NCBI RefSeq assembly: GCF_029227915.1
Contig: NC_079880.1
Span: 30,311,501 to 30,375,500 of the forward strand
DNA from: Hydractinia symbiolongicarpus
Taxonomy: Eukaryota; Cnidaria; Hydrozoa; Anthoathecata; Hydractiniidae
Direction: 5' to 3'
Length of the DNA stretch: 64,000 bases
Below are positions 1 to 64,000 of this stretch, piece by piece; positions within the stretch are counted from its first letter, which is position 1; each line of letters starts with the position of its first letter. A program made the position numbers and the translations under genes. Below the pieces are notes generated by a model. It was not told the origin of the DNA and searched no databases. It worked only from the letters and a program-made list of their open reading frames with translations.

Positions 1-456
1 CTAGCAGGTAAATTGTTTCAGCAATTTTTAGTAGATGCATATGTTAAAGTTGAAGGTCAACGGCTTGCATTTATTCGCCTAAATCAAAACCATCTGCTTC
101 GAGCAGAGTCCTACCAAGGACTTCTGGATTACTTCCAAAATGCTGCAGATCAACGTAACTTACAAGCAGGTAATGTTGTTGTCTTGCCTTCCACCTTTTC
201 TGGCTCACCCCGTAACATGCATCAGTTGTACCTTGATGCAATGGCTTTGGTTTCAAAGAAGGGTAAGCCAGATTTGTTCTTGACTTTTACTTGCAATCCA
301 AAATGGCCAGAAATTGTTACTAATTTGTTACCTGGTCAATCTGCTTCTGATAGACCAGATTTAGTTGCAAGGGTGTTTAAATTAAAATTACTTGCTTTGA
401 AAAAAGATTTAAAAGACGGTGTAAGGTGTTCTGTGTGCACATGTAGATGTTATTGA
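1..456 (+). pseudogene. Helitron Rep N-terminal fragment
   Basis: The frame is open from the first base of the window (LAGKLFQQFLVDAYV) and encodes the Helitron_like_N region that precedes the HUH nuclease of rolling-circle Helitron transposases. The signature LFLTFTCNPKWPEI is clear, as is FSGSPRNMHQLYLDAM. The frame breaks near base 425; another frame continues with AHVDVIEFQK to about base 470. The family normally continues there with RGLPH and the HUH histidines, and these are absent. The nuclease and helicase domains are therefore missing. A Helitron 3' terminus on the same strand lies at 9492-9523, so this may be the remains of that element. Family call is secure; the link to that terminus is inference. 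Confidence 0.9.
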
Positions 457-460
457 ATTT

Positions 461-1462
461 CAGAAAAAATTTTTTATTACTGATACAATGATTGACAGCA
501 AGTTACTGTTTACCTCTTGAAAGGTATGTGGGATGTACTGCAACAAGTTATTGTGTACCTCTTGAAAGGTATGTGTGTTGCGTTTCAGGCAAATTACTGA
601 GTACCTCTTTGAAGGTATGTTTGCCATGTTCAGTAATCTATTCAAATTAATTGTCCTGTTCAAATTAATTGTCACTTAAAAAAACAGTTCTACTCCCTAC
701 TTCACCATGTTGTTATTTGTCATTACTGTGTTTCCATTTTTTTGAATGTGTTTAATTAGCTGAGTGTTTTATAGGGTGGGGTGCATAATTCCGTGGCTTA
801 CCTTCTTGTGGTGCACCCTGTTACGTATTTTCAATTTTACTTTATTAGTACACTAAAATTAATGTTCCTACCTTTTTCAAAACTAAGATAATAGATGTTT
901 CAAGGTAATTTCCTACAGCTGTGTAGCATATCTCATTTTATGTTTAGTTATAATTGTATTTTTATTCACAAGTTTTTTGTTTATATTTTTATCAAGCCTT
1001 ATGTTCTTATATACTTTGTTTTTAATTAAAAAAACTTAAGAATTACACACAGTCCTAACAATTTATTTTCTTTTTTTCTGAAATTTACTTTTTAAACAAC
1101 AGCCTTTTTGTGAATCTTTCTTAAAAGATAACCACAAAAATTAATGTTATTACCTCAAGTTTCATAGATTACTGAAATTTATATATAGACATAATTACCC
1201 ATAAATTTTTTGTACTAAGGTGATCCTGTCTGTTGTGTGCGAATAAAGTAATGTTGAAAATGCAAACTAAAAGCCACGGTTAAAACATGTTTTCTACTTT
1301 TTTATTTCACTTAAAAATACAACAATTTTGTGTACTTGCAAAAAATGAAGACAAAAACGGGGGTATAAAACCATGTCTTTGCTGTACTACTGCTGTATTG
1401 AAAAACATGATCACTACTCACCCTCTATTTTTTTCCTTTTAGTCAAACAATACAAAATTATA
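461..1462. other. AT-rich non-coding stretch with short repeats
   Basis: No gene is seen. Near 512-620 a near-palindrome TACCTCTTGAAAGGTA occurs three times at about 50-bp spacing. At about 778-826 there is a block GGCTTACCTTCTTGTGGTGCA that recurs in related form near 7338-7362, in both cases upstream of a small spliced gene. Confidence 0.6.
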
Positions 1463-1860
1463 ATGGCGGAACACATAAAAGAGGGTATTGTGGTGGACAA
1501 AAGTGTTAAAGAAGCCGTGGTCCAGGAGGGACGTGTAAATGAAGAGGAACATGTTGTAGAGAAGGTGGTTGAAGGTGGTTGTACAGATGTAAGTAATCCA
1601 TTGTAACCATCCATCAAAGATCTTTACAGTTTATTTTTACTGTCACACCATTTTATTTTTAGGAACTAACCTATGCTCGGTACAAGGAGTACCGAAATGT
1701 ACATAAAGGGCCGGTTTCCAACCGGTCCTTTCAATTTTGGCAAAAAAATAGTGGGAAAGATAAAGACGGTTTTCAATGGAAAAAAAAACCTCCAAAAAAA
1801 TTGAAAAAAAAAGAAAAAATAACAACATTACAAAAATTTATATGCAAAAGTTTAAGGTGA
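1463..1860 (+). CDS. Small two-exon gene, unknown product
   Basis: I do not recognise this protein. Exon 1 (1463-1588) starts with MAEHIKEG and ends in GAT followed by a consensus donor GTAAGT. The acceptor TTTATTTTTAG precedes exon 2 (1663-1860). The 74-bp intron is phase 0 and the joined frame gives 107 aa. The N half is acidic and valine-rich (repeated VVEKVVEGG-like runs); the C half is very basic, with aromatic residues (FQFWQKNSG, then FQWKKKPPKK). An in-frame upstream methionine exists at 1373. The gene structure resembles that of 7622-8491: same phase, and the acceptor is followed by codons for E-L. It could be a host gene, a fragment captured by a Helitron, or chance; the clean splice sites favour a real gene. 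Confidence 0.5.
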
Positions 1861-2057
1861 TGAAAGGGGCTAAGATGTATTTTAACTAATTAAAATATAA
1901 ATTTAAAAAATAATTTTTTGAAAATCAACATAAAGTTAACAAGAACACGAAATCATTTCTTTATTTTGAAATACGTACTTTTTTCAAATATGCTCCTTTC
2001 TTTACCCTATACTTTCTAGGATTTAAGTAATAAACAGTTCCTTCTACATTTTCTTAT

Positions 2058-2102
2058 AGTTAATATAGTTAATATAGTTAGTTTATATATAGTTAGTTAG
2101 TA
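2058..2102. repeat. TAGTTA-type microsatellite
   Basis: Imperfect tandem ATAGTTA/TAGTTAGT units in an AT-rich context. No other content seen. Confidence 0.7.
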
Positions 2103-2659
2103 TTTTGTCTTAACTCCCTTAGATTTAGTAAACAATTTTGCCAGCATTTAAATAATTCTACATAATAGCTTGCAATGCTCACTTTTCCTGGTTTAATAAG
2201 TAATTTTAAAAACATTATAGCTAACAAAACTCTGTATTGCGTTGCCTGTTTACGGATTTTAAGTTTGTCTAAACCGTTCAGTTATTGTTTATAGTACACA
2301 AAAAATAATCCATATTTTTTTGTCCCTACCACATGCCTAAGTTTGTGCATCACTAACCATGAATTTAATGCTTCGGTTCAAAGCTGACTACAATGAGGTT
2401 GAAGATTATCCAAAACTTTGGCCTTTGGATAACCTTTCGGCAAAACTGGCACCCCTGTAGGAAGCAGTTAATACGAACACTATAAAATGTTCGGGGGACC
2501 AGCAAGCCTGAACCTGTTATATTTTTATATTACCATCATGTTAGTTATTTCCTTTTTTTCTAGAAAGCTTAAAAACTGAGTTAATAAATGAAATTTTATC
2601 TTGGAAACTTTATTCCTGATTTAGTTCAAGGTAATGTTTTATTTATTTCGTATATTTTT

Positions 2660-2708
2660 GCGGAGAGTAGCGGAGTGCGCTCAAGCGCACGGAGCGTAGC
2701 GGAGCCTA
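2660..2708. repeat. GC-rich repeat around a 7-bp-stem hairpin
   Basis: The octamer TAGCGGAG occurs on either side of a perfect hairpin (GTGCGCT, loop CA, AGCGCAC). The composition is far from that of the neighbouring AT-rich sequence, which suggests an insertion or a structured element. No CTRR follows closely, so it is not called a Helitron end. Confidence 0.55.
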
Positions 2709-3924
2709 TTTCCTCATTATATAAGCCAAATATAAGGGAAAAGAAGTACGATGGAGAGTATATAGCATTTCTATGCGATTTCGTCCCTATACATCCGAAT
2801 TATAAAAATTCAAACAAAAAATCACAGTAATTCAGCAGTTTAATGTGGTCATTCTTTAGTACAGTTTATAGTAAGCGAGACAACGTGTTTATCAAGGAGC
2901 AAAGCGATGGAGTGTTTGTTGTTTTTTAAAGATGGTGCCAAGCGGAAAATGGGGACGAACTGATATTTTCAAGAAAACGAAAGAGGGAAGTATGAATAGC
3001 TAGCTAGTATATCACTATTTTTTACATGTAATGAACCTCTTCTCACCCACACCTAACTAGCAAATAACTACCAACATATGTGGCAAAATAAGCTGGTATA
3101 ACACTACCAAATTGGCTAGCTAGCAGCATAAACTAGGTAGTAACCAGCACAAAACTGTTTTTCTCACTAGCTACTTATCTGACATAAAACTTGCTACTTG
3201 GCCGGCATAAAATTAGCTATGTAGCTAGATTTAAATGATCCTTAAGACATATTTTCTAGTCATACACATACTGCACAATGAGTTAATTATGCTCTGATTA
3301 GGAAAGTACCATCAAATATCTACAATTATCCACAAAATATGTTGGTTCTAACAATTTTAGACAAAAAACTAAGAACCAAAAGTTTAGCCAAATCAGCAAA
3401 AGAACATTGGTATAGACATATATTCTTTTTAGCAGAAGAGCCTGGACTTTTTTTATAAATAAAAGAATAAATGCAACCTCCATAATGTGTTTTTTGCAAC
3501 CTTGTCCATATATTTTGAAAAATATAGTGAAAATGGAAGGTTATGTAGAGCTATCACTATTGGAATATTAATAATATATAGAAGGGACATATGTCCTCAA
3601 ATCAAATCTTTTTTTTGCTTTGGTTTTGTTTATATATATATTTTCAAATTTTGATCTTATTATCTGTTGTGGCCAATATTGGAGTACATGTTTTAAGAAT
3701 TGGAGAAGTCTTAAAACTTATATTCTTTTTAACAGAACTTTGTTATAATGATATTTAGTATATTTTACAGACCATACCTTATTTTACCGCTAAAAAGAAT
3801 ATTGAAGGAAAATTTTCTTTTTTAGAAAATAAAAATTACCCAATTTATCATAAAAATTATTTATTTATAACAAGTTATTTGTTGAAATGTGCACCTGTGA
3901 AGTTTTGTATATATATTTATTCAT

Positions 3925-4030
3925 GCCCTGTTGGTCTAACGGCTATGATACTCATGTAAATGAGAGATCCAGGTTCAAATCCTGGACAGGGCAGAGAAAA
4001 ACAAATTATCTTGCACCTACAATAACCAGG
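3925..4030 (+). repeat. tRNA-derived SINE-like unit, copy 1
   Basis: Bases 3925-3993 fold like a tRNA: the acceptor GCCCTGT pairs with ACAGGGC, an A-box TGGTCTAACGG matches the pol III consensus, and a B-box GGTTCAAATCC lies in a paired T arm. The anticodon arm is irregular (three pairs then an eight-base loop), so a working tRNA is unlikely. The copy at 8916 shares the 69-bp head and also about 35 bp of downstream sequence (TTATCTTGCACCTACAA). That is expected of a SINE, not of an isolated tRNA gene. Confidence 0.65.
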
Positions 4031-5433
4031 TAATCATGACTAAATGCTATAGCTGTATTGAGAATAATAGTAATTTTTGAATTGTGGAGGGGAGAGTTGC
4101 ATACATTCATCATTTTCATTTATACAGCACAATGTCATGTCAAAAAAGGCAGGTATACTTGATCATCCAGACACCAAGGTTAGCTGCTGGCTACTAAGTA
4201 TATAGGAAAATTGTTTGTGACATGCCCAGACACAATAATTGAGATTATTCTGTTTTGATTAGGAATACCCATTATATAGATATTTAGTTAGCTATATCGT
4301 TTCCAAAAAATGAATTGCCATAGGGAGCGTTCACATATTACGTAATCAATTTTTTGCCTAATTTCTACTCCCACCTCCCCCATGTAATCAGTCGTAATCA
4401 TTTGGTCGACCCCCTCCCAAAATTACGTCATCATCTACTTACCACCCCCACCAATATTTCATTTTCTCGGTTATACCAGACCCTACAAAAGTTTTAGATA
4501 TTTACAGTTTTATATTTTACTTTTATATTTTACATGCAAGATATAGAATATGGCGAATACAAACGCTTTAAGCCGCTTTTATATTTTATATGACATATAC
4601 TATAAATTTGATCGTAACATACGTTATATGATGAAAATTTTTATGATCATATATATATGATCGAATTTTTAAAGATAGAACACGTCCTATTTTTTATATG
4701 ATATATGATCATATAAACCTATTGTCCTCTTTTGAAATTGAGATGTTAACCAATCATAACGCGTTTTCAATTGTACCGAAGTTATGTAAACATGAAACAA
4801 ACATACAGAAGAGCGAGGAAATATTCAAGAGAAAAACATTGCAGAAAGAAAATCTAAAAACACAGACAAATTTTTTCAACAAGCCCAAGAATTTTCCAAA
4901 CACAAAAGTTCTTTGCTTTGATTGGACAAAATGGAACACGTGGTTTAGGCCATCGAATTATACTTTCCTGGCGCCACTTTTTTTTCAAACCCTCTGGTAA
5001 TTTACCGGAGCGTGTTGTGTTTGTTTGCTGGGACTTTATTGACATTGGAACATACATTGGATAAGTATTATTTGATAACTTCGTCCGTGTCTTTTGCTAG
5101 CAACCAAACAAACATTTAGGTGCAAACTGCAGCTAGTGCATCTTTTAGTATATTTACTTACTGTTTATATCTTATTTACGTGCAAACTGCAGCTGGTGCA
5201 TCTTTTAGTAAATTTACTTAATTTTTTGTCTGATTTTTAGACCCCTGCTGTGTCCTGCATTTTGGCATAGATATAGTAAAAGGGTTTGTTTACCTGATCA
5301 ACCATTTAGTGCAGACAAATTCATCATGATATCAGTCCAAGCATATCGTGCCACCATCGGTTCTTTTTATAATGTAGCCGCTAGTCACTCCAATAACATT
5401 AAGAATGGTAGAAATTTTCACACATAATCAGGA
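4031..5433. other. Non-coding stretch with a MITE-like fragment and a 2-copy tandem repeat
   Basis: Around 4323-4480 the sequence is pyrimidine-rich with TATTACGTAA and GTCGACC motifs, typical of short dispersed DNA-transposon repeats in marine invertebrates. Two copies of a unit of about 62 bp sharing GTGCAAACTGCAGCT and GTGCATCTTTTAGTA lie at about 5118-5225. No convincing ORF. Confidence 0.5.
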
Positions 5434-6177
5434 ATGTTTTTTGACAATCTTGATAATAACAACCACTTTATTCATTTTTTGAAACTTTTTATTTCGATAA
5501 TTTTCATGTGTTGTCTGAGCTGTAACATTAATCTTGCATGTTTGAAGTTACTGTTATTGTTATCCGGGGATATTGAAAGCAATCCTGGACCCTTCAATAA
5601 CAATGATATTGACTTCCAAATAACACTACAAGAATCTTATGCTGCCCATCTTCTAAATCAGTCAAATTCTGCAGACCATATAGTTGCTTATGCTAGAAGT
5701 ATTGGTCTGTCGAATATAACATATCGAGAAAATACAATAGGGGATGGCAACTGCTTTTATAGAGCAATAGTACAGCAATTTAATCGCCCTGAGATCAAAC
5801 AAATTGTACCCCCTGAACTACATTTTCAGGATCATCTCCAACTGCGAGAAGCTGTGGTCAAATTTGTTCGCAAAAATAGTGATATGGAAATTTTTAAAAA
5901 TAACAGAGACTTTTTATTTACAAAACCAGAAGAGTGGGAACATGACTTACAAACTCAATCAAGGCCTACTGTTTATGTTGAAGAGATTTTCATACGTGCT
6001 ACTGCAATAATGCTGGGCATCAACATTTTGATAACATCAGATACTAGTACTGCATTACATCCATATACCCTTATTAGTTTTAGTCATGATGAAACACATG
6101 ATATTTCTGGTGAACAACAAGTCGCACATCTATTGCTATTATACAATTACCATTCCGACCTAAAGGATTCAACATAA
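5434..6177 (+). CDS. 2A-peptide-led OTU cysteine protease
   Basis: A 247-codon uninterrupted ORF. Residues 11-44 are strongly hydrophobic (signal or anchor-like) and run directly into the 2A ribosome-skipping motif LLLLLSGDIESNPGP (residues 39-53), with the expected skip between G52 and P53. From about residue 98 an OTU-family deubiquitinase domain follows: TIGDGNCFYRAIVQQ carries the catalytic Asp104/Cys107 pair, and the C-terminal LLLYNYHSDL supplies the candidate catalytic His240. OTU domains are known as accessories of Helitrons and some retroelements, and overlapping signal-plus-2A leaders are known in a few marine invertebrate proteins. Predicted outcome: a short hydrophobic peptide and a separate cytosolic OTU protein, or secretion when skipping fails. 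No splice sites are needed. Whether it belongs to a Helitron ending at 9523 is inference. Confidence 0.85.
   Translation: MFFDNLDNNNHFIHFLKLFISIIFMCCLSCNINLACLKLLLLLSGDIESNPGPFNNNDIDFQITLQESYAAHLLNQSNSADHIVAYARSIGLSNITYRENTIGDGNCFYRAIVQQFNRPEIKQIVPPELHFQDHLQLREAVVKFVRKNSDMEIFKNNRDFLFTKPEEWEHDLQTQSRPTVYVEEIFIRATAIMLGINILITSDTSTALHPYTLISFSHDETHDISGEQQVAHLLLLYNYHSDLKDST
5566..5592 (+). other. 2A ribosome-skipping motif
   Basis: Encodes GDIESNPGP, matching the strict D(V/I)ExNPGP consensus at which ribosomes skip a peptide bond. It is preceded by a leucine-rich run, as is usual for active 2A sequences. Confidence 0.9.
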
Positions 6178-6470
6178 ATCGTCAGTACCCATCATACCAC
6201 AATTACCATACCGTTTTCACTTATCACAATCAACGTATCGTCTGTACCTTACCGATCATCATAACACAATTACCATACCCTTTCGATTTACCAGATTCAA
6301 CATATCGCCTGCACCCATTATACCACAATTACCATACCGTTTCGACTTATCCCAATCAACATATCGTTTTGCCATACCGATCATTGTACCACAATTACCA
6401 TACCCTTTCTACTTACCAGATTTAACATATTGTCTGTACCCATTATATCACAATTACTTAAACAAGGTAC
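6178..6470. repeat. Tandem repeat, unit about 120 bp
   Basis: Roughly two and a half units. Each is made of two similar halves that share CACAATTACCATACC plus a (G/A)TATCG(C/T)CTG-like spacer. It begins immediately after the OTU stop codon. Confidence 0.75.
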
Positions 6471-6715
6471 ATTAATATTACAGCTTTATGCTGATTATTC
6501 ATGGCGTTGTAGGCCAATTGCAACCTGAACAAGGTGCATTAACATTACAGCTTTGTGCTGATTGTTAAAGGCGTTGTAAGCCAATTGCAGCCTGAACAAG
6601 GTGCATTAACATTACAGCTTTGTGCTGATTATTAATGGCGTTGTAAGCCAATTGCAACCTGAACAAGGTGCACATGCAACCTGAACAAGGTGCATTACAG
6701 CATTGAGCTGATTGC
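6462..6715. repeat. Tandem repeat, unit about 67 bp
   Basis: About three and a half units carrying AACCTGAACAAGGTGCATT and ACAGCTTTGTGCTGATT, with GGCGTTGTAAGCCAATTGC between. Two diverged units recur at about 7017-7110. Confidence 0.8.
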
Positions 6716-7016
6716 ACAATTTTTTTTATAAGCAAATTGGATTTTGGTCAGATCTCATGTTATTTTTTAGTCAATATCTAAGTCTAATTTTTGTTAAACA
6801 TATATATAATAAACGGGAAAAAGAAACTAAGTCATATTTTTGGTAAAAAAGATATTTCTTAAAAATAAACTGAAGTGTGCAAAAAAAATTATTCTTGCTT
6901 GTGCTTATATTTGTCCAGAACTAAAATTGCTTAAAACATTTCAAATCTAGTTCAGTTGCTTAAAAAATGAGTTGCTTATTGAAAAAAATTGTGTATTAAC
7001 ATAATCCAATTTCAAA

Positions 7017-7110
7017 ACCTGAACAAGGTGCATTACTATTACAACATTATGCTGCTTATTAACATATCGCACCATATGCAACCTAAACAAGGTGCTTTAA
7101 CATTACAGCA
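7017..7110. repeat. Dispersed copies of the 67-bp repeat
   Basis: Two diverged units (CCTGAACAAGGTGCATTAC and CCTAAACAAGGTGCTTTAAC). They are separated from the main array by about 300 bp of unrelated AT-rich sequence. Confidence 0.65.
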
Positions 7111-7621
7111 TTATTCAGTCTCATCCGTACCCTACCGATCATCACAGCCCAATCACCCTACCATAACGACTTACAACAATCAACCTACCAGCCATCACAC
7201 CTCAGGTACTGTAAGTTATGCAACATCAAGTAAACAATTACATCACCAAAATGGGGTAACTCTTTTTTACTTAAAATGTTAATTGCAACATAAATCTGTC
7301 CTTTATTTTAGGTATGACCTGCTTAGTCCCATTGGCTACCTTCTCGTGGTGCAGGTTGTCAAGAAGAGCTTGTAGACATATGACATTTTTACTTAGGATA
7401 TTAAAATTTAATAAATACATGTTGTTTTGAAGTAGAGTAGAAATGTGTCTACACGCTCTTCAACCAACAGCCAGGGCAATAAAACTCTCTTTGCATGAAA
7501 TGTTTGCAAACATTCTTTTTCTTTCAGTGCTTTTAACTCCCATTAAAAGGTGTTGTATTAGAAATTTACCTAATCGCTTAATATTAGTTTTAAATTTATA
7601 TTTAGTGACATAATAATAATT

Positions 7622-8491
7622 ATGAATAACCAAATTGTTGATGTAAGTATTTTCATAGTTTGCTTTTTACCTTTTCAATACTGAAATTGCATTTCTTTGA
7701 TGCAAAATTTTGCATTCATATAAAGCTTTTTGTATTAAAGTTTAATACTGAGGAAGGTTTGAGACACATTTGTGTCCTATGTTTCTGTGTTATATCCTTA
7801 CAGCAATTGCTAAAAAATTTGCCACATAACGGCGATGTTACATAGACTAGCTGTTTTTATTTGGTTGGTTTCCTGACTGCCATAGATTGTCATCTCATTA
7901 TACGTAATAGATAAAATTGTAATTGAAACAGCAAATATATACTACCACTACTACTTTTAGCGGCCAAATGAGATAATATAAAACTTAGTTAGATTAGCAT
8001 ACGAGAATTAGCATATGAAAGTACAGTATTAAATTAATTTGAGAGGAATCTTTATGTAGGAGTTAAAACAGCGAGTTGAAAGGCTTGAGGAGACAGTTGG
8101 AAGATTGGAAGAGAAGGTGAAAGTAAGTTATACACTAGAAATAATTGCTTTGAAGTGTGGAATGTGGTAAAACAGTAAATATAACTTAATGAATGATTAG
8201 AAAAGTCGATCAACTTTGCATGTTTTTGGAAGTTTTGAATGTGGCACAATTGGATCGTGTTTTTAGGAATTATCAGCTGAGAAAAAGGATTTATCTTGGG
8301 ACGCCTTCCGGGACTTTTGTTCCCTAAATAAATCTTTGGGAGCTTATATAAGCTCACAAAATTACAAGTCCTGGAAGGCGTCTGGTGGCTTCCGCACCTT
8401 CACCGAGGAGGACGATGTGCGGGAGCGGATGAAGCTGAAGAGGAGCAGTGGAAGTGGAAGAGGAAGAGGAAGAGGAGGGTATCGGTGGTGA
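7622..8491 (+). CDS. Small three-exon gene: coiled coil plus RG-rich tail
   Basis: Not recognised as a known family. Exons are 7622-7642 (MNNQIVD, then GTAAGT donor), 8060-8122 (ELKQRVERLEETVGRLEEKVK in two parts, a short heptad-like coiled coil, then GTAAGT) and 8267-8491 (after acceptor TTTTTAG). All introns are phase 0 and the product is 102 aa. Exon 3 encodes SWDAFRDFCSLNKSLG, a tryptophan-bearing middle and an RGG-type tail GSGRGRGRGGYRW, a composition typical of RNA-binding proteins. The first intron is AT-rich and the exon-2 acceptor (TTTATGTAG) is weak, so exon 2 is less certain. The architecture parallels the gene at 1463. Confidence 0.5.
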
Positions 8492-8915
8492 AAAAAATAA
8501 AAAAATGTTAAAACTTGCTGTTCTTAATTCATTCCTCTCAACCCATCCCCAGACTTTTCTTCTTATAAATTTTTTCTTTTGCACAACAGCATGCGTTTTT
8601 TATATTTAACGTAGTGTATAGTTATATAGTCAGTTAGCAAGCTTAACTTTAGGTTATAAAATTCTTGACTCGTTAATTTCATGGAATAACGTAGTTTGTT
8701 TTGATAATAGTCGTTTCTTTACATGTTGGGAAAATTTTCAATAAACATACTTAGTTTTACCTCAAGTTTTGGGATTAAGCCTGAAATACACGATCCTTTA
8801 AAACGAAAGGTCAAAACCTGATGGATAATAACCAATATTTTTTAAAAGCTTAGTTAATTAGACACAAGTGTAAACATTTAAGTATATGTAATTAACAAAA
8901 TTACATAATTATTAC
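8492..8915. other. Non-coding downstream region
   Basis: AT-rich with AATAAA-like runs just after the stop at 8491, which may serve for polyadenylation. No gene seen. Confidence 0.45.
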
Positions 8916-9018
8916 GCCCTGTTGGTCTAATGGCTATGACACTCTTGCAAACGAGAGATCCAGGTTCGAATCCTGGACAGGGCAGGAAAAACAATTATCT
9001 TGCACCTACAACAACCAG
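8916..9018 (+). repeat. tRNA-derived SINE-like unit, copy 2
   Basis: The 69-bp head (8916-8984) has perfect acceptor pairing, an A-box TGGTCTAATGG and a perfect B-box GGTTCGAATCC. The anticodon arm is again irregular (CTC, eight-base loop containing TTGCAAAC, GAG). The tail matches copy 1 at 3925 for about 35 bp. Copy 2 is closer to consensus and may be the younger one. Confidence 0.65.
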
Positions 9019-9129
9019 GTTGTATTATATTGGCACATAATTCTGCTAATATGATTCACTGTATATTGACCTTATATAAATGTAATACCTTACATTGAGT
9101 ACATCTTTGAGTTGTAGGGGGAGAGAGTT

Positions 9130-9370
9130 TCTATTAAGGTGCCTGCCCTGCCTTGCCGTCCCTTTGCCATTGCCTAACCTTCCTATGCCTTTTCTGTTGC
9201 CTGCCTTCTATGGTCTTGTGTTTGCCTACCATGCCTTGCCTACCCCTGCCTTGCTGATTCCTCTTCCTGTTTCCTTGTTCCTCCTCCTGTTTCCTTGCCT
9301 GCTTTGCCGTGCCTTGCCGTGCCCTTTCCTTGCCGTGCTTAATGCCTTTGCCTTGGCAACCTCTCCGCAA
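9130..9370. repeat. Degenerate TGCCTTGCC-type C/T-rich minisatellite
   Basis: Strand-biased short units (TGCCTTGCC, TTCCTTGCC, CTTCCTGTT). Long ORFs on both strands here are by-products of the repeat. Confidence 0.75.
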
Positions 9371-9491
9371 CTCTTTCTATATTGATTTTATCTTTGTGTC
9401 TCGCAGGCATTATCATTATCTTTACTAAAAGCCGCATGTCTACCTCCACCTAAGCCACCAATAATCATTACTTGATTACTATTATATTTAC

Positions 9492-9523
9492 CCCGGCGTT
9501 TCGACGCCGGGTTTCCCGGCTAG
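9492..9523 (+). other. Helitron 3' terminus (hairpin + CTAG)
   Basis: A perfect 8-bp GC stem (CCCGGCGT / ACGCCGGG) with a TTCG tetraloop spans 9492-9511. It is followed after eight bases by CTAG and then T. Helitrons end with a short GC hairpin about 10 nt before CTRR and insert between A and T; all of this is met. The GC island stands out in AT-rich surroundings. The matching 5' TC end was not identified. Confidence 0.7.
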
Positions 9524-10273
9524 TTTAAGAAAAATTATCCGTATATCTGCGTTGGACACTGGTAATAACTTTGCTACGCGAAAATGTCTATGCTTTATGG
9601 CTATGAATAAATGAAAATATATTTCCAGCTATTAACATCGAGCCATATCAATCAATCAGTCTATATTTCCAAAAATAAACAAAATAATTTACAGGAACAT
9701 ACACGAATTAACCTATAGCAGGCTTTGCTTATGCAGATATATGTATATATAGAACAAAATGAACAACAATAACTAGTTTGTGATAATATTTTGACCATGA
9801 CGTTATCAAAATATCGATTTTCATTTTCAAAAAGAAGTAAACAAATATCAATAAAACACTTTTTCCTTGGAACATATACAATCAGCATTACAAAATTAGC
9901 TAGATATAGCTACATAAACAAACTGCTCACAATACAGCCTACTAGGTCGGCTACGAAGTAGATAATTTGCAGAATATACTTTCAAGCACGATAGAATCTG
10001 TGGTACCTCCGAATCCATATTATGTTAAAGAAAAGATTGCCTGGGGTGGAGTTTGGTCCATGGTCTTTATAAAAAAAACCGAAACAAAAGGATATAATTG
10101 TAACAACACGGATAGTAAAAAATATCTAAGTGTAAAAAATGTAAATTTAGAAGTCATTTCTCGTGGTCCATACAGGTAAACACATCGAAACCGGAGGCTA
10201 AAACACCCACGCAGGACAAATATTACATCGCCCAAGTTCCTTTTTGTTGTTGTTTTGGAAATGAGTGTTTGGT
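9524..10273. other. Left flank of the gypsy insertion
   Basis: No recognisable gene. An ORF on + at 9967-10179 (includes IAWGGVWSMVFIKKTETKG) has no family I know. This flank is contiguous with base 20032 once the gypsy element is removed, so it may hold the 3' part of the DDE-like gene read on the minus strand. I could not find conserved motifs to confirm that. Confidence 0.4.
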
Positions 10274-10278
10274 AATTC

Positions 10279-10381
10279 TGTATATTCGTTGATAACTGAA
10301 TGTTATTCTCTGACCTAACATACTAAGATAAAATACAAATCGGGTTAACTATCGGATAAATATAAACGGGATACATATACA
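10279..10381 (-). repeat. Gypsy 3' LTR (103 bp)
   Basis: Begins and ends with the TGTATAT/ATATACA inverted termini. Reading by eye I find no difference from 19924-20026. It is unusually short for an LTR. Confidence 0.9.
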
Positions 10382-10576
10382 CGTCCATCCTACTTTTTTT
10401 TTTATTTTTTTTTTTTTACCCTAGGAAAAATAAAAGAAACAAGTGAAGGAAAATATATAAATCCTTCATTCCTATTTCATAATAAAATCGTTGTATCGAG
10501 ACGGTAACCGTCTCTCTCGTGTTGAGCGTCTTGGTAAGGGAGCAGGTGGAGGAGTTGATCCCTGCTCAGTTGAATG
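10382..10576 (-). other. Gypsy 3' untranslated segment
   Basis: Part of the gypsy interior that was separated from 15149 onward by the copia insertion. It contains a poly(A/T) tract next to the LTR and the left copy of the copia duplication GAATG (10572-10576). Confidence 0.75.
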
Positions 10577-10898
10577 TGTTGAATAATATTTGTTATGGTT
10601 CTGAAGATATATTTACTTCACAATGTACATACATAAATGTTTACAGTCAGCTTATATATAGTCTTTACATGGAACTTGCTAGAAAATACCTAGTATAAAA
10701 GAAAAAACGTCTAGAATGTTCCAGAAACAAAGATGGCGTCTAGTAAGAAACATCAAGAAAGTTCCAAGGTATGTTCTAGAGAGTTCAAGTACATATATAC
10801 ATGATGCAATGTCCATACTACATGAATGTTCAAGAATGTTCTGGAATGTTCCGTAATGTTCCAGTAAATATCTGACTAGAGTGTCTGTAATTTCAATA
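10577..10898 (-). repeat. Copia 3' LTR
   Basis: 322 bp. It carries a three-unit heat-shock element at 10714-10726 and a six-unit array at 10824-10851 followed by a further TTC at 10859-10861. It differs from the 5' LTR by a few substitutions/indels near 10689 and 10842. Confidence 0.9.
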
Positions 10899-10905
10899 CT
10901 CCTCC

Positions 10906-13000
10906 TCACTCGCTGTCAGATAGTTCGTAAATACCACTCCTTTCGCGTAGTTCATTAAATTGAACACGACCCAATCCTTTTGTCAATACGTCCGCAACCA
11001 TGTCCTCGCTCGGACAGTACACCAACGTGATCTTCTTATTCGTAATCTGTTCTCGTATGTAGTGATGCTTAATGTCAATATGTTTTGTACGTTCATGAAA
11101 CTTTGGATTTCTCGCCATACAAATTGTTGACTGATTGTCTTCGTAGATCAAAGTAGGCTCGTCTGATTTCTCGTTCATGTCATTAAGAATTCGTCTCAAC
11201 CAACTAGATTCCTGTGCTGCACTTGACAATGCCATGTACTCTGCTTCTGCTGTGGATAAGGCTACTCATGTTTGCTTCTTACTCAACCAGCTAATAGCTG
11301 CTCCACTCATCTTGAAAATATAACCAGATGTTGATTTTCGATCGTCAAGATCGCCTGCCCAATTCGCATCTGAATATCCGGTTAAACCACTTTTATCACC
11401 ATATAATAAACCATAGTTGACTGTGCCATTCAAATATCTCATAATACGTTTGACTGCAGACCAATGATGTGTCTTAGGTTTTGAAGTGTATCTTGCAACG
11501 TTTCCAACAGCATATGCAATATCTGGTCTTGTTTTCGTTGACAGATAAAGGAAACATCCAACTGCTGATTGATATATGTCTTGGTCAAACAGAATATCGT
11601 CGTCTGTTGGTTTCATCAATCTTGCTCCGGCTTCAGTAGGAGTTGCGACAGCTTTCAAATTTTGCATGTCAAACTTCGTTAGCACTTCTTTGATGTAGGT
11701 TGGTTGACCAATCCATATCTTCCCTGGTTCTAGATGAACGACTTTAACGCCAAGGAAATGATGTAACTTCCCCATGTCTTTTACGTCAAATTTTACACCA
11801 ATTTCTTGAATGATTTGTTGGATTCGCGTACTTGATTTCCCTGCTAATAGGATATCATCAACGTATACAGCCAATATAAACATCTCTCCTCCTGAAGTCA
11901 TCGTGTAAATGCAAGGATCATTCGTCGAAGGGGTAAATCCACATTTCTTGAGATGTTTATCCAAAATTTCATTCCAGCATCGCAACGATTGCTTTAGACC
12001 ATATATATTTCTCTTCAGCTTGCAGACCATATTCTCCTTTCCTTTAATCTCGAAACCCTCAGGTTGTTTCATGAAGATGTCTTCTTTCAATTCGCCATTC
12101 CAGAATGCGGTTGTTATATCCAATTGATGTAGTTGAAGATTATATTTCGCTGCCAATGCAATCATTGTCCTTATTGATTCGAATCTTACTACGGGACAAA
12201 ATGTTTCATCATAGTCAATTCCACTTTTCTGTGTGAATCCTTGCGCTACCAATCTTGCCTTGTGCCGCTCTACGTTTCCATCTGCATCACACTTTCGTTT
12301 GAACACCCATTTGCTTCCAACAGCTTTACGTCCATCCGGCAGTTCAACGACATCCCATACATCGTTCTTGTATAGTGATTTGATTTCCTTTTTCATTGCG
12401 TCGATCCAATTTTCTTTGTCATCACTTTGAAGTGCTTCTTTGATTGACTTTGGATCTGGTACTTCTTCTGCAACATATACCCAATCACCGTAACGATCTG
12501 GTGCTTTTCGTTCTCGTCTCTGCCTATCGGTTTGTAAAGGTTCACCGTTGTCATTTTTGTCAACGTCATTATCTTCAAATTCCAATTCCACTTCATGTTG
12601 CTTGACAACTTCTTTTGGACCTTCTTTGTCATCCTTCTCCTTAGTTCGTGATTTGGTTTCGTTGAAGACAACATCTCTGCTGAAGAAAACTCTTTTCTTC
12701 ACTTCATCGTACAACCGAAAGCCTTTGGTTGTCGTACCATATCCCAGGAAAATGCATCGTTTCGTCTTTGAATCCACTTTTGCTCTCTCGTCCTTTGGAA
12801 TGAGTGCGTAAGCGTTGCATCCAAATATACGAAGATCGCTGACATTTGGTTTGTGTCCAGTCCAAACTTCATATGGTGTCATACCTTTAACAGCACTTGT
12901 AGGACTACGATTTCGTAAGTAACTTGCTGTTGATAATGCTTCTGCCCAAAAACGCTTGGGTAACTTTGAATCCTCCGTTGTCCGTTCGAAATACTTTAAT
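10906..13000 (-). pseudogene. Copia pol: integrase end, RT, RNase H
   Basis: Enters frame at about 12998 with SKLPKRFWAEAL (C-terminal integrase). It runs through the copia RT (FMKQPEGFE; active site YVDDILLAG) to RNase H (GYSDANWAGDLDDRKSTSG; KHIDIKHHYIRE near the C terminus). A single TGA at 11266-11268 interrupts the RNase H where the family has a cysteine before VALSTAEAEY. Downstream the same frame continues to 10906. Apart from that stop and the 5' junction the reading frame is clean, consistent with recent death. Confidence 0.9.
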
Positions 13001-14662
13001 TCTCGAACCGCTTGACTTTTCGACCATTGCTTTCCATTCCACAAAACTTTGGAATGCGTCGCTCTTGTTTTTCAGCATATACACCCACACATGTCGTGAC
13101 TTATCGTCGATAAAGGTGATAAAATATTCAGCTCCGCTAAGTGACTTCTCTTCAATCTTTCCACACACGTCACTGTGCACTAATCCAAGTAATTCATTGG
13201 ACCGCACTCCTCCTTTCTTTGGAAAAGGTGTCCGGTGCTGCTTTCCATCAACACATGATTCACAAAACTTTGCATTCTTTAATGTATCGTATTCAAATCC
13301 ATCAACCAAATTATCTTTTGCCAGCATTTCCAGACTTTTAACCCCAAGGTGACCGTAACGTCGGTGCCAAATTGATTCTTTTGTGTCGTCACTTCCACAC
13401 ATTGCAAACTCGCTTTCCGCTTCTCCCTGTTGACTACAGTTGAGATGATACAGGTTTCCAGACTTTGTAGCAGTAGCGACTACTTTGTTGCCATCCAATA
13501 TACGGCATTCCGACTGACCAAACTCAAACCTCTTACCGGACTTTGTTCCCTTTGAGACACTCAAAAGATTGTAAGACAGTTGTGGTACGTATAAAGTTTC
13601 ATACAATCGGCATTGTTTCACTTTTACATCCGGGATGTTCACGAATAATTCCACTGTCCCTTTACCAATAGCTTCCAGTGAGTATCCGTCCCCAACAGTA
13701 ATCTTCTGTGGTTCCTCGAGTTCAACAATGTCAATAAATAAGCTCTCGTCATTGCACATATGACACGTGGCTCCAGAGTCCACTATCCAATCGCTTAACT
13801 TTTCGGATGCTACTAAAGAATGTTCGACAACAAATCCGAGTTCGATTTCTTCGTCGGACTCCTTCTTTTCGGCGGTACAAGCTTTTTGGTTAATGGGTTT
13901 CTTCTTGAACTTTCCATCCGATCTCAAATAATTTCCCGCCTTGTTGAGATCACAGTTTCGTTTAATATGTCCGTAATTACCACACCGATAACACTTTGGA
14001 CCTTTCTGGTTACGCTGATGATGCTTTAACGTCATCGCCTTTATTCCTGGCTCTGTTTCTACCATGTCTTTCTGTTTGCTTTCTTCGTGAAGCAGTCTCT
14101 CTGTAACAACGTCAATTTTTGGTACCTCCGAACTTGCTTCGAGCGCCGTGACCAACATGTCGTACGAACGCGGCAAACTTGCCAACAAATGAACCACCTT
14201 ATTTTCGTCATCCAAAGGATCACCAACAATCGCTAACTCTTCAAAAATCTCCGTCATTGTTTTGATGTGAGTCTGTACCGATTGTCCTTCCTTTAACTTT
14301 AACGCATAAAGTTTTCGACGTAATGCCAATTTGTTGGCCCAAGATTTTTTTTGAAATTGATTGGCTAACCTTTTCCATACTTCTGCGGGATCCTCTGGAT
14401 CCGGACCAAGTAGATATAGGAGAGGCGGTTCAATCGATAAAACGATAGTAGCCAATGCCTTGTCTCTTCTCAATGCATATTTCACCGCTGCTGCTTCGCC
14501 ATCAGCAGGAGCACCTTCAGTTTCATTAACAATTTTCCACAAACCTTCTCGTACCAATGCCATCTTACATTGCAACTTCCATGTCGCATAATTTGATCCA
14601 TTCAGCGGTTTCAAAAGAATCTTCGTTGCTACCGCAGCCATTATTCCTCCGGATACTTTCAA
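12990..14662 (-). pseudogene. Copia gag-protease-integrase
   Basis: Starts at 14662 (or the second Met at 14641). Gag comes first (LLKPLNGSNYATWKLQC), then a CCHC knuckle CYRCGNYGHIKRNC, the protease IVDSGATCHMC, the pre-integrase zinc motif (HRRYGHLG ... CESCVDGK) and the start of the integrase core (HSDVCGKI, RTDNGG). At about 12990 the sequence jumps from RTDNGG to the FWAEAL region in another frame. Family comparison implies roughly 35-45 missing codons, including the catalytic Glu of DDE. The deletion kills integration. Confidence 0.9.
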
Positions 14663-14806
14663 CTAAATACCGGAATACCAATGTTTTGATTCCGTGATAA
14701 CAATCACCAAAATTCCGTGAACTACAAATTTCCAAGATGGCGTCAAGTTGTGCACGTACTTTGTTTACAAGTTTCTTCTCACTATCTTCAGTTATACTGG
14801 GCAATA
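14663..14806 (-). other. Copia 5' leader
   Basis: Untranslated leader between the primer site and gag. A minus-strand ORF overlaps it but shows no retroviral motif. Confidence 0.6.
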
Positions 14807-14822
14807 CTCTGGGCCCATAACC
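14807..14822 (-). promoter_or_regulatory. Copia primer-binding site (half initiator tRNA-Met)
   Basis: Directly inside the 5' LTR the minus strand reads GGTTATGGGCCCAGAG. This complements the anticodon-stem region CTGGGCCCATAACC of initiator tRNA-Met, the internal-priming mode known for copia-type elements. Confidence 0.8.
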
Positions 14823-15143
14823 TGTTGAATAATATTTGTTATGGTTCTGAAGATATATTTACTTCACAATGTACATACATAAATGTTTACAGTCAGCTTA
14901 TATATAGTCTTTACATGGAACTTGCTAGAAAATACTAGTATACAAGAAAAAACGTCTAGAATGTTCCAGAAACAAAGATGGCGTCTAGTAAGAAACATCA
15001 AGAAAGTTCCAAGGTATGTTCTAGAGAGTTCAAGTACATATATACATGATGCAATGTCCATACTACATGAATGTTCAAGAATGTTCAGGAATGTTCCGTA
15101 ATGTTCCAGTAAATATCTGACTAGAGTGTCTGTAATTTCAATA
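14823..15143 (-). repeat. Copia 5' LTR with promoter
   Basis: 321 bp. In transcription order: a six-unit heat-shock element array (15096-15069, preceded by one further TTC at 15104-15106), a three-unit element (14971-14959), then a TATATA box (about 14906-14899). This is a plausible inducible promoter layout. Termini on the element strand are TATTGAA and TTCAACA. Confidence 0.9.
15069..15106. promoter_or_regulatory. Heat-shock element array
   Basis: Alternating GAA-nn-TTC-nn-GAA-nn-TTC-nn-GAA-nn-TTC with exact spacing, then one more TTC after a degenerate unit. The heat-shock factor consensus is three alternating nGAAn units; six in phase is very strong. Confidence 0.8.
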
Positions 15144-15148
15144 GAATG

Positions 15149-18100
15149 TTCATTGCTTTCATCGTTATTTGTGTCGTTTGTGTTCATTATTTCTTCTTGC
15201 TGTTCTTATATATGTGGGGGAACAATCGTGTGTTCACCATTTTCAGTTTCTTTGACATTCAACTTTCTCATTTCCGGTACTAAATCGGGAATAACAATAT
15301 CTTTGGTGCATTCTTGTGGAATTTTTCGAAGGAACCGGCGGTTTCTTAATGTTAACCTCCGGCTTCCATCCACAATAACACTGTATTGTTTGTGAGGTAA
15401 TGCTTCAGCAATGCAGCCAGTCTTGTCCCATATGTTGGGATGGTTGCCGTGTTGGTTTTGGATCGCGACCGAATCACCGACCTGTAGGGGTTGTAGCGAG
15501 TGTCGATCCCCCTTGTTTGACAGTTCAAATCGATGGGCGTGTGTCATTTCACGTGCGTCAGCAAGGTTGGACCACTCCCTTCTGAAAGTGATTGGTTGTG
15601 GTAGATGGTCAGGGAGGTTCCTTCCAAACAGTAACTCGGCTGGAGAAATTCCCATGTCTGGTGCAGACGTGTTCCGGTGAAGTAGGAGTGCTTTGGTTAC
15701 TGCTTCGGTATTGAGAGAACCAGTTGGACTGACGTTCGATGTGAGGATGCGTTTCATGGTTTTTACAGCTACCTCGGCTCTTCCGTTACTTTCCGGTAGG
15801 TATGCTGACGATAATCTGTGACGTATTCCCCAGTTGTGGAGGAACGCGTTGAACTCGTTTGATTCGTATGGCGGACCCCCATCGGATGCAATTTCTTCTG
15901 GGATACCAAAGGTGCTGAAGTATCGACGCAAAATGTTTTGACGGTTGCTGCATTCGATGAGGCTCGTAGACAGGCGACTTCGGTCCAACCAGAGAAGCGG
16001 TCAGCGTAGATCAGGTATCTTTGCCCTACCATATGAAAGATGTCCGTGACGGCTAGCTGAAACGGGTAGGACGGTTGAGGTGGCTGTTCGGCTGGTTCTT
16101 TCGATTGTGATGGGGCGATCTCGTTGCATCTTCGGCAGTTGAGACGTTTGTTTTAAATGTCCGAGTTCATACCTGGCCAGAAGAAACGTTGTCTAGCGTT
16201 GCTTTTCATCGAGGAAACTCCTTGGTGACCGACGTGGAGCTCATCGAGAAGACGTTGTCGAAGAGATTTCGGTACGAGTGGTATCCCCTTGGAGAAGATT
16301 AAATCATTACTGGTATATAGGCGTTCACGTAGAGACCAGAACTCGCGTAGGTTTGGTGGAACTGATTCTTTATTCGTTGAGAATCCCTCTTCGATAAGCT
16401 GGCATAGATGGTGATAATTTTTGTCCGTTTGTGCGTGTTTACGGATAGTTTCAAGACGAATAGTGTCAGTGGGTTGTTCGAGGGTAATTTCTTCTTCAAT
16501 GTAGGCGATATGATTGTCGAGGTCAACAAAAGCGATGGGTTTCATTCGTGACGTTGCGTCAGACGCAGGATTTAGTTCTCCAGGTATGGGGACAACTTTG
16601 AAATTGTACATAAGCGTTTTTCACGGAACTTAAACACTCTAGGATTTTCGATTTTCTCTAGAGCGCGACTCTTGAAAATAGGAGCGAGAGGTTTATGGTC
16701 GACTGTTACGATTAATGAAGGGCAGCCGAGGACGAACATTCTGCAGCTGTAAAGTCCGAACATAAGGGCTAATGCTTCACCCTCGATAGGGGCGTATCGG
16801 CTTTCCGAGTCTCTCGTGAATCGGGAACCAGCGTAAATTGTTTTCCAATGATCGGGGCCGCAGAAGACGTCTTCTTTATTTGGGCAATGGCAATGTTTTT
16901 GAAACAGGGTGAAACCTATACCGGTTTTCGACCAATCTGTCGATAACCAGGTCTGGCGGTTGAGCTGAAAAGATTTAACCCCGTCTTTGAAGTGTCAATG
17001 ATTGCTACCTTCGATCGTTGAAATACAGTTTCTAGGGTATCGTCCCAATAAAATTTCTTACCCTTCTCTAATAATTCTTGAAAGGGTGCCATTACTGGGG
17101 CTTGGGCAAAGGCGTATGTAGTTTGGTTGATTAAGCCGAACCAGGAACGTATATCTTTAATGTTTTTCGGTGTTGGGAATTCCTGGATGGCTTGTAATAT
17201 TCGAGCTGGTGGTCGGTAACCATCCTCAGTTATATCAAAACCGGCAAACTCTACAACGTCCCCAGCAAAGTGAAATTTTTCTGGATTAAAGATGATACCG
17301 TTTGTTGCACACAGGTTGATGTATCTAACGCAATGCCAAAACGATTTGATAATGTCATTATCCCAAAGGATGGAATCGTCAATACATCGAGCTACTCTAG
17401 GAAAGTCTTTGGTTATATCATCAAAGCGCTTGGTGTATCCGTCCCCGGAAGCATGGAAACCTTGAGGTGCGCGAAGGTATCTATAGCGTCCCCACTCGGT
17501 GATGAACGTTGTTGCATCACGGGCTTCTTCGGACAAGGCGACACTGTGATATCCGTTCCAAGCGTCTAGGACGGTTTTCTTGACTCTTGGGGGTATGGCG
17601 CTGACAATATTGAACGGCGTTTGGGTGTGGTGCGTCTCTCGACGAGTAGCTTTATTCAGCTCCTGGAGGTCGACGGTTCGCCTGGGTTTTCCGTCCTTTT
17701 TGGGGACAACGACCATACGAGAACATGTTGTTGGGTGACCAGGAGGAATGGGTTCAATGATCCCAAGCGCCACGTCGGAATCGAGTTGGGATTTCACGGT
17801 GTATTTCCAGTGATGTGAAATCGGGATTGGGGTGTGTACGGCCTTGGGTGGATGGTCTGGTAGGAACGATTGCGAAGAGGTTCACCAGTCATTACTTGGA
17901 GTTTCTTGTGTTTACATACATTAAACGCGCTACTGGCGTAATAGTCTTTAATCCATTTCTCAATATCCATTCGGTGGTCATTTGTTGGCGGAAATGGTGG
18001 CTTGTCAGGTAATGGTGGGCATTCTGTTCTAATCTTACAACCACACGGTGCGATGGAGGTGTCTGGTGTGCTGGGTTTAGTTATAGCGGCGTAAATCGCG

Positions 18101-18656
18101 TAAAATGTCTAAGCGTTTCAGGGCGGTTTGTGAGAGGTAGGTGATGCTAACCCCCTCACATATGTATAACAGTTCTGTAGTTTCGCCGTTGGCTGTGATA
18201 ATATCGACGAGAAGGGTTCCGATAATTATTAGTTTGTTATTACCCACTCCCCTCAGGCGATTTTTTGTAGGTAGAAGCCATCGCTTGGCTTGCGTAATGT
18301 TCTTGAGTATATGTGGTCCGGTAGTGCATATCTGTGCACCGGTGTCGGCAACAGCTTTCTCGTTGACTAGTTGTGGGATTTCAGGCCAGTGTTCATTAGG
18401 CCGTAGGTTCATATAAGCTTTCTTGTTTATTTTAACTTCAATATCTAACGTAGGTGATTTTTCTGGTGTGCTTGGGATAAAACGATTATCGTCTAGATCA
18501 CCATGTGGGGGTCCATCTAGTCACAATGGGGATGCGGTATCTACTGCTGACAATAGGAATTCGGCAGATTCATCGGGTGGGACTTCAATCGCCGAGGTCT
18601 TGGGGCTACGGCAGACGTTAGCGAAGTGGTTCAACTTATTACAGTTTCTACAAGTC
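15149..18656 (-). pseudogene. Gypsy pol: protease, RT, RNase H, integrase
   Basis: Broken into several frames. Gag-type knuckle CRNCNKLNHFANVC (about 18650) opens it. Protease AVADTGAQICTTG is near 18350. RT runs 17797-16916 with VVVPKKDGKPRRTVDLQELN, APQGFHASGDGYTKRFD and active site RCIDDSILWD (Cys in place of the usual Tyr/Phe before xDD). RNase H (ESRYAPIEGEALAL, VTVDHKPL) is near 16800-16690. The integrase zinc finger (ELHVGHQGVSS ... RQRFFWPGM) is near 16200. The integrase core and C-terminal domain (IRHRLSSAYLPESNGRAE, then ..RRLTLRNRRFLRKI) lie at 15988-15206. Multiple stops between blocks. Confidence 0.9.
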
Positions 18657-19562
18657 TTACCGGGCAGGGCAAGTTGAACGACCCTTTGGGTGGAAGGGCT
18701 TTCCGCATCCGATGCAAGTTTTGTTGTTGTTGTTGTTGTTGGTGGGTGGACGGGATGATGGCTTTGATTTCAAGGCGGATACGTTAGATGTCGACTGGTG
18801 TGGTGATTGAAATTCGGATGAAGCGCGTTCAGTTGATTCCAATGTCAAAAGACGGGTTGTAAGCTGGCTCAATGTTGTTAATATTTCCATTTCAGAAAGT
18901 ACTTTCGATTGATGGGACGAATTTCGGAGACCGGCAATCAGCTGGGATCGAATCATTTCGTCAGCGTATGAAGGGGTGCATCCGTTGTCTCCACAGGTTC
19001 CAGAGCAACTAAATCTACAAAGCATAGCTTGGGCTTTCAAACGGGAAATAAATGACGTAACTGTTTCACCATCACTTTGTTTTAATTTGTAAAAGTGTTG
19101 GTGATAAACTTCGGGGTGTACGGCTTTTACGAATACTGACTTGATGAATCCAAGCAAGTCATTCTCAGACGCAGTAAGCAGAGTGTCAGGACCGATAAAA
19201 TTAAACAACATCTCGTTTACCTTTTGAGAGCATGCAGCTCTGAGTTCGTTTCTGATGTCCTGCTCACTCGACAAGCCGGCCATCTCCTTATAGCGGCTCC
19301 ATTCGACCTTGAAGATGATCCAACGGTTATCGGTGGAATCGGCGTCAATAATGGGTCTCGTGAGCTTTGCACGTGATCTTCCTCCGACAGATGGGTTGGC
19401 GGCGGGTAGCAGTGACGGGAGTTGGGCGAACAGTGTGGTCATTGTTTTTTGCATTTCGAGGTGTTGCTGCTGCATTTGAATTATCATCTCGGCTTGACTA
19501 GGGGACGGAGCGTCGGGTAACGGGGCGGTGGGCGGTATGCCGTTACCTTGTGAAATGGTCAA
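18657..19562 (-). pseudogene. Gypsy gag
   Basis: A 301-codon ORF with a gag-like capsid (WIIFKVEWSRYKEMAGL; VTSFISRLKAQAMLCRFSC) and a nucleocapsid knuckle CIGCGKPFHPKGRSTC of irregular spacing. The frame breaks just after; a canonical CX2CX4HX4C knuckle follows in the pol frame. Gag would package the element RNA. Confidence 0.85.
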
Positions 19563-19907
19563 AACAAAATGCCGGTGTGACCACGGATGAAAGTCGGATG
19601 AAAACGATTTAGAATGTTTTGTAACCCCTTTGCAACAATTATGAGCAAAAGAGATATGAAAAGTATGCTGAAGTGAGTTTGTGTGTTTTATACAATATAC
19701 AACGTTTCAATAATTAATGTAAATGTTCAAGGTGCGTTCGATGTGACGTGAAGAGACTTGTTGTTGAACGTGTAAACGAGCGTGGAATGTGTTGAATGTC
19801 TGTTTCTGATGTGTTCAGTTTCCACTTACGATGTTTTTTGTTGATAAGAGAGTGCTTGCTTGCGTGCAATCTCACCAATTGATAGAAAAATATCCAGGAG
19901 TCGAAGG
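19563..19907 (-). other. Gypsy 5' leader
   Basis: About 345 bp between the primer-binding site and the gag start; no ORF of note. Confidence 0.6.
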
Positions 19908-19923
19908 CTCACTTCTGACACCA
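19908..19923 (-). promoter_or_regulatory. Gypsy primer-binding site (tRNA-Leu type)
   Basis: Plus strand CTCACTTCTGACACCA abuts the 5' LTR. The last 14 bases equal the 3' end (with CCA) of metazoan tRNA-Leu(CAA), so minus-strand synthesis would be primed by that tRNA. Confidence 0.75.
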
Positions 19924-20026
19924 TGTATATTCGTTGATAACTGAATGTTATTCTCTGACCTAACATACTAAGATAAAATACAAATCGGGTTAACTATCGG
20001 ATAAATATAAACGGGATACATATACA
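19924..20026 (-). repeat. Gypsy 5' LTR (103 bp)
   Basis: Matches 10279-10381, flanked outside by AATTC. Its short length leaves little room for a promoter; one may lie in the leader. Confidence 0.9.
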
Positions 20027-20031
20027 AATTC

Positions 20032-21255
20032 GAGGTCCTTTTTTTCCATTTTAGTGTGTGCATCGATAAAATTGAATAACGCTGACTGTTAATAGGGTTT
20101 TCTGTACAATACTCGCAGGAACCACACTTTTTTTCTTTCTGCAATTTATCTGCTGGCGGAAGTGACAGGTATGCAGAAGGTCTTTCATCGCCGTCTGCAA
20201 TTGGGTTTCCCAGCACGCCAGTTAGAGCTCGAGAAATTGGCGACCACAAATGTTCTATGGGATCGTAAGTAGAATAGCCTGGTGCGAAAGACGATACAAT
20301 TATCATATCCAAGTCATGTTCTTTCCACAACTTACAAATTAGCGTATGATTCCTGGCTTCGGTCAGGACCTGTCTCAGTTAAAAGAAGGAAAGCTTTTGT
20401 GTTCTCACTTTTGATTTTTTCCATAAGTGGCCTAATATCCCTATTGTGAGTTTTCATATTTACTTTTAAGAGCTTTGACGATCTCAAGTAAACAAAGCTG
20501 CGACTACTGTGTGGAGTTTTAATATGTTTGCTACAATGTGAATCCACAACAAAATCTTCGTTAGCATTTTCACTCAACGATTCAGATACAGCAAAAACTA
20601 TATTATTAGATCATGGTAGAATACGTTTGGTCCATCATCTTCCATGAATCGATAACTGATTTGGTGATAATGTGAAGTCATGGTGTTTAAAGAGCACCGC
20701 AACTGATTCATGCAATCTGCAGACATTACACTAAAATTGTTGGAAAACATAGCTGCTAATCCACGTCTGTATTTTACTCTAGCAAAAAGAAAATGCTCGT
20801 TTTTGTTTTTCTTTCTAATACTGTTTTTCTTATGTGGTGCCTTAGCCACAACATAACCTTTGTATACCGTGGAGCTATTAGCTGCTTTGTTGTGTGGACT
20901 AAAGAGATATCTAACAGCATTGAGTGAAATTCCACATTCACCTAGTTCCAGTATCTCCTTAAGTAAGTGGTTCCGCGCGTCCTTGAAACTTTCGCCTGCA
21001 GACTGGGAATTGTCGTTACGTCGTTGCTCTTATGCGACATTACCATGTGATTTCACAAAGGTTGTGACAATGGGAATAATGTCAGGATATTGAATAATTA
21101 ACGGAGGTCTGCCAACTTTTTTGTGTGGCTCATCCGTTTGATTCTCTCCTGATCGCATATTGTTTTTGATATCATTTGTTGAGCTTGTTTCTTCTTTTTC
21201 TTCCAGATGTTTGTGTCTAAGCCTATTTGCTAAATATTGACATAAGCTGCGGAGT
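20032..21255 (-). pseudogene. DDE-type transposase-like gene, broken
   Basis: Several minus-strand frames line up as one protein. They comprise a GRPP helix-turn-helix-like N region (about 21120), GECGISLNAVRYLF (about 20910), FLFARVKYRRGLAAMF and MSADCMNQLR (candidate Asp, about 20730), PHSSRSFVYLRSS (about 20500), TETGPDRSQESYANL (candidate Asp, about 20360) and APGYSTYDPIEHLWSP (candidate Glu, about 20260). A CGSCEYC metal-binding motif lies at about 20120. The PIEHLW block resembles the third catalytic motif of DDE transposases. Frames are broken near 21050, 20590 and 20330, and the gypsy element interrupts the 3' part at 20031. Family not named; the DDE reading is inference. Confidence 0.55.
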
Positions 21256-21313
21256 TTGCAAATTTAGTATACAACACTTAAAAAAAGCTAAGCATGTGTT
21301 TTCTTAATAGGGC

Positions 21314-22625
21314 GTGTCTATCATCAGCAATGGAGAACTCTTTTGTCAAGCAGATCTAAGTGTTGTTCCAAATCAAAAGGCGTTCACTGACATCGTATTA
21401 GAGGCATTTTCCATAGGGACGCCTAAGGCTAATGTCGAACACTGGGCTACTTGTACAGAGGTTCATGCAGATGGTGAGCATCAACACTACCACATGGCAT
21501 TGAAACTGAGTGGAACCCGTCGTTGGCGCCCCATTCATCAGCACATTTGCAAGACACGTAAGATTTCTGTGAACTTCTCATCCAAAAACTATGGGTACTT
21601 GGCTGCATACCGTTATGTTTGCAAAGATAAACCGTTTGAGTCAGTTTTGCACAGCAAAAATCACCCAAACTTAAAGAATGCCAAATCACCAGTGTCAAAG
21701 CGGGTGTTTCACTCGTTTTTCCCAAAATTCAAAGAAACGCCGGTGTTTGAAGGGTCCAGTACAAAAACTGGAAGCTTCAGCTAAACGACGCTTATCTAAT
21801 AGTGATGTTGCCAAGTTTCTTGTTGAAAACGACATAAAAAATGACACTCAGCACATGTCAGTGGCAAACCGGAGATAAGCTGAGAATCAGCCAGACTTAT
21901 TCAATTTTATCTTAAATAAGTCTTCAAAGGCATTCTCAGAACTCATTTCTGTAACTTGGAAAATGCACAGTGCCCCTAAAGCGATCGAGCGACAGCAAAA
22001 ATGTAGACTTGACGTTGTGGTAGAAAAATCAAACACAGCCTGCGTAGACGGATGCAACGGCACTTGGTTGGTGTGTGCAAGGCAAGTGTTGAGAAACAAT
22101 AGCATCAATATATACGTTTTTGCTGATGCTCTGCGAGAATGTCTGAAGCGTGGTCGCAAGAAAAATAACAATATCCTGTTAACAGGACCAACAAATTGTG
22201 TAAAATCATTCTTGTTGAACCCTGTAGAACTAATTTTCAATTGTTTTGTTAATCCTGAACAATGTGAACTCGCCTACCTTAATTATTTTAGGTGGTCAGC
22301 GGAATTAATCGCATGGAACGAATTTCTCCTCCTGTTGGAAGGTCAGACTGTTCACCTGCCAAGGCCTAAAAACCAGTTTGCCACTGACATGGTTATAGGC
22401 AGGGACAATTCCATGCCAATTTTGGTACAAGCAAAGGTTCAATTGAACATGTTGGAAAATATAACCAGAGAGACCAACGCAAAACAGATATGATGAGTTC
22501 AAGGTGGCGAGAATTCAAATTCATTGAAGAAATCCCAAAGGAATCGATGAAAGACTTAGAACCTTGTCCGCACTGTTTTTGCGCCCTGGTTATCCAAGGC
22601 ATGGATGCGTATAATGTATAATATA
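21314..22625 (+). pseudogene. HUH endonuclease-SF3 helicase Rep, broken
   Basis: The first block (21314-21784) shows the rolling-circle endonuclease signature: GEHQHYHMALKLS (HUH) and, about 50 residues on, the tyrosine motif AAYRYVCKDKP. The second block (21963-22493) is a superfamily-3 helicase: Walker A NILLTGPTNCVKSFLL (the usual Gly before Lys is Val), then FRWSAELIAWNEFLLLLEGQ (Walker B/C region) and HLPRPKNQFATDMV. After a frameshift near 22435 a third block carries FGTSKGSIEH, RWREFKFIEEIP and a CPHCF ending near 22620. At least two frameshifts and the Gly-to-Val change make it inactive. HUH-SF3 proteins occur in ssDNA viruses and in eukaryotic rolling-circle elements (Replitron-like); which one is open. 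Confidence 0.8.
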
Positions 22626-22653
22626 TAAAAACTATGTTCGTATTTAAAAGTAG

Positions 22654-23395
22654 CTGATTTATGTTGGTCAGTGCACCGTGAAACCGGAGTTTGCTCACTC
22701 CTCTCTTTGTATAGAGACACTGTAAGAAGCACAGCAAGGGGAATTGATATCATATCTTGTCTTTGGGCTTAACGATCCCACTTATTACCCCAGTCCAGTA
22801 GGGAGGCAGAGTTTGCTCACTTTGCTTTCAGGATTGACAATCCTGCTGCCCTTAGTCATTTTAGAAGAAGCTTTGCAAGATTTTCTTATCTGGTCTTCGT
22901 GGTGTTACGCCCACGCATATTACCCCAGTTATGACAGGCTGGTACTGTCATTAGGCAGGTCCACAGCAACAATTATCTGTGTAAGGCTGAGTGTTGGAGC
23001 TCCATAACACATGTGGAAAGCTACAGCCAGGGTCACAAGTCCTGGCGCGCAGATAGTTGTTTGCTTCTTAAACACATTCTCTAAAGAATAATTTTAAATT
23101 TATCCGTTTAAGGATATTCACGTTATGATAAGTTTTATTTATCTCATTTGTACCTATTCAATTCATTTTGAATTGCTTTAATATTTATTGTTTAGTGTTG
23201 TGTTCTGTCGCTGTTGTATTTTTCTACCTTTTACGGTCAATGTTTTTAGGAAATCCTTGCAAAAAGGGGGATTTTGCTTTTCTGAAAAATCTCTAGAGGG
23301 TTGCAACCTCTAACTATAGTAGAACCAGCTGTCATTAGACAAGAAATATCATTACAGCTAGCTGTTTTGTCACCTCATTATCAATATTATATTCC
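22654..23395 (+). repeat. Structured 3'-UTR-like repeat, family 2 copy a
   Basis: No coding. A series of hairpins with different stems and similar loops (GGAGT..ACTCC, TGGG..CCCA, CAGGAT..ATCCTG, CGTGG..CCACG, TGACAG..CTGTCA). Several are followed by TTATTACCCCAGT. It ends in a TCTAGAGG/CCTCTA hairpin and a TTGTCACCTCATTATC tail. Related copies occur at 33755, 34441 and 52433. The same plan as the 3' UTR of the USP retroelement (33015-33682) suggests a sister family. Confidence 0.65.
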
Positions 23396-23397
23396 AT

Positions 23398-23605
23398 GCG
23401 TCACAAGTGCGTCACATATGCGTCACAAGCTATATAGTACTATGCTCTAACAGAATTTAATGCGTCACATGCGTCACATCCAAAGTTTTAAAAGAATAGT
23501 ATATATATCTTTAAAAAAAATGTTGTGACGCATGTGACGCATACATTTAACAGTTAAACACATGCAAAAAGCCGAGTGACGCATTAGTGACGCACTGTGA
23601 CGCAT
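23398..23605. repeat. GCGTCAC / GTGACGC inverted array
   Basis: Five GCGTCAC heptamers (two clusters) followed by five GTGACGC heptamers, forming a large interrupted inverted repeat just outside the mariner stop codon. Could be subterminal binding repeats of a transposon or a foldback element. Confidence 0.75.
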
Positions 23606-23634
23606 AGAATTTACAGCTAAATATCTTTAAAAAC

Positions 23635-24749
23635 TTAATATTTTGTTCTGGCACCTTTGTGCTTTTGCACAAGTGCCAACCTTTTTGGCATTGATGATAT
23701 CAGGTTGTCAATAGTTTGTTTTGGAATACCTGTCAACATGGTTTGCTTGATTCTGTTCACAAACTGTTCATATGTTTCTGCTGTGATGTTCTGTTTCATT
23801 GCGTCTTCTTTTAATTTTGTCCTAACCAGGTGAAAAAGATTTTCTATTGGGTTTAGATCCGGGGAGCGTGCCGGTATTTTGACCATGACATAACCTTTGC
23901 GCTCCAAAGCCACCCTCGCTGCTTTTGAATTTTGTTTAGGACATCCATCCTGAAGAAACTTGTACGGTAGCGCAGAGTCGCTCTTCGCGAAGGCAGTGGG
24001 GAATTGTTCATCAATAACATACCTGGCAAAATTGTCGCCAGTGATTTTCCAGTCATGATGGTGACACATGACAACCCCATAACCAAAACTAATCGCAACG
24101 AAAAAATTTGCCATCTTACCCCACTGCCTTCTTTTCGTCCTTTTGTTGTGATAGAAAGACCTTTGTTGGGCCTACGCCAGGTCATACTTGATACTGTTCT
24201 CGCCTCTCCAGCTGGGTTGGGCTTAAATGCAAATCCAATCCCATCCGAATAAAACCCAATCTCCTTAGTCCAGTACACAGCCGGCAGATTTAACTGTTGC
24301 CTAGCAAACTTCGTGCGAATGGATTTGTCTTTCACGCTTAAAAGTCCTTTTTTCCTTGATTGACAATACTTGTAACCATGTTTCTGCAAACAACGTCGTA
24401 TGTCTCTGTTACTTATCTTCCAGCCGAGTCCTGCTGTCTCTTGAACTTTCTTCGAGGAGAACTGTACCCCATTCCGTCGCAATTGTGCCACAGTCCTGAC
24501 AATTATTCGTTCCATACGGATAGACACCTTTCGAGGGCGACCTTGGTTTTCTTTCCGTGGATCGAACGGGGCAGCGGCATCCATAGGTTTTTTTGCATGC
24601 CTGTAAATGGTCCGCTTTGCAAACTGTTTTCCATAACGCTTGACAAGCTCATATCAACTCAGACCGTTCTCCTGATGCAATATCCTCAACTTCATGGAAG
24701 TTTGTAGGTCCATTTTTTGATACTTACCCCGACTGTTTTTTGGAGACAT
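23635..24749 (-). pseudogene. Tc1/mariner transposase (DD34E)
   Basis: Starts at 24749 (MSPKNSRGKYQK) with a helix-turn-helix N region; one TGA lies near 24652. GRPRKVS (GRPR-like) follows at about 24530. Catalytic motifs are GFYSDGIGF (first Asp), LQDGCPKQNS (second Asp) and SPDLNPIENLF (Glu, 34 residues later). A frameshift near 24110 joins two frames (24584-23853 and 24114-23635). The protein cuts and pastes its own DNA at TA sites. With only one stop and one frameshift it is a recent pseudogene. I could not define terminal inverted repeats with confidence. Confidence 0.9.
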
Positions 24750-25443
24750 TTTGATTTTGCGCTGGTTTTATGTTTATATATATCTTTCTTTTTTGACTCA
24801 ATATACATGTACCCTTTCATTCTTGAAAAGGTATATATATATTTTTTGCGCGTAGTGATTTTCACCCAAAACATTTTGCGCGTTGCTTCTGTACTAAATT
24901 TTGCGCGCAAATAATTTTTTTTCGCACAACTGCGTCAAAATTAATACCCACAAAAATTAGTAACAATAACGTATTCATCTAACTACAATTTTTCACGGAA
25001 TATTATAATGTCTCGCGATTATCGAAAAATGCCCCATTCGCCTCGTCATCTATTGTTTTAGCATTTCTATCGTTTCCAATTTTAGCATGGCACAAAAGAA
25101 ACAATGCTGGTACATACTTCAAAACATATATATAGTATCCACCTTTGAATTAATTTAAAAATTAAGTCAAAAAAAATTACTGCAAAAAATTGCCGAAAGA
25201 ATTCTAAGTCTAAAATTTCAGAGACAATCCCGGTCAAAATATATTGGCAGTAAGCTACAAAAAGTGCAGTATAATCCTTTCTTACCCCCTCTCCCCCATT
25301 ATCAATGTTTGGAAACGCGTTAGCACAACTTTTGAACATTGATACTGGGGGAAAGGGGGCTTTGTACTTATCAAGCTCTTGCTACACATGAAGAAAGGGT
25401 TTACTGCCATTATTTTTGACCGGGATTGTAGGTGATAATAATA
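24750..25443. other. Non-coding, TTTTGCGCG repeats
   Basis: Between 24765 and 24910 the motif TTTTGCGC(G) occurs four times at irregular spacing upstream of the mariner gene. From 24915 to 25443 nothing else is seen. Confidence 0.5.
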
Positions 25444-25669
25444 CAAACTTTGCAACACTCCTGTACCGTGTTGCAACACGGTACATGAGTGTTTCTTATA
25501 TAGAGCAAATAAATTTAGAAGTTATTGCTGCTACAGCTGATGGTGCTTCACCAAACCGACTTTGCAACACTCGTGTACCGTGTTGCAACACGGTACATGA
25601 GTGTTTCTTATATAGAGCAAATAAATTTAGAAGTTATTGCTGCTACAGCTGATGGTGCTTCACCAAACC
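25444..25669 (+). repeat. 113-bp tandem duplication with a 22-bp palindrome
   Basis: Two nearly identical units inside the P-element coding region. Each contains a perfect palindrome whose left half is GTACCGTGTTG. The duplication breaks the transposase frame. Confidence 0.85.
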
Positions 25670-26459
25670 GTCGTTTTTTAGAATGCACAACTTATTATGT
25701 CGGTAGTCAGAGAAAAATGTAGTGTATCGTTCCATTAACCTATATGCTACAGATAAATGTTTTATATATTTTTTTGCTGATGTACCCCGTCTCATTAAAA
25801 CAGCTCGCAATTGTCTGTCCAACTCTGATTCTGGTAGAGCAACACGGTACATGTGGAACAGTGGGTTTTTTGTACTTTGGAGTCACATATCTCAGTTATA
25901 TCATGAAGATCTTAAAAGTGACTTAAAGTTAGTTCACAAGTTGACAAATGATCACATAAATTTGACACCTTATTCTAAAATGAGAGTCCGTTTGGCTGCA
26001 CCAGTACTAAGTGAAACAGTTGGAAATGTAATTAATGAGTTTGGTCCACCTGAAGCAGATGGCAATGCACCATTTTGCATTATGATGGATAAGTTTTTTG
26101 ACTGCCTTAATGTTAAAAACACTGTTGACCATGAATTGAATAGAAAACCATTTTCAAGACCATATGAATCTATCGATGATATCAGTTTCACCTGGCTGGA
26201 CGATTTTCTCTCTTATTTCCAATTATGGAAGGAATCGCATAAAGAACGCAATGATCATCCTTATACTGCACAGGCAAGATCGAATATCTTCATCTCTTGG
26301 CAGACGTATGAAGGATTACAAATGACTGTACATTCCTTTAAAAAAGTCTGTAAATTCTTACTTGAGCATGGCGTACGTTATATTTTGTCAGAAACATTTT
26401 GCCACAATTATTTCAAAAATTATTTTGGCAGACAACGTGCTATTGGATTACGCCGATAG
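25500..26459 (+). pseudogene. P-element / THAP9-like transposase, C-terminal part
   Basis: The reading frame carries the RNase H-like core and the GTP-binding/insertion region of P-element transposases. ATADGASPNRRF is at about 25650. Then come FFADVPRLIKTARNCLSNS (about 25780), WSHISQLYHEDL, LTNDHINLTPYSKMRVRLA, MDKFFDCLNV, ISWQTYEGLQMTV and NYFGRQRAIGLRR. The N-terminal THAP zinc finger is not present. The duplication at 25444-25669 and a stop near 25721 separate the TADGA block from the rest. C terminus ends at 26459. Most likely a 5'-damaged element copy, not a domesticated THAP9 gene. Confidence 0.88.
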
Positions 26460-26519
26460 TTATTGATGATAGTCCATTGCCAAAAAGAAAGAAAAACTCT
26501 CAATAGATGCTACATCCTG

Positions 26520-27014
26520 GACATGGATTAAAACTGTCAAACTGGCTATTTTTATAGCCACAATTTTTTAAAAAAATATTACACTGGCTATCAATATTTT
26601 TGGTCACATTCTTCAGTCCCCTTTATACTGGGACTGGAGGGTTCTAGCAGAAAACAAAGTTTTGTAGGCACACATTGTATTTACTTCACCTGGATCTTTT
26701 TGCAACTCTACAAATTGAAAAATATTTCGAAAAAAACTTACTGAAAAAACTTAATAAATTTTGTATTGCTCACTGAGAATATTTGGCGTTATCGACAAAA
26801 CCTGTGAATAAATGTCGTTCCTAATTTTTGCACTCTAAGACAGGTTAGGCAAGAATTTGTCATTGATTTCTTAACAATAATAAAGTTTAAATAAACAATG
26901 TAAAGAAATATGTCAGGCATATAGAATAAAACACATAAGTTAAAGCCAAAACATGTTTTTTTGAAAATTTGTGGCTATAAAAATAGCCTTTTTGAGAGGT
27001 TTTTAGTCCATGTC
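26520..27014. mobile_element. MITE with about 60-bp terminal inverted repeats
   Basis: Left end GACATGGATTAAAAC and right end (reverse complement) GACATGGACTAAAAAC. Both arms contain GGCTATTTTTATAGCC, itself a hairpin. No coding capacity. The target duplication was not resolved. It lies directly between the P-element gene and a truncated retroelement copy. Confidence 0.7.
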
Positions 27015-27710
27015 TAGGCCCTTATTAACAGTCACGAGTCATATGTTTTCTTTTTAGAAGAGCTGAGATAAGAATATTTTAACCGTAATAAGTCAGCAAG
27101 GGGGCTTGACTACACTCAGTCTTGTCTTTGGAGAGTGACGACTCCACTTATTACCCCAGTCAAAAATAAAACAAAATAAAATAAAAATTAAGTTAGCAAG
27201 GGGGTTTGATCATACTAGGTCTTTTCTTTGGAGAGTGACGACTCCACTTATTACCCCAGTTAAAAAAAAAAACGATTAGCAGAGGGGTTTGATCACACAT
27301 GATCTTGTCTTTGGAGAGTAACGACGCCACTTATTACCTGAGTTAAAAACAAAGAATAGCACAGTTGAACAGAAAAAGGTCAAAGTTTACTTTAGGAAGA
27401 TAGGGATGTCTGGTTTCTGCTGATGACCGTCCGCGGACGTCTTCGTGGTGACCCAGCTAGACTACTTAGGTTCAGAAATATGGGTCGAAACCTACCTGCC
27501 CTTGGTTAAAGTTCTGTTCATCTTTTCAAATGTGTTGTGTCCTTTTTATTTTTTTTATATATTTTTTAATTAATTCCTTGTAAAAAGGGAGAATTGTGCT
27601 TTTAGAGGCATTTTCTCTAGAGGAATACAACCTCTAGCTTATTTCCAAAGACCTAACAGGTTGAGTTTATCATTGCGGTGGCTTGTCACCTCTTTGTAAA
27701 TTATTTTCTT
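27015..27710 (+). mobile_element. 5'-truncated copy of the USP retroelement
   Basis: Opens with the last codons of the USP ORF (INSHESYVFLLEEL, then stop) and continues through the full 3' UTR: three hairpin modules, the GTCCGCGGAC region and the end TGTAAATTATTTTCTTT. It matches 32965-33682. No poly(A) tail. Confidence 0.75.
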
Positions 27711-27747
27711 TCTTCCCAGTTCTTTAGTATTAGCTGTTTTCTTTAGT

Positions 27748-28420
27748 TCAACTCTCAAAGCACGTTTTTTGAATTCTGTTTAGCAGCCCTGTGTTTTTCA
27801 CGAATATCCTTAGCATATGAAAGGTGCGAACTTTAGTAAGCAATGTAAACATATGCTCCAACAAGTTTAAACTAATTTCTTTATCAACTTGTGGCTCCAC
27901 TTCATAACAGAATAAACTTTTGAGCTCTTTTTTTTGAAATTTCTGTGGCCTGTAGGTTTTTGGGTGTATCTTTACCAATGCCTGATAAATGGGTCAACAT
28001 ATGATTTACCACTTCTGCAAGCAAAATATTCCTAAATTGTGTTTCTTCAAATTTTGATGGTAGGATATTTTCCTTCAACATGCCATAAAAATACATGTAA
28101 AAATCTGCGGCATCCCCAGAATATTTTCAATCATTGGTCTGAACTTGTTCCATAGTTGAAAAGCATCTAATATTTTCAGGCAAACACAAATCTTTAAAGC
28201 ATGAATCAGCACATATATTTACTATTAATTTTAAAGTTAAGGGGTGAAATTTCTTCAAACATTGTTCTTCCTTTGACAGCTGTGGTATGGAAATAGTAGA
28301 GTCACAAGAATTTGTTGTGACAGTTGCTCATGTATGTTTAACATTGCAGTGCCTATAAAGACCACGTTGTGATTTACAATTTATGTCGCAATGTTGACAA
28401 CGATAAACAGCTTTATTTTT
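27748..28420 (-). pseudogene. C2H2-finger protein of unknown class, fragment
   Basis: Minus-strand reading starts with a finger CQHCDINCKSQRGLYRHC near 28400. After two stops it continues through FKDLCLPENIRCFSTMEQV, FYGMLKENILPSKFEETQ and EVVNHMLTHLSGIGKDTPK. The tail block is VDKEISLNLLEHMFTLLTK (27748-27978). I cannot name the family; such proteins are often transposon-encoded. The non-LTR element begins where its N terminus should continue. Confidence 0.45.
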
Positions 28421-28432
28421 TTTCGTTATCCA

Positions 28433-30990
28433 TTACTTCCAATTTCTTGGGGGAATTTGATCGACGATCGCTGTACCCATTCGGATAGCTCTGTTTCTGA
28501 AGTCTTATCGTTTTGTAATTCTCTTTTTGAAAAAGTGCAACTTCTAGAAGACACTATCTACAATGAAGCAGCCCAAGTTTTTGGTCACCCTGTTTACAAC
28601 GGTGGCAAAAACCTGTCAGGGAAGAATCGTCGAACAATTTTTTCCATTAATTTAATAAAAGAAAAGAATCACATCTTAGGCAAATAAAGGTTTCTTGCAA
28701 CCTAATTCAAAGGATGGAGGTGAAAGCTAAAATTACACTTTTGAGCCGAAGTGAACGGGCTAGGAAAAAGCGCCGAAAATTCAAGAAAGCTCAGGACTCC
28801 TTTAGGAACAACCCTTACAAAGCAGGAAAGGATCTGCTTGACCCAAAGTGTTCTATTTTAAGGGTTGATCAAGAAACACTTGATAACCATAAAGCTTCAT
28901 CTGTGAAAGACGATCTTTACGAAGTTCCCCTAGGCAATTTACACGGGCTACCACCAAACCCTCCTATTTCACAACCCTTTCCGGCATCTGCTTTTAAATA
29001 TAAAGATTTTTTAAAGATTCTTGCAACCCGACGAAATGCTTATTTACCAGGCATCAATGCTATACCCTATAAAGTATACAAGAAGTGTCCTAAAGTAAAT
29101 TCTGTATTGTTTAATATGTTTAAGACTTCTTTTAAAAATTGTGTTGTTCACATTCAATGGCGTTGTGCTAGTGAAATTGATATCCCTAAATCAAAAACTC
29201 CTATGGAGTCTAATATTAAAGATATCGGTCTATCGCCTTAATAAATGTAGCAGGCAAGCTTTTATTCAGTCTTGTATCAAGACGGTTAGAAGCCCACATA
29301 ATTAATAACAACAAATTTATCAATACGTTACTCCAAAAAGGTTGTATGGAAAAGGTTCCAGGTTGCTGGGAACACATGTCGATGGTTTGGGCTGCTCTTA
29401 AAGAAGCCCGAGTTAACAAGTCAGACCTCGCCACAATATGGCTGGATATTGCAAATGCATTTCCTTCAATTCCACACAATTTAATATTTTTTGCACTGGA
29501 GAGATATGGAGTTGTTCCACGCTGGATATCGTTCATCAAGACTTACTTCGGAATTGATAGGTAATCTGTTAGTTGTCCTCACCAAGCAACTGGCACAGGC
29601 ACATGCGTGGCATTTTCGCTGGGTGCACACTTTCGATCATTTTGTTTCTCGCTGGTATCAACATCATCCTTGAATACACTCCTATCTGATGCCTGCAATT
29701 ATGTTACTTCTAAGAAGGTATCCCTAACAGTAATTAGAGCTTTTATGGACGATATCAACCTCATGTCATCCTGTGTTTCGGGAACTCAAGAACTCCTAAA
29801 CCGATATACTACTGGTTTGGACCGTAAGGCGCAAAGTCAATCGGGGAACTGGAGAATAAGTTAACAACTGGGCTTACAATAATAAATAGTTCTTGTTTCA
29901 AAGACACTCAGAAACTCTGGATTCTACAAAATTTACTTATCCCTAGAATCCAATGGCCACTGCTTATTTACGAAGTTCCCATATCTCGGGCTTCAAGGTT
30001 GGAACAAAAGACATTTGCTTTTATCAGAAAATGGCTTTCAATTCACCCATCCGCTACTAACATCTGTCTGTACAGCTCCTGTTCGCCTTGTCCCCTGCCA
30101 ATCAAAAGTCTGCCATCACTACTAAAGTCCTCCAAAATTAGTGGCCATCTGCTTTTAAGAGACTCTAAAGACCCACTAGTCTCACATAGTGCCCCCTCCT
30201 TAAAATCGGGTAAATGGAAGGTTAATGACGCAGTTACAACGGCAGAGACAGAAGTGACAGTTCGATCCATGATAGGTACTCCCCAACTAGGTAGAGCTGG
30301 CCTAGACATCCAAAGATGTTTGAAGGTTCCCACTTCCAAACAGTCCCACGCTTACAGAAAGTTGATATCAAACACAGCCAGAGATATAGACGAGGAAGCT
30401 AACATGAGTAGAACCATGCAGTTCCAAGTACAAGGGCAGTGGACCAGATGGGAGAATTACATCCGAAATGACCTGTCCTGGAAATCCATTCTTGCTATGC
30501 CACCAAACTTGCCTTCTTTCTGTCTAGCTTCTACTTATGACGTTTTACCGTCACCCAGCAACTTAAATCGTTGGAACATTTGCACTGAATACAGTTGTTC
30601 CTTGTGTGGAAAACTTTTATGCATCACAGCACGTCTTAGGTTCTTGCAAGGTTGCCCTTACTCAAGGCCAATTCACTTTCCGACATGATTCTGTTCTTTG
30701 TGAGCCTCAAAAAATTGTGCCAGAACTTAAACCATCTCCGAAAAGTAAATTGTTTAAGATACCATTTGTTAAAGCAGGTACATACACCTCTGGGAAAAGA
30801 TCAAAACCAACAGGTCTATTCCATCACGCCAGTGACTTGGTGATACTGTCTGACTTAAACAATAGCTTTGTGCTCCCTGGTCACATAGCTGTTACATCAC
30901 TAAGATCAGACATTGTAATGTATTCCAACTGTTCCAAAATTGCTATTCTCCTAGAACTTACCTGTCCTTGTGAGGAGAATATGGAGTCCT
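28433..30990 (+). pseudogene. Reverse transcriptase and restriction-like endonuclease
   Basis: Frames shift repeatedly but the order is clear. An N region comes first (LSRSERARKKRRKFKKAQ, about 28740), then RT fingers (PGINAIPYKVYKKCPKVNS; IQWRCASEIDIPKSKTP). Motif A is IWLDIANAFPSIPH (about 29440) and the motif C active site is AFMDDINLM (about 29745). The thumb region follows, then a zinc-binding segment (CSLCGKLLC ... GSCKVAL) and TFRHDSVL. A restriction-like endonuclease core is SDIVMYSNCSK ... ILLELTCPCEENMES (Asp and Glu of the PD-(D/E)xK fold, about 30910-30990). A TAG at 30990 ends the sub-ORF, but the same frame continues. RT copies the element RNA at a nicked target. Confidence 0.88.
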
Positions 30991-31535
30991 AGCACTGTAC
31001 CAAACTTTCTAAGTACTCCTCTTTAGTCGAAGTAAAACGTAGAAACGGTTGGTCTCCACATCTTTACGCTGTTAAAGTAGGTGCTGGAGGTTACTGTTCT
31101 AGGTCCCTTACATGTTGTTTAAAGACTCTCGGTTTTTCCAACAAATCTGCATTCATAACTGCACGCAAACTTGGTGACATATGCATGAAAACATCATTTT
31201 GCATCTGGTTTGGTGGAGATTCCCTGCAATGGTCCCAAGAATGCAGTCCAACAACATCCACAACCTCAAACGATCGTATGTTCCAAGTGCCTTCTTTGGC
31301 ATCCAACGCTTTTGTCGATAACGGTCCGTATCCAGCCACATCATTGCCAAAGCCCGCAGTTGCCTTAAAGATCAAATCCAAGCAGAAAGCTAACAACGCC
31401 CATGCCGGTTTGATAAACAAGGGTAACACATGCTATGCAAACTCTATCCTTCAAGTGTTAACTGTCCTTCCAAGTCTTTTGTCTCAACTGCCATCAGAGT
31501 CCTCTTTGTTATCGCCACTAGTGAAGTCGATAGAC

Positions 31536-31580
31536 TTCATCATTGCGGTGGCTTGCCACCTCTTTGTAAATTATTTTCTT
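31536..31580 (+). repeat. Short 3'-end insertion 1 in the USP region
   Basis: About 45 bp equal to the very 3' end of the element UTR (CATTGCGGTGGCTTGCCACC ... TTATTTTCTT), sitting between coding blocks LVKSI and LNMSLLHRS. Looks like an extreme 5'-truncated retrocopy. Confidence 0.65.
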
Positions 31581-31647
31581 TTCTAAATATGTCCCTTTTA
31601 CATCGCTCCCGTTCGGCTACTGATCCTTCCAATTTCTTGCGGGCTTT

Positions 31648-32170
31648 GCAAGGGGGATTGATCATACTAGGTCTTGTCTTTGGAGAGTGACGACTCCACT
31701 TATTACCCCAGTTAAAAAAAAATAAAAAAATAAAAAAACATTAGCAGGGGGGGTTTGATCACACATGATCTTGTCTTTGGAGAGTAACGACTCCACTTAT
31801 TACCTGAGTTAAAAACAAAGAATAGCACAGTTGAACAGAAAGTGGTCAAAGTTTATTTTAGGAAGATAGGGATGTCTAGTTTCTGCTGATGATCGTCCGC
31901 GGACCTCTTCGAGGTGACCCAGCTAGACATCCAGGGTACTTAGGGTCGAAACCTACCTGCCCTTGGTTAAAGTTCTGTTCATCTTTTCAAATGTGTTGTG
32001 TCCTTTTTATTTTTTTTATTTTTTTTAATTAATTCTTTGTAAAAAGGGAGAAATGTGCTTTTAGAGGCATGTTCTCTAGAGGAGAACAACCTCTAGCTTA
32101 TTTCCAAAGACCTAACAGGTTGAGTTCATCATTGCGGTGGCTTGCCACCTCTTTGTAAATTATTTTCTTT
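31648..32170 (+). repeat. 3'-UTR insertion 2 in the USP region
   Basis: About 520 bp matching the element 3' UTR from the second hairpin module to the 3' end. It lies between coding blocks FLRALQ and the USP finger region. It shares its 3' end with insertion 1 and with the native UTR. Confidence 0.75.
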
Positions 32171-33014
32171 TCTCTCACTGTTAGATTAACAACAACAACA
32201 TCTTGTAACACTTGTTTGTGTTCCTCTTCTAAAGAAGATAAGGAGACAATTCTTACTTTACCAACATGCAAGTCAATAGGGGACTCTTCCAAGGCAATTT
32301 CGCAGTCGCAACAGCTTGTAGGTGACGACAGGTGGTTTTGCCCCCAGTGTTCATCACACCAGAAGAACACAACTGAAACACAAATTTCCAGTTGTGGCGA
32401 TATCCTTGTTGGTCAGTTACTTAGGTATGCGTCAGTTAATGGTTCTTCTTTCAAAGATACAAGATCGGTGAACTGTCTGCCTACGAAACACCAGGAGCTA
32501 ATCGTGCTTTCTCACCCTACTGATGAAATTTCCTTTAGCAACAAGTACAGATTAGTCGCCACCATTAACCATTCAGGTATCTTAAAAGCAGGACATTACT
32601 GGGCGTTTTTTAAAGATCAACGAAACACTTGGCTTAAGTGCAACGACTGCTGCGTTTCAGAAGTCAATTCATCTAACTCGAATAATTCATCCTGTTACAT
32701 ACTCATTTTACAGCTAAAACGTTTTGCCAGTGCCAACGGCCTTGTGTCAAAAATTGCCTCTCGTATTACTGCTTACCCTGGTACCCTTTCCATACCTTTT
32801 ACCGTAGATTGAGAAGTAAAATTTCGTAAAAATTTTCAATTAAGGGCTATTATCAACCATTGCGGCAACTTAAATAATGGTCACTACACAACCATAGCCT
32901 TCCACCACATGGTTCACAGGTGGATACATCGCAACGATAGAGCAGTAATTTTCTGTGATGACCGCCTTATTAACAGTCACGAGTCATACGTTTTCTTTTT
33001 AGAAGAGCTGAGGT

Positions 33015-33682
33015 AAGAATATTTTAACCAGAATGAGTCAGCAAGAGGGCTTGGCTATACTCAGTCTTGTCTTTGGAGAGTGACGACTCCACTTATTACC
33101 CAAGTCAAAAATAAAAATAAAAACAAAATCAAATAAAAATTAAGTTAGCAAGGGGGTTTGATCATACTAGGTCTTGTCTTTGGAGAGTGACGACTCCACT
33201 TATTACCCCAGTTAAAAAAAAATAAAAAAATAAAAAAACATTAGCAGGGGGGTTTGATCACACATGATCTTGTCTTTGGAGAGTAACGACTCCACTTATT
33301 ACCTGAGTTAAAAACAAAGAATAGCACAGTTGAACAGAAAGTGGTCAAAGTTTATTTTAGGAAGATAGGGATGTCTAGTTTCTGCTGATGATCGTCCGCG
33401 GACCTCTTCGAGGTGACCCAGCTAGACATCCAGGGTACTTAGGTTCAGAAATATGGGTCGAAACCTACCTGCCCTTGGTTAAAGTTCTGTTCATCTTTTC
33501 AAATGTGTTGTGTCCTTTTTATTTTTTTTCTATTTTTTTAATTAATTCCTTGTAAAAAGGGAGAATTGTGCTTTTAGAGGCATGTTCTCTAGAGGAGAAC
33601 AACCTCTAGCTTATTTCCAAAGACCTAACAGGTTGTGTTCATCATTGCGGTGGTTTGCCACCTCTTTGTAAATTATTTTCTT
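33015..33682 (+). other. Native structured 3' UTR of the USP retroelement
   Basis: Three modules (33038-33106, 33145-33212, 33242-33309) each contain TGGAG, an AGT(G/A)ACGA loop, CTCCA and TTATTACC. A larger fold follows: GATGTCTAG (33370) pairs with CTAGACATC (33422) and encloses GTCCGCGGAC and CCTCTTCGAGG hairpins. A CTCTAGAGG/CCTCTAG hairpin and a terminal GGTGG..CCACC hairpin complete it. Probably the RNA recognised by the RT. Confidence 0.7.
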
Positions 33683-33754
33683 CTTCTTTTAGCAGGACTT
33701 TCCCTAGAAAGAAATTTCCCTAGCGGTTCTAATTTACCCCAGCTAATCCTTGGC

Positions 33755-34440
33755 CGGTTAGTTTACCGTGATATAGGAGTTTGGTCACTCCCTTCTCTCT
33801 CTTGAGATCCTGTAAGAAACATAGCAAGGGGGCTAGACTTTTTGTCTTGTATTTTTGGGTTTGACGGTCCCACTTGTTACCCCAGTCCAGTAGGGAGGCA
33901 GAGTTTGCGCACTTTGCCTTCAGGATTGACGATCCTGCTGCCCTGAGTCTTTGATATTCTTGTCTTGTCTTCGTGGTTTGACGCCCACGCACATCACCCC
34001 AGTCATGACAGGCTGGCACTGTCATTAGGTTGACCAACGCAGCAATGATCTGTGTAAGGCAGAGTGTTGGGCGCCCTTAACACGTGTAAAGCTACAGCCA
34101 GGTTCACAAGTCCTGGCGCACAGATCGTTACCTACTTTAGTTTACATTTGTTCCATTAAAAATTATTCTCAGATTTATCCGTTTAAAGATAGTTTCTTCA
34201 TAATGAGTTTTATTTATTTTACGTGTGCCTATTAATTCAGTTTGAATTGCCTAATAGTTTTGTTTGTTATTTTTTTATGTTCTTTTATTAGTGTTTTGTG
34301 CTTTGCCAATGTTTTACGCGTCCTGTTTAATGGTCAATGTATTTTTTCTGAGAGAATCCTTGTTAAAAGGGAGGGTTTTGCTATTATGCAGAATCTTTGG
34401 AGAGTTACAACCTCTATAATATATAACCAGCCGTCATTAG
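33755..34440 (+). repeat. Structured 3'-UTR-like repeat, family 2 copy b
   Basis: Same series of hairpin modules as 22654-23395, including CAGGATTGACGATCCTG and TGACAGGCTGGCACTGTCA. It lies head-to-tail after the USP element. No coding. Confidence 0.65.
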
Positions 34441-34850
34441 ACAAGCTATATCACAACGATTTCATATCTGATCTTCGTAGTGTTACGCCCACGCATATTA
34501 CCCCAGTTACGACAGGCTGGTACTGTCATTAGGCAGGTCCACAGCAACAATTGTCTGTGTAACTCTGAGTGCTGGAGCTTCGTAACACGTGGAAAGCTAC
34601 AGTCAGGGTCACAAGTCCTGACGCACAGATAGTTGTGTGCTTTAACTTACACACATTCGTTAAGAATAATTTCAAATTTATCCGTTTAAGAATATTCACG
34701 TTATAATAAGTTCTATTTATCTCATGTGTACCTATTTAATTCATTTTGAATTGCTTTAATATTTGTTGTTTTGTGTTGTGTTCTGTCGCTGTTGTACTTT
34801 TGTGCTTGTTACGGTCAATGTTTTTATAAAAATCCCTGCACAAAGGTGAT
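34441..34850 (+). repeat. Structured 3'-UTR-like repeat, family 2 copy c (partial)
   Basis: Repeats the later part of family 2, from TCGTAGTGTTACGCCCACG through TGACAGGCTGG/CTGTCA to GTTACGGTCAATG. It directly follows copy b. Confidence 0.6.
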
Positions 34851-36395
34851 GCCGTAAAAACCATTGCAGCAATTGGGACATGTTGTAATGGTAGATAATA
34901 TTGTGCAAACATTTTTAAACAGAACGAACCGACATGCGTGATGTGTTCGACGTTTACTTTGCAAACATGGTTTCAGTTGTTGTGTACAAGCTGTAAATCG
35001 GCTTTTTTAGCACTACAGTATTGAAAGCCTTTCGTATTAATTTCTTGTTCATACAGTGCATATGCATAACCTTCAAAATGCGAAGTCATACTTGTTCGTC
35101 GACCAGGATGTTGTTTTGGCGAGTTTTACACTTTCTTGTGATAATATGCTTATTTGGATATAGCTGTGCATAGCCTTTTCTTCAAATCGTCATAATCTCT
35201 GTTTTTACAGTGCTCTAACTACTTTTGTAATGGTTTCTGTGGCTTAAAGTTTTCTTTGACATCAAGCTTCGCAGTTGATAAAAAACTCTAACTTGCCGTA
35301 TGATGCATTCGCTTTCTCCCACAATCTTTTTGAAATAGAAATTATGTCGTGTTGGTGTAGGTGTTGATTAATTGATATTATGGGAAGTTCATATGCCTTT
35401 TTGAAAAACCTAGAGACCTCAATCTCCTTCTTTCTGAAGTGCATATAATCGATTACCGTCAGAGTTTCGATGAAAGTTACCAGTCAATTCAATGTTTTTC
35501 TAGTTTTTATAACAATCTGGATTTCGTGTTTAGTCCAGTTCAGAATGTGATATGTTGGTGTTAGGACATGTAAAGCGAATGAATTGTGAGCAATGTATTT
35601 GTTATGTTCGCTAAGTTCACTACACCATATTTTTCGAACTCTCTTTAAGTACTTACTTTGGATTCTGTTTTTGTTGAGTGAGCCTTTGTACGAAACATTC
35701 TAAACAACAACTAGATACTTGTTCGTCATATTTTCTGCTATCGGTTGGATCTTGACACTGTTTATTTCCATTATTTCATTTATGCATTCTTATTTTCCAC
35801 GTTCAAATAAGTTTTATACAACTTGTAGACAACAGACATGACATGACAGTTTCTCAGTCTTCAAAAACTATAACTGTTTTAGAAGGCATTTCATTTAAAC
35901 TCTAATACTTTGGTCCCATCCTCTCTTTGCTTCACTATAGTGTTTAATATTACAAATCGATAGGATAATACCAAATGTAAAAATGTAAAATCTTTAGAGA
36001 GTATAGCCTCTACATGGCAACAACCATTTGTCTTAAGACAAGTATATCATTACAGCTTGGTTTTCTATCACCTCGTCATCGTTATATGCATGTATTCTTA
36101 ACTGTACTGACTTGTCATAGTTGTAACTGACAATTTCAAATTCACTCCTACAGTAAATCAAATTGATTTACCATAGTTTCCAAGATCAGATAACATAACA
36201 TGTTCTTCAGTATTCAATAACTTTTGCTATTCCAGAAAGTAATTCATTTCATAAAATCTAATACTTTGGCCATACACTTTATATATTTCACAATAGTGTT
36301 AAATCTTCAAAATCAATAAACTAATACCAAATAATATCTTCATATTTTCAAATGTATTAAATGTACTGACTTTCCACAGTTGTATCTAACTTTTC
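34851..36395. other. Mostly non-coding, degraded repeats
   Basis: A minus-strand ORF at 35262-35444 (HFRKKEIEVSRFFKKAYELP) belongs to no family I know. At 35985-36095 a remnant of the family-2 UTR end (TTTAGAGAGTATAGCCTCTA, TATCACCTCGTCATC) is present. Nothing else seen. Confidence 0.45.
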
Positions 36396-36507
36396 TAAAG
36401 GCCCGTTTCCACTCCAATTTTCCGTGGACAGGAAAAAGTTCCACGGAATTTTTTCTACCGGCATTTCCACAACGCGGGAAAATCAGAAAACGAAATCGAA
36501 AATAAAA

Positions 36508-37773
36508 ATGGCTGCAATAAATAGACACATGCTTTTACTAATTTTGCTGCGATGAAGATTATCTAGAGCAAGGCAAAGCAAGCGATGTTGGGTTCGTAAA
36601 ATACTTTCCGAACGTACTTTCAAAGGTGAATATCATGTGCTCATTCAAGAAATGAAATTGTTTGACCATGAGTACTTTTTTAAACAATTTCGCATGTCAC
36701 CAACCCGGTTTGAGCATTTGTTGTCACTGATTGCTCCAATTATTACGAAATGTTCATTGCGCAGGGAGGCAATTAGTCCGTCAGAAAGACTTTGTTTAAC
36801 ATTACCCTATCTAGTGACTGGTGATTCTCAAGTATCCATTGCATGTAGTTATCGCGTAAGTCCGACATCAATTACTCGCATAGTTGCAGAAACGTGCGAA
36901 GCTCTTTGGACGATGTTATTGAGAGAAGGCTACTTGAAATGTCCTACAACGAGTGAAGAGTGGAAAAAAATATCCCAAAAGTTCGAAGAATTATGGAACT
37001 TTTTAAACTGCGTAGGTGCAATTGATGGTAAACACGTTATGATGCAAGCACCTGCATCATCTGGCTCTACTTTTTTTAATTATAAAAAGCATCACAGCAT
37101 AGTTCTGTTAGCTGTATGTAATGCCACTTACGAATTTACGCTAGTGGACGTAGGTCAGTCAGGACGGAATAGCGATGGAGGAGTGTTTTTAAATAGTGAC
37201 CTTGGAACGGCAATAAACGATCAAACGTTGGGCATTCCTAATGCAAGAATACTTCGTGGAACTCAAGAGAATTTCCCATATGTTTTTGTGGGTGATGAAG
37301 CATTTCCCCTCAAGCGATTTATGATGAAACCATATGCTAGAAGCAATCTTAATAGCAAAAAAAGAATATGTAACTACCGCTTTTCTCGAGCACGGAGGGT
37401 TATAGAGAATTGTTTTGGAATATGCGCTTCAAGATTTCGAATCTTCCGTCGACCAATAATAAGAAAAATAGAGACTGTTGTGAAAATAACAAAAGCTGTG
37501 GTGGCTCTCCATAATTATTTAATGAAACACAAATCGGCTAGTTATTGCCCCTCAGGTTACCCTGATGTAGAGGCGACAAATGGTATAACACCTGGAGAAT
37601 GGCGAAGTGAAACAACAGATTGTAATGGCTTATTACCTATCGCTAACCAAGGTTCTAATAATTTTAGTAGGTCAGCAGCACAGATACGAGATCAATTTTG
37701 CAGATACTTTAATTCTCCGGCTGGTTCATTAAGTTGGCAATGGGATATAGTAAATACAACTGCAGATATGTGA
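36508..37773 (+). CDS. Harbinger (HARBI1-like) DDE transposase
   Basis: ORF of 378 codons from 36637. The frame extends upstream to an ATG at 36508, with a single TGA at 36553-36555 between. Features are an N-terminal helical region (RMSPTRFEHLLSLI; a helix-turn-helix around SYRVSPTSITRIV) and a DDE_Tnp_4 core. Its catalytic residues are in GAIDGKHV (Asp), VGDEAFPL (Asp) and RRVIENCFG (Glu). All three are intact and no other stop is present. In this superfamily the transposase needs the Myb/MADF partner for DNA binding and nuclear import. If translation starts at an internal codon, or the TGA lies in an unseen intron, the protein may still be functional. Confidence 0.92.
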
Positions 37774-37825
37774 TAACTTTGTAATATATACATAATAAGT
37801 CTATATATATTGTATATGATGTAAC

Positions 37826-40800
37826 TTATTCTTCCTCTGTCAAGTTATAAAACAATTCACTTATCTTCATTTTCGCATATTGTTGTTTTCGGTTTGATAA
37901 CTCCTTCAAAGTATGTACAAAACTAAGTAAAAACGAAGTTTCAGAATCATTTTCAGCTTTTGAAGGAGTAACTTCCTTATTGTTGTCATCACTTAATGCT
38001 TTTATTAACAAAGCATCAACACTTATTTGTAAATCTGCTTTTCTTTTGGCAGATTTCCTTCTTAATGGCTCAACGTTCTCCTGCAAACCATCGTCAACAG
38101 TTTGACTTTCAATAGATATGGGTAAATTTGATGCAGTTTTTCGAAGCAGTGAAACGTCTTTCAGGAAATCCAGCTCAGCAAAAAAATTGCAAGTGGGCAG
38201 CTTTTTGTTGCCTGCCCCTGAACGTGTCATCTTCTCTCTTCGTTGAAGGCACTTCCGATAGTTGTCACGCAACTTCTCCCATTCCTTTTTCAGATATTCC
38301 ACTTAAATAAAATAAATTTCTTAAGATATATATCTCGGGCAACTTACGTCGTCTTTAATTTTTTCGGGAGAAGCACGTGTATACCGCGTTTCTTTAAATT
38401 ATTTCCCACGTTTTGCTGTTTGACGTGTTCTTTTGACGTGCTGATTTTGTGGGAGGATACATCGCTGACATGCCATTATTTTTAATCAATATCTTATATT
38501 AAATAATTATAAACTTTACAAGTGACAAGAAAATAGCTAGCTAAACAGCAAAACAAAGTTCTCCGTTTCTCAGACTGATATAGTACAGGCGATTGTGCGT
38601 AGTATAATCGAGTTTCAATATATTGAAACATAAAAATTTTAGAAAATCTCTCAGTTGACAAGTTGGCTCGTTGCATTTGATATCTCGAGACAATCAACAT
38701 CTACTTTATCAACCTTCGTTTTGTATTTCTTGATCCTCGAATACAGAGTATTGCTGAACGCAGTAAACAAAATGATAATTTCGTCCGAAGCCAGTTTGTA
38801 ACGGTACTTTGTTCTAGATTTCTTTTTTCCGCTACTTTATGCGACAGAGTGGGGATAAAATGTTCTGTCTCTCGACTGGACCCCCCATATGGTGTGAAAA
38901 TCAGCGGTGTAAATGATCCGTGTTCTACTTCTAGCACTCTTTGTCCATATGCACGTTTCTTGATGTTTTCATTCGATTTGAATGCATTAGGCAGTTTCTG
39001 ATTGAGGTATGTCAAAGCGAATGGGTTAAATACCCTTACGTCAAAAAATGCTCGTTGACCTCGTTGCCAGAATCCTCTAACGCTAATGTCGAGTCTAGCT
39101 TCATCTGTGGAGTTTGCAGAATTGCTTAATTTTTCTCCAGTCAGCTGTTGTAAATGCGGTTCTGTTTCTACATCATTGGAAATCTCTTCAGATATTTTTG
39201 CCAAAGTATCTCTTAATTCGTCGTGACGTTGATGAATATAGCCACCCTTGATACATGACATAGGAAGGTCAATCGTGAAGCGTTTTCCACAGACACAAAT
39301 TGTTGGTAGGAGCTTCAAATCCCACCGATATCTCATTCGTATGGCATCATAAAACTCTCTTTTGTTGAGTGCATAATTCTCAGATTTTATTGGGAGTGCT
39401 GAAAACCAACTTGAAGCACCTTTCATTGTCGCCAAATCATTTGCTCGTAATTGCTCATTCGTCATGCGTTGGCGAATTTCTTTCAGCTTTTCGTTGTGCA
39501 ACATTTGTATCTGTTTAAGGATTTTGCTTTTGATATTATTGTGTAACTGTTTGTCAAGTTTATAAGACGTTTGCTGTAGTTTAATTCTTTCTGCTAGTTG
39601 TTTTGTCATTTCAACAGAATTTTCATGTTCTCTCTTTGATGATTCGACTAATATCACAATTCCCATACCACCATAGCGAATTGGTAAACTCAGTAATATT
39701 CTCTCGTTTTCGGTACATTTATGTCCCTCTGTCAATGCTGGGATCAATGTATTGTCGATAACATCGTCCAGTACTTTGATATACTTGCTCATATCCCCAA
39801 GTGTCCGGATAAAATAGTTAAATTTGTGTTGAAATCCACTTATGTAAGCAGCATAGGCAGCGTGTGGTTGAAAAAGTGCAATTGTAGCTAACTTCTTTAT
39901 CTGAACAATCCATTCATTTACCAACCCAATGATGTACTTTTCTTTCTCATCTTGTGTACCTATAAAGCTGCCAAAATATTTATTTCCAACTGTAGTGATG
40001 TTTATCTTCGTGTCACTGAAGACATCATCAGCTACTAATTTATGTTCATCCTTTACTATTAACCATGATTTTGTTGCTTTAGGATAATAGCCGAATAATG
40101 GACCATAATGCTCAACTTTATCCCACCATTTTCTTAATTCAAATATTTTTCCGGCACCTCCCAGATCATCAGCATAAGCGCAGTGAGTTATGTTCAACTT
40201 TCTATCTTCCACGTCATTCTTCAACAGCGGGAGAAGAGGAACAATTCCAACTGCATAAGCTGGCATAGCGAACGGGTCACCTTGAGTTGTTCCTTCTGCC
40301 GATAATATTTCTTTCCCACCCATAACAAACAGCCTCGATGGTGAGCTATAACAATTTTGTATATACGTAGACATAGCTGGACATATGTATCGGATATTAT
40401 GAAGTAGCACTTTCCGATTAAGTGAGTTAAAAGCATTCGTAGCATCTACTAAAAGTAATGCGTCTGTTCCTTCTTCTTCAAAAATTGTTGTCATGGCATG
40501 AGCAGCTGCCTCACATCCAGAAGGTAGACCAGCACATAATTGGAGAGAACCAGCGCTTTCAAGTATTTCCGGTTTGATTACTGATATTATGGACTTTCCA
40601 ATCACCCTTCGAAGAACCTCCCCCACACCGATAGGCCGCACACCAGGTTTCTTATCTAGTGGTATTAACCTACAAGCGATGTATGCTTCCAGTGAATTGC
40701 CTTCTGTGTGATCAAATGCAGTTGCACAAAGATTTTTCGCGAACCGAGCCAAAGATGATCTCAATTCCACGCCGATCTTTCCAAAATTCTTTGACACTAA

Positions 40801-43800
40801 TATACGTCTCCAGCCATCTGAATTCATTCCTGACGGTCCTGCTAAACCTTTTGTACGAAGTGCGGCTTTTAATATTGTTGTTTCATCTATGTTGTTGTAA
40901 ATAGCAGGATCGATAAATGGGATTTCCCCTTTGAGAAGCACAGATTCATCAGCGTCAACAGGATTTGGATGTTTCAACCTCAGTTCTTGGAGTGTCTCAT
41001 CAGTTAGATCCAGTACTCCACCAGACATCTTATCATCCAATAATCTTAGTGCAGCATGTATCTTTCCTTGAAGCATTAGTTTTGCGAAATTTTTAGCGCA
41101 CTGCTCTGGAGTATTCAGGGAATTTGGTTTTGGGATTTTAGATTGTATAGTCCTCGATTCTCTCATCAAATCATCGAATCTTCCTTCCACCCAGAGATTT
41201 AATCTACGGTTAAGACATTCAGAGTGATCCTTCGCTTTGGACTTGTATGATGGTTTTTGTAGTAGAAGCATCGGCATCGTCATAACTGCTTTGATAGAAA
41301 TCCCCTTTAATAAATCTACTTGTTGGTTCCAGATTTCTATGAGTCTTATTGTTTCAGTAATATATCTCTTCCCTGCTTCACCTGTTGGTAGTAAAAACAA
41401 TTTTCTTCTCCAGTGCACAACTTCGTCGTACGTGGCATTGAAGATTTGTATCACGTCATCTAACATATGATCACCCCAAATCTTGATTTGTGCTTGATTT
41501 CTATTTATAACAGTGGTTTCGTAATGATTTTCCAAAGTTTTGACACCTGAGCTTTGCGTTGTTGACTTCAATTTAATGTTTTCCTTTTTTGAAGTTTCCG
41601 TTAAAGACACCCCTGCAATGACTTCTTTAATTTTCCTTGTATTTTCTGGGTTTTTTATCACCAGGTTTCGTTTACAGGCTTTCAAATGCAATTTAAGTCC
41701 AGAGGAACTCTTGCATTTCTTCTCACAATGCGTGCAATTGTAGTTTTCAAACCATTTTGTGTTGGGTATAGCAGTGTTTCCAGAAGATTGATTTCCTTTT
41801 TCAACCATAGAATTTTCACCCAAACTTATTTTTCTTTCCTCAGAATCATTGTCTTGTGGTGGTGGTTGATCATTATAAAATAATCGTTTAATCATTCCAT
41901 CCATGCTGTTTCAGTACAATCGATAGACGCAAAACAAATACACTAAAACTAATTTCTCTCCTACCTCAAAGGACCCCGATAAGGAGACTGCCTTTATAAT
42001 GCGCCTTCTTTAAATCTTAAATTTGATACCAAACACTCTTCGCAAACACCAACTGTCAGATAAGAATAAATTTTAAATTTACTGGGGTACCTAAGAGGTC
42101 CCCGATGAGGAGGGTGCCCTTTCAAAGCAAATCTTTAAACAAAACAAATCTTTAATTGCGTAAAGTCTTTTCAGCGTTGTGTTGGATGTAAGCCGTGTGT
42201 CAATTATACCATGAATTCCAGTTTAAACAGCAGTCAACAATGTCAAGAAGTAAGTGATTATTAATTTGTTAATCTTTTGAAACCCGTTTCGTGTCTTAAC
42301 ACAAGTTTCGCGTAGATGTGTTTACTAATTAATTACTTTTGGTTTTTTGTTTATGTTTTCGTGCCGCCATCTTTAACGGTTGTCTGTTTGCCATTATTTT
42401 TAAAGTGTGGGAAGAGAGGAGGGCAAGAAGGCAGCCATCTTCTTTACGAATGTCTTTTTGACAGAAATGTTTGGGACGTATTTGTAACAGAACACAGAAA
42501 AAAGCTATAGGTAAAATTATATACATATATATATTTTACTAAGAACTCCCAAAAGTGTTTACCTGGTTAGCTAAAGTTTAAATTTTTACCATCATGGTTT
42601 GACAGCTAGCTAGCTATACCTATAGCTATAGCTATATAAACAGCAATATAAACAGTAATAAATAACAGTCAGTCAAAAAATACAAACTCTTTATGTAGGT
42701 CTTAGATCACTGCAGATTACAGATTAGCTAGCTAAATAGTCGTGGGTGCAAATCCCGCCTCTGTACAAAAGATTAGCTTAATTATTAGAAAAGCAGTTTA
42801 GCTAGCTAGTATTCTCTTGCATTAGTAGGGTACGGATATATGCACCACATAATGAACCGTAATGAGTGAAAGTTTTTGAGTGCTTTAGAAAAGATTTTGT
42901 TATTTTATTTTTAAACTGATCTGAACTTGTTTCATGGGCGTACGTCTAAAAGTCCCTTAGTGGTTGTTAAAAACAATATATCTTTAATTTTCTAAATCAA
43001 GGATAGCTAGCTGATAAAGTATATACAAAAGTTATATTTAATAAAAGCTGTTGAAAATAATATGTTTATACTCACAAGTTTTAATGTTTATGTTTTAACG
43101 GGAGTATTGCACAGGTTTAAAAAATCGACAGGCAATTAAAATGCTGACTTAGAAAAACTTATTTCTTGTGTAAAGTTAAAACAAGACCAGACTTGTGAGA
43201 TTTGACCTTTTTTATAAATATTGTCCTCAAAATCTCTAGAATATAATATTTAAAATATAAACATTGTTTAACAATATATATATTCTGAAAAAACAAACAC
43301 TTTATATCTTCCTCCATTGATCTAAAAGTTTCTGAGCAATGTTATTTATTTTATATTTTTCCCTGCAGGTGTCATTTAACCGCAAGTCATTTATACTTGG
43401 CACCTTCAAATTTTTGTCTACAAACTGTTTTTCCCAAGTTTGAATACAAACTTGTGCTTCCTGTTGAGCATCCATAATCAATTTGCGGAAATGAAAAATT
43501 AAAACCTTTACAACTTTTTCTTGAGTTTTCGCTTTTTGTATTTTTAAATAAGACATGATGTTTATCAAACTCTTGCAATTTTACTGAGTGTCCAATAACA
43601 TGTGCAATCATCTTACCAACGCTAGACACAAGCAAATCGCTGTTCTGTGTAACAACCATTTTTGTTACTAACTTGGAAGAATGATTTTCCTTTACCTGTA
43701 TAAATTTTTCAAAACCGACGGCTTTATCATCCATGTCAAGTATTCCAGGTTGTCCTCTAGTGAAACTTCAGTAACTTCATTGTTATCTTCGCTTCCTGGT

Positions 43801-46800
43801 AAGTCATCCCTGTTTGTTTCGCACATCTCTACATTTGCTTCCATATTTGTTTTGTCTTCTACCATCCTTATTTATTTTGCATATGGAATCCTGAAATGTT
43901 TTGCACTTCAAAAAGTCACCATTGATATCAAATAAATTAATTTGTTTAATTGGTAACTCAATGTTACCTTCCACACATCTTTCCCAGAAAATTTTTATAT
44001 GCCTTGCTATGGATGGAAGGTTGTCCCTTTTGAAGTGGCTCATTAGCGGTTCTTCATCCCTGACATTATCATCCTCCTCTCCATCATGAAATATTACTCG
44101 TTTTTTATCTTCATCCATGTGCCACCAAACACCAGCACCACAAACTAGAAAGTCTGCCAGTCTTTCTAAATGAGCTTGATATTTCCGTGTTGGTAGATTT
44201 ATATCAAAACTGCTTCTTTTCCCTCCATCTAAAATTTAACACGAGACTTTTGTGCTCATTAATTTCGTATAGGAAAAAAATGTGGATAATTGTTGTATAT
44301 ACACTATTTATGAAGGTTACAAATTTGAAGAACGTGTTTCAGATTCTTTTTTCAATTAAAGAAATTTTTCTGGATTTCATGATTTCGCAAAACAATTTAG
44401 CTTATTAAAATCTCACGATCGAAACTTTTTATTGACTGATTTGGGAAATTAAAAAAATAGCTTTTATGATATATATTACGCCTAATTAAAACTTACCAAC
44501 AATAGACTTGTAAAACATTGATATTTTAGAAGTGCTGGAAGATGTTTTACTTCTAGCATTCTTCATATTGAATTTTTGCTCTTCTTGAATGCGAACGATA
44601 CTATTATCACGTATAGACTCCAACGTTCTTGATGATGTTCCCAAGCTGATTTGATTTATTTTACTGAACAACTGCTCTTCATTTTCTGAATGTAAGGAGC
44701 TTGGAGCAACAATTCTTGACACCTCAGGCAGGTGAGCGGTCAGGGAATGAAAATATATGGCATAGAGTTTTTCTTTTGTTATTGTTTTTAGGTTATTTCC
44801 AAGTACAGACTGACATAACATTGCATGCTGAAAGGTCACATTATGTATGCGTAGAATAAATTTTAGTGATCTTTTTTGTGACTTCATGTAGGCTAAACGT
44901 ACTATCTCCATCAAAGTGTACAAAAGGTCTTCAATTTTGTTCCTGCAATTGTTTTTCATTGCTTAAACCACTATTGTTGACATTCGGTAGTCTGATCCTC
45001 TGATTTTATCTTTATAACCATATGTGGCATCCAAGGATTGTTGGAATATTTTATACTCCTTAGGTATTAAAATCTCAGGCAGGACATCCCACACATTTTT
45101 TATATGCCCCTTGCAGTCATGTAGTGGTTCAATTGGCATAACTTCGTATTCTTCAAGATTCAATGAAGCCATGGTATCATGCTCATTACCATAACAAAGA
45201 GCTGGAGCACGTGAGATTCCTTAACATAAAGAAAATAGTAAATATATGAATGACTCACTCAATTAAATAAATAAAACGGTTTCACATATATATATATGTG
45301 TTATGAATTTCACAACAAAATGAGTAAATTAACAAATAATTAATTAAATTTACTGACCTGCCAAATGATTTTTCAACAATAGTTCAAGATCTTTTTTATG
45401 TAGTTTTTCGTACGTTGATATGTTACGATCAAGATTTCTGTAATTAACTTCTAAGCTCAAAGCATCAACTTTGAGTTGTTGAAATGGGGATATCGCCTTG
45501 CATAATCTTCCAGCTGGTCCGGCAATAACCTACATAATGAGTACAAACGTTAAGAAATAATCATAAGGAATTAAGTTAATGCTAAATTAGTTTAGTTGAT
45601 ATTTAAGATTTTCCTGTGTTTTGCATTGCTTATTCAAAGTATATAGTGTATTATTTTAACTTGTATATAAATTGTAAATGGTGTACCTTTTGTCTTCTGT
45701 CTTCTAAAGACATTATATTATTGCTGTAAACATGTGCAATATCATTAAATCTGCTTTTCTTACATCCGCAAATGCATGGATGATTTCCTCCATGCAAATT
45801 GCCACTTTCATATTGTATCTCTGGATGGTCACCTATATATAAATCAAACTAATTATACATTTTTCATTCTAAAAATAGCATTAAGGGACTAATTTTTGTA
45901 AATAAAATTTTTTGATATTGCAACTTAAAATAAGTTGTTCCTAAAATTTTTTGATTGCTAATGCAAACTGTGGTGCTCCGAATCATTATCATTTTTGCAA
46001 TGTTTGCGAAATTCAGCTCACACAAAATTGTATTTTTTCTAGAAATTGTTACACATTATACTTAAAGAAACAAAAAAATAATTTAATTTTTAAACTTCAA
46101 TTTAAAAATGAAAATTATAAATATCAATATGATATACACAGTCTTCTAATTGCTTGAAAATTTTTATTCTAGCTAGTTACTTCTCTTAAGATACCTGTAT
46201 TTTGACTTATTTTTCCCCATTTAAATGTACTGTAGTAAAATAACACCCACCATGAAAAAACCTCATCACATCCACCAATCTTATGCCATTGACAATAATT
46301 TCCTCCGACATGGCTCTTATGTCACTAAGTCTTGTCTCTACATAGGACAGCTTTTCAGCAATACTATATTTAGCAAATCTAACTATGTATATTGATGGAC
46401 ATTCCACCAATTCTTGTACGTTATATGAAATGCCTTGTAAACAAATGTTAAATAAAGAAACATTTAAAATGCGTTTAAGAAGAAGCACAGTTTGATCTTA
46501 AGGTGTTCAATATTTTTGTTAGATATATTTTAGAAACAAAATGTCAATTCTGAATGTTTATTTTACAAAGTTCTAGCATAATCTCAGCCTAATGTTTTTC
46601 ATAAGACATTGAATTTAAAAATATATAAAACAACAATTTGTGTATTACCTGTTTTGGCAAACATTTCTTCATCAGTAAAAAATATTTCATCATCATACAC
46701 AACTTTGACAGTCAGCAGTAAATGTCCAGCATTGAGAATTGATGCATGGTCTGACCACAGTATAAGATATCTTGTTAAAGTTGAATATTTATTTCTCAAT

Positions 46801-49800
46801 ATACCCATTTGTTCATGTTCTAGAAAGATTTTCTTGCGTATTTCGCTCATTGAAATGCATCTACCAGAAACTGTAAACTCCTCTATTGATATTTGACCAT
46901 TTTTCATTACTATCTTTTTATACTTTTTTGGTTCAATTAAAGACCCAAGTAAGATCTCTCCTGATTCAATTTTTTTTAAAACTTCCTTCTTTATCTTTTC
47001 AAATGTGGGAGGCATTGGTAGTGAAACACCACTACCATCTGTAAAGTATATATATACATCTTTTTGGTACAGTATTATACATTTTACAATTTATAGAACA
47101 GTAGTATTACAAATTATAAAGTTCATAGAACAGTAGTAGAACAAAAGTAGTATATATACATTAGAATATTTAAAACTACAAATTTGTGTGATAAAAATAC
47201 AAAATTTATTAAAAAAAAGCTTTCAAAAATTGGAAAATCAGGAAAAAGCTGTTGTAATGTGTAAAACATTATTCTTTAGATTCTTACCTGGAAATTTTTC
47301 GTATTTACGACGCATTCGGTTTGGATTAACAAAGTTGTTGGTAAATTTCAATAAATCGATGCCATTGTTTTCCAGGTATTCTATGACAACCGTATTTCCA
47401 GTGGTGCCAGGAATGCCATACTTTCGTGCCAATTCAGAATAATTTATCTAAAATTTATAAAAATTATCCGTGTGTTAATGGATATTGTAAGTACTGTTTA
47501 CAGAATATTATATTCGTAACTACCCTTGAACCATCTTCCATATGCTTTACTTCTTCTAACAGTGCATTTTTGTCAAAATTAATTTTTTTCGTGTCTGGAC
47601 TATGCCTCTTTTTCTTCATTGGTGTATCATCTGTTTGAGATTGCAGTGATTGTTTTTTTCCTAAAAAGATGTTTATTTGTTTGTTTGTTTGTTTGTTTGT
47701 TTAATTTGGTTTGTTTATTATTATGTTTTAAACATTTTTTTAGTTCTTTCATTCCTGCTAAAAAGTGTGTAACGTTTGTTAAAAATCATACAGCCCAGTA
47801 TAGTTCTAACTTGTTCTAAAATTAGTTTTACATATGTTGGAAACAGTTGCTGTACATATATTTATAGATGTATATATATATATATAAAATATGTATTTAT
47901 AACATTGCTCTATTATTGGATAAAAAATAAATAAATTTGTTCTTACCAATCATTCTTTCAACTGCTTTTTCTTTATTCTCAAAATACTGAATGGATCTTG
48001 ATTTTTTGTAGGTAGATTTGGACTGTCTGATTCCCAAAATCGTATCCATGACTTTGCCTTGACCAAAACATTTTTTTTCCAGGCATTTTTTAATTTTTGT
48101 ATTTTTTTGCCTTAACTCTCTTTTCTTTTCGCAATTTGTTTTTACTTCCGCAACGTTAGCTGATTTCACTTTCGTCAAAATTTTAGTAAACGGTGTATCA
48201 AATATTTTATCCCATTTGTCATTGACACTGTCAAGAACAAACTCGGCTGCTCCTTTCATATATGAAATGTCATTTTTTGTGTGCGGAATTTCGAGAGTAA
48301 TATTTATTGGTGTATCTGGTGTATTTGTGATATCAGCTAAGGGTGTTTTTAACCGATTAGGTTTTTTGCGTCTGTGTGTTGTTGAAATTGGAAATGTATT
48401 TATATCGGCTTTAAGTGAACTGCATCCTACACATTCGTGCGTTGTATGATATTTTTGCTTGTCACTGTCCAGCTTTAACCACTTTTCTCTTGAAAACTCC
48501 TCCAGGTACTTACACCTTTTTTTGCCCATCCATTTAAATTTTCTGACAAATGCATTAAGCTCGCCGGCCTTTCTGTTAAAGTATTCCTTAGTTATTGATT
48601 GATGCGGAAACATAGCCAAAAAATTATTAAAACGTACATCTTTGTTGCGATAACTAATACTTTGAGTACTGCGTATTACTTCAGCTCTCATAAACGCACA
48701 TAGAAAAAAAGTTCCCATACTGCAGTAATTGTTCGGCAAAAATAATGTTTATATATTTTTAATTTTCGCGCTTCTGTTAACATTACGGAAAAACTCGACG
48801 TATTCTGTCGACACTGTCGTCAAATGTTGACGAAAATGCCCTATTTTGACGAAGTATTTGAAAAACTGTCGGAAATCAGTGTTCTCACTATGCGCAGGCA
48901 ACCTGTAAATATTTTATCTGTCACAATTCGTGCCTGATATGTCAGTGACTAACAAAAAAGCTGTTAAAAATTTCCGGGAGCCGTATTTTTGAATAAATTC
49001 AATTAAAACGAACCGACAAGGAAACTTGAAATCGACGCTGTGACGTCATTTTTTAGTTTATAATATTTTAACAGCTTTTTTTAAGAACAGTCCATCAAAA
49101 GCTACGTTTTAGCCTAAAAACCGACATGAAAAGTTCTTTCCCCATAGTGAGATCACTACATTGGCCTGTTAGGGACTGTCCGTAAGTTGCCCGAGATAGC
49201 TACTATTTGCAAAAATAAAACCCACGAAAAAATTAAGAAATATCATTAATTCGTGGAAATTTGAAAGTACATGTATGGCTAGACATCCAAAACTGAAAAA
49301 TATTTTTTAGTTTTGTACAAACTAAGCAAAAAAGGTAGCTAGTAGCTAAGCCTCCCAATCTTTTTGAAATTTCCTCCCAGGACCTAATTTTTCTGTCTTT
49401 GTCTTTGTATTCTGTTGAGTACACTTTCCATATGCACGAGTACTCTGGCATTAGGTTTACTAACCTTTCATGAACAGAGAGTTCTTCACGTTCTTCTTCA
49501 CAAGTAGATTTATCAGCAAGATCTTGCTGCTGTTCTGAGTCATCAGCATTCTCTTGGGCACTTGGAACTGAAGGACTTGCAATGCCAGAAACAATGCCAG
49601 GACTTATAATGCCAGAAAAGCGTTGTTGAAAACAAGATGCAGGTGATGGAAGGGGAGATGTAACTGTGGCACTAGCTGCTGGTGCTGGAGGGATCATCAC
49701 AGCAGAACGAACAGGATATCGCACACGTATCTGCGGTGTTCTTGGTTGTCCAATGCTACAAATTCTCTGTTGTCGCTTCACATGCTCAAAAAATAACTTG

Positions 49801-49859
49801 TTTCTTATAATCATTTCGTCTTCCCTTGAAGTTTCATCACTACTAGTGTTGTTTGCCAT
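37826..49859 (-). CDS. Harbinger MADF/BESS partner protein, split by an 11-kb intron
   Basis: Exon 1 (49859-49352) begins MANNTSSDETSRED, contains a proline-rich low-complexity stretch, then the first half of a MADF domain (ELSVHERLVNLMPEYSCIW, YKDKDRKIRSWEEISKRLG). Exon 2 (38301-37826) completes it (VEYLKKEWEKLRDNYRKCL, KLPTCNFFAELDFLKDV). It ends with a BESS-like motif (FLLSFVHTLKELSNRK). The junction is phase 1 and restores the MADF fold exactly; total 327 aa. Acceptor TTTATTTAAG is normal; the donor reads GGGAG|GC, a GC donor or a mutated GT. The intron holds an entire second transposon. MADF binds element DNA and BESS mediates protein contacts. Confidence 0.85.
38701..41904 (-). CDS. Zn-finger / reverse transcriptase / RLE polyprotein, intact
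   Basis: 1067 codons without interruption. A C2HC finger at residues 57-77 (CTHCEKKC ... HLKAC) probably binds target DNA. RT follows: GLAGPSGMNSDGWRR, motif A LLVDATNAFNSLNR, motif B EGTTQGDPFAMPAYA, motif C CAYADDLGGAG (all catalytic Asp present). A cysteine motif CVCGKRF ... CIKGGYIHQRHDELRD comes next. The C-terminal endonuclease is of PD-(D/E)xK type: LDISVRGFWQRGQRAFFDVRV with candidate Asp residues, then VLEVEHGSFTPLIF. This gag-less, single-ORF layout with N-terminal finger and C-terminal RLE is that of the R2/NeSL-type non-LTR group. Clade not assigned. It performs target-primed reverse transcription. Confidence 0.92.
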   Translation of the reverse strand: MDGMIKRLFYNDQPPPQDNDSEERKISLGENSMVEKGNQSSGNTAIPNTKWFENYNCTHCEKKCKSSSGLKLHLKACKRNLVIKNPENTRKIKEVIAGVSLTETSKKENIKLKSTTQSSGVKTLENHYETTVINRNQAQIKIWGDHMLDDVIQIFNATYDEVVHWRRKLFLLPTGEAGKRYITETIRLIEIWNQQVDLLKGISIKAVMTMPMLLLQKPSYKSKAKDHSECLNRRLNLWVEGRFDDLMRESRTIQSKIPKPNSLNTPEQCAKNFAKLMLQGKIHAALRLLDDKMSGGVLDLTDETLQELRLKHPNPVDADESVLLKGEIPFIDPAIYNNIDETTILKAALRTKGLAGPSGMNSDGWRRILVSKNFGKIGVELRSSLARFAKNLCATAFDHTEGNSLEAYIACRLIPLDKKPGVRPIGVGEVLRRVIGKSIISVIKPEILESAGSLQLCAGLPSGCEAAAHAMTTIFEEEGTDALLLVDATNAFNSLNRKVLLHNIRYICPAMSTYIQNCYSSPSRLFVMGGKEILSAEGTTQGDPFAMPAYAVGIVPLLPLLKNDVEDRKLNITHCAYADDLGGAGKIFELRKWWDKVEHYGPLFGYYPKATKSWLIVKDEHKLVADDVFSDTKINITTVGNKYFGSFIGTQDEKEKYIIGLVNEWIVQIKKLATIALFQPHAAYAAYISGFQHKFNYFIRTLGDMSKYIKVLDDVIDNTLIPALTEGHKCTENERILLSLPIRYGGMGIVILVESSKREHENSVEMTKQLAERIKLQQTSYKLDKQLHNNIKSKILKQIQMLHNEKLKEIRQRMTNEQLRANDLATMKGASSWFSALPIKSENYALNKREFYDAIRMRYRWDLKLLPTICVCGKRFTIDLPMSCIKGGYIHQRHDELRDTLAKISEEISNDVETEPHLQQLTGEKLSNSANSTDEARLDISVRGFWQRGQRAFFDVRVFNPFALTYLNQKLPNAFKSNENIKKRAYGQRVLEVEHGSFTPLIFTPYGGSSRETEHFIPTLSHKVAEKRNLEQSTVTNWLRTKLSFCLLRSAILCIRGSRNTKRRLIK
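41905..42388 (-). other. 5' UTR of the RLE retroelement with a duplicated motif
   Basis: On the minus strand the motif CTCCT(C/T)ATCGGGG followed by CCT(C/T)T occurs twice, about 120 bp apart (plus-strand 41972-41990 and 42094-42112). It could be a promoter duplicate or a folded RNA such as a self-cleaving 5' end; not resolved. No ORF. Confidence 0.5.
42404..43301. other. Non-coding part of the nested transposon
   Basis: AT-rich, with a GCTAGCTA/ATAGCTATAG-rich stretch at 42600-42660. A GGTGCAAATCCC fragment near 42750 recalls a tRNA T arm but lacks a partner structure. No gene. Confidence 0.5.
43302..48739 (-). pseudogene. Nine-exon transposon gene of unassigned family
   Basis: Exons (minus): 48739-47947, 47660-47524, 47447-47288, 47038-46649, 46433-46251, 45832-45687, 45529-45358, 45219-44497, 44228-43302. 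Every boundary has GT/AG and all phases join in frame. Exon 1 is basic and lysine-rich; a CVGCSSL motif lies midway. Exon 3 looks like a helix-turn-helix (YSELARKYGIPGTTGN). Exon 4 has LWSDHASILNAGHLLLTV with an Asp and a His. Exons 5-6 join to VMRFFHGDHPEIQYESGNLH and a GGNHPCICGC cluster. Exon 8 has EYEVMPIEPLHDCKGHIKN. Defects are a TAA at 44960-44962 and frameshifts in exon 9 near 43860-43750 and near 43530. Probably the transposase of the TATCTCGGG element; related proteins are common in cnidarians but I cannot name the superfamily. Confidence 0.75.
47680..47704. repeat. (TTTG)n microsatellite
   Basis: Six tandem TTTG units within intron 1 of the nine-exon gene. Confidence 0.9.
48740..49180. 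other. 5' non-coding end of the nested transposon
   Basis: Upstream region of the nine-exon gene and likely promoter; GTCGAC and GACG-rich around 48790-48860. No ORF. Confidence 0.5.
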
Positions 49860-50108
49860 TTTGTTGTTTGTTTACTCTACATTCAGCAATTTCAGCTACC
49901 ATTTTTGTCCAATTTAAGTCGATTTGATTGGTTGAAAATATTTTTTCCGCCGTAAAGAAAAAAAAAGTTGAAAATTTTTAACTTTTATTTTTGTTCCAAC
50001 TTTTCCAGCGGCAAAAAAGAACCACCTCTGTTTTGATATACTGCGCATGTGCAATTCGGAATTTTTTCTTTTCCGAGGAAAATTTTCCTGAGTGGAAACG
50101 GGCCTTAA

Positions 50109-50560
50109 GTCACAAAATTGACTTAGTTGTATAAAGAACTCCATTCCAGCGAATGAACAAAACACGACAAAGCAAATTATATTGTATCATGGCCAGTTAA
50201 ATTATACAATAATTATACATGTTTTATGCAATAAATTATTTAAGACTTTGTTTTTATAATTTTAATTAACAGTGAATAAAAAACTATACCTTTCTTAAAT
50301 GGCAACATTACACCTTTTTTTGAAGTCATACAACTTTACTTTTTTACGATTTTTTTTTATTTCATTCCAATCTTTGACATACACTATACCAATCATTCTT
50401 GAATCGATGGACATTGAATTATTGTTCGCTTTGTAAAAAAAAGCATCAAACCATTTCATTTATAAAGAACATCCCCTATCCTGCAAATATTTCCGCCGAT
50501 ACATTGGAATTCAACGTTTTGTGGTTTATCTGACAAAACCGAGACAAAATTTATTATAGG
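50109..50560. other. AT-rich non-coding flank
   Basis: Right flank of the Harbinger element. No gene or repeat recognised. Confidence 0.5.
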
Positions 50561-51020
50561 ACAAGTGATAACCCAAACATCTTTATTATGATTTGTGCAA
50601 TAGGTCTGTAAAACATGTCTGCTTGTGGCTGAACCCCCTTACCCTGTCAACCTTATTCTGCACTTTTGCTAACCCACGTAGACCCCGACTCCTAAGGTGC
50701 GGAAATCCTTAATGGATCACCCCCAGTCACACGATTTGGACAATGTAGGACAGATGAAAGCTGCATCTATTGAAAAGAAATGATGCTTAGTTTTTAAATC
50801 TGTTCTCGGAACTCTTTTGAGGTCTCTGGCGCCTTGGTTCAGAAATATAAGTGGAGACTTTTGCAACCTTTACAGAAGTCCTGGCCCAACCTTTGGCTAT
50901 TTGCCCAATTTTTGTTCATGGCAATTAAATTCTTGGAAAAAGGAAGAATTATTTTATTTTATCTGAACTTGTTCTTTGAAGGACCAAAACCTCTAGTTTA
51001 AAACTTCATTTGCATAAAAA
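50560..51020 (+). repeat. Diverged 3'-UTR-like repeat
   Basis: Shares the plan of the USP-element UTR: a CTTAATGGATCACCCCCAGT-like module, GAGGTCTCTGGCGCC, TTCAGAAATATAAGTGGAGAC and TTCTTTGAAGGACCAAAACCTCTAG. Strongly diverged. Confidence 0.45.
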
Positions 51021-52432
51021 CAAGAAATCTTCGATACAATTTTACAAATAGATAACGCTGATAGATTTTTTTAAATTTATAGGGCTGTCAGCATAAAAGA
51101 CAGAATTTTAACAAGATTTAACTTTTTATCGTTCAGTAAACGTTATAGAATAAGAATTATAGCTGCTTAACTCAGCGACCAAAAAGAAACTTATCCATTA
51201 AAATTTTACAAATACATTTAATAACAGCAGTAAGAGAGAGATTTTTTGTAACGTTTTATAAATTAAAACATCGTAGTTAAAGTATTACCTGGCATAACAT
51301 TCTATAGCACAAAATAGTGGCCCTGTATTAAAGAAGTCTTAATTCCGAAACGGATTTATATCATTGAGATTTGCGTGAAACGTGTCTGAATACGTACGTT
51401 TTAATCTAGTTTTTTTTCGTATTAGCACAAAAAATACGGATTTAAACGGCATTTTTTAATTCAATATTATAGCAGTATTTAAGTTGATTATTATACCGTA
51501 TTGGGACTATGCAAATGCGGACGTAACTATCCTCCCGTATTTAACGTGAATACTGGCGTATGTGATCATATCCAAATGAATACGGAAGTTAACAGACTAC
51601 ATGTATTCTTATAGAAGTGTTAAACTACTTATACCACATAATAAATATCCGCATTTTTACTTATTCAACAAAATTACAATCTGCATTTCTTACCAGCCTA
51701 GACTTTCGTTGATTCTCAACATGTATTATCTCACCATTGATTCTCGAGGCCAGCGCAAACTGATCAAACGTTTCATCAAACATTATATTTCTATGTTTGA
51801 TGGAATTTTTGAAGAATAATAGAATGTATGATAGAGTTTACCTACTTTAACACGTCAATGGTATAGTCATAAAAAGGAAGGATATTTCTACGTTTATTAT
51901 ACATGTCAATTTGTTACGCCAAGGATCAGGACAGTAGGTCTAAATCACATGTAACTTATTCAACTTTCGCCGTAAAATCTTTATACTTGTACATATTTTT
52001 TAAAAAGTTTCTTTATTTCTTTGAATTTAAAAATAGTAAATAAAAAAGGTAATGTACATTTAGATGAAAAAAGTAATATATACACATTTACACATGTTAA
52101 TATTAGTTATACAGCTCCGTTTGCACTGTTACTTATTGACTGTACGTTTTCATCGTTGTTCAGACTATTCTGATTATCAAATTCTAAGCAATGAATGTTA
52201 TGTTCCTTTTCTGAGGGTTCTCCATAGACTATAACAATACGAAGCGCAGCATCACATTTTTAGATTAAATCTGTCGTTGATTCTTCACGCCGCGGAAGAC
52301 GCGGAAAATCTGACCATTCTCGTCTGCCTCCTCATCTGACATCGCTCAGGCATTAAGTTTTTTGGTACTGTTCAAGGTTATTTGGCCTTTTGAATTAAGG
52401 CTATTCACTTTATAATAAGATTTAATGATTTT
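51021..52432. other. AT-rich non-coding region
   Basis: Scattered short ORFs without recognisable motifs. A GC-rich CGCCGCGGAAGACGCGG patch lies near 52290. Nothing else seen. Confidence 0.45.
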
Positions 52433-52745
52433 ATGTACTCCTTGATTCAGTTTGAATCGGTTGTTTTTATTGTTTCTCATTGTAGCTGTTGTTCATCATT
52501 GTTTTGTATAATGTCTTCTGTGAACAAGTATTTGTATTCGAAGTTTGATCTTTTTTGTTCTTGTGTACTGTATTACTTTTATGTTAATCAAAGTGGTCAA
52601 TGCAAATTTCGCCAAATCCTTGCAACATCCTTGATTTTGGATTAATTCGGAATCTTTAGAGGGTACAACCTCTACATAGACGTAACCAACTGTCCTTAGA
52701 CAAGTATTATCATTATAGCTTGCTGTTTTGTCACTTCATCATCAA
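52433..52745 (+). repeat. Structured 3'-UTR-like repeat, family 2 copy d (partial)
   Basis: Contains GTCAATGCAAATTTCGCCAA, the TTTAGAGGGTACAACCTCTA hairpin, CCTTAGACAAGTATTATCATT and the TTTTGTCACTTCATCATC end. It matches the final parts of 22654-23395. Confidence 0.6.
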
Positions 52746-53438
52746 TTGATTATCCTCCTTCTGTTTTTGTACCTTATGTTAGTCTATAAGGTCAATGTAT
52801 ATTTTGTCCATTGTTCCTTGTAATAAAGAAAATTAGTTGCGGCGTGACGTACGTGCGCAGGCAAAAATATAAAGAACAGACTGCAACGACTGAAGATATG
52901 AAGTAAAAAAACAAAGAAGCTAAAATTAGAAGGTAGTATTGAGAAAACAACCATTTTAGTGTATTTTTGAACTTGTATTTTTTCAAATCTAAAAAATTAA
53001 CGTAAATAGCATTATGTGATCCTTCTTTTGTTTTAAGTTATGATGCGTGCGCATATACGAAACTTTGTAAACATTTGCAACGCATCTGTAAGTAAAAGGT
53101 GTAAATCGATATTTCGTGCTTTTTCCTAAGTAAGAATCAGTCTCAACGCTCCTTAGTGGTTATTGTCACTCATTACTGCTGTTTTTGGAGCAATAACGAG
53201 CACTAAGGCTTAGTGCTGTTATCAAAAATCTTTGATAGAAGCATTAAGATTATAGTGCTCGTTTCATTGTTTTCTTCTGAAGTCAAACGTGCCGACATTA
53301 GCGCAGAAGAATTTTGTGCAGAACATGATTTCCAAATGACGAAATAGATTGTGAATACGCCTTTTCATAAATTATTGCGCAATAGTATGCCTCGTATTGA
53401 AAACGAGACAAGCGGTGCTAAACTTTTTTGTAAACAAA

Positions 53439-54740
53439 ATGTCGGAGGGGAGTACGAAGAAAAAACATAAAAGATCTCAAGTAAATCAATGTGCTGCCTG
53501 GGGATGCAATAATGGTAGCCTGATTGAATTTGAAAATGAATTAATATCTTCAGCAAAAGAAAAGCTCCTGTTAACAGACCATCTCCTCGAAAAAATTAAG
53601 AGAAACATCCACTCTAATTCCTGATGAGACTGAGATAGGGGATGATTCCACTGAATTTGTAGCTGAGCCAAACTTTATTATGAGGGAGGAACCAGACGCA
53701 ATTTTTTTGTTAAAGGAAGTTGAAAAGCTTACAGAAGAAAAAAGGAGTTTGTGTAAAGAGATAGAACTGTTGAAACACAAACTCATGGAAAAAATTTCTA
53801 CAGTTAAAATTAAATTCGTCAAAAAATGTTTTGTCGAAATTTGTTTACATGTAAACATTACACTGGCATACCAAACGTCAAAGTGTTTAAAGAATTATTA
53901 ATTTTTTTAAACCCAGGACAAAATGTAGAAAATGTTATTCCTTACAATAATCAAGATGTCAAAATTCTAGTGATAGAAGTAGACCATGTATGCTGTCCCC
54001 TCTGGAAAGTTTTTAAATTACCCTTGTTAGAATGCGAAGAAACCTTGATGTTTGCCATTTATCATATTTGTTTGAAGTGTCTGAAGATACTGTAACAAAT
54101 ACTTTTCAAACGTGGGTAAATTATATATGTATGTTAAGCTAGGAACAATATGCATTTGGCCTTCCCGCAGTCAAGTTCAAGAAAATATGCCAGCTAGTAT
54201 GAAAGAAAGATTTGCAAACGTACGATGCATTATAGATTGTGTAAAGTTTAAAATTGCAGTGCCTTCATCTTTATATTTACACAAAATGATGTACTCAGAA
54301 TACAAAAGTCACACCATTGTTAAAGTACTTGTTGGCATTGCTCCTGGTGGAAGTTTCACATTTATATCGAGTGCCTATCCCGGTAGCATCTCAGATAAAG
54401 ATATTGTTGTCAAAAGTGGTTATTATTTCCAGAACTTTGGCAGGCAGGAGATGCTATTATGGCTGATCGAGGTTTTTTGATAGAGGACTATGTAACACCT
54501 CTTGGTGTGGAATTAATTATGCCATCATTTTTGAAAGGACGCGAGCAATTTTCAGAGTCTGAAGTAGTCAAAAGTCAACAAATAGCATCAGAAAGAATTC
54601 ATGTGGAAAAAATGATTCAACGACTCAAATGTTTTCGAATATTCGATCGAGTTATTCCAGTAAACATGTTGAACTCCCTGAATCAAATTATTTCGGTATG
54701 TGGTATTCTCACAAATTTTCAAGACCCTATTTTAAAGTAA
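53439..54740 (+). pseudogene. ISL2EU/IS4EU-like THAP transposase
   Basis: Starts MSEGSTKKKHKRSQ with the beginning of a THAP finger (CAAWGCNNG) that is cut short. A coiled region (LKEVEKLTEEKRSLCKE), a Y.TG.(P)N helix-turn-helix-like block near 53860, then a DDE_Tnp_4-type core follow. Its catalytic blocks are RCIIDCVKFKI (first Asp), IMADRGFLI frame (second Asp, about 54460) and ASERIHVEKMIQRLKCFRI (Glu). GSISDKDIVVKSG is a conserved block. Frameshifts near 53625, 53830, 54095 and 54455 inactivate it. A YqaJ remnant lies 0.4 kb downstream in opposite orientation, which fits ISL2EU. Confidence 0.8.
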
Positions 54741-55136
54741 ACAAACAACTTGAAACTGAAGCAATGTTTTAAATTAAAAATATTTACAAAAAGAGTGATA
54801 TATATATACATTACAAATATATACAGGTCTTATTTTACATCAATTTGTCCTGATCTTTCTTTATGATTTGTGGTAGCATAAATGTAAAGAAAACTGTAAA
54901 ATGTTTTTTTTTTTGTAGTTCTTGCCAGTATTTCATGTCAAATGGCACTCTGTCGATTACAAGTCCTTTTGAGGTATAAAAAATAAAATCACACCATGTT
55001 TGACATGTGATAGCATTTGTATCTGATTGTAATCTGTGTGATCTTTACTTATTTTGATATTTTCTGTATTGCTGTCATAGAGAATGCAAGGGTTTTTCGC
55101 CACGGAACAAACTAACGTTGGATCTATGTATCTGTA
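54741..55136. other. Intergenic segment between transposase and YqaJ remnant
   Basis: AT-rich, with an extended T run near 54907. No gene seen. Confidence 0.45.
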
Positions 55137-55322
55137 CTAGTGACTGCATTTTACCTTAACGATGGCACAAAAGCCATTGCAGTTAACTCTTCCATCTGGT
55201 GTAGCTCCAAGCACATAATTATTTTGATCTATTGTTAAACCATTATTTTCCCCAACAACTTGGAAATCTGAAATCTTCATGTATCTTTCATTTTTTATAG
55301 TTTTCGTCTTCCTAACAACCAC
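55137..55322 (-). pseudogene. YqaJ-type exonuclease fragment
   Basis: Reads ENNGLTIDQNNYVLGATPDG and, after VNCNGFCA, ends IVKVKC. The family motif is GASPDG followed by (E)xKC. Here the catalytic Glu position is Lys/Val, so it would be inactive even if complete. ISL2EU elements encode such a nuclease next to their transposase. Only about 60 residues remain. Confidence 0.7.
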
Positions 55323-56447
55323 TTTTTTCCATTAAAACGTAAATTTTTCTTGCTAGCTAGCTTAAAAGTTTAGGGTTACTTACCAACCATGTTGTTTTTG
55401 AAATAATCATCAAAATCTGGTATCTCCAACTCGTGTTTTTTAAAATCCATATTGAGCTAAAATTTAGCTATTAAAATAATTGTTTTTTACAAATTTAGAT
55501 ATAATTTCTGAAATAAAGCTTGTCACAAACCAACACTCTCACAGATCTTGTCTTCAAACTTAGAATGCCAGCGCTTATTAATGTCAAAAGATGCGTAACT
55601 TTATAGAGATAAAGCCTTTTATTAAGGAGTTAACTCGTTTTTATGTAAATATCGCCCTCATAATAATGTAACTCCGCAGCATTTTGAATCTGTTGTTAGC
55701 GTAAACAATGAATCGTATTGGAAACAATTAGTAAAGAAATTTAAGCACCGCTTGCCTCGTTTCCGTGCAACGAAGCAAAGTTACGCAATCATTTATGAAA
55801 AGGTCTATTTGTTCCATTCGGAGTGTACAGCTATACGGAGTATGGCTCTGCATAGGCATGCGTATACGGAGTATAACTTCGTATAGCGACATGTTTACTC
55901 CGTATAGACGGAAATATTTAACTATCTCAAAGCCGCGAGCGGCGCAGACAGCTTTGAAAGTATAGTGCCGAGATTGGTTTGGCTAGACATTGGAGAATGC
56001 AGCATGGAGCGTCGAAGTCTAAACTAAGCATTCTTATTAAAAATTTACTCTGAGCTATTCCAGTTTAGAAAATTGTGCCTAAAACAAGCAAATAATTCGT
56101 GTAAGAAGAAAAGCGTCTAAAATATGAAACAAGCATGCAGAGTACCAATTACCGTAGATAACAGCTCCAGCTAATAAAAGTTCGAGTTAACCGGTGTTCG
56201 AGTTACCGGCAGTTCTACTGTATGATGTAGTTTACTATTTGCGTTTTGTATGAAGTTTATTTTTATGGCTTCCATTATATTCATTCTAAGCTTTATAACT
56301 TTGTTTTGTATGTTTCTATATGCAATAAAACTAACCATACAATCAATGACTTTTTATTATGTAACTTTAAAATTGTGTACTTTTATACCAGCTATTGTAA
56401 ACCTTAACTCATTAACAATACATCGAATTCTGTTCCTATCAAACATG
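55323..56447. other. Non-coding with early CCGTATA repeats
   Basis: Between 55815 and 55915 the motif ATACGGAGTAT and its complement occur several times. Otherwise AT-rich without genes. Confidence 0.5.
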
Positions 56448-57030
56448 TCACACTCCGCATACTTAGCATGGCACACTCCGTATACTAAGCTTGTCACACT
56501 CCGTATAGCACACTTCGTATATTAAGCATGTCACACTCCGTATACTAAGCATCTCACATTCCATATACTAAGCCTGTGACACTCAGTATAGTAAGCATGT
56601 CACACTCCATATAGCATACTTCGTATATGAAGCATGTCACAGTCCGTATGGCATACTCTGTATAGAATACTCCGTATGGCATAGTCCGTATGGCATACTC
56701 CTTATAGCAAATTCTGCATACTCCCCATAGCGAATTCTGCATCTCGGTATCTCACAATTTGTATGCCATAATCCTTTTTTGGCAATCAAACTAATGTTCC
56801 CACACTCCGTATAAATACAATATACTTCGTATGTTTACGGTGACGTGCTTGTCTTTTTAACTTGTTCTTTATGGTGATTATTTTTTATTTTTTTTCGGAA
56901 ATAGTTTTAAACAGTCATATATTGCAATATTTCCACTTTAAAAACATTCGTTGGCACACTCCGTATAGCTAAACCAAACTCCGTATAGCAGCTATACTGA
57001 GTATTACTCCGTATAGAAACCACACTCCGT
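56448..57030. repeat. CTCCGTATA minisatellite
   Basis: More than a dozen copies of a degenerate unit of about 20 bp (CACACTCCGTATA, often followed by CTAAGCATGT). Continuous to about 56720 and sparse after. ORFs on both strands are by-products. Confidence 0.8.
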
Positions 57031-59939
57031 ACGTCACATATTGTGCTACGTTTCATGCTCAAAAGAGTTAAGTATTTTTCTCTTATAGTATGAATCACTT
57101 AAAACAGATGCTCATTTTCCAGTGCTCTTTAGTGTTCAATTTCTATCGCTCTTTAGTGCTCTTTAGTGCCAGGTGGGAACCAAGCCTAAAATTTGCATTG
57201 ATAGCAGTGCCACAATAAAAAAAAAACAGTTAACATTTCATATGTTAGTGCTAACTCTAATCATGCGTCTGTTTTTTTTTTTGCTTTGTGTTTTACTCCT
57301 TTGTTCTTCACTTTTTAGCGATAATTTGTACTTTCTTTTTTTCACTTTTAAAATATCTCCTTACTGCTCCTGAAAGAAAGTACACAATTTAAGTTCATAT
57401 AATGCAGTTGCTATCTAGATCATCAGTAACATTTTGGAAGTTGAGACAAGTGTAAATATCTATTAATAAACCTGTATATAAATTATCACATACTTCTCTG
57501 AACTCTTTTATATTCTAAGCACTCACTGTCTTGTAAACCCTGCTGTATATTGTTTATTACTGCCACATATTCTTTATCTTTAAACCAGAAAAAGTAGTAG
57601 GACTGATCAACAACATTTGAAATGTTTTATGAGCTCCAGATTTGTGACAAAGAAAGTGTGATACTTAAGCTTTTGTGTAATTTAACCACCTTTCTTCTGA
57701 TATTGCAGATAGAAATCCCTGATCATTTTCTGTGTAAATAAACACGTGAATGAATGATTTTTCATATTTAATTTCCAAATTAAAGTATATTCAATATAAA
57801 ACAAGCTAACTTAGAGCTCCACAGTGGTAGTAATTTTTTGTTGCCTCTGGATGTTTTTTAAATTAATATTTCATCTTTGAGCGTCTGTTTTTCCAACATT
57901 AGCTCATATACTTCGTTTCTGTAAGCCAATTTTACATCCTTTAGCCGATTCCTGACAAGTTTACGATTACTTGGTCAACGCCCTTGGCGTTTATACTAAA
58001 GAAGCTAATGAAGAGTCGAAAGTGTTAAAAGCCCACAATAAATTTATTAGTTGATGGGTTATACCTGTATTTTTTTAAGAAGGACAAAACTTGGCCATTA
58101 TATTTTACTGAAAGTGGATGTTTTGCCTCCTTAAGCACTAAATGAGAAACCTGGCGTACCCTGGACAGCAGCTCTACCTCCTCGAACAACTGCCAGTGTT
58201 TTTCAGTCTAAATACAATCATGACTACGCAATATTTATTAGTTGTGGCTCTACGCCTTGCCAATATGAATTATTTTATTTGACCTGTGTTAAATTAAAAG
58301 AGTCCCAAAGGTTCGTGGTTTTCCCAAAAAGGTAAAAAACAAAATGTACCTTAACGCTGTCAGCGACATGGCTTTGAAAGTCAACCCGGCTTTGTTTTTT
58401 GTAGTCACATCTTTTCTTGGTCGTCTGGTGGTAGGACACCTCACTGTTTTAAACAGTAGGAAACCCAAGCTTGATTCCTGTTCAAAACCTTTTTAATTGC
58501 ATCACATGATTCTTGTACTTTAAGGAAAGAATGTGGTTGCAAAAGTTGTTTCCACGTTTTACAGGAAATTTGCGAATGTTTGTTTATTCCTGTAAGTCAA
58601 TATTGAACGACAAAGGTTTTTTACACAAACACTTCCTCCCCCTATAGTATTCCGTATGATGTTTTTACTTTCATTGAAAATGTCTCATTTTCTTGCAGTT
58701 CCCACTATATATAAAATTTATATAAAATACATGACACTTCATGTGTTTTTTTAAAAAAAATCAATAAAAAAATAAATAAAAAAATAAATAAAAAAGCTCA
58801 TTATTTTGGAAACATTGTATACGGTTCGTAAACAAAAGTTTACACAAAATGTAAAACAGATTGGTTTTTGAGAAGCACATCTAAATCAACGAAAGTAATT
58901 TCATTCAGCATATTGCATATTGCCAATACCCATTAATCTTCCACAAAAAGGTTATAAAACACATCAAAATTTAGAAAAATCAGTCATTTCAGTGTATACA
59001 GTTCTCGCCCGTTAGATTACATAATATAAAACCAAAAGCAGTTTCGGTTAGAACATTAAGTATTTTTTTATCATCAGCAAACATTTAAATATCCCTACAA
59101 AATTTTGTAAAATTCTCAAGAAAAACAAAAACGTGAAACCATAGAATTTTCTTCCAACAAAAATGACATCACATACAGTTAGTTCTCTCCAACAATAGTT
59201 TATATTACGAAATATTAAAACATCATCTTATACATCAGCTTACAGTGAAGTCCGATTCTACAAAAAATTGTTCTTTCAGTACATATTGCATGTGGTTTAT
59301 TTCCACAAAATTTTAAAAAACAGCATTTTGCAACACAAACAATATTAAACTGACTTAATCATACCATCCTCTTATAATTTTTTTTAACCCAGTCATCATA
59401 AACTCACGTAAGCTTCCAATCGAATGTAAAAAAAACCCTGCAAAAAGCCTGGCATATTACATGTAGACTGACAAAAGTTTAACGGGATGTCAGAAAAAAA
59501 ACAATAAAAATAACTTAACACACACACTTTAAATTCTATAAAATTCGTTTCACTTGTCATATTGTGGTGCCCTTTGTAAAGCTCACAGGTAATGTTAAAA
59601 AATTACACTCTATGAGCATAACAATGAGTCACACCATCCTAAAAGTTCAAGAAAGATTTTGTAGCTGGCTTGTTACTTCATAATTCGTGCTCAAAAAAGA
59701 AGAGATAGGTTAGAGCTATAGCTAAAATCTTGGGGATGGGAGCCTTGAAGCTAACATTAGCTATCAGATAACAGTAGCTAAGACACCCAGTTAAATATAC
59801 TTAAACTGGGGAGACTTAACTGGGTCTATAGCTAGCTATTCATGCTTAGTAAAAGACATTATAAACAGAAGAAGAAGTATTTATTCTACAGTAATAGCAT
59901 ACATAAGGTAAAAGTCAAATAAATATCAAATTCACGAAG
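57031..59939. other. AT-rich non-coding region
   Basis: GTGCTCTTTAGTG is repeated near 57130-57175. A (AAAT)n run lies at 58760-58795. A tRNA-like unit lies at 58419. No gene found on either strand. Confidence 0.5.
58419..58490 (+). repeat. Possible tRNA-like/SINE head
   Basis: TCGTCTGGTGGTAGG resembles a D arm with A-box, CTGTTTTAAACAG an anticodon arm, and GCTTGATTCC a weak B-box. Acceptor pairing is poor. Tentative. Confidence 0.3.
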
Positions 59940-60059
59940 AAAATTAGGCTATCACTGTAAGGAGACCAGCATTATTAGCCTACGGCTATGACAAGATGCT
60001 GGCCGCCCTTAATATACAAAAACAAAACAACAAAACAAACAAACAAAAACATATGCAAA

Positions 60060-60614
60060 ACGCAGTAATATATCAAAAGAAAACAAATGATGACAAACTC
60101 AGCAGTACAATGAGAAAAAGGAACTGGATCAGAGAAGAAGTTAGTTTAGGAGAGGTGAGAGAGACTAGTTGAGTTGAGGGAAAGGAGTTTTGTACAAAAT
60201 TCCATGAATAAATGGACTGACTTCGAATAGAGTTCAAGCCGAAGGATTTATTTAACACAGTGGGGGGATTTATCAAACCAAGAATAGATCCACGAGTCCG
60301 GTAAGAGTGGGAAAAGTCAACTAAGTATCAAAAAGTGCCTCTGGGAGTTTTCCGTGATATAAATTGTACAAAAAAATTACATTTTTCATGTGGACCAAAT
60401 CAGCAAGTTTTAAAATATTAAGATTAGAAAAAAGAGGGGTAGAAGTCATTCTGCATTGCGCAAAAGAAATTAGTCTAACTGCACAACGTTGTAAACAGTA
60501 AATACGATCAATATAGTGATGACCAGGTTGACCCCAAACTTCATAATCACATTGTACAGCTTTGTGATTAGAACTTACAGAATTGCCACAAATACCACCA
60601 GGGTACTGTGGCAT
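60060..60614 (-). pseudogene. ORF2 remnant: zinc motif fused to RT C terminus
   Basis: Starts MPQYPGGICGNSVSSNHKAV, resembling the PHD-like zinc segment at the start of some CR1/L2 ORFs. It jumps at once to YEVWGQPGHHYIDRIYCLQR and CAVRLISFAQCRMTS, then SIRSQSIYSWNFVQNSF, which belong to the conserved C-terminal end of the polyprotein. The join lies within VQCD|YEVWG. Stops follow near 60320. Confidence 0.7.
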
Positions 60615-61118
60615 TTATAGGCTATAGGAGCTTATAATATAAAATAATAAAAATCAAGACAAAACAACTAAAAAACAACAACAAAACAAAACAAACGAGC
60701 AGAGTAATAACACAAACAATCTATCTAGAAATTTAACACTAGTGTCTTTTAGTTAGGGCAAGAGACACAGACTAACTTTCTAGAAAGTTGTAAACACAAA
60801 ATGGTATAGCTAGCTAAACCACATGATTATACACTTGGGATAGATCATAATGTACAATAATAGAAAAACTAAAATGAACTATCAAAGGAACTGACAAAAG
60901 AAAAAAGAGTAAGACCATAGAAATTTATATCGCAAAGAAAACAAGAAGATTCACATACTGAGACACAAGTCGCAGCAAGGTACGCCATTATTGATGATGA
61001 GGCGAAGGAACTTGTTGGAATTCAAAACGGCAAAAATGCACCAAGTAGTCAATAAAACTAGGAAAAAGGGTCGAAAAAAGGGGCGTGTCACGGGTTTATA
61101 CAATTACCAAAATATCAC

Positions 61119-61757
61119 TTACAAATTATCAATATCTACTTCCTTGAATAAGTTTTTGAGATCTTGGATGTGAGTTATTGGAGTAATATCTCCAAATTCA
61201 TTAACTTTAATCCGAACTGTGCCATTACTTACGCGGAAAGACTGTAACTGCTTTCGTTGCCATAGTTTTTGCACTTGTTCCAGATATTTTTATAGTAGGA
61301 ACACAGGCTTTCGTTGATGTATATTTTAGTACCAGCAGATAGATCAAAAACTCTGCCATCTATATTCTTCAATTTGGACCTGTTAAATAGTGTTTCCAAG
61401 CAATCTTTTCTTCGGGAAAATTTTACTATAACCCTGTCACGTTTCTTTAGGCGGTGACAGGCCTTAATATTATCTGGAGTTATGTCGATGTCTATTTTTT
61501 TTAAAATGTGACATAATTTTTCCTCAATGTAATCGTCTCCAACCAATTCATCAATTCCAGTAACTTCGACACATTCACGTCGACTGTACTGTTCATTACT
61601 AAAACATCGCCGTTCCAGTGTCGTAATTCTTGTAGCCAGTGCTTCATCGACTGAACGTGATACAGCAATTTCTGTCAAATTTCTCTTGAAGTTTGAGCGT
61701 AAATGCTATGATTTCATCCTTCGTCATTCTATTAAGTGTTGCTCTATTTAACGCCAT
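61119..61757 (-). pseudogene. Non-LTR ORF1 protein
   Basis: Begins MALNRATLNRMTKDEIIAF. A shift near 61680 leads into a coiled region (VDEALATRITTLERR) and an ORF1p-like RNA-binding domain (YSRRECVEVTGIDEL; IKACHRLKKRDRVIVKF; KIYINESLCSYYKNIW). A second shift near 61250 gives the end VRIKVNEFGDITPITHIQDL. ORF1 proteins coat element RNA. Confidence 0.75.
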
Positions 61758-63345
61758 TGCGGTTTAGTATTAAAAATTAAAAGTAAAAAATAAAAATAAA
61801 AATTAGATTGAAAAAAAACCGCCATTGTGTTTTCAACTTAATCAGCCAACTCGGAACATACGTCCGAACGCTTCCGTGGCTGAGCTGAAATGAGAAACAA
61901 TAGTAATGTAAAACAAACCAAAGTTTTCTGTTTGTCCAGCAAATTAGTCTGTTAGCCAGCTAACAGCTTTCTCTAGCATTTTGAATGTTAGTACAAACAC
62001 ATTAGTTACGCACCAGGGGATACATTAATTATGCAAAAAAATTGTAAACAAATATGGCTCGCTTTTTTTTTATTAAAAATACGCGGTAAAAACTTTAAGA
62101 ATTTGGAGCTTTAATGAATTTTTTTGAGAATGCGATTCTGCTTAAGAATTTAAGTGTACTACATAAAAAAAGTAGCACGCAGCTTCAGCGACATAAAAAC
62201 GGAACGTCTAAATATATCAAAGTTCTTACTTTTTCTGAATTCCAATACACTTGAAACTCTAGTATGCATTTTTCTACTTCTAACTTTACTTTACTACTTC
62301 TAGCTCCACTCTTCACTTCCGAAGTAACTTCTTGTGGCTTTCAACTTTATTTTTCTACTTCTACTTCTTTACTTAGAGTTTTCTTTCTCTGAATCACTTT
62401 TTGCACTTTCTTCAAGACGAAGGGACCTTTCTTTGTGCCTTTTTCGGTGTCGAGGGACACCATTTTTGGAAAGTTAACCTTTAAATTTATTTCAGCAAAT
62501 CAAATTAAGTCGTTTTCATCACGTGACGTAAAAAAAGTAAACCCGCCAACAAAATAGACATATATTTACACGGAACTGGCGTATTATTATATAGATTATG
62601 TACCAATATATTGTAGCAATTTAAGACAATATCACTATATCACTATCCCCTAACCTCAAGTTATTTCACAAATCACAAGAAACTGATTTTTAAAGACCAA
62701 GTATAACTATCCTAAAATATTTGTTGTTTCAGGTTTTTTTAGAGAAGTAGAAAATACCTTAAAAATTTACCACGATAATACTAGTCTGTTAAAAACTTTA
62801 ATTAATCAAATCGCAACGCATGCAATTCTCTACTTTCGTCACCTTCTCTGCATCATAGTTCCGATGCAACCATTCTGCTGATTTTTGCTTCCTTCGCTTC
62901 GGTGTGTTGTTCTAATACGCTTCCTGGAAATTAAAAAGTATAAAGCACTCCCTCAATAAAGTTTATGTATATAGTCTTTGCTCTTATGTTATGAAGTGAC
63001 ATATTTTTCTGTGTTAAGGATTTAACATTGATGTCGTTAACTTCTAAGGAGATTTTATGAAAATTTATAGAGCATTGACCCTGTTTTATACTTTTAATAA
63101 GCTTTTTAGAGAGATTCCTGCCAATTTATCAATTTACTTTTCAAAACATCTCATTATTGAGCGAGTTAGAAATTGAAAGTAGCTCTCTTGTTTCTGAAAA
63201 TGTGTTTCTTGTAAAAAAACAACATGTGTTTCAAACTTATATAACTGTAACACAATTCTGCCGCCTTAAGATGCATGTTATCACTTAAAGATACGGAGCG
63301 TCATATCTGCCAAAAAAAGCACCACTACTTTCACTGTTTCTTTAT
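61758..63345. other. AT-rich non-coding region
   Basis: The first 120 bp are probably the ORF1 5' UTR. A TACTTCTA-rich low-complexity stretch lies at 62262-62390. No gene seen. Confidence 0.5.
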
Positions 63346-63596
63346 GACGTCCTGCGGATCTGTAGGACGTCCTACGGGTGTCTAGGACGTCCTGCAAACT
63401 TCTAGCACGTCCTAAAAATCTCTAGGACGTCCTGCAGCCCTCTAGGACGTCCTAAATACCTCCAGGGCGTCCTAAATACCTCTAGGACGTCCTGATGATC
63501 TCTAGGACGTCCTACGGGTCTCTAGGACGTCCTAAATACCACTAGGACGTCCTGTAGACCTCTAGGACGTCCTTAAGATCTCTAGGACGTCCTGTC
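63346..63596. repeat. Palindromic AGGACGTCCT minisatellite
   Basis: Thirteen units of about 19-20 bp, each with the perfect 10-bp palindrome AGGACGTCCT (two carry one substitution), separated by variable 4-6 bp and CTCT. Non-coding. Confidence 0.9.
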
Positions 63597-63841
63597 ACAT
63601 GGAACCAGGTTTAAAGTATAGCATTTTAGCTTTCGACCAAAGGGGATATTATCGGCAGTGAGTTTTGTCTGTTATGTCGACATTGAATGTGGATTTTGAC
63701 TAATGTAAAAGAAGTTAAGAAGAAGGGACTTGCAAGGAACGGATTGTGGTGAGTGGCTTTTCATGATTTTTCCCGTTTCTTTTCTTCATTCAGTAAATGT
63801 ATCATTTGTATTTTCTTTATCTTTAGACTTGGGAAAAAGGT

Positions 63842-64000
63842 ATGGATAGTTCAGGTATTGGGAACTCCAAAAGAGACATTATCACTCATTTTTTTCGTTG
63901 TGGATATCAGTATAAAGACATTTTAGAACTCTTGCGCCGGTACCACGATATTTCAATAAGTATGAGAACTTTGCATCGCTTTTTAAAGGAATATGGCCTA
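63842..64000 (+). CDS. Helix-turn-helix N terminus of a transposase/integrase-like gene (partial)
   Basis: ATG at 63842 opens a frame that runs off the window. The protein contains a helix-turn-helix: THFFRCGYQYKDILELLRRY then ISISMRTLHRFLKEYGL. This arrangement is common at the N terminus of integrase-core transposon proteins and related genes in invertebrates. A splice acceptor (TTTATCTTTAG) lies just upstream at 63827, so the ATG may be in a second exon. Confidence 0.6.
   Translation, partial: MDSSGIGNSKRDIITHFFRCGYQYKDILELLRRYHDISISMRTLHRFLKEYGL

Follow-up and report, generated by a model that had tools for sequence, protein, structure and literature searches.

The window, the 64,000-nucleotide stretch of Hydractinia symbiolongicarpus DNA analysed here, contains at 28,439-33,687 a defunct, chimeric member of a family of non-LTR retrotransposons. 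We are highly confident of the architecture of the family's single protein, in which a reverse transcriptase (RT) is followed by a CCHC knuckle, a restriction-like endonuclease (RLE), a presumably disordered Ser/Pro/Lys-rich tether and a full C-terminal ubiquitin-specific protease (USP) domain. The parts of the window copy and of a sister copy upstream of it are as follows.

27020-27715 (+): 5′-cut sister copy upstream of the main copy, retaining the final USP codons followed by the shared 3′ end (91.7% to 32965-33686)
28439-29819 (+): N-terminal part and RT palm, spread over three successive frames and corresponding to P0004 residues 96-566, WLDIANA and FMDD kept (tblastn of P0004, P0006, P0016 and P0023)
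29834-30637 (+): RT thumb and linker to the zinc knuckle (P0004 632-899), 65% identity to P0004
30603-31268 (+): zinc-knuckle remnant and restriction-like endonuclease, 66% to P0123 (47% to P0004 across 30603-31532)
30990-30992 (+): in-frame TAG within the endonuclease
31269-31406 (+): variable endonuclease-USP linker, limits approximate (alignments to P0004 and P0122)
31407-31532 (+): USP Cys box and in-frame continuation (GLINKGNTCYANSILQ...), UCH E 1.5e-5
31533-31584 (+): 52-bp copy of the family 3′ terminus inside the USP, 98% to 32122-32173, flanked by matched USP stretches
31583-31651 (+): USP segment LNMSLLHRSRSATDPSNFLRALQ, 87% to P0122 over 23 residues
31645-32173 (+): 529-bp 3′-end copy replacing about 40 USP codons, 95.8% to 33145-33687 and 90.6% to 27193-27711
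32174-32704 (+): USP zinc fingers, His box and Asp box, 69% to P0122, UCH E 1.4e-15 for 32159-32812
32702-33016 (+): second USP C-terminal part, of another subfamily, 44.6% to P0016 over 101 aa, UCH E 3.6e-9 for 32813-33016
33017-33687 (+): 3′ untranslated end, within which units of about 100 bp are repeated

Matches to relatives start at 28439, which corresponds to P0004 residue 96 (tblastn), and about 65 residues just before 29834 are unmatched to relatives. The RVT_1 match on 29220-29564 (E 3.5e-5, 24.1 bits) lies under the Pfam cut-off of 29.6. The first-pass annotation had placed the zinc-knuckle/RLE block (SDIVMYS, LELTCPCEENM) and the Cys box GLINKGNTCYANSILQ in one frame with a single TAG between them, and we find both in the frame 30567-31586, interrupted by the TAG at 30990-30992 alone. 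It had also described a finger region and His box further downstream; these are present, but they lie in a different frame from the Cys box. The Pfam USP model (UCH, PF00443), proposed at that time as a check, matches 30993-31586 and the two downstream stretches listed above.

Three stretches (27020-27715, 31645-32173 and 33145-33687) have a common 3′ end and differing start points. The second of them took the place of codons that include the QQD block, so that the letters for the catalytic Cys, His and Asp are all present while about 40 codons between them are gone, and this copy is unable to make the enzyme. The second USP C-terminal part, which contains a TGA at 32810-32812 and ends in TAA at 33014-33016, is assigned by sequence to another subfamily because it is nearest to P0016. 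The double tail could have arisen if reverse transcription switched from one family member to another as template, or if the copies recombined later. Splicing was dropped as a cause of the interruptions, since what interrupts the USP is sequence copied from the 3′ end of the family itself, in one case only 52 bp long. Two 3′-end copies flank the element and could mimic LTRs; we dropped an LTR element as well because the upstream copy at 27020 contains USP codons.

Relatives with RT, endonuclease and USP in one protein

A protein search with the endonuclease-USP junction as query yielded 29 proteins; in the Pfam annotation precomputed by the database, all carry UCH and 25 also RVT_1. A second query, consisting of only the RT-endonuclease part of P0004, gave 315 matches, and a third, aimed at shorter proteins, gave 165. 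Pooling the 29 proteins with the best 120 of the 315 and the best 120 of the 165 left 241 distinct proteins, of which 239 match the endonuclease, 128 the RT, 159 the USP and 86 all three. Proteins with complete matches to all three domains are 1,151 to 2,151 aa long. The USP is located after the endonuclease in 159 of 159, partly by design: all three queries held the endonuclease, and USPs without one were therefore hardly findable.

In 86 of the listed relatives a single open frame matches RT, endonuclease and USP, which supports, at the sequence level, the first-pass proposal of a retroelement with a USP-type deubiquitinase of its own, and contradicts the possibility, also raised there, that every intact copy ends ahead of the Cys box. 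Because relatives show the same domain order in open frames, chance is excluded as its source.

The named animal proteins with a USP among the matches listed come from Hydractinia only (P0025, P0122 and P0210), names being given on a minority of rows, and a cnidarian origin of the USP-bearing family is plausible. P0026 and P0076, named as Pseudomonadales MAGs, have the fusion as well and probably represent animal DNA that was misbinned. A search of genome contigs found six loci, L001 covering RT to endonuclease only and the other five USP-like stretches only; three loci in viral contigs had USP-like matches only. The best match in the third protein search was P0122, an H. symbiolongicarpus protein with the NCBI name USP51-like, to which the RLE-to-Cys-box part of the window copy is 62% identical and the finger/His part 69%. 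In P0122 the endonuclease precedes the USP, and judged by its sequence this gene model looks like the endonuclease-USP end of the same retrotransposon family. The 'USP51-like' label is thus a warning for annotation, as the model appears to be a piece of a retrotransposon.

Conservation of the domains

Near-complete USPs number 92 among the 159 proteins with any USP match. The residues that we take to be the nucleophile Cys, the His, the Asp and the QQD Asp are each found in 92 of 92, the presumed oxyanion Asn in 91, and each presumed zinc-ligand Cys in 90-92; the protein ends no more than 11 residues past the USP in all 92. Upstream, the RT is followed by a CCHC knuckle and then an RPD...E...K endonuclease motif, residues that we take to define the RLE. 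Among 22 aligned members C886, C889, H898, C903, R993, P994, D995, E1010 and K1026 are invariant, as are the WLD and DD of the RT.

Across 67 proteins, with pairs below 45% RT identity sampled at about 1 in 10, USP identity drops faster than that of RT and endonuclease. Pairs with RT identity of 70-79% have 62% identity in the endonuclease, 28% in the linker and 47% in the USP, and for pairs at 40-49% these values are 43%, 26% and 29%. Because the triad is kept in 92 of 92 while USP identity falls faster, this protein-level comparison indicates that the catalytic core of the USP is constrained and the remainder much freer.

Inheritance of the USP, with probable losses and possible exchange

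An RT-endonuclease tree (FastTree) was built from 109 rows, 12 of the first 121 proteins having been dropped for incomplete RT or endonuclease. Within one clade of 100 rows, whose long stem has full support, 76 rows have the USP; none of the 9 rows outside this clade does. A total of 33 rows have no USP score above 40: the 9 outside the clade (fish-type rows, P0111, for which FastTree gave a long-branch warning, and P0113), 16 inside it that stop 0-32 residues past the endonuclease match, and 8 that are cut, frameshifted or otherwise end early, among which P0041, P0057 and P0103 retain Cys-box sequence. This tree needs 12 changes of USP state, at least 10 forced by well-supported branches, a number reached because the cut proteins are scored as being without a USP. 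In an IQ-TREE analysis of 51 hand-chosen rows, from which P0111 and the cut rows were excluded and in which P0103 was manually scored as having a USP, 4 changes are enough (one gain plus three losses would do), the direction depending on the outgroup root.

Distances in the USP and RT-endonuclease trees are correlated (r 0.85, 66 proteins, 0 of 999 permutations), and of the 28 strong USP splits, 20 are also present in the RT-endonuclease tree and 7 clash with strong splits there. The sequences point mainly to joint inheritance of the USP with the RT-endonuclease and few losses. Exchange of the USP module between members is possible, perhaps illustrated by the chimeric copy in the window.

Sister lineages in two groups (P0081, P0083, P0084, P0086, P0087, P0088, P0090, P0098, P0100, P0105 and P0109; and P0091, P0092, P0096, P0097 and P0102) end 0-32 residues after the endonuclease match. 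By sequence both groups seem to have lost the USP. They are natural controls, and such plus/minus pairs offer a way into whether ubiquitin removal aids retrotransposition.

Predicted structure and possible roles of the USP

By prediction, the domain of the element has a USP fold, zinc-binding fingers included, that superposes on cellular USPs over the whole domain. The Ser/Pro/Lys-rich linker joining endonuclease and USP is of low confidence in the model and presumably disordered. Neither a 2A site nor an L[RK]GG site was found in any of 156 linkers, RGG occurring in one, and we dropped self-cleavage at a 2A or ubiquitin-tail-like site on this count.

The kept catalytic residues suggest that the element shields itself from, or tampers with, the cell's ubiquitin tagging. 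We infer that the USP is an active deubiquitinase that would stay attached and work in cis on the element's own protein/RNA particle, the flexible tether giving it reach over the whole particle and close neighbours. Host-attached ubiquitin would be stripped off, and the particle would escape the proteasome and survive long enough to reach chromatin and complete target-primed reverse transcription. We give an even chance to this account, in which an active USP removes host ubiquitin from its own particle in cis and so spares it from the proteasome.

Stripping of its own particle would be the likeliest use, and its main rival is action at the nick: the USP might target host chromatin or repair factors (e.g. 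ubiquitinated histones, PCNA or FANCD2) and so remove an obstacle to target nicking and branched integration intermediates, or a signal that these raise. This is unlikely, though a serious contender, and resemblance to cellular enzymes does not favour it, as USP2, USP46, USP8 and others score equally high and similarity names no substrate. Reading a substrate from the nearest solved USP was dropped for its part when phmmer pointed to USP36 (for one member), a profile to USP2/USP8, Foldseek to USP35 and VIA-align to USP2. In a bolder form, which we hold to be rather unlikely, an old, whole clade of RLE retrotransposons would use a deubiquitinase tethered to its nicking enzyme to rewrite ubiquitin on chromatin or repair factors at the invaded site, ubiquitin removal would be a step of target-primed integration, and lineages without a USP would use another route. 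It is more doubtful still that the USP generally counters a host innate immune signal of ubiquitin or ubiquitin-like type rather than acting on its own protein, for the cis fusion and C-terminal tether suit local action better and the fast change of the domain fits weaker constraint too.

Two further readings deny the USP a role of this kind. It could be a passive passenger, captured once and merely tolerated, as the persistence of lineages that lost it and its fast evolution outside the core might suggest; the whole triad is nevertheless present in 92 of 92 near-complete domains though RT identity drops to the 40s (67 proteins), and we regard this as very improbable. A host USP gene beside one element copy, or an assembly chimera, is hardly credible. 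One relative, P0122, is annotated as a host USP in Hydractinia, but it has the endonuclease before the USP, an order seen in 159 listed proteins. The first-pass concern that the USP might exist only as a neighbouring host gene is contradicted by the presence of the fusion in many separate records, and a host USP adjoining one copy was dropped because the fusion recurs there in open frames.

Other features of the window

The window has further mobile-element sequence. At 5428-6177 (+) a 249-aa frame contains a 2A-like motif (GDIESNPGP) and then an OTU-like Cys box (TIGDGNCFYRAI), motifs that we take to mark another cysteine protease of mobile-element type. An open 1069-aa frame at 38701-41910 (-), with a finger-like N-terminus, an RT (YADD) and a CCHC/RLE-like end, is, as we presume from its motifs, perhaps a second RLE-type LINE of another kind. 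A transposase lies at 36556-38302 (DDE_Tnp_4, E 5.6e-31), and beside it on the opposite strand is a MADF/Myb-like ORF, an arrangement that we take to be that of Harbinger elements.

Mutual repeats 73-89% alike, all on the + strand, occur at 22666-23351, 33756-34453 and 34460-34846; these are perhaps tails of related elements inserted one behind another. Copies of a 35-nt motif from the 3′ end of the USP element lie at 33853, 33970 and 34474 (66-77%). Inverted repeats at 26516-26579 and 26953-27018 directly adjoin the cut USP tail (27020), and an Rfam Histone3 3′ stem-loop match at 26948-26993 (-) falls within this inverted-repeat region, the one match in an Rfam scan of 22000-38500.

Comparison with known systems

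Residues 302-734 of P0004 align with R2 structures (PDB 9nl3, 9dou and 8gh6) at E 3.9e-28, and the alignment of the endonuclease part is not significant by itself. By sequence, the element is an RLE-type non-LTR retrotransposon with an RT related to those of R2-group LINEs. It is like R2-type elements in the RT and in a CCHC knuckle followed by an RPD...E motif, and differs in the USP after the endonuclease and in an RT that reads FMDD. To our knowledge R2 elements are without a USP. The terms 'ubiquitin' and 'USP' are absent, by term search, from the text of an R2 survey of 2026 (PMC13188248).

Extra proteases of ubiquitin or SUMO type are known from other elements. NeSL and Utopia-1_TSP, as described in the accessible part of PMC4640811, are RLE LINEs with an additional cysteine protease of this kind, but theirs is N-terminal and Ulp1-like, whereas the USP here is C-terminal. 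No N-terminal Ulp1-like protease, the feature of nematode NeSL/Utopia, was found, the protease following the endonuclease in 159 of 159 listed proteins; when 8 pieces of the window and 5 relatives were scanned with Pfam, UCH was listed and no Ulp1 family. According to passages of PMC2836005, the DNA transposons Ginger1, Mutator and Helitron bear OTU or Ulp1 domains, in Ginger1 C-terminally as here; unlike our element, these are DNA transposons with other protease families. The same passages describe one Trichomonas protein uniting transposase_11 and Peptidase C19, the nearest precedent for a mobile-element USP. The nearest experimental parallel, in the portion of PMC9741609 available to us, is the Helitron VTD deubiquitinases, which are transposon-encoded and biochemically tested and differ in an Asp-x-His active-site layout and a rolling-circle DNA transposon as carrier. 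For relatives of the VTD enzymes, its authors suggest that proteins are shielded from the proteasome or that a germline restraint on transposons is evaded (PMC9741609).

With cellular USPs (USP2, USP46, USP36 and USP35) the domain has in common the fold, predicted here, the triad and four zinc Cys; identity is 18-29% among 50 listed structure matches, and the domain here is fused to RT and endonuclease. We found no report of a USP in a retrotransposon among the papers listed in searches of the open-access PMC literature, a scope that leaves Repbase Reports and closed journals outside and could miss one. Mobile elements were already known to carry OTU, Ulp1 and VTD proteases, so that an element with its own ubiquitin-type protease is not in itself new. 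The novelty is the pairing: a full USP within the single protein of a reverse-transcribing element, kept across a deep clade with occasional losses.
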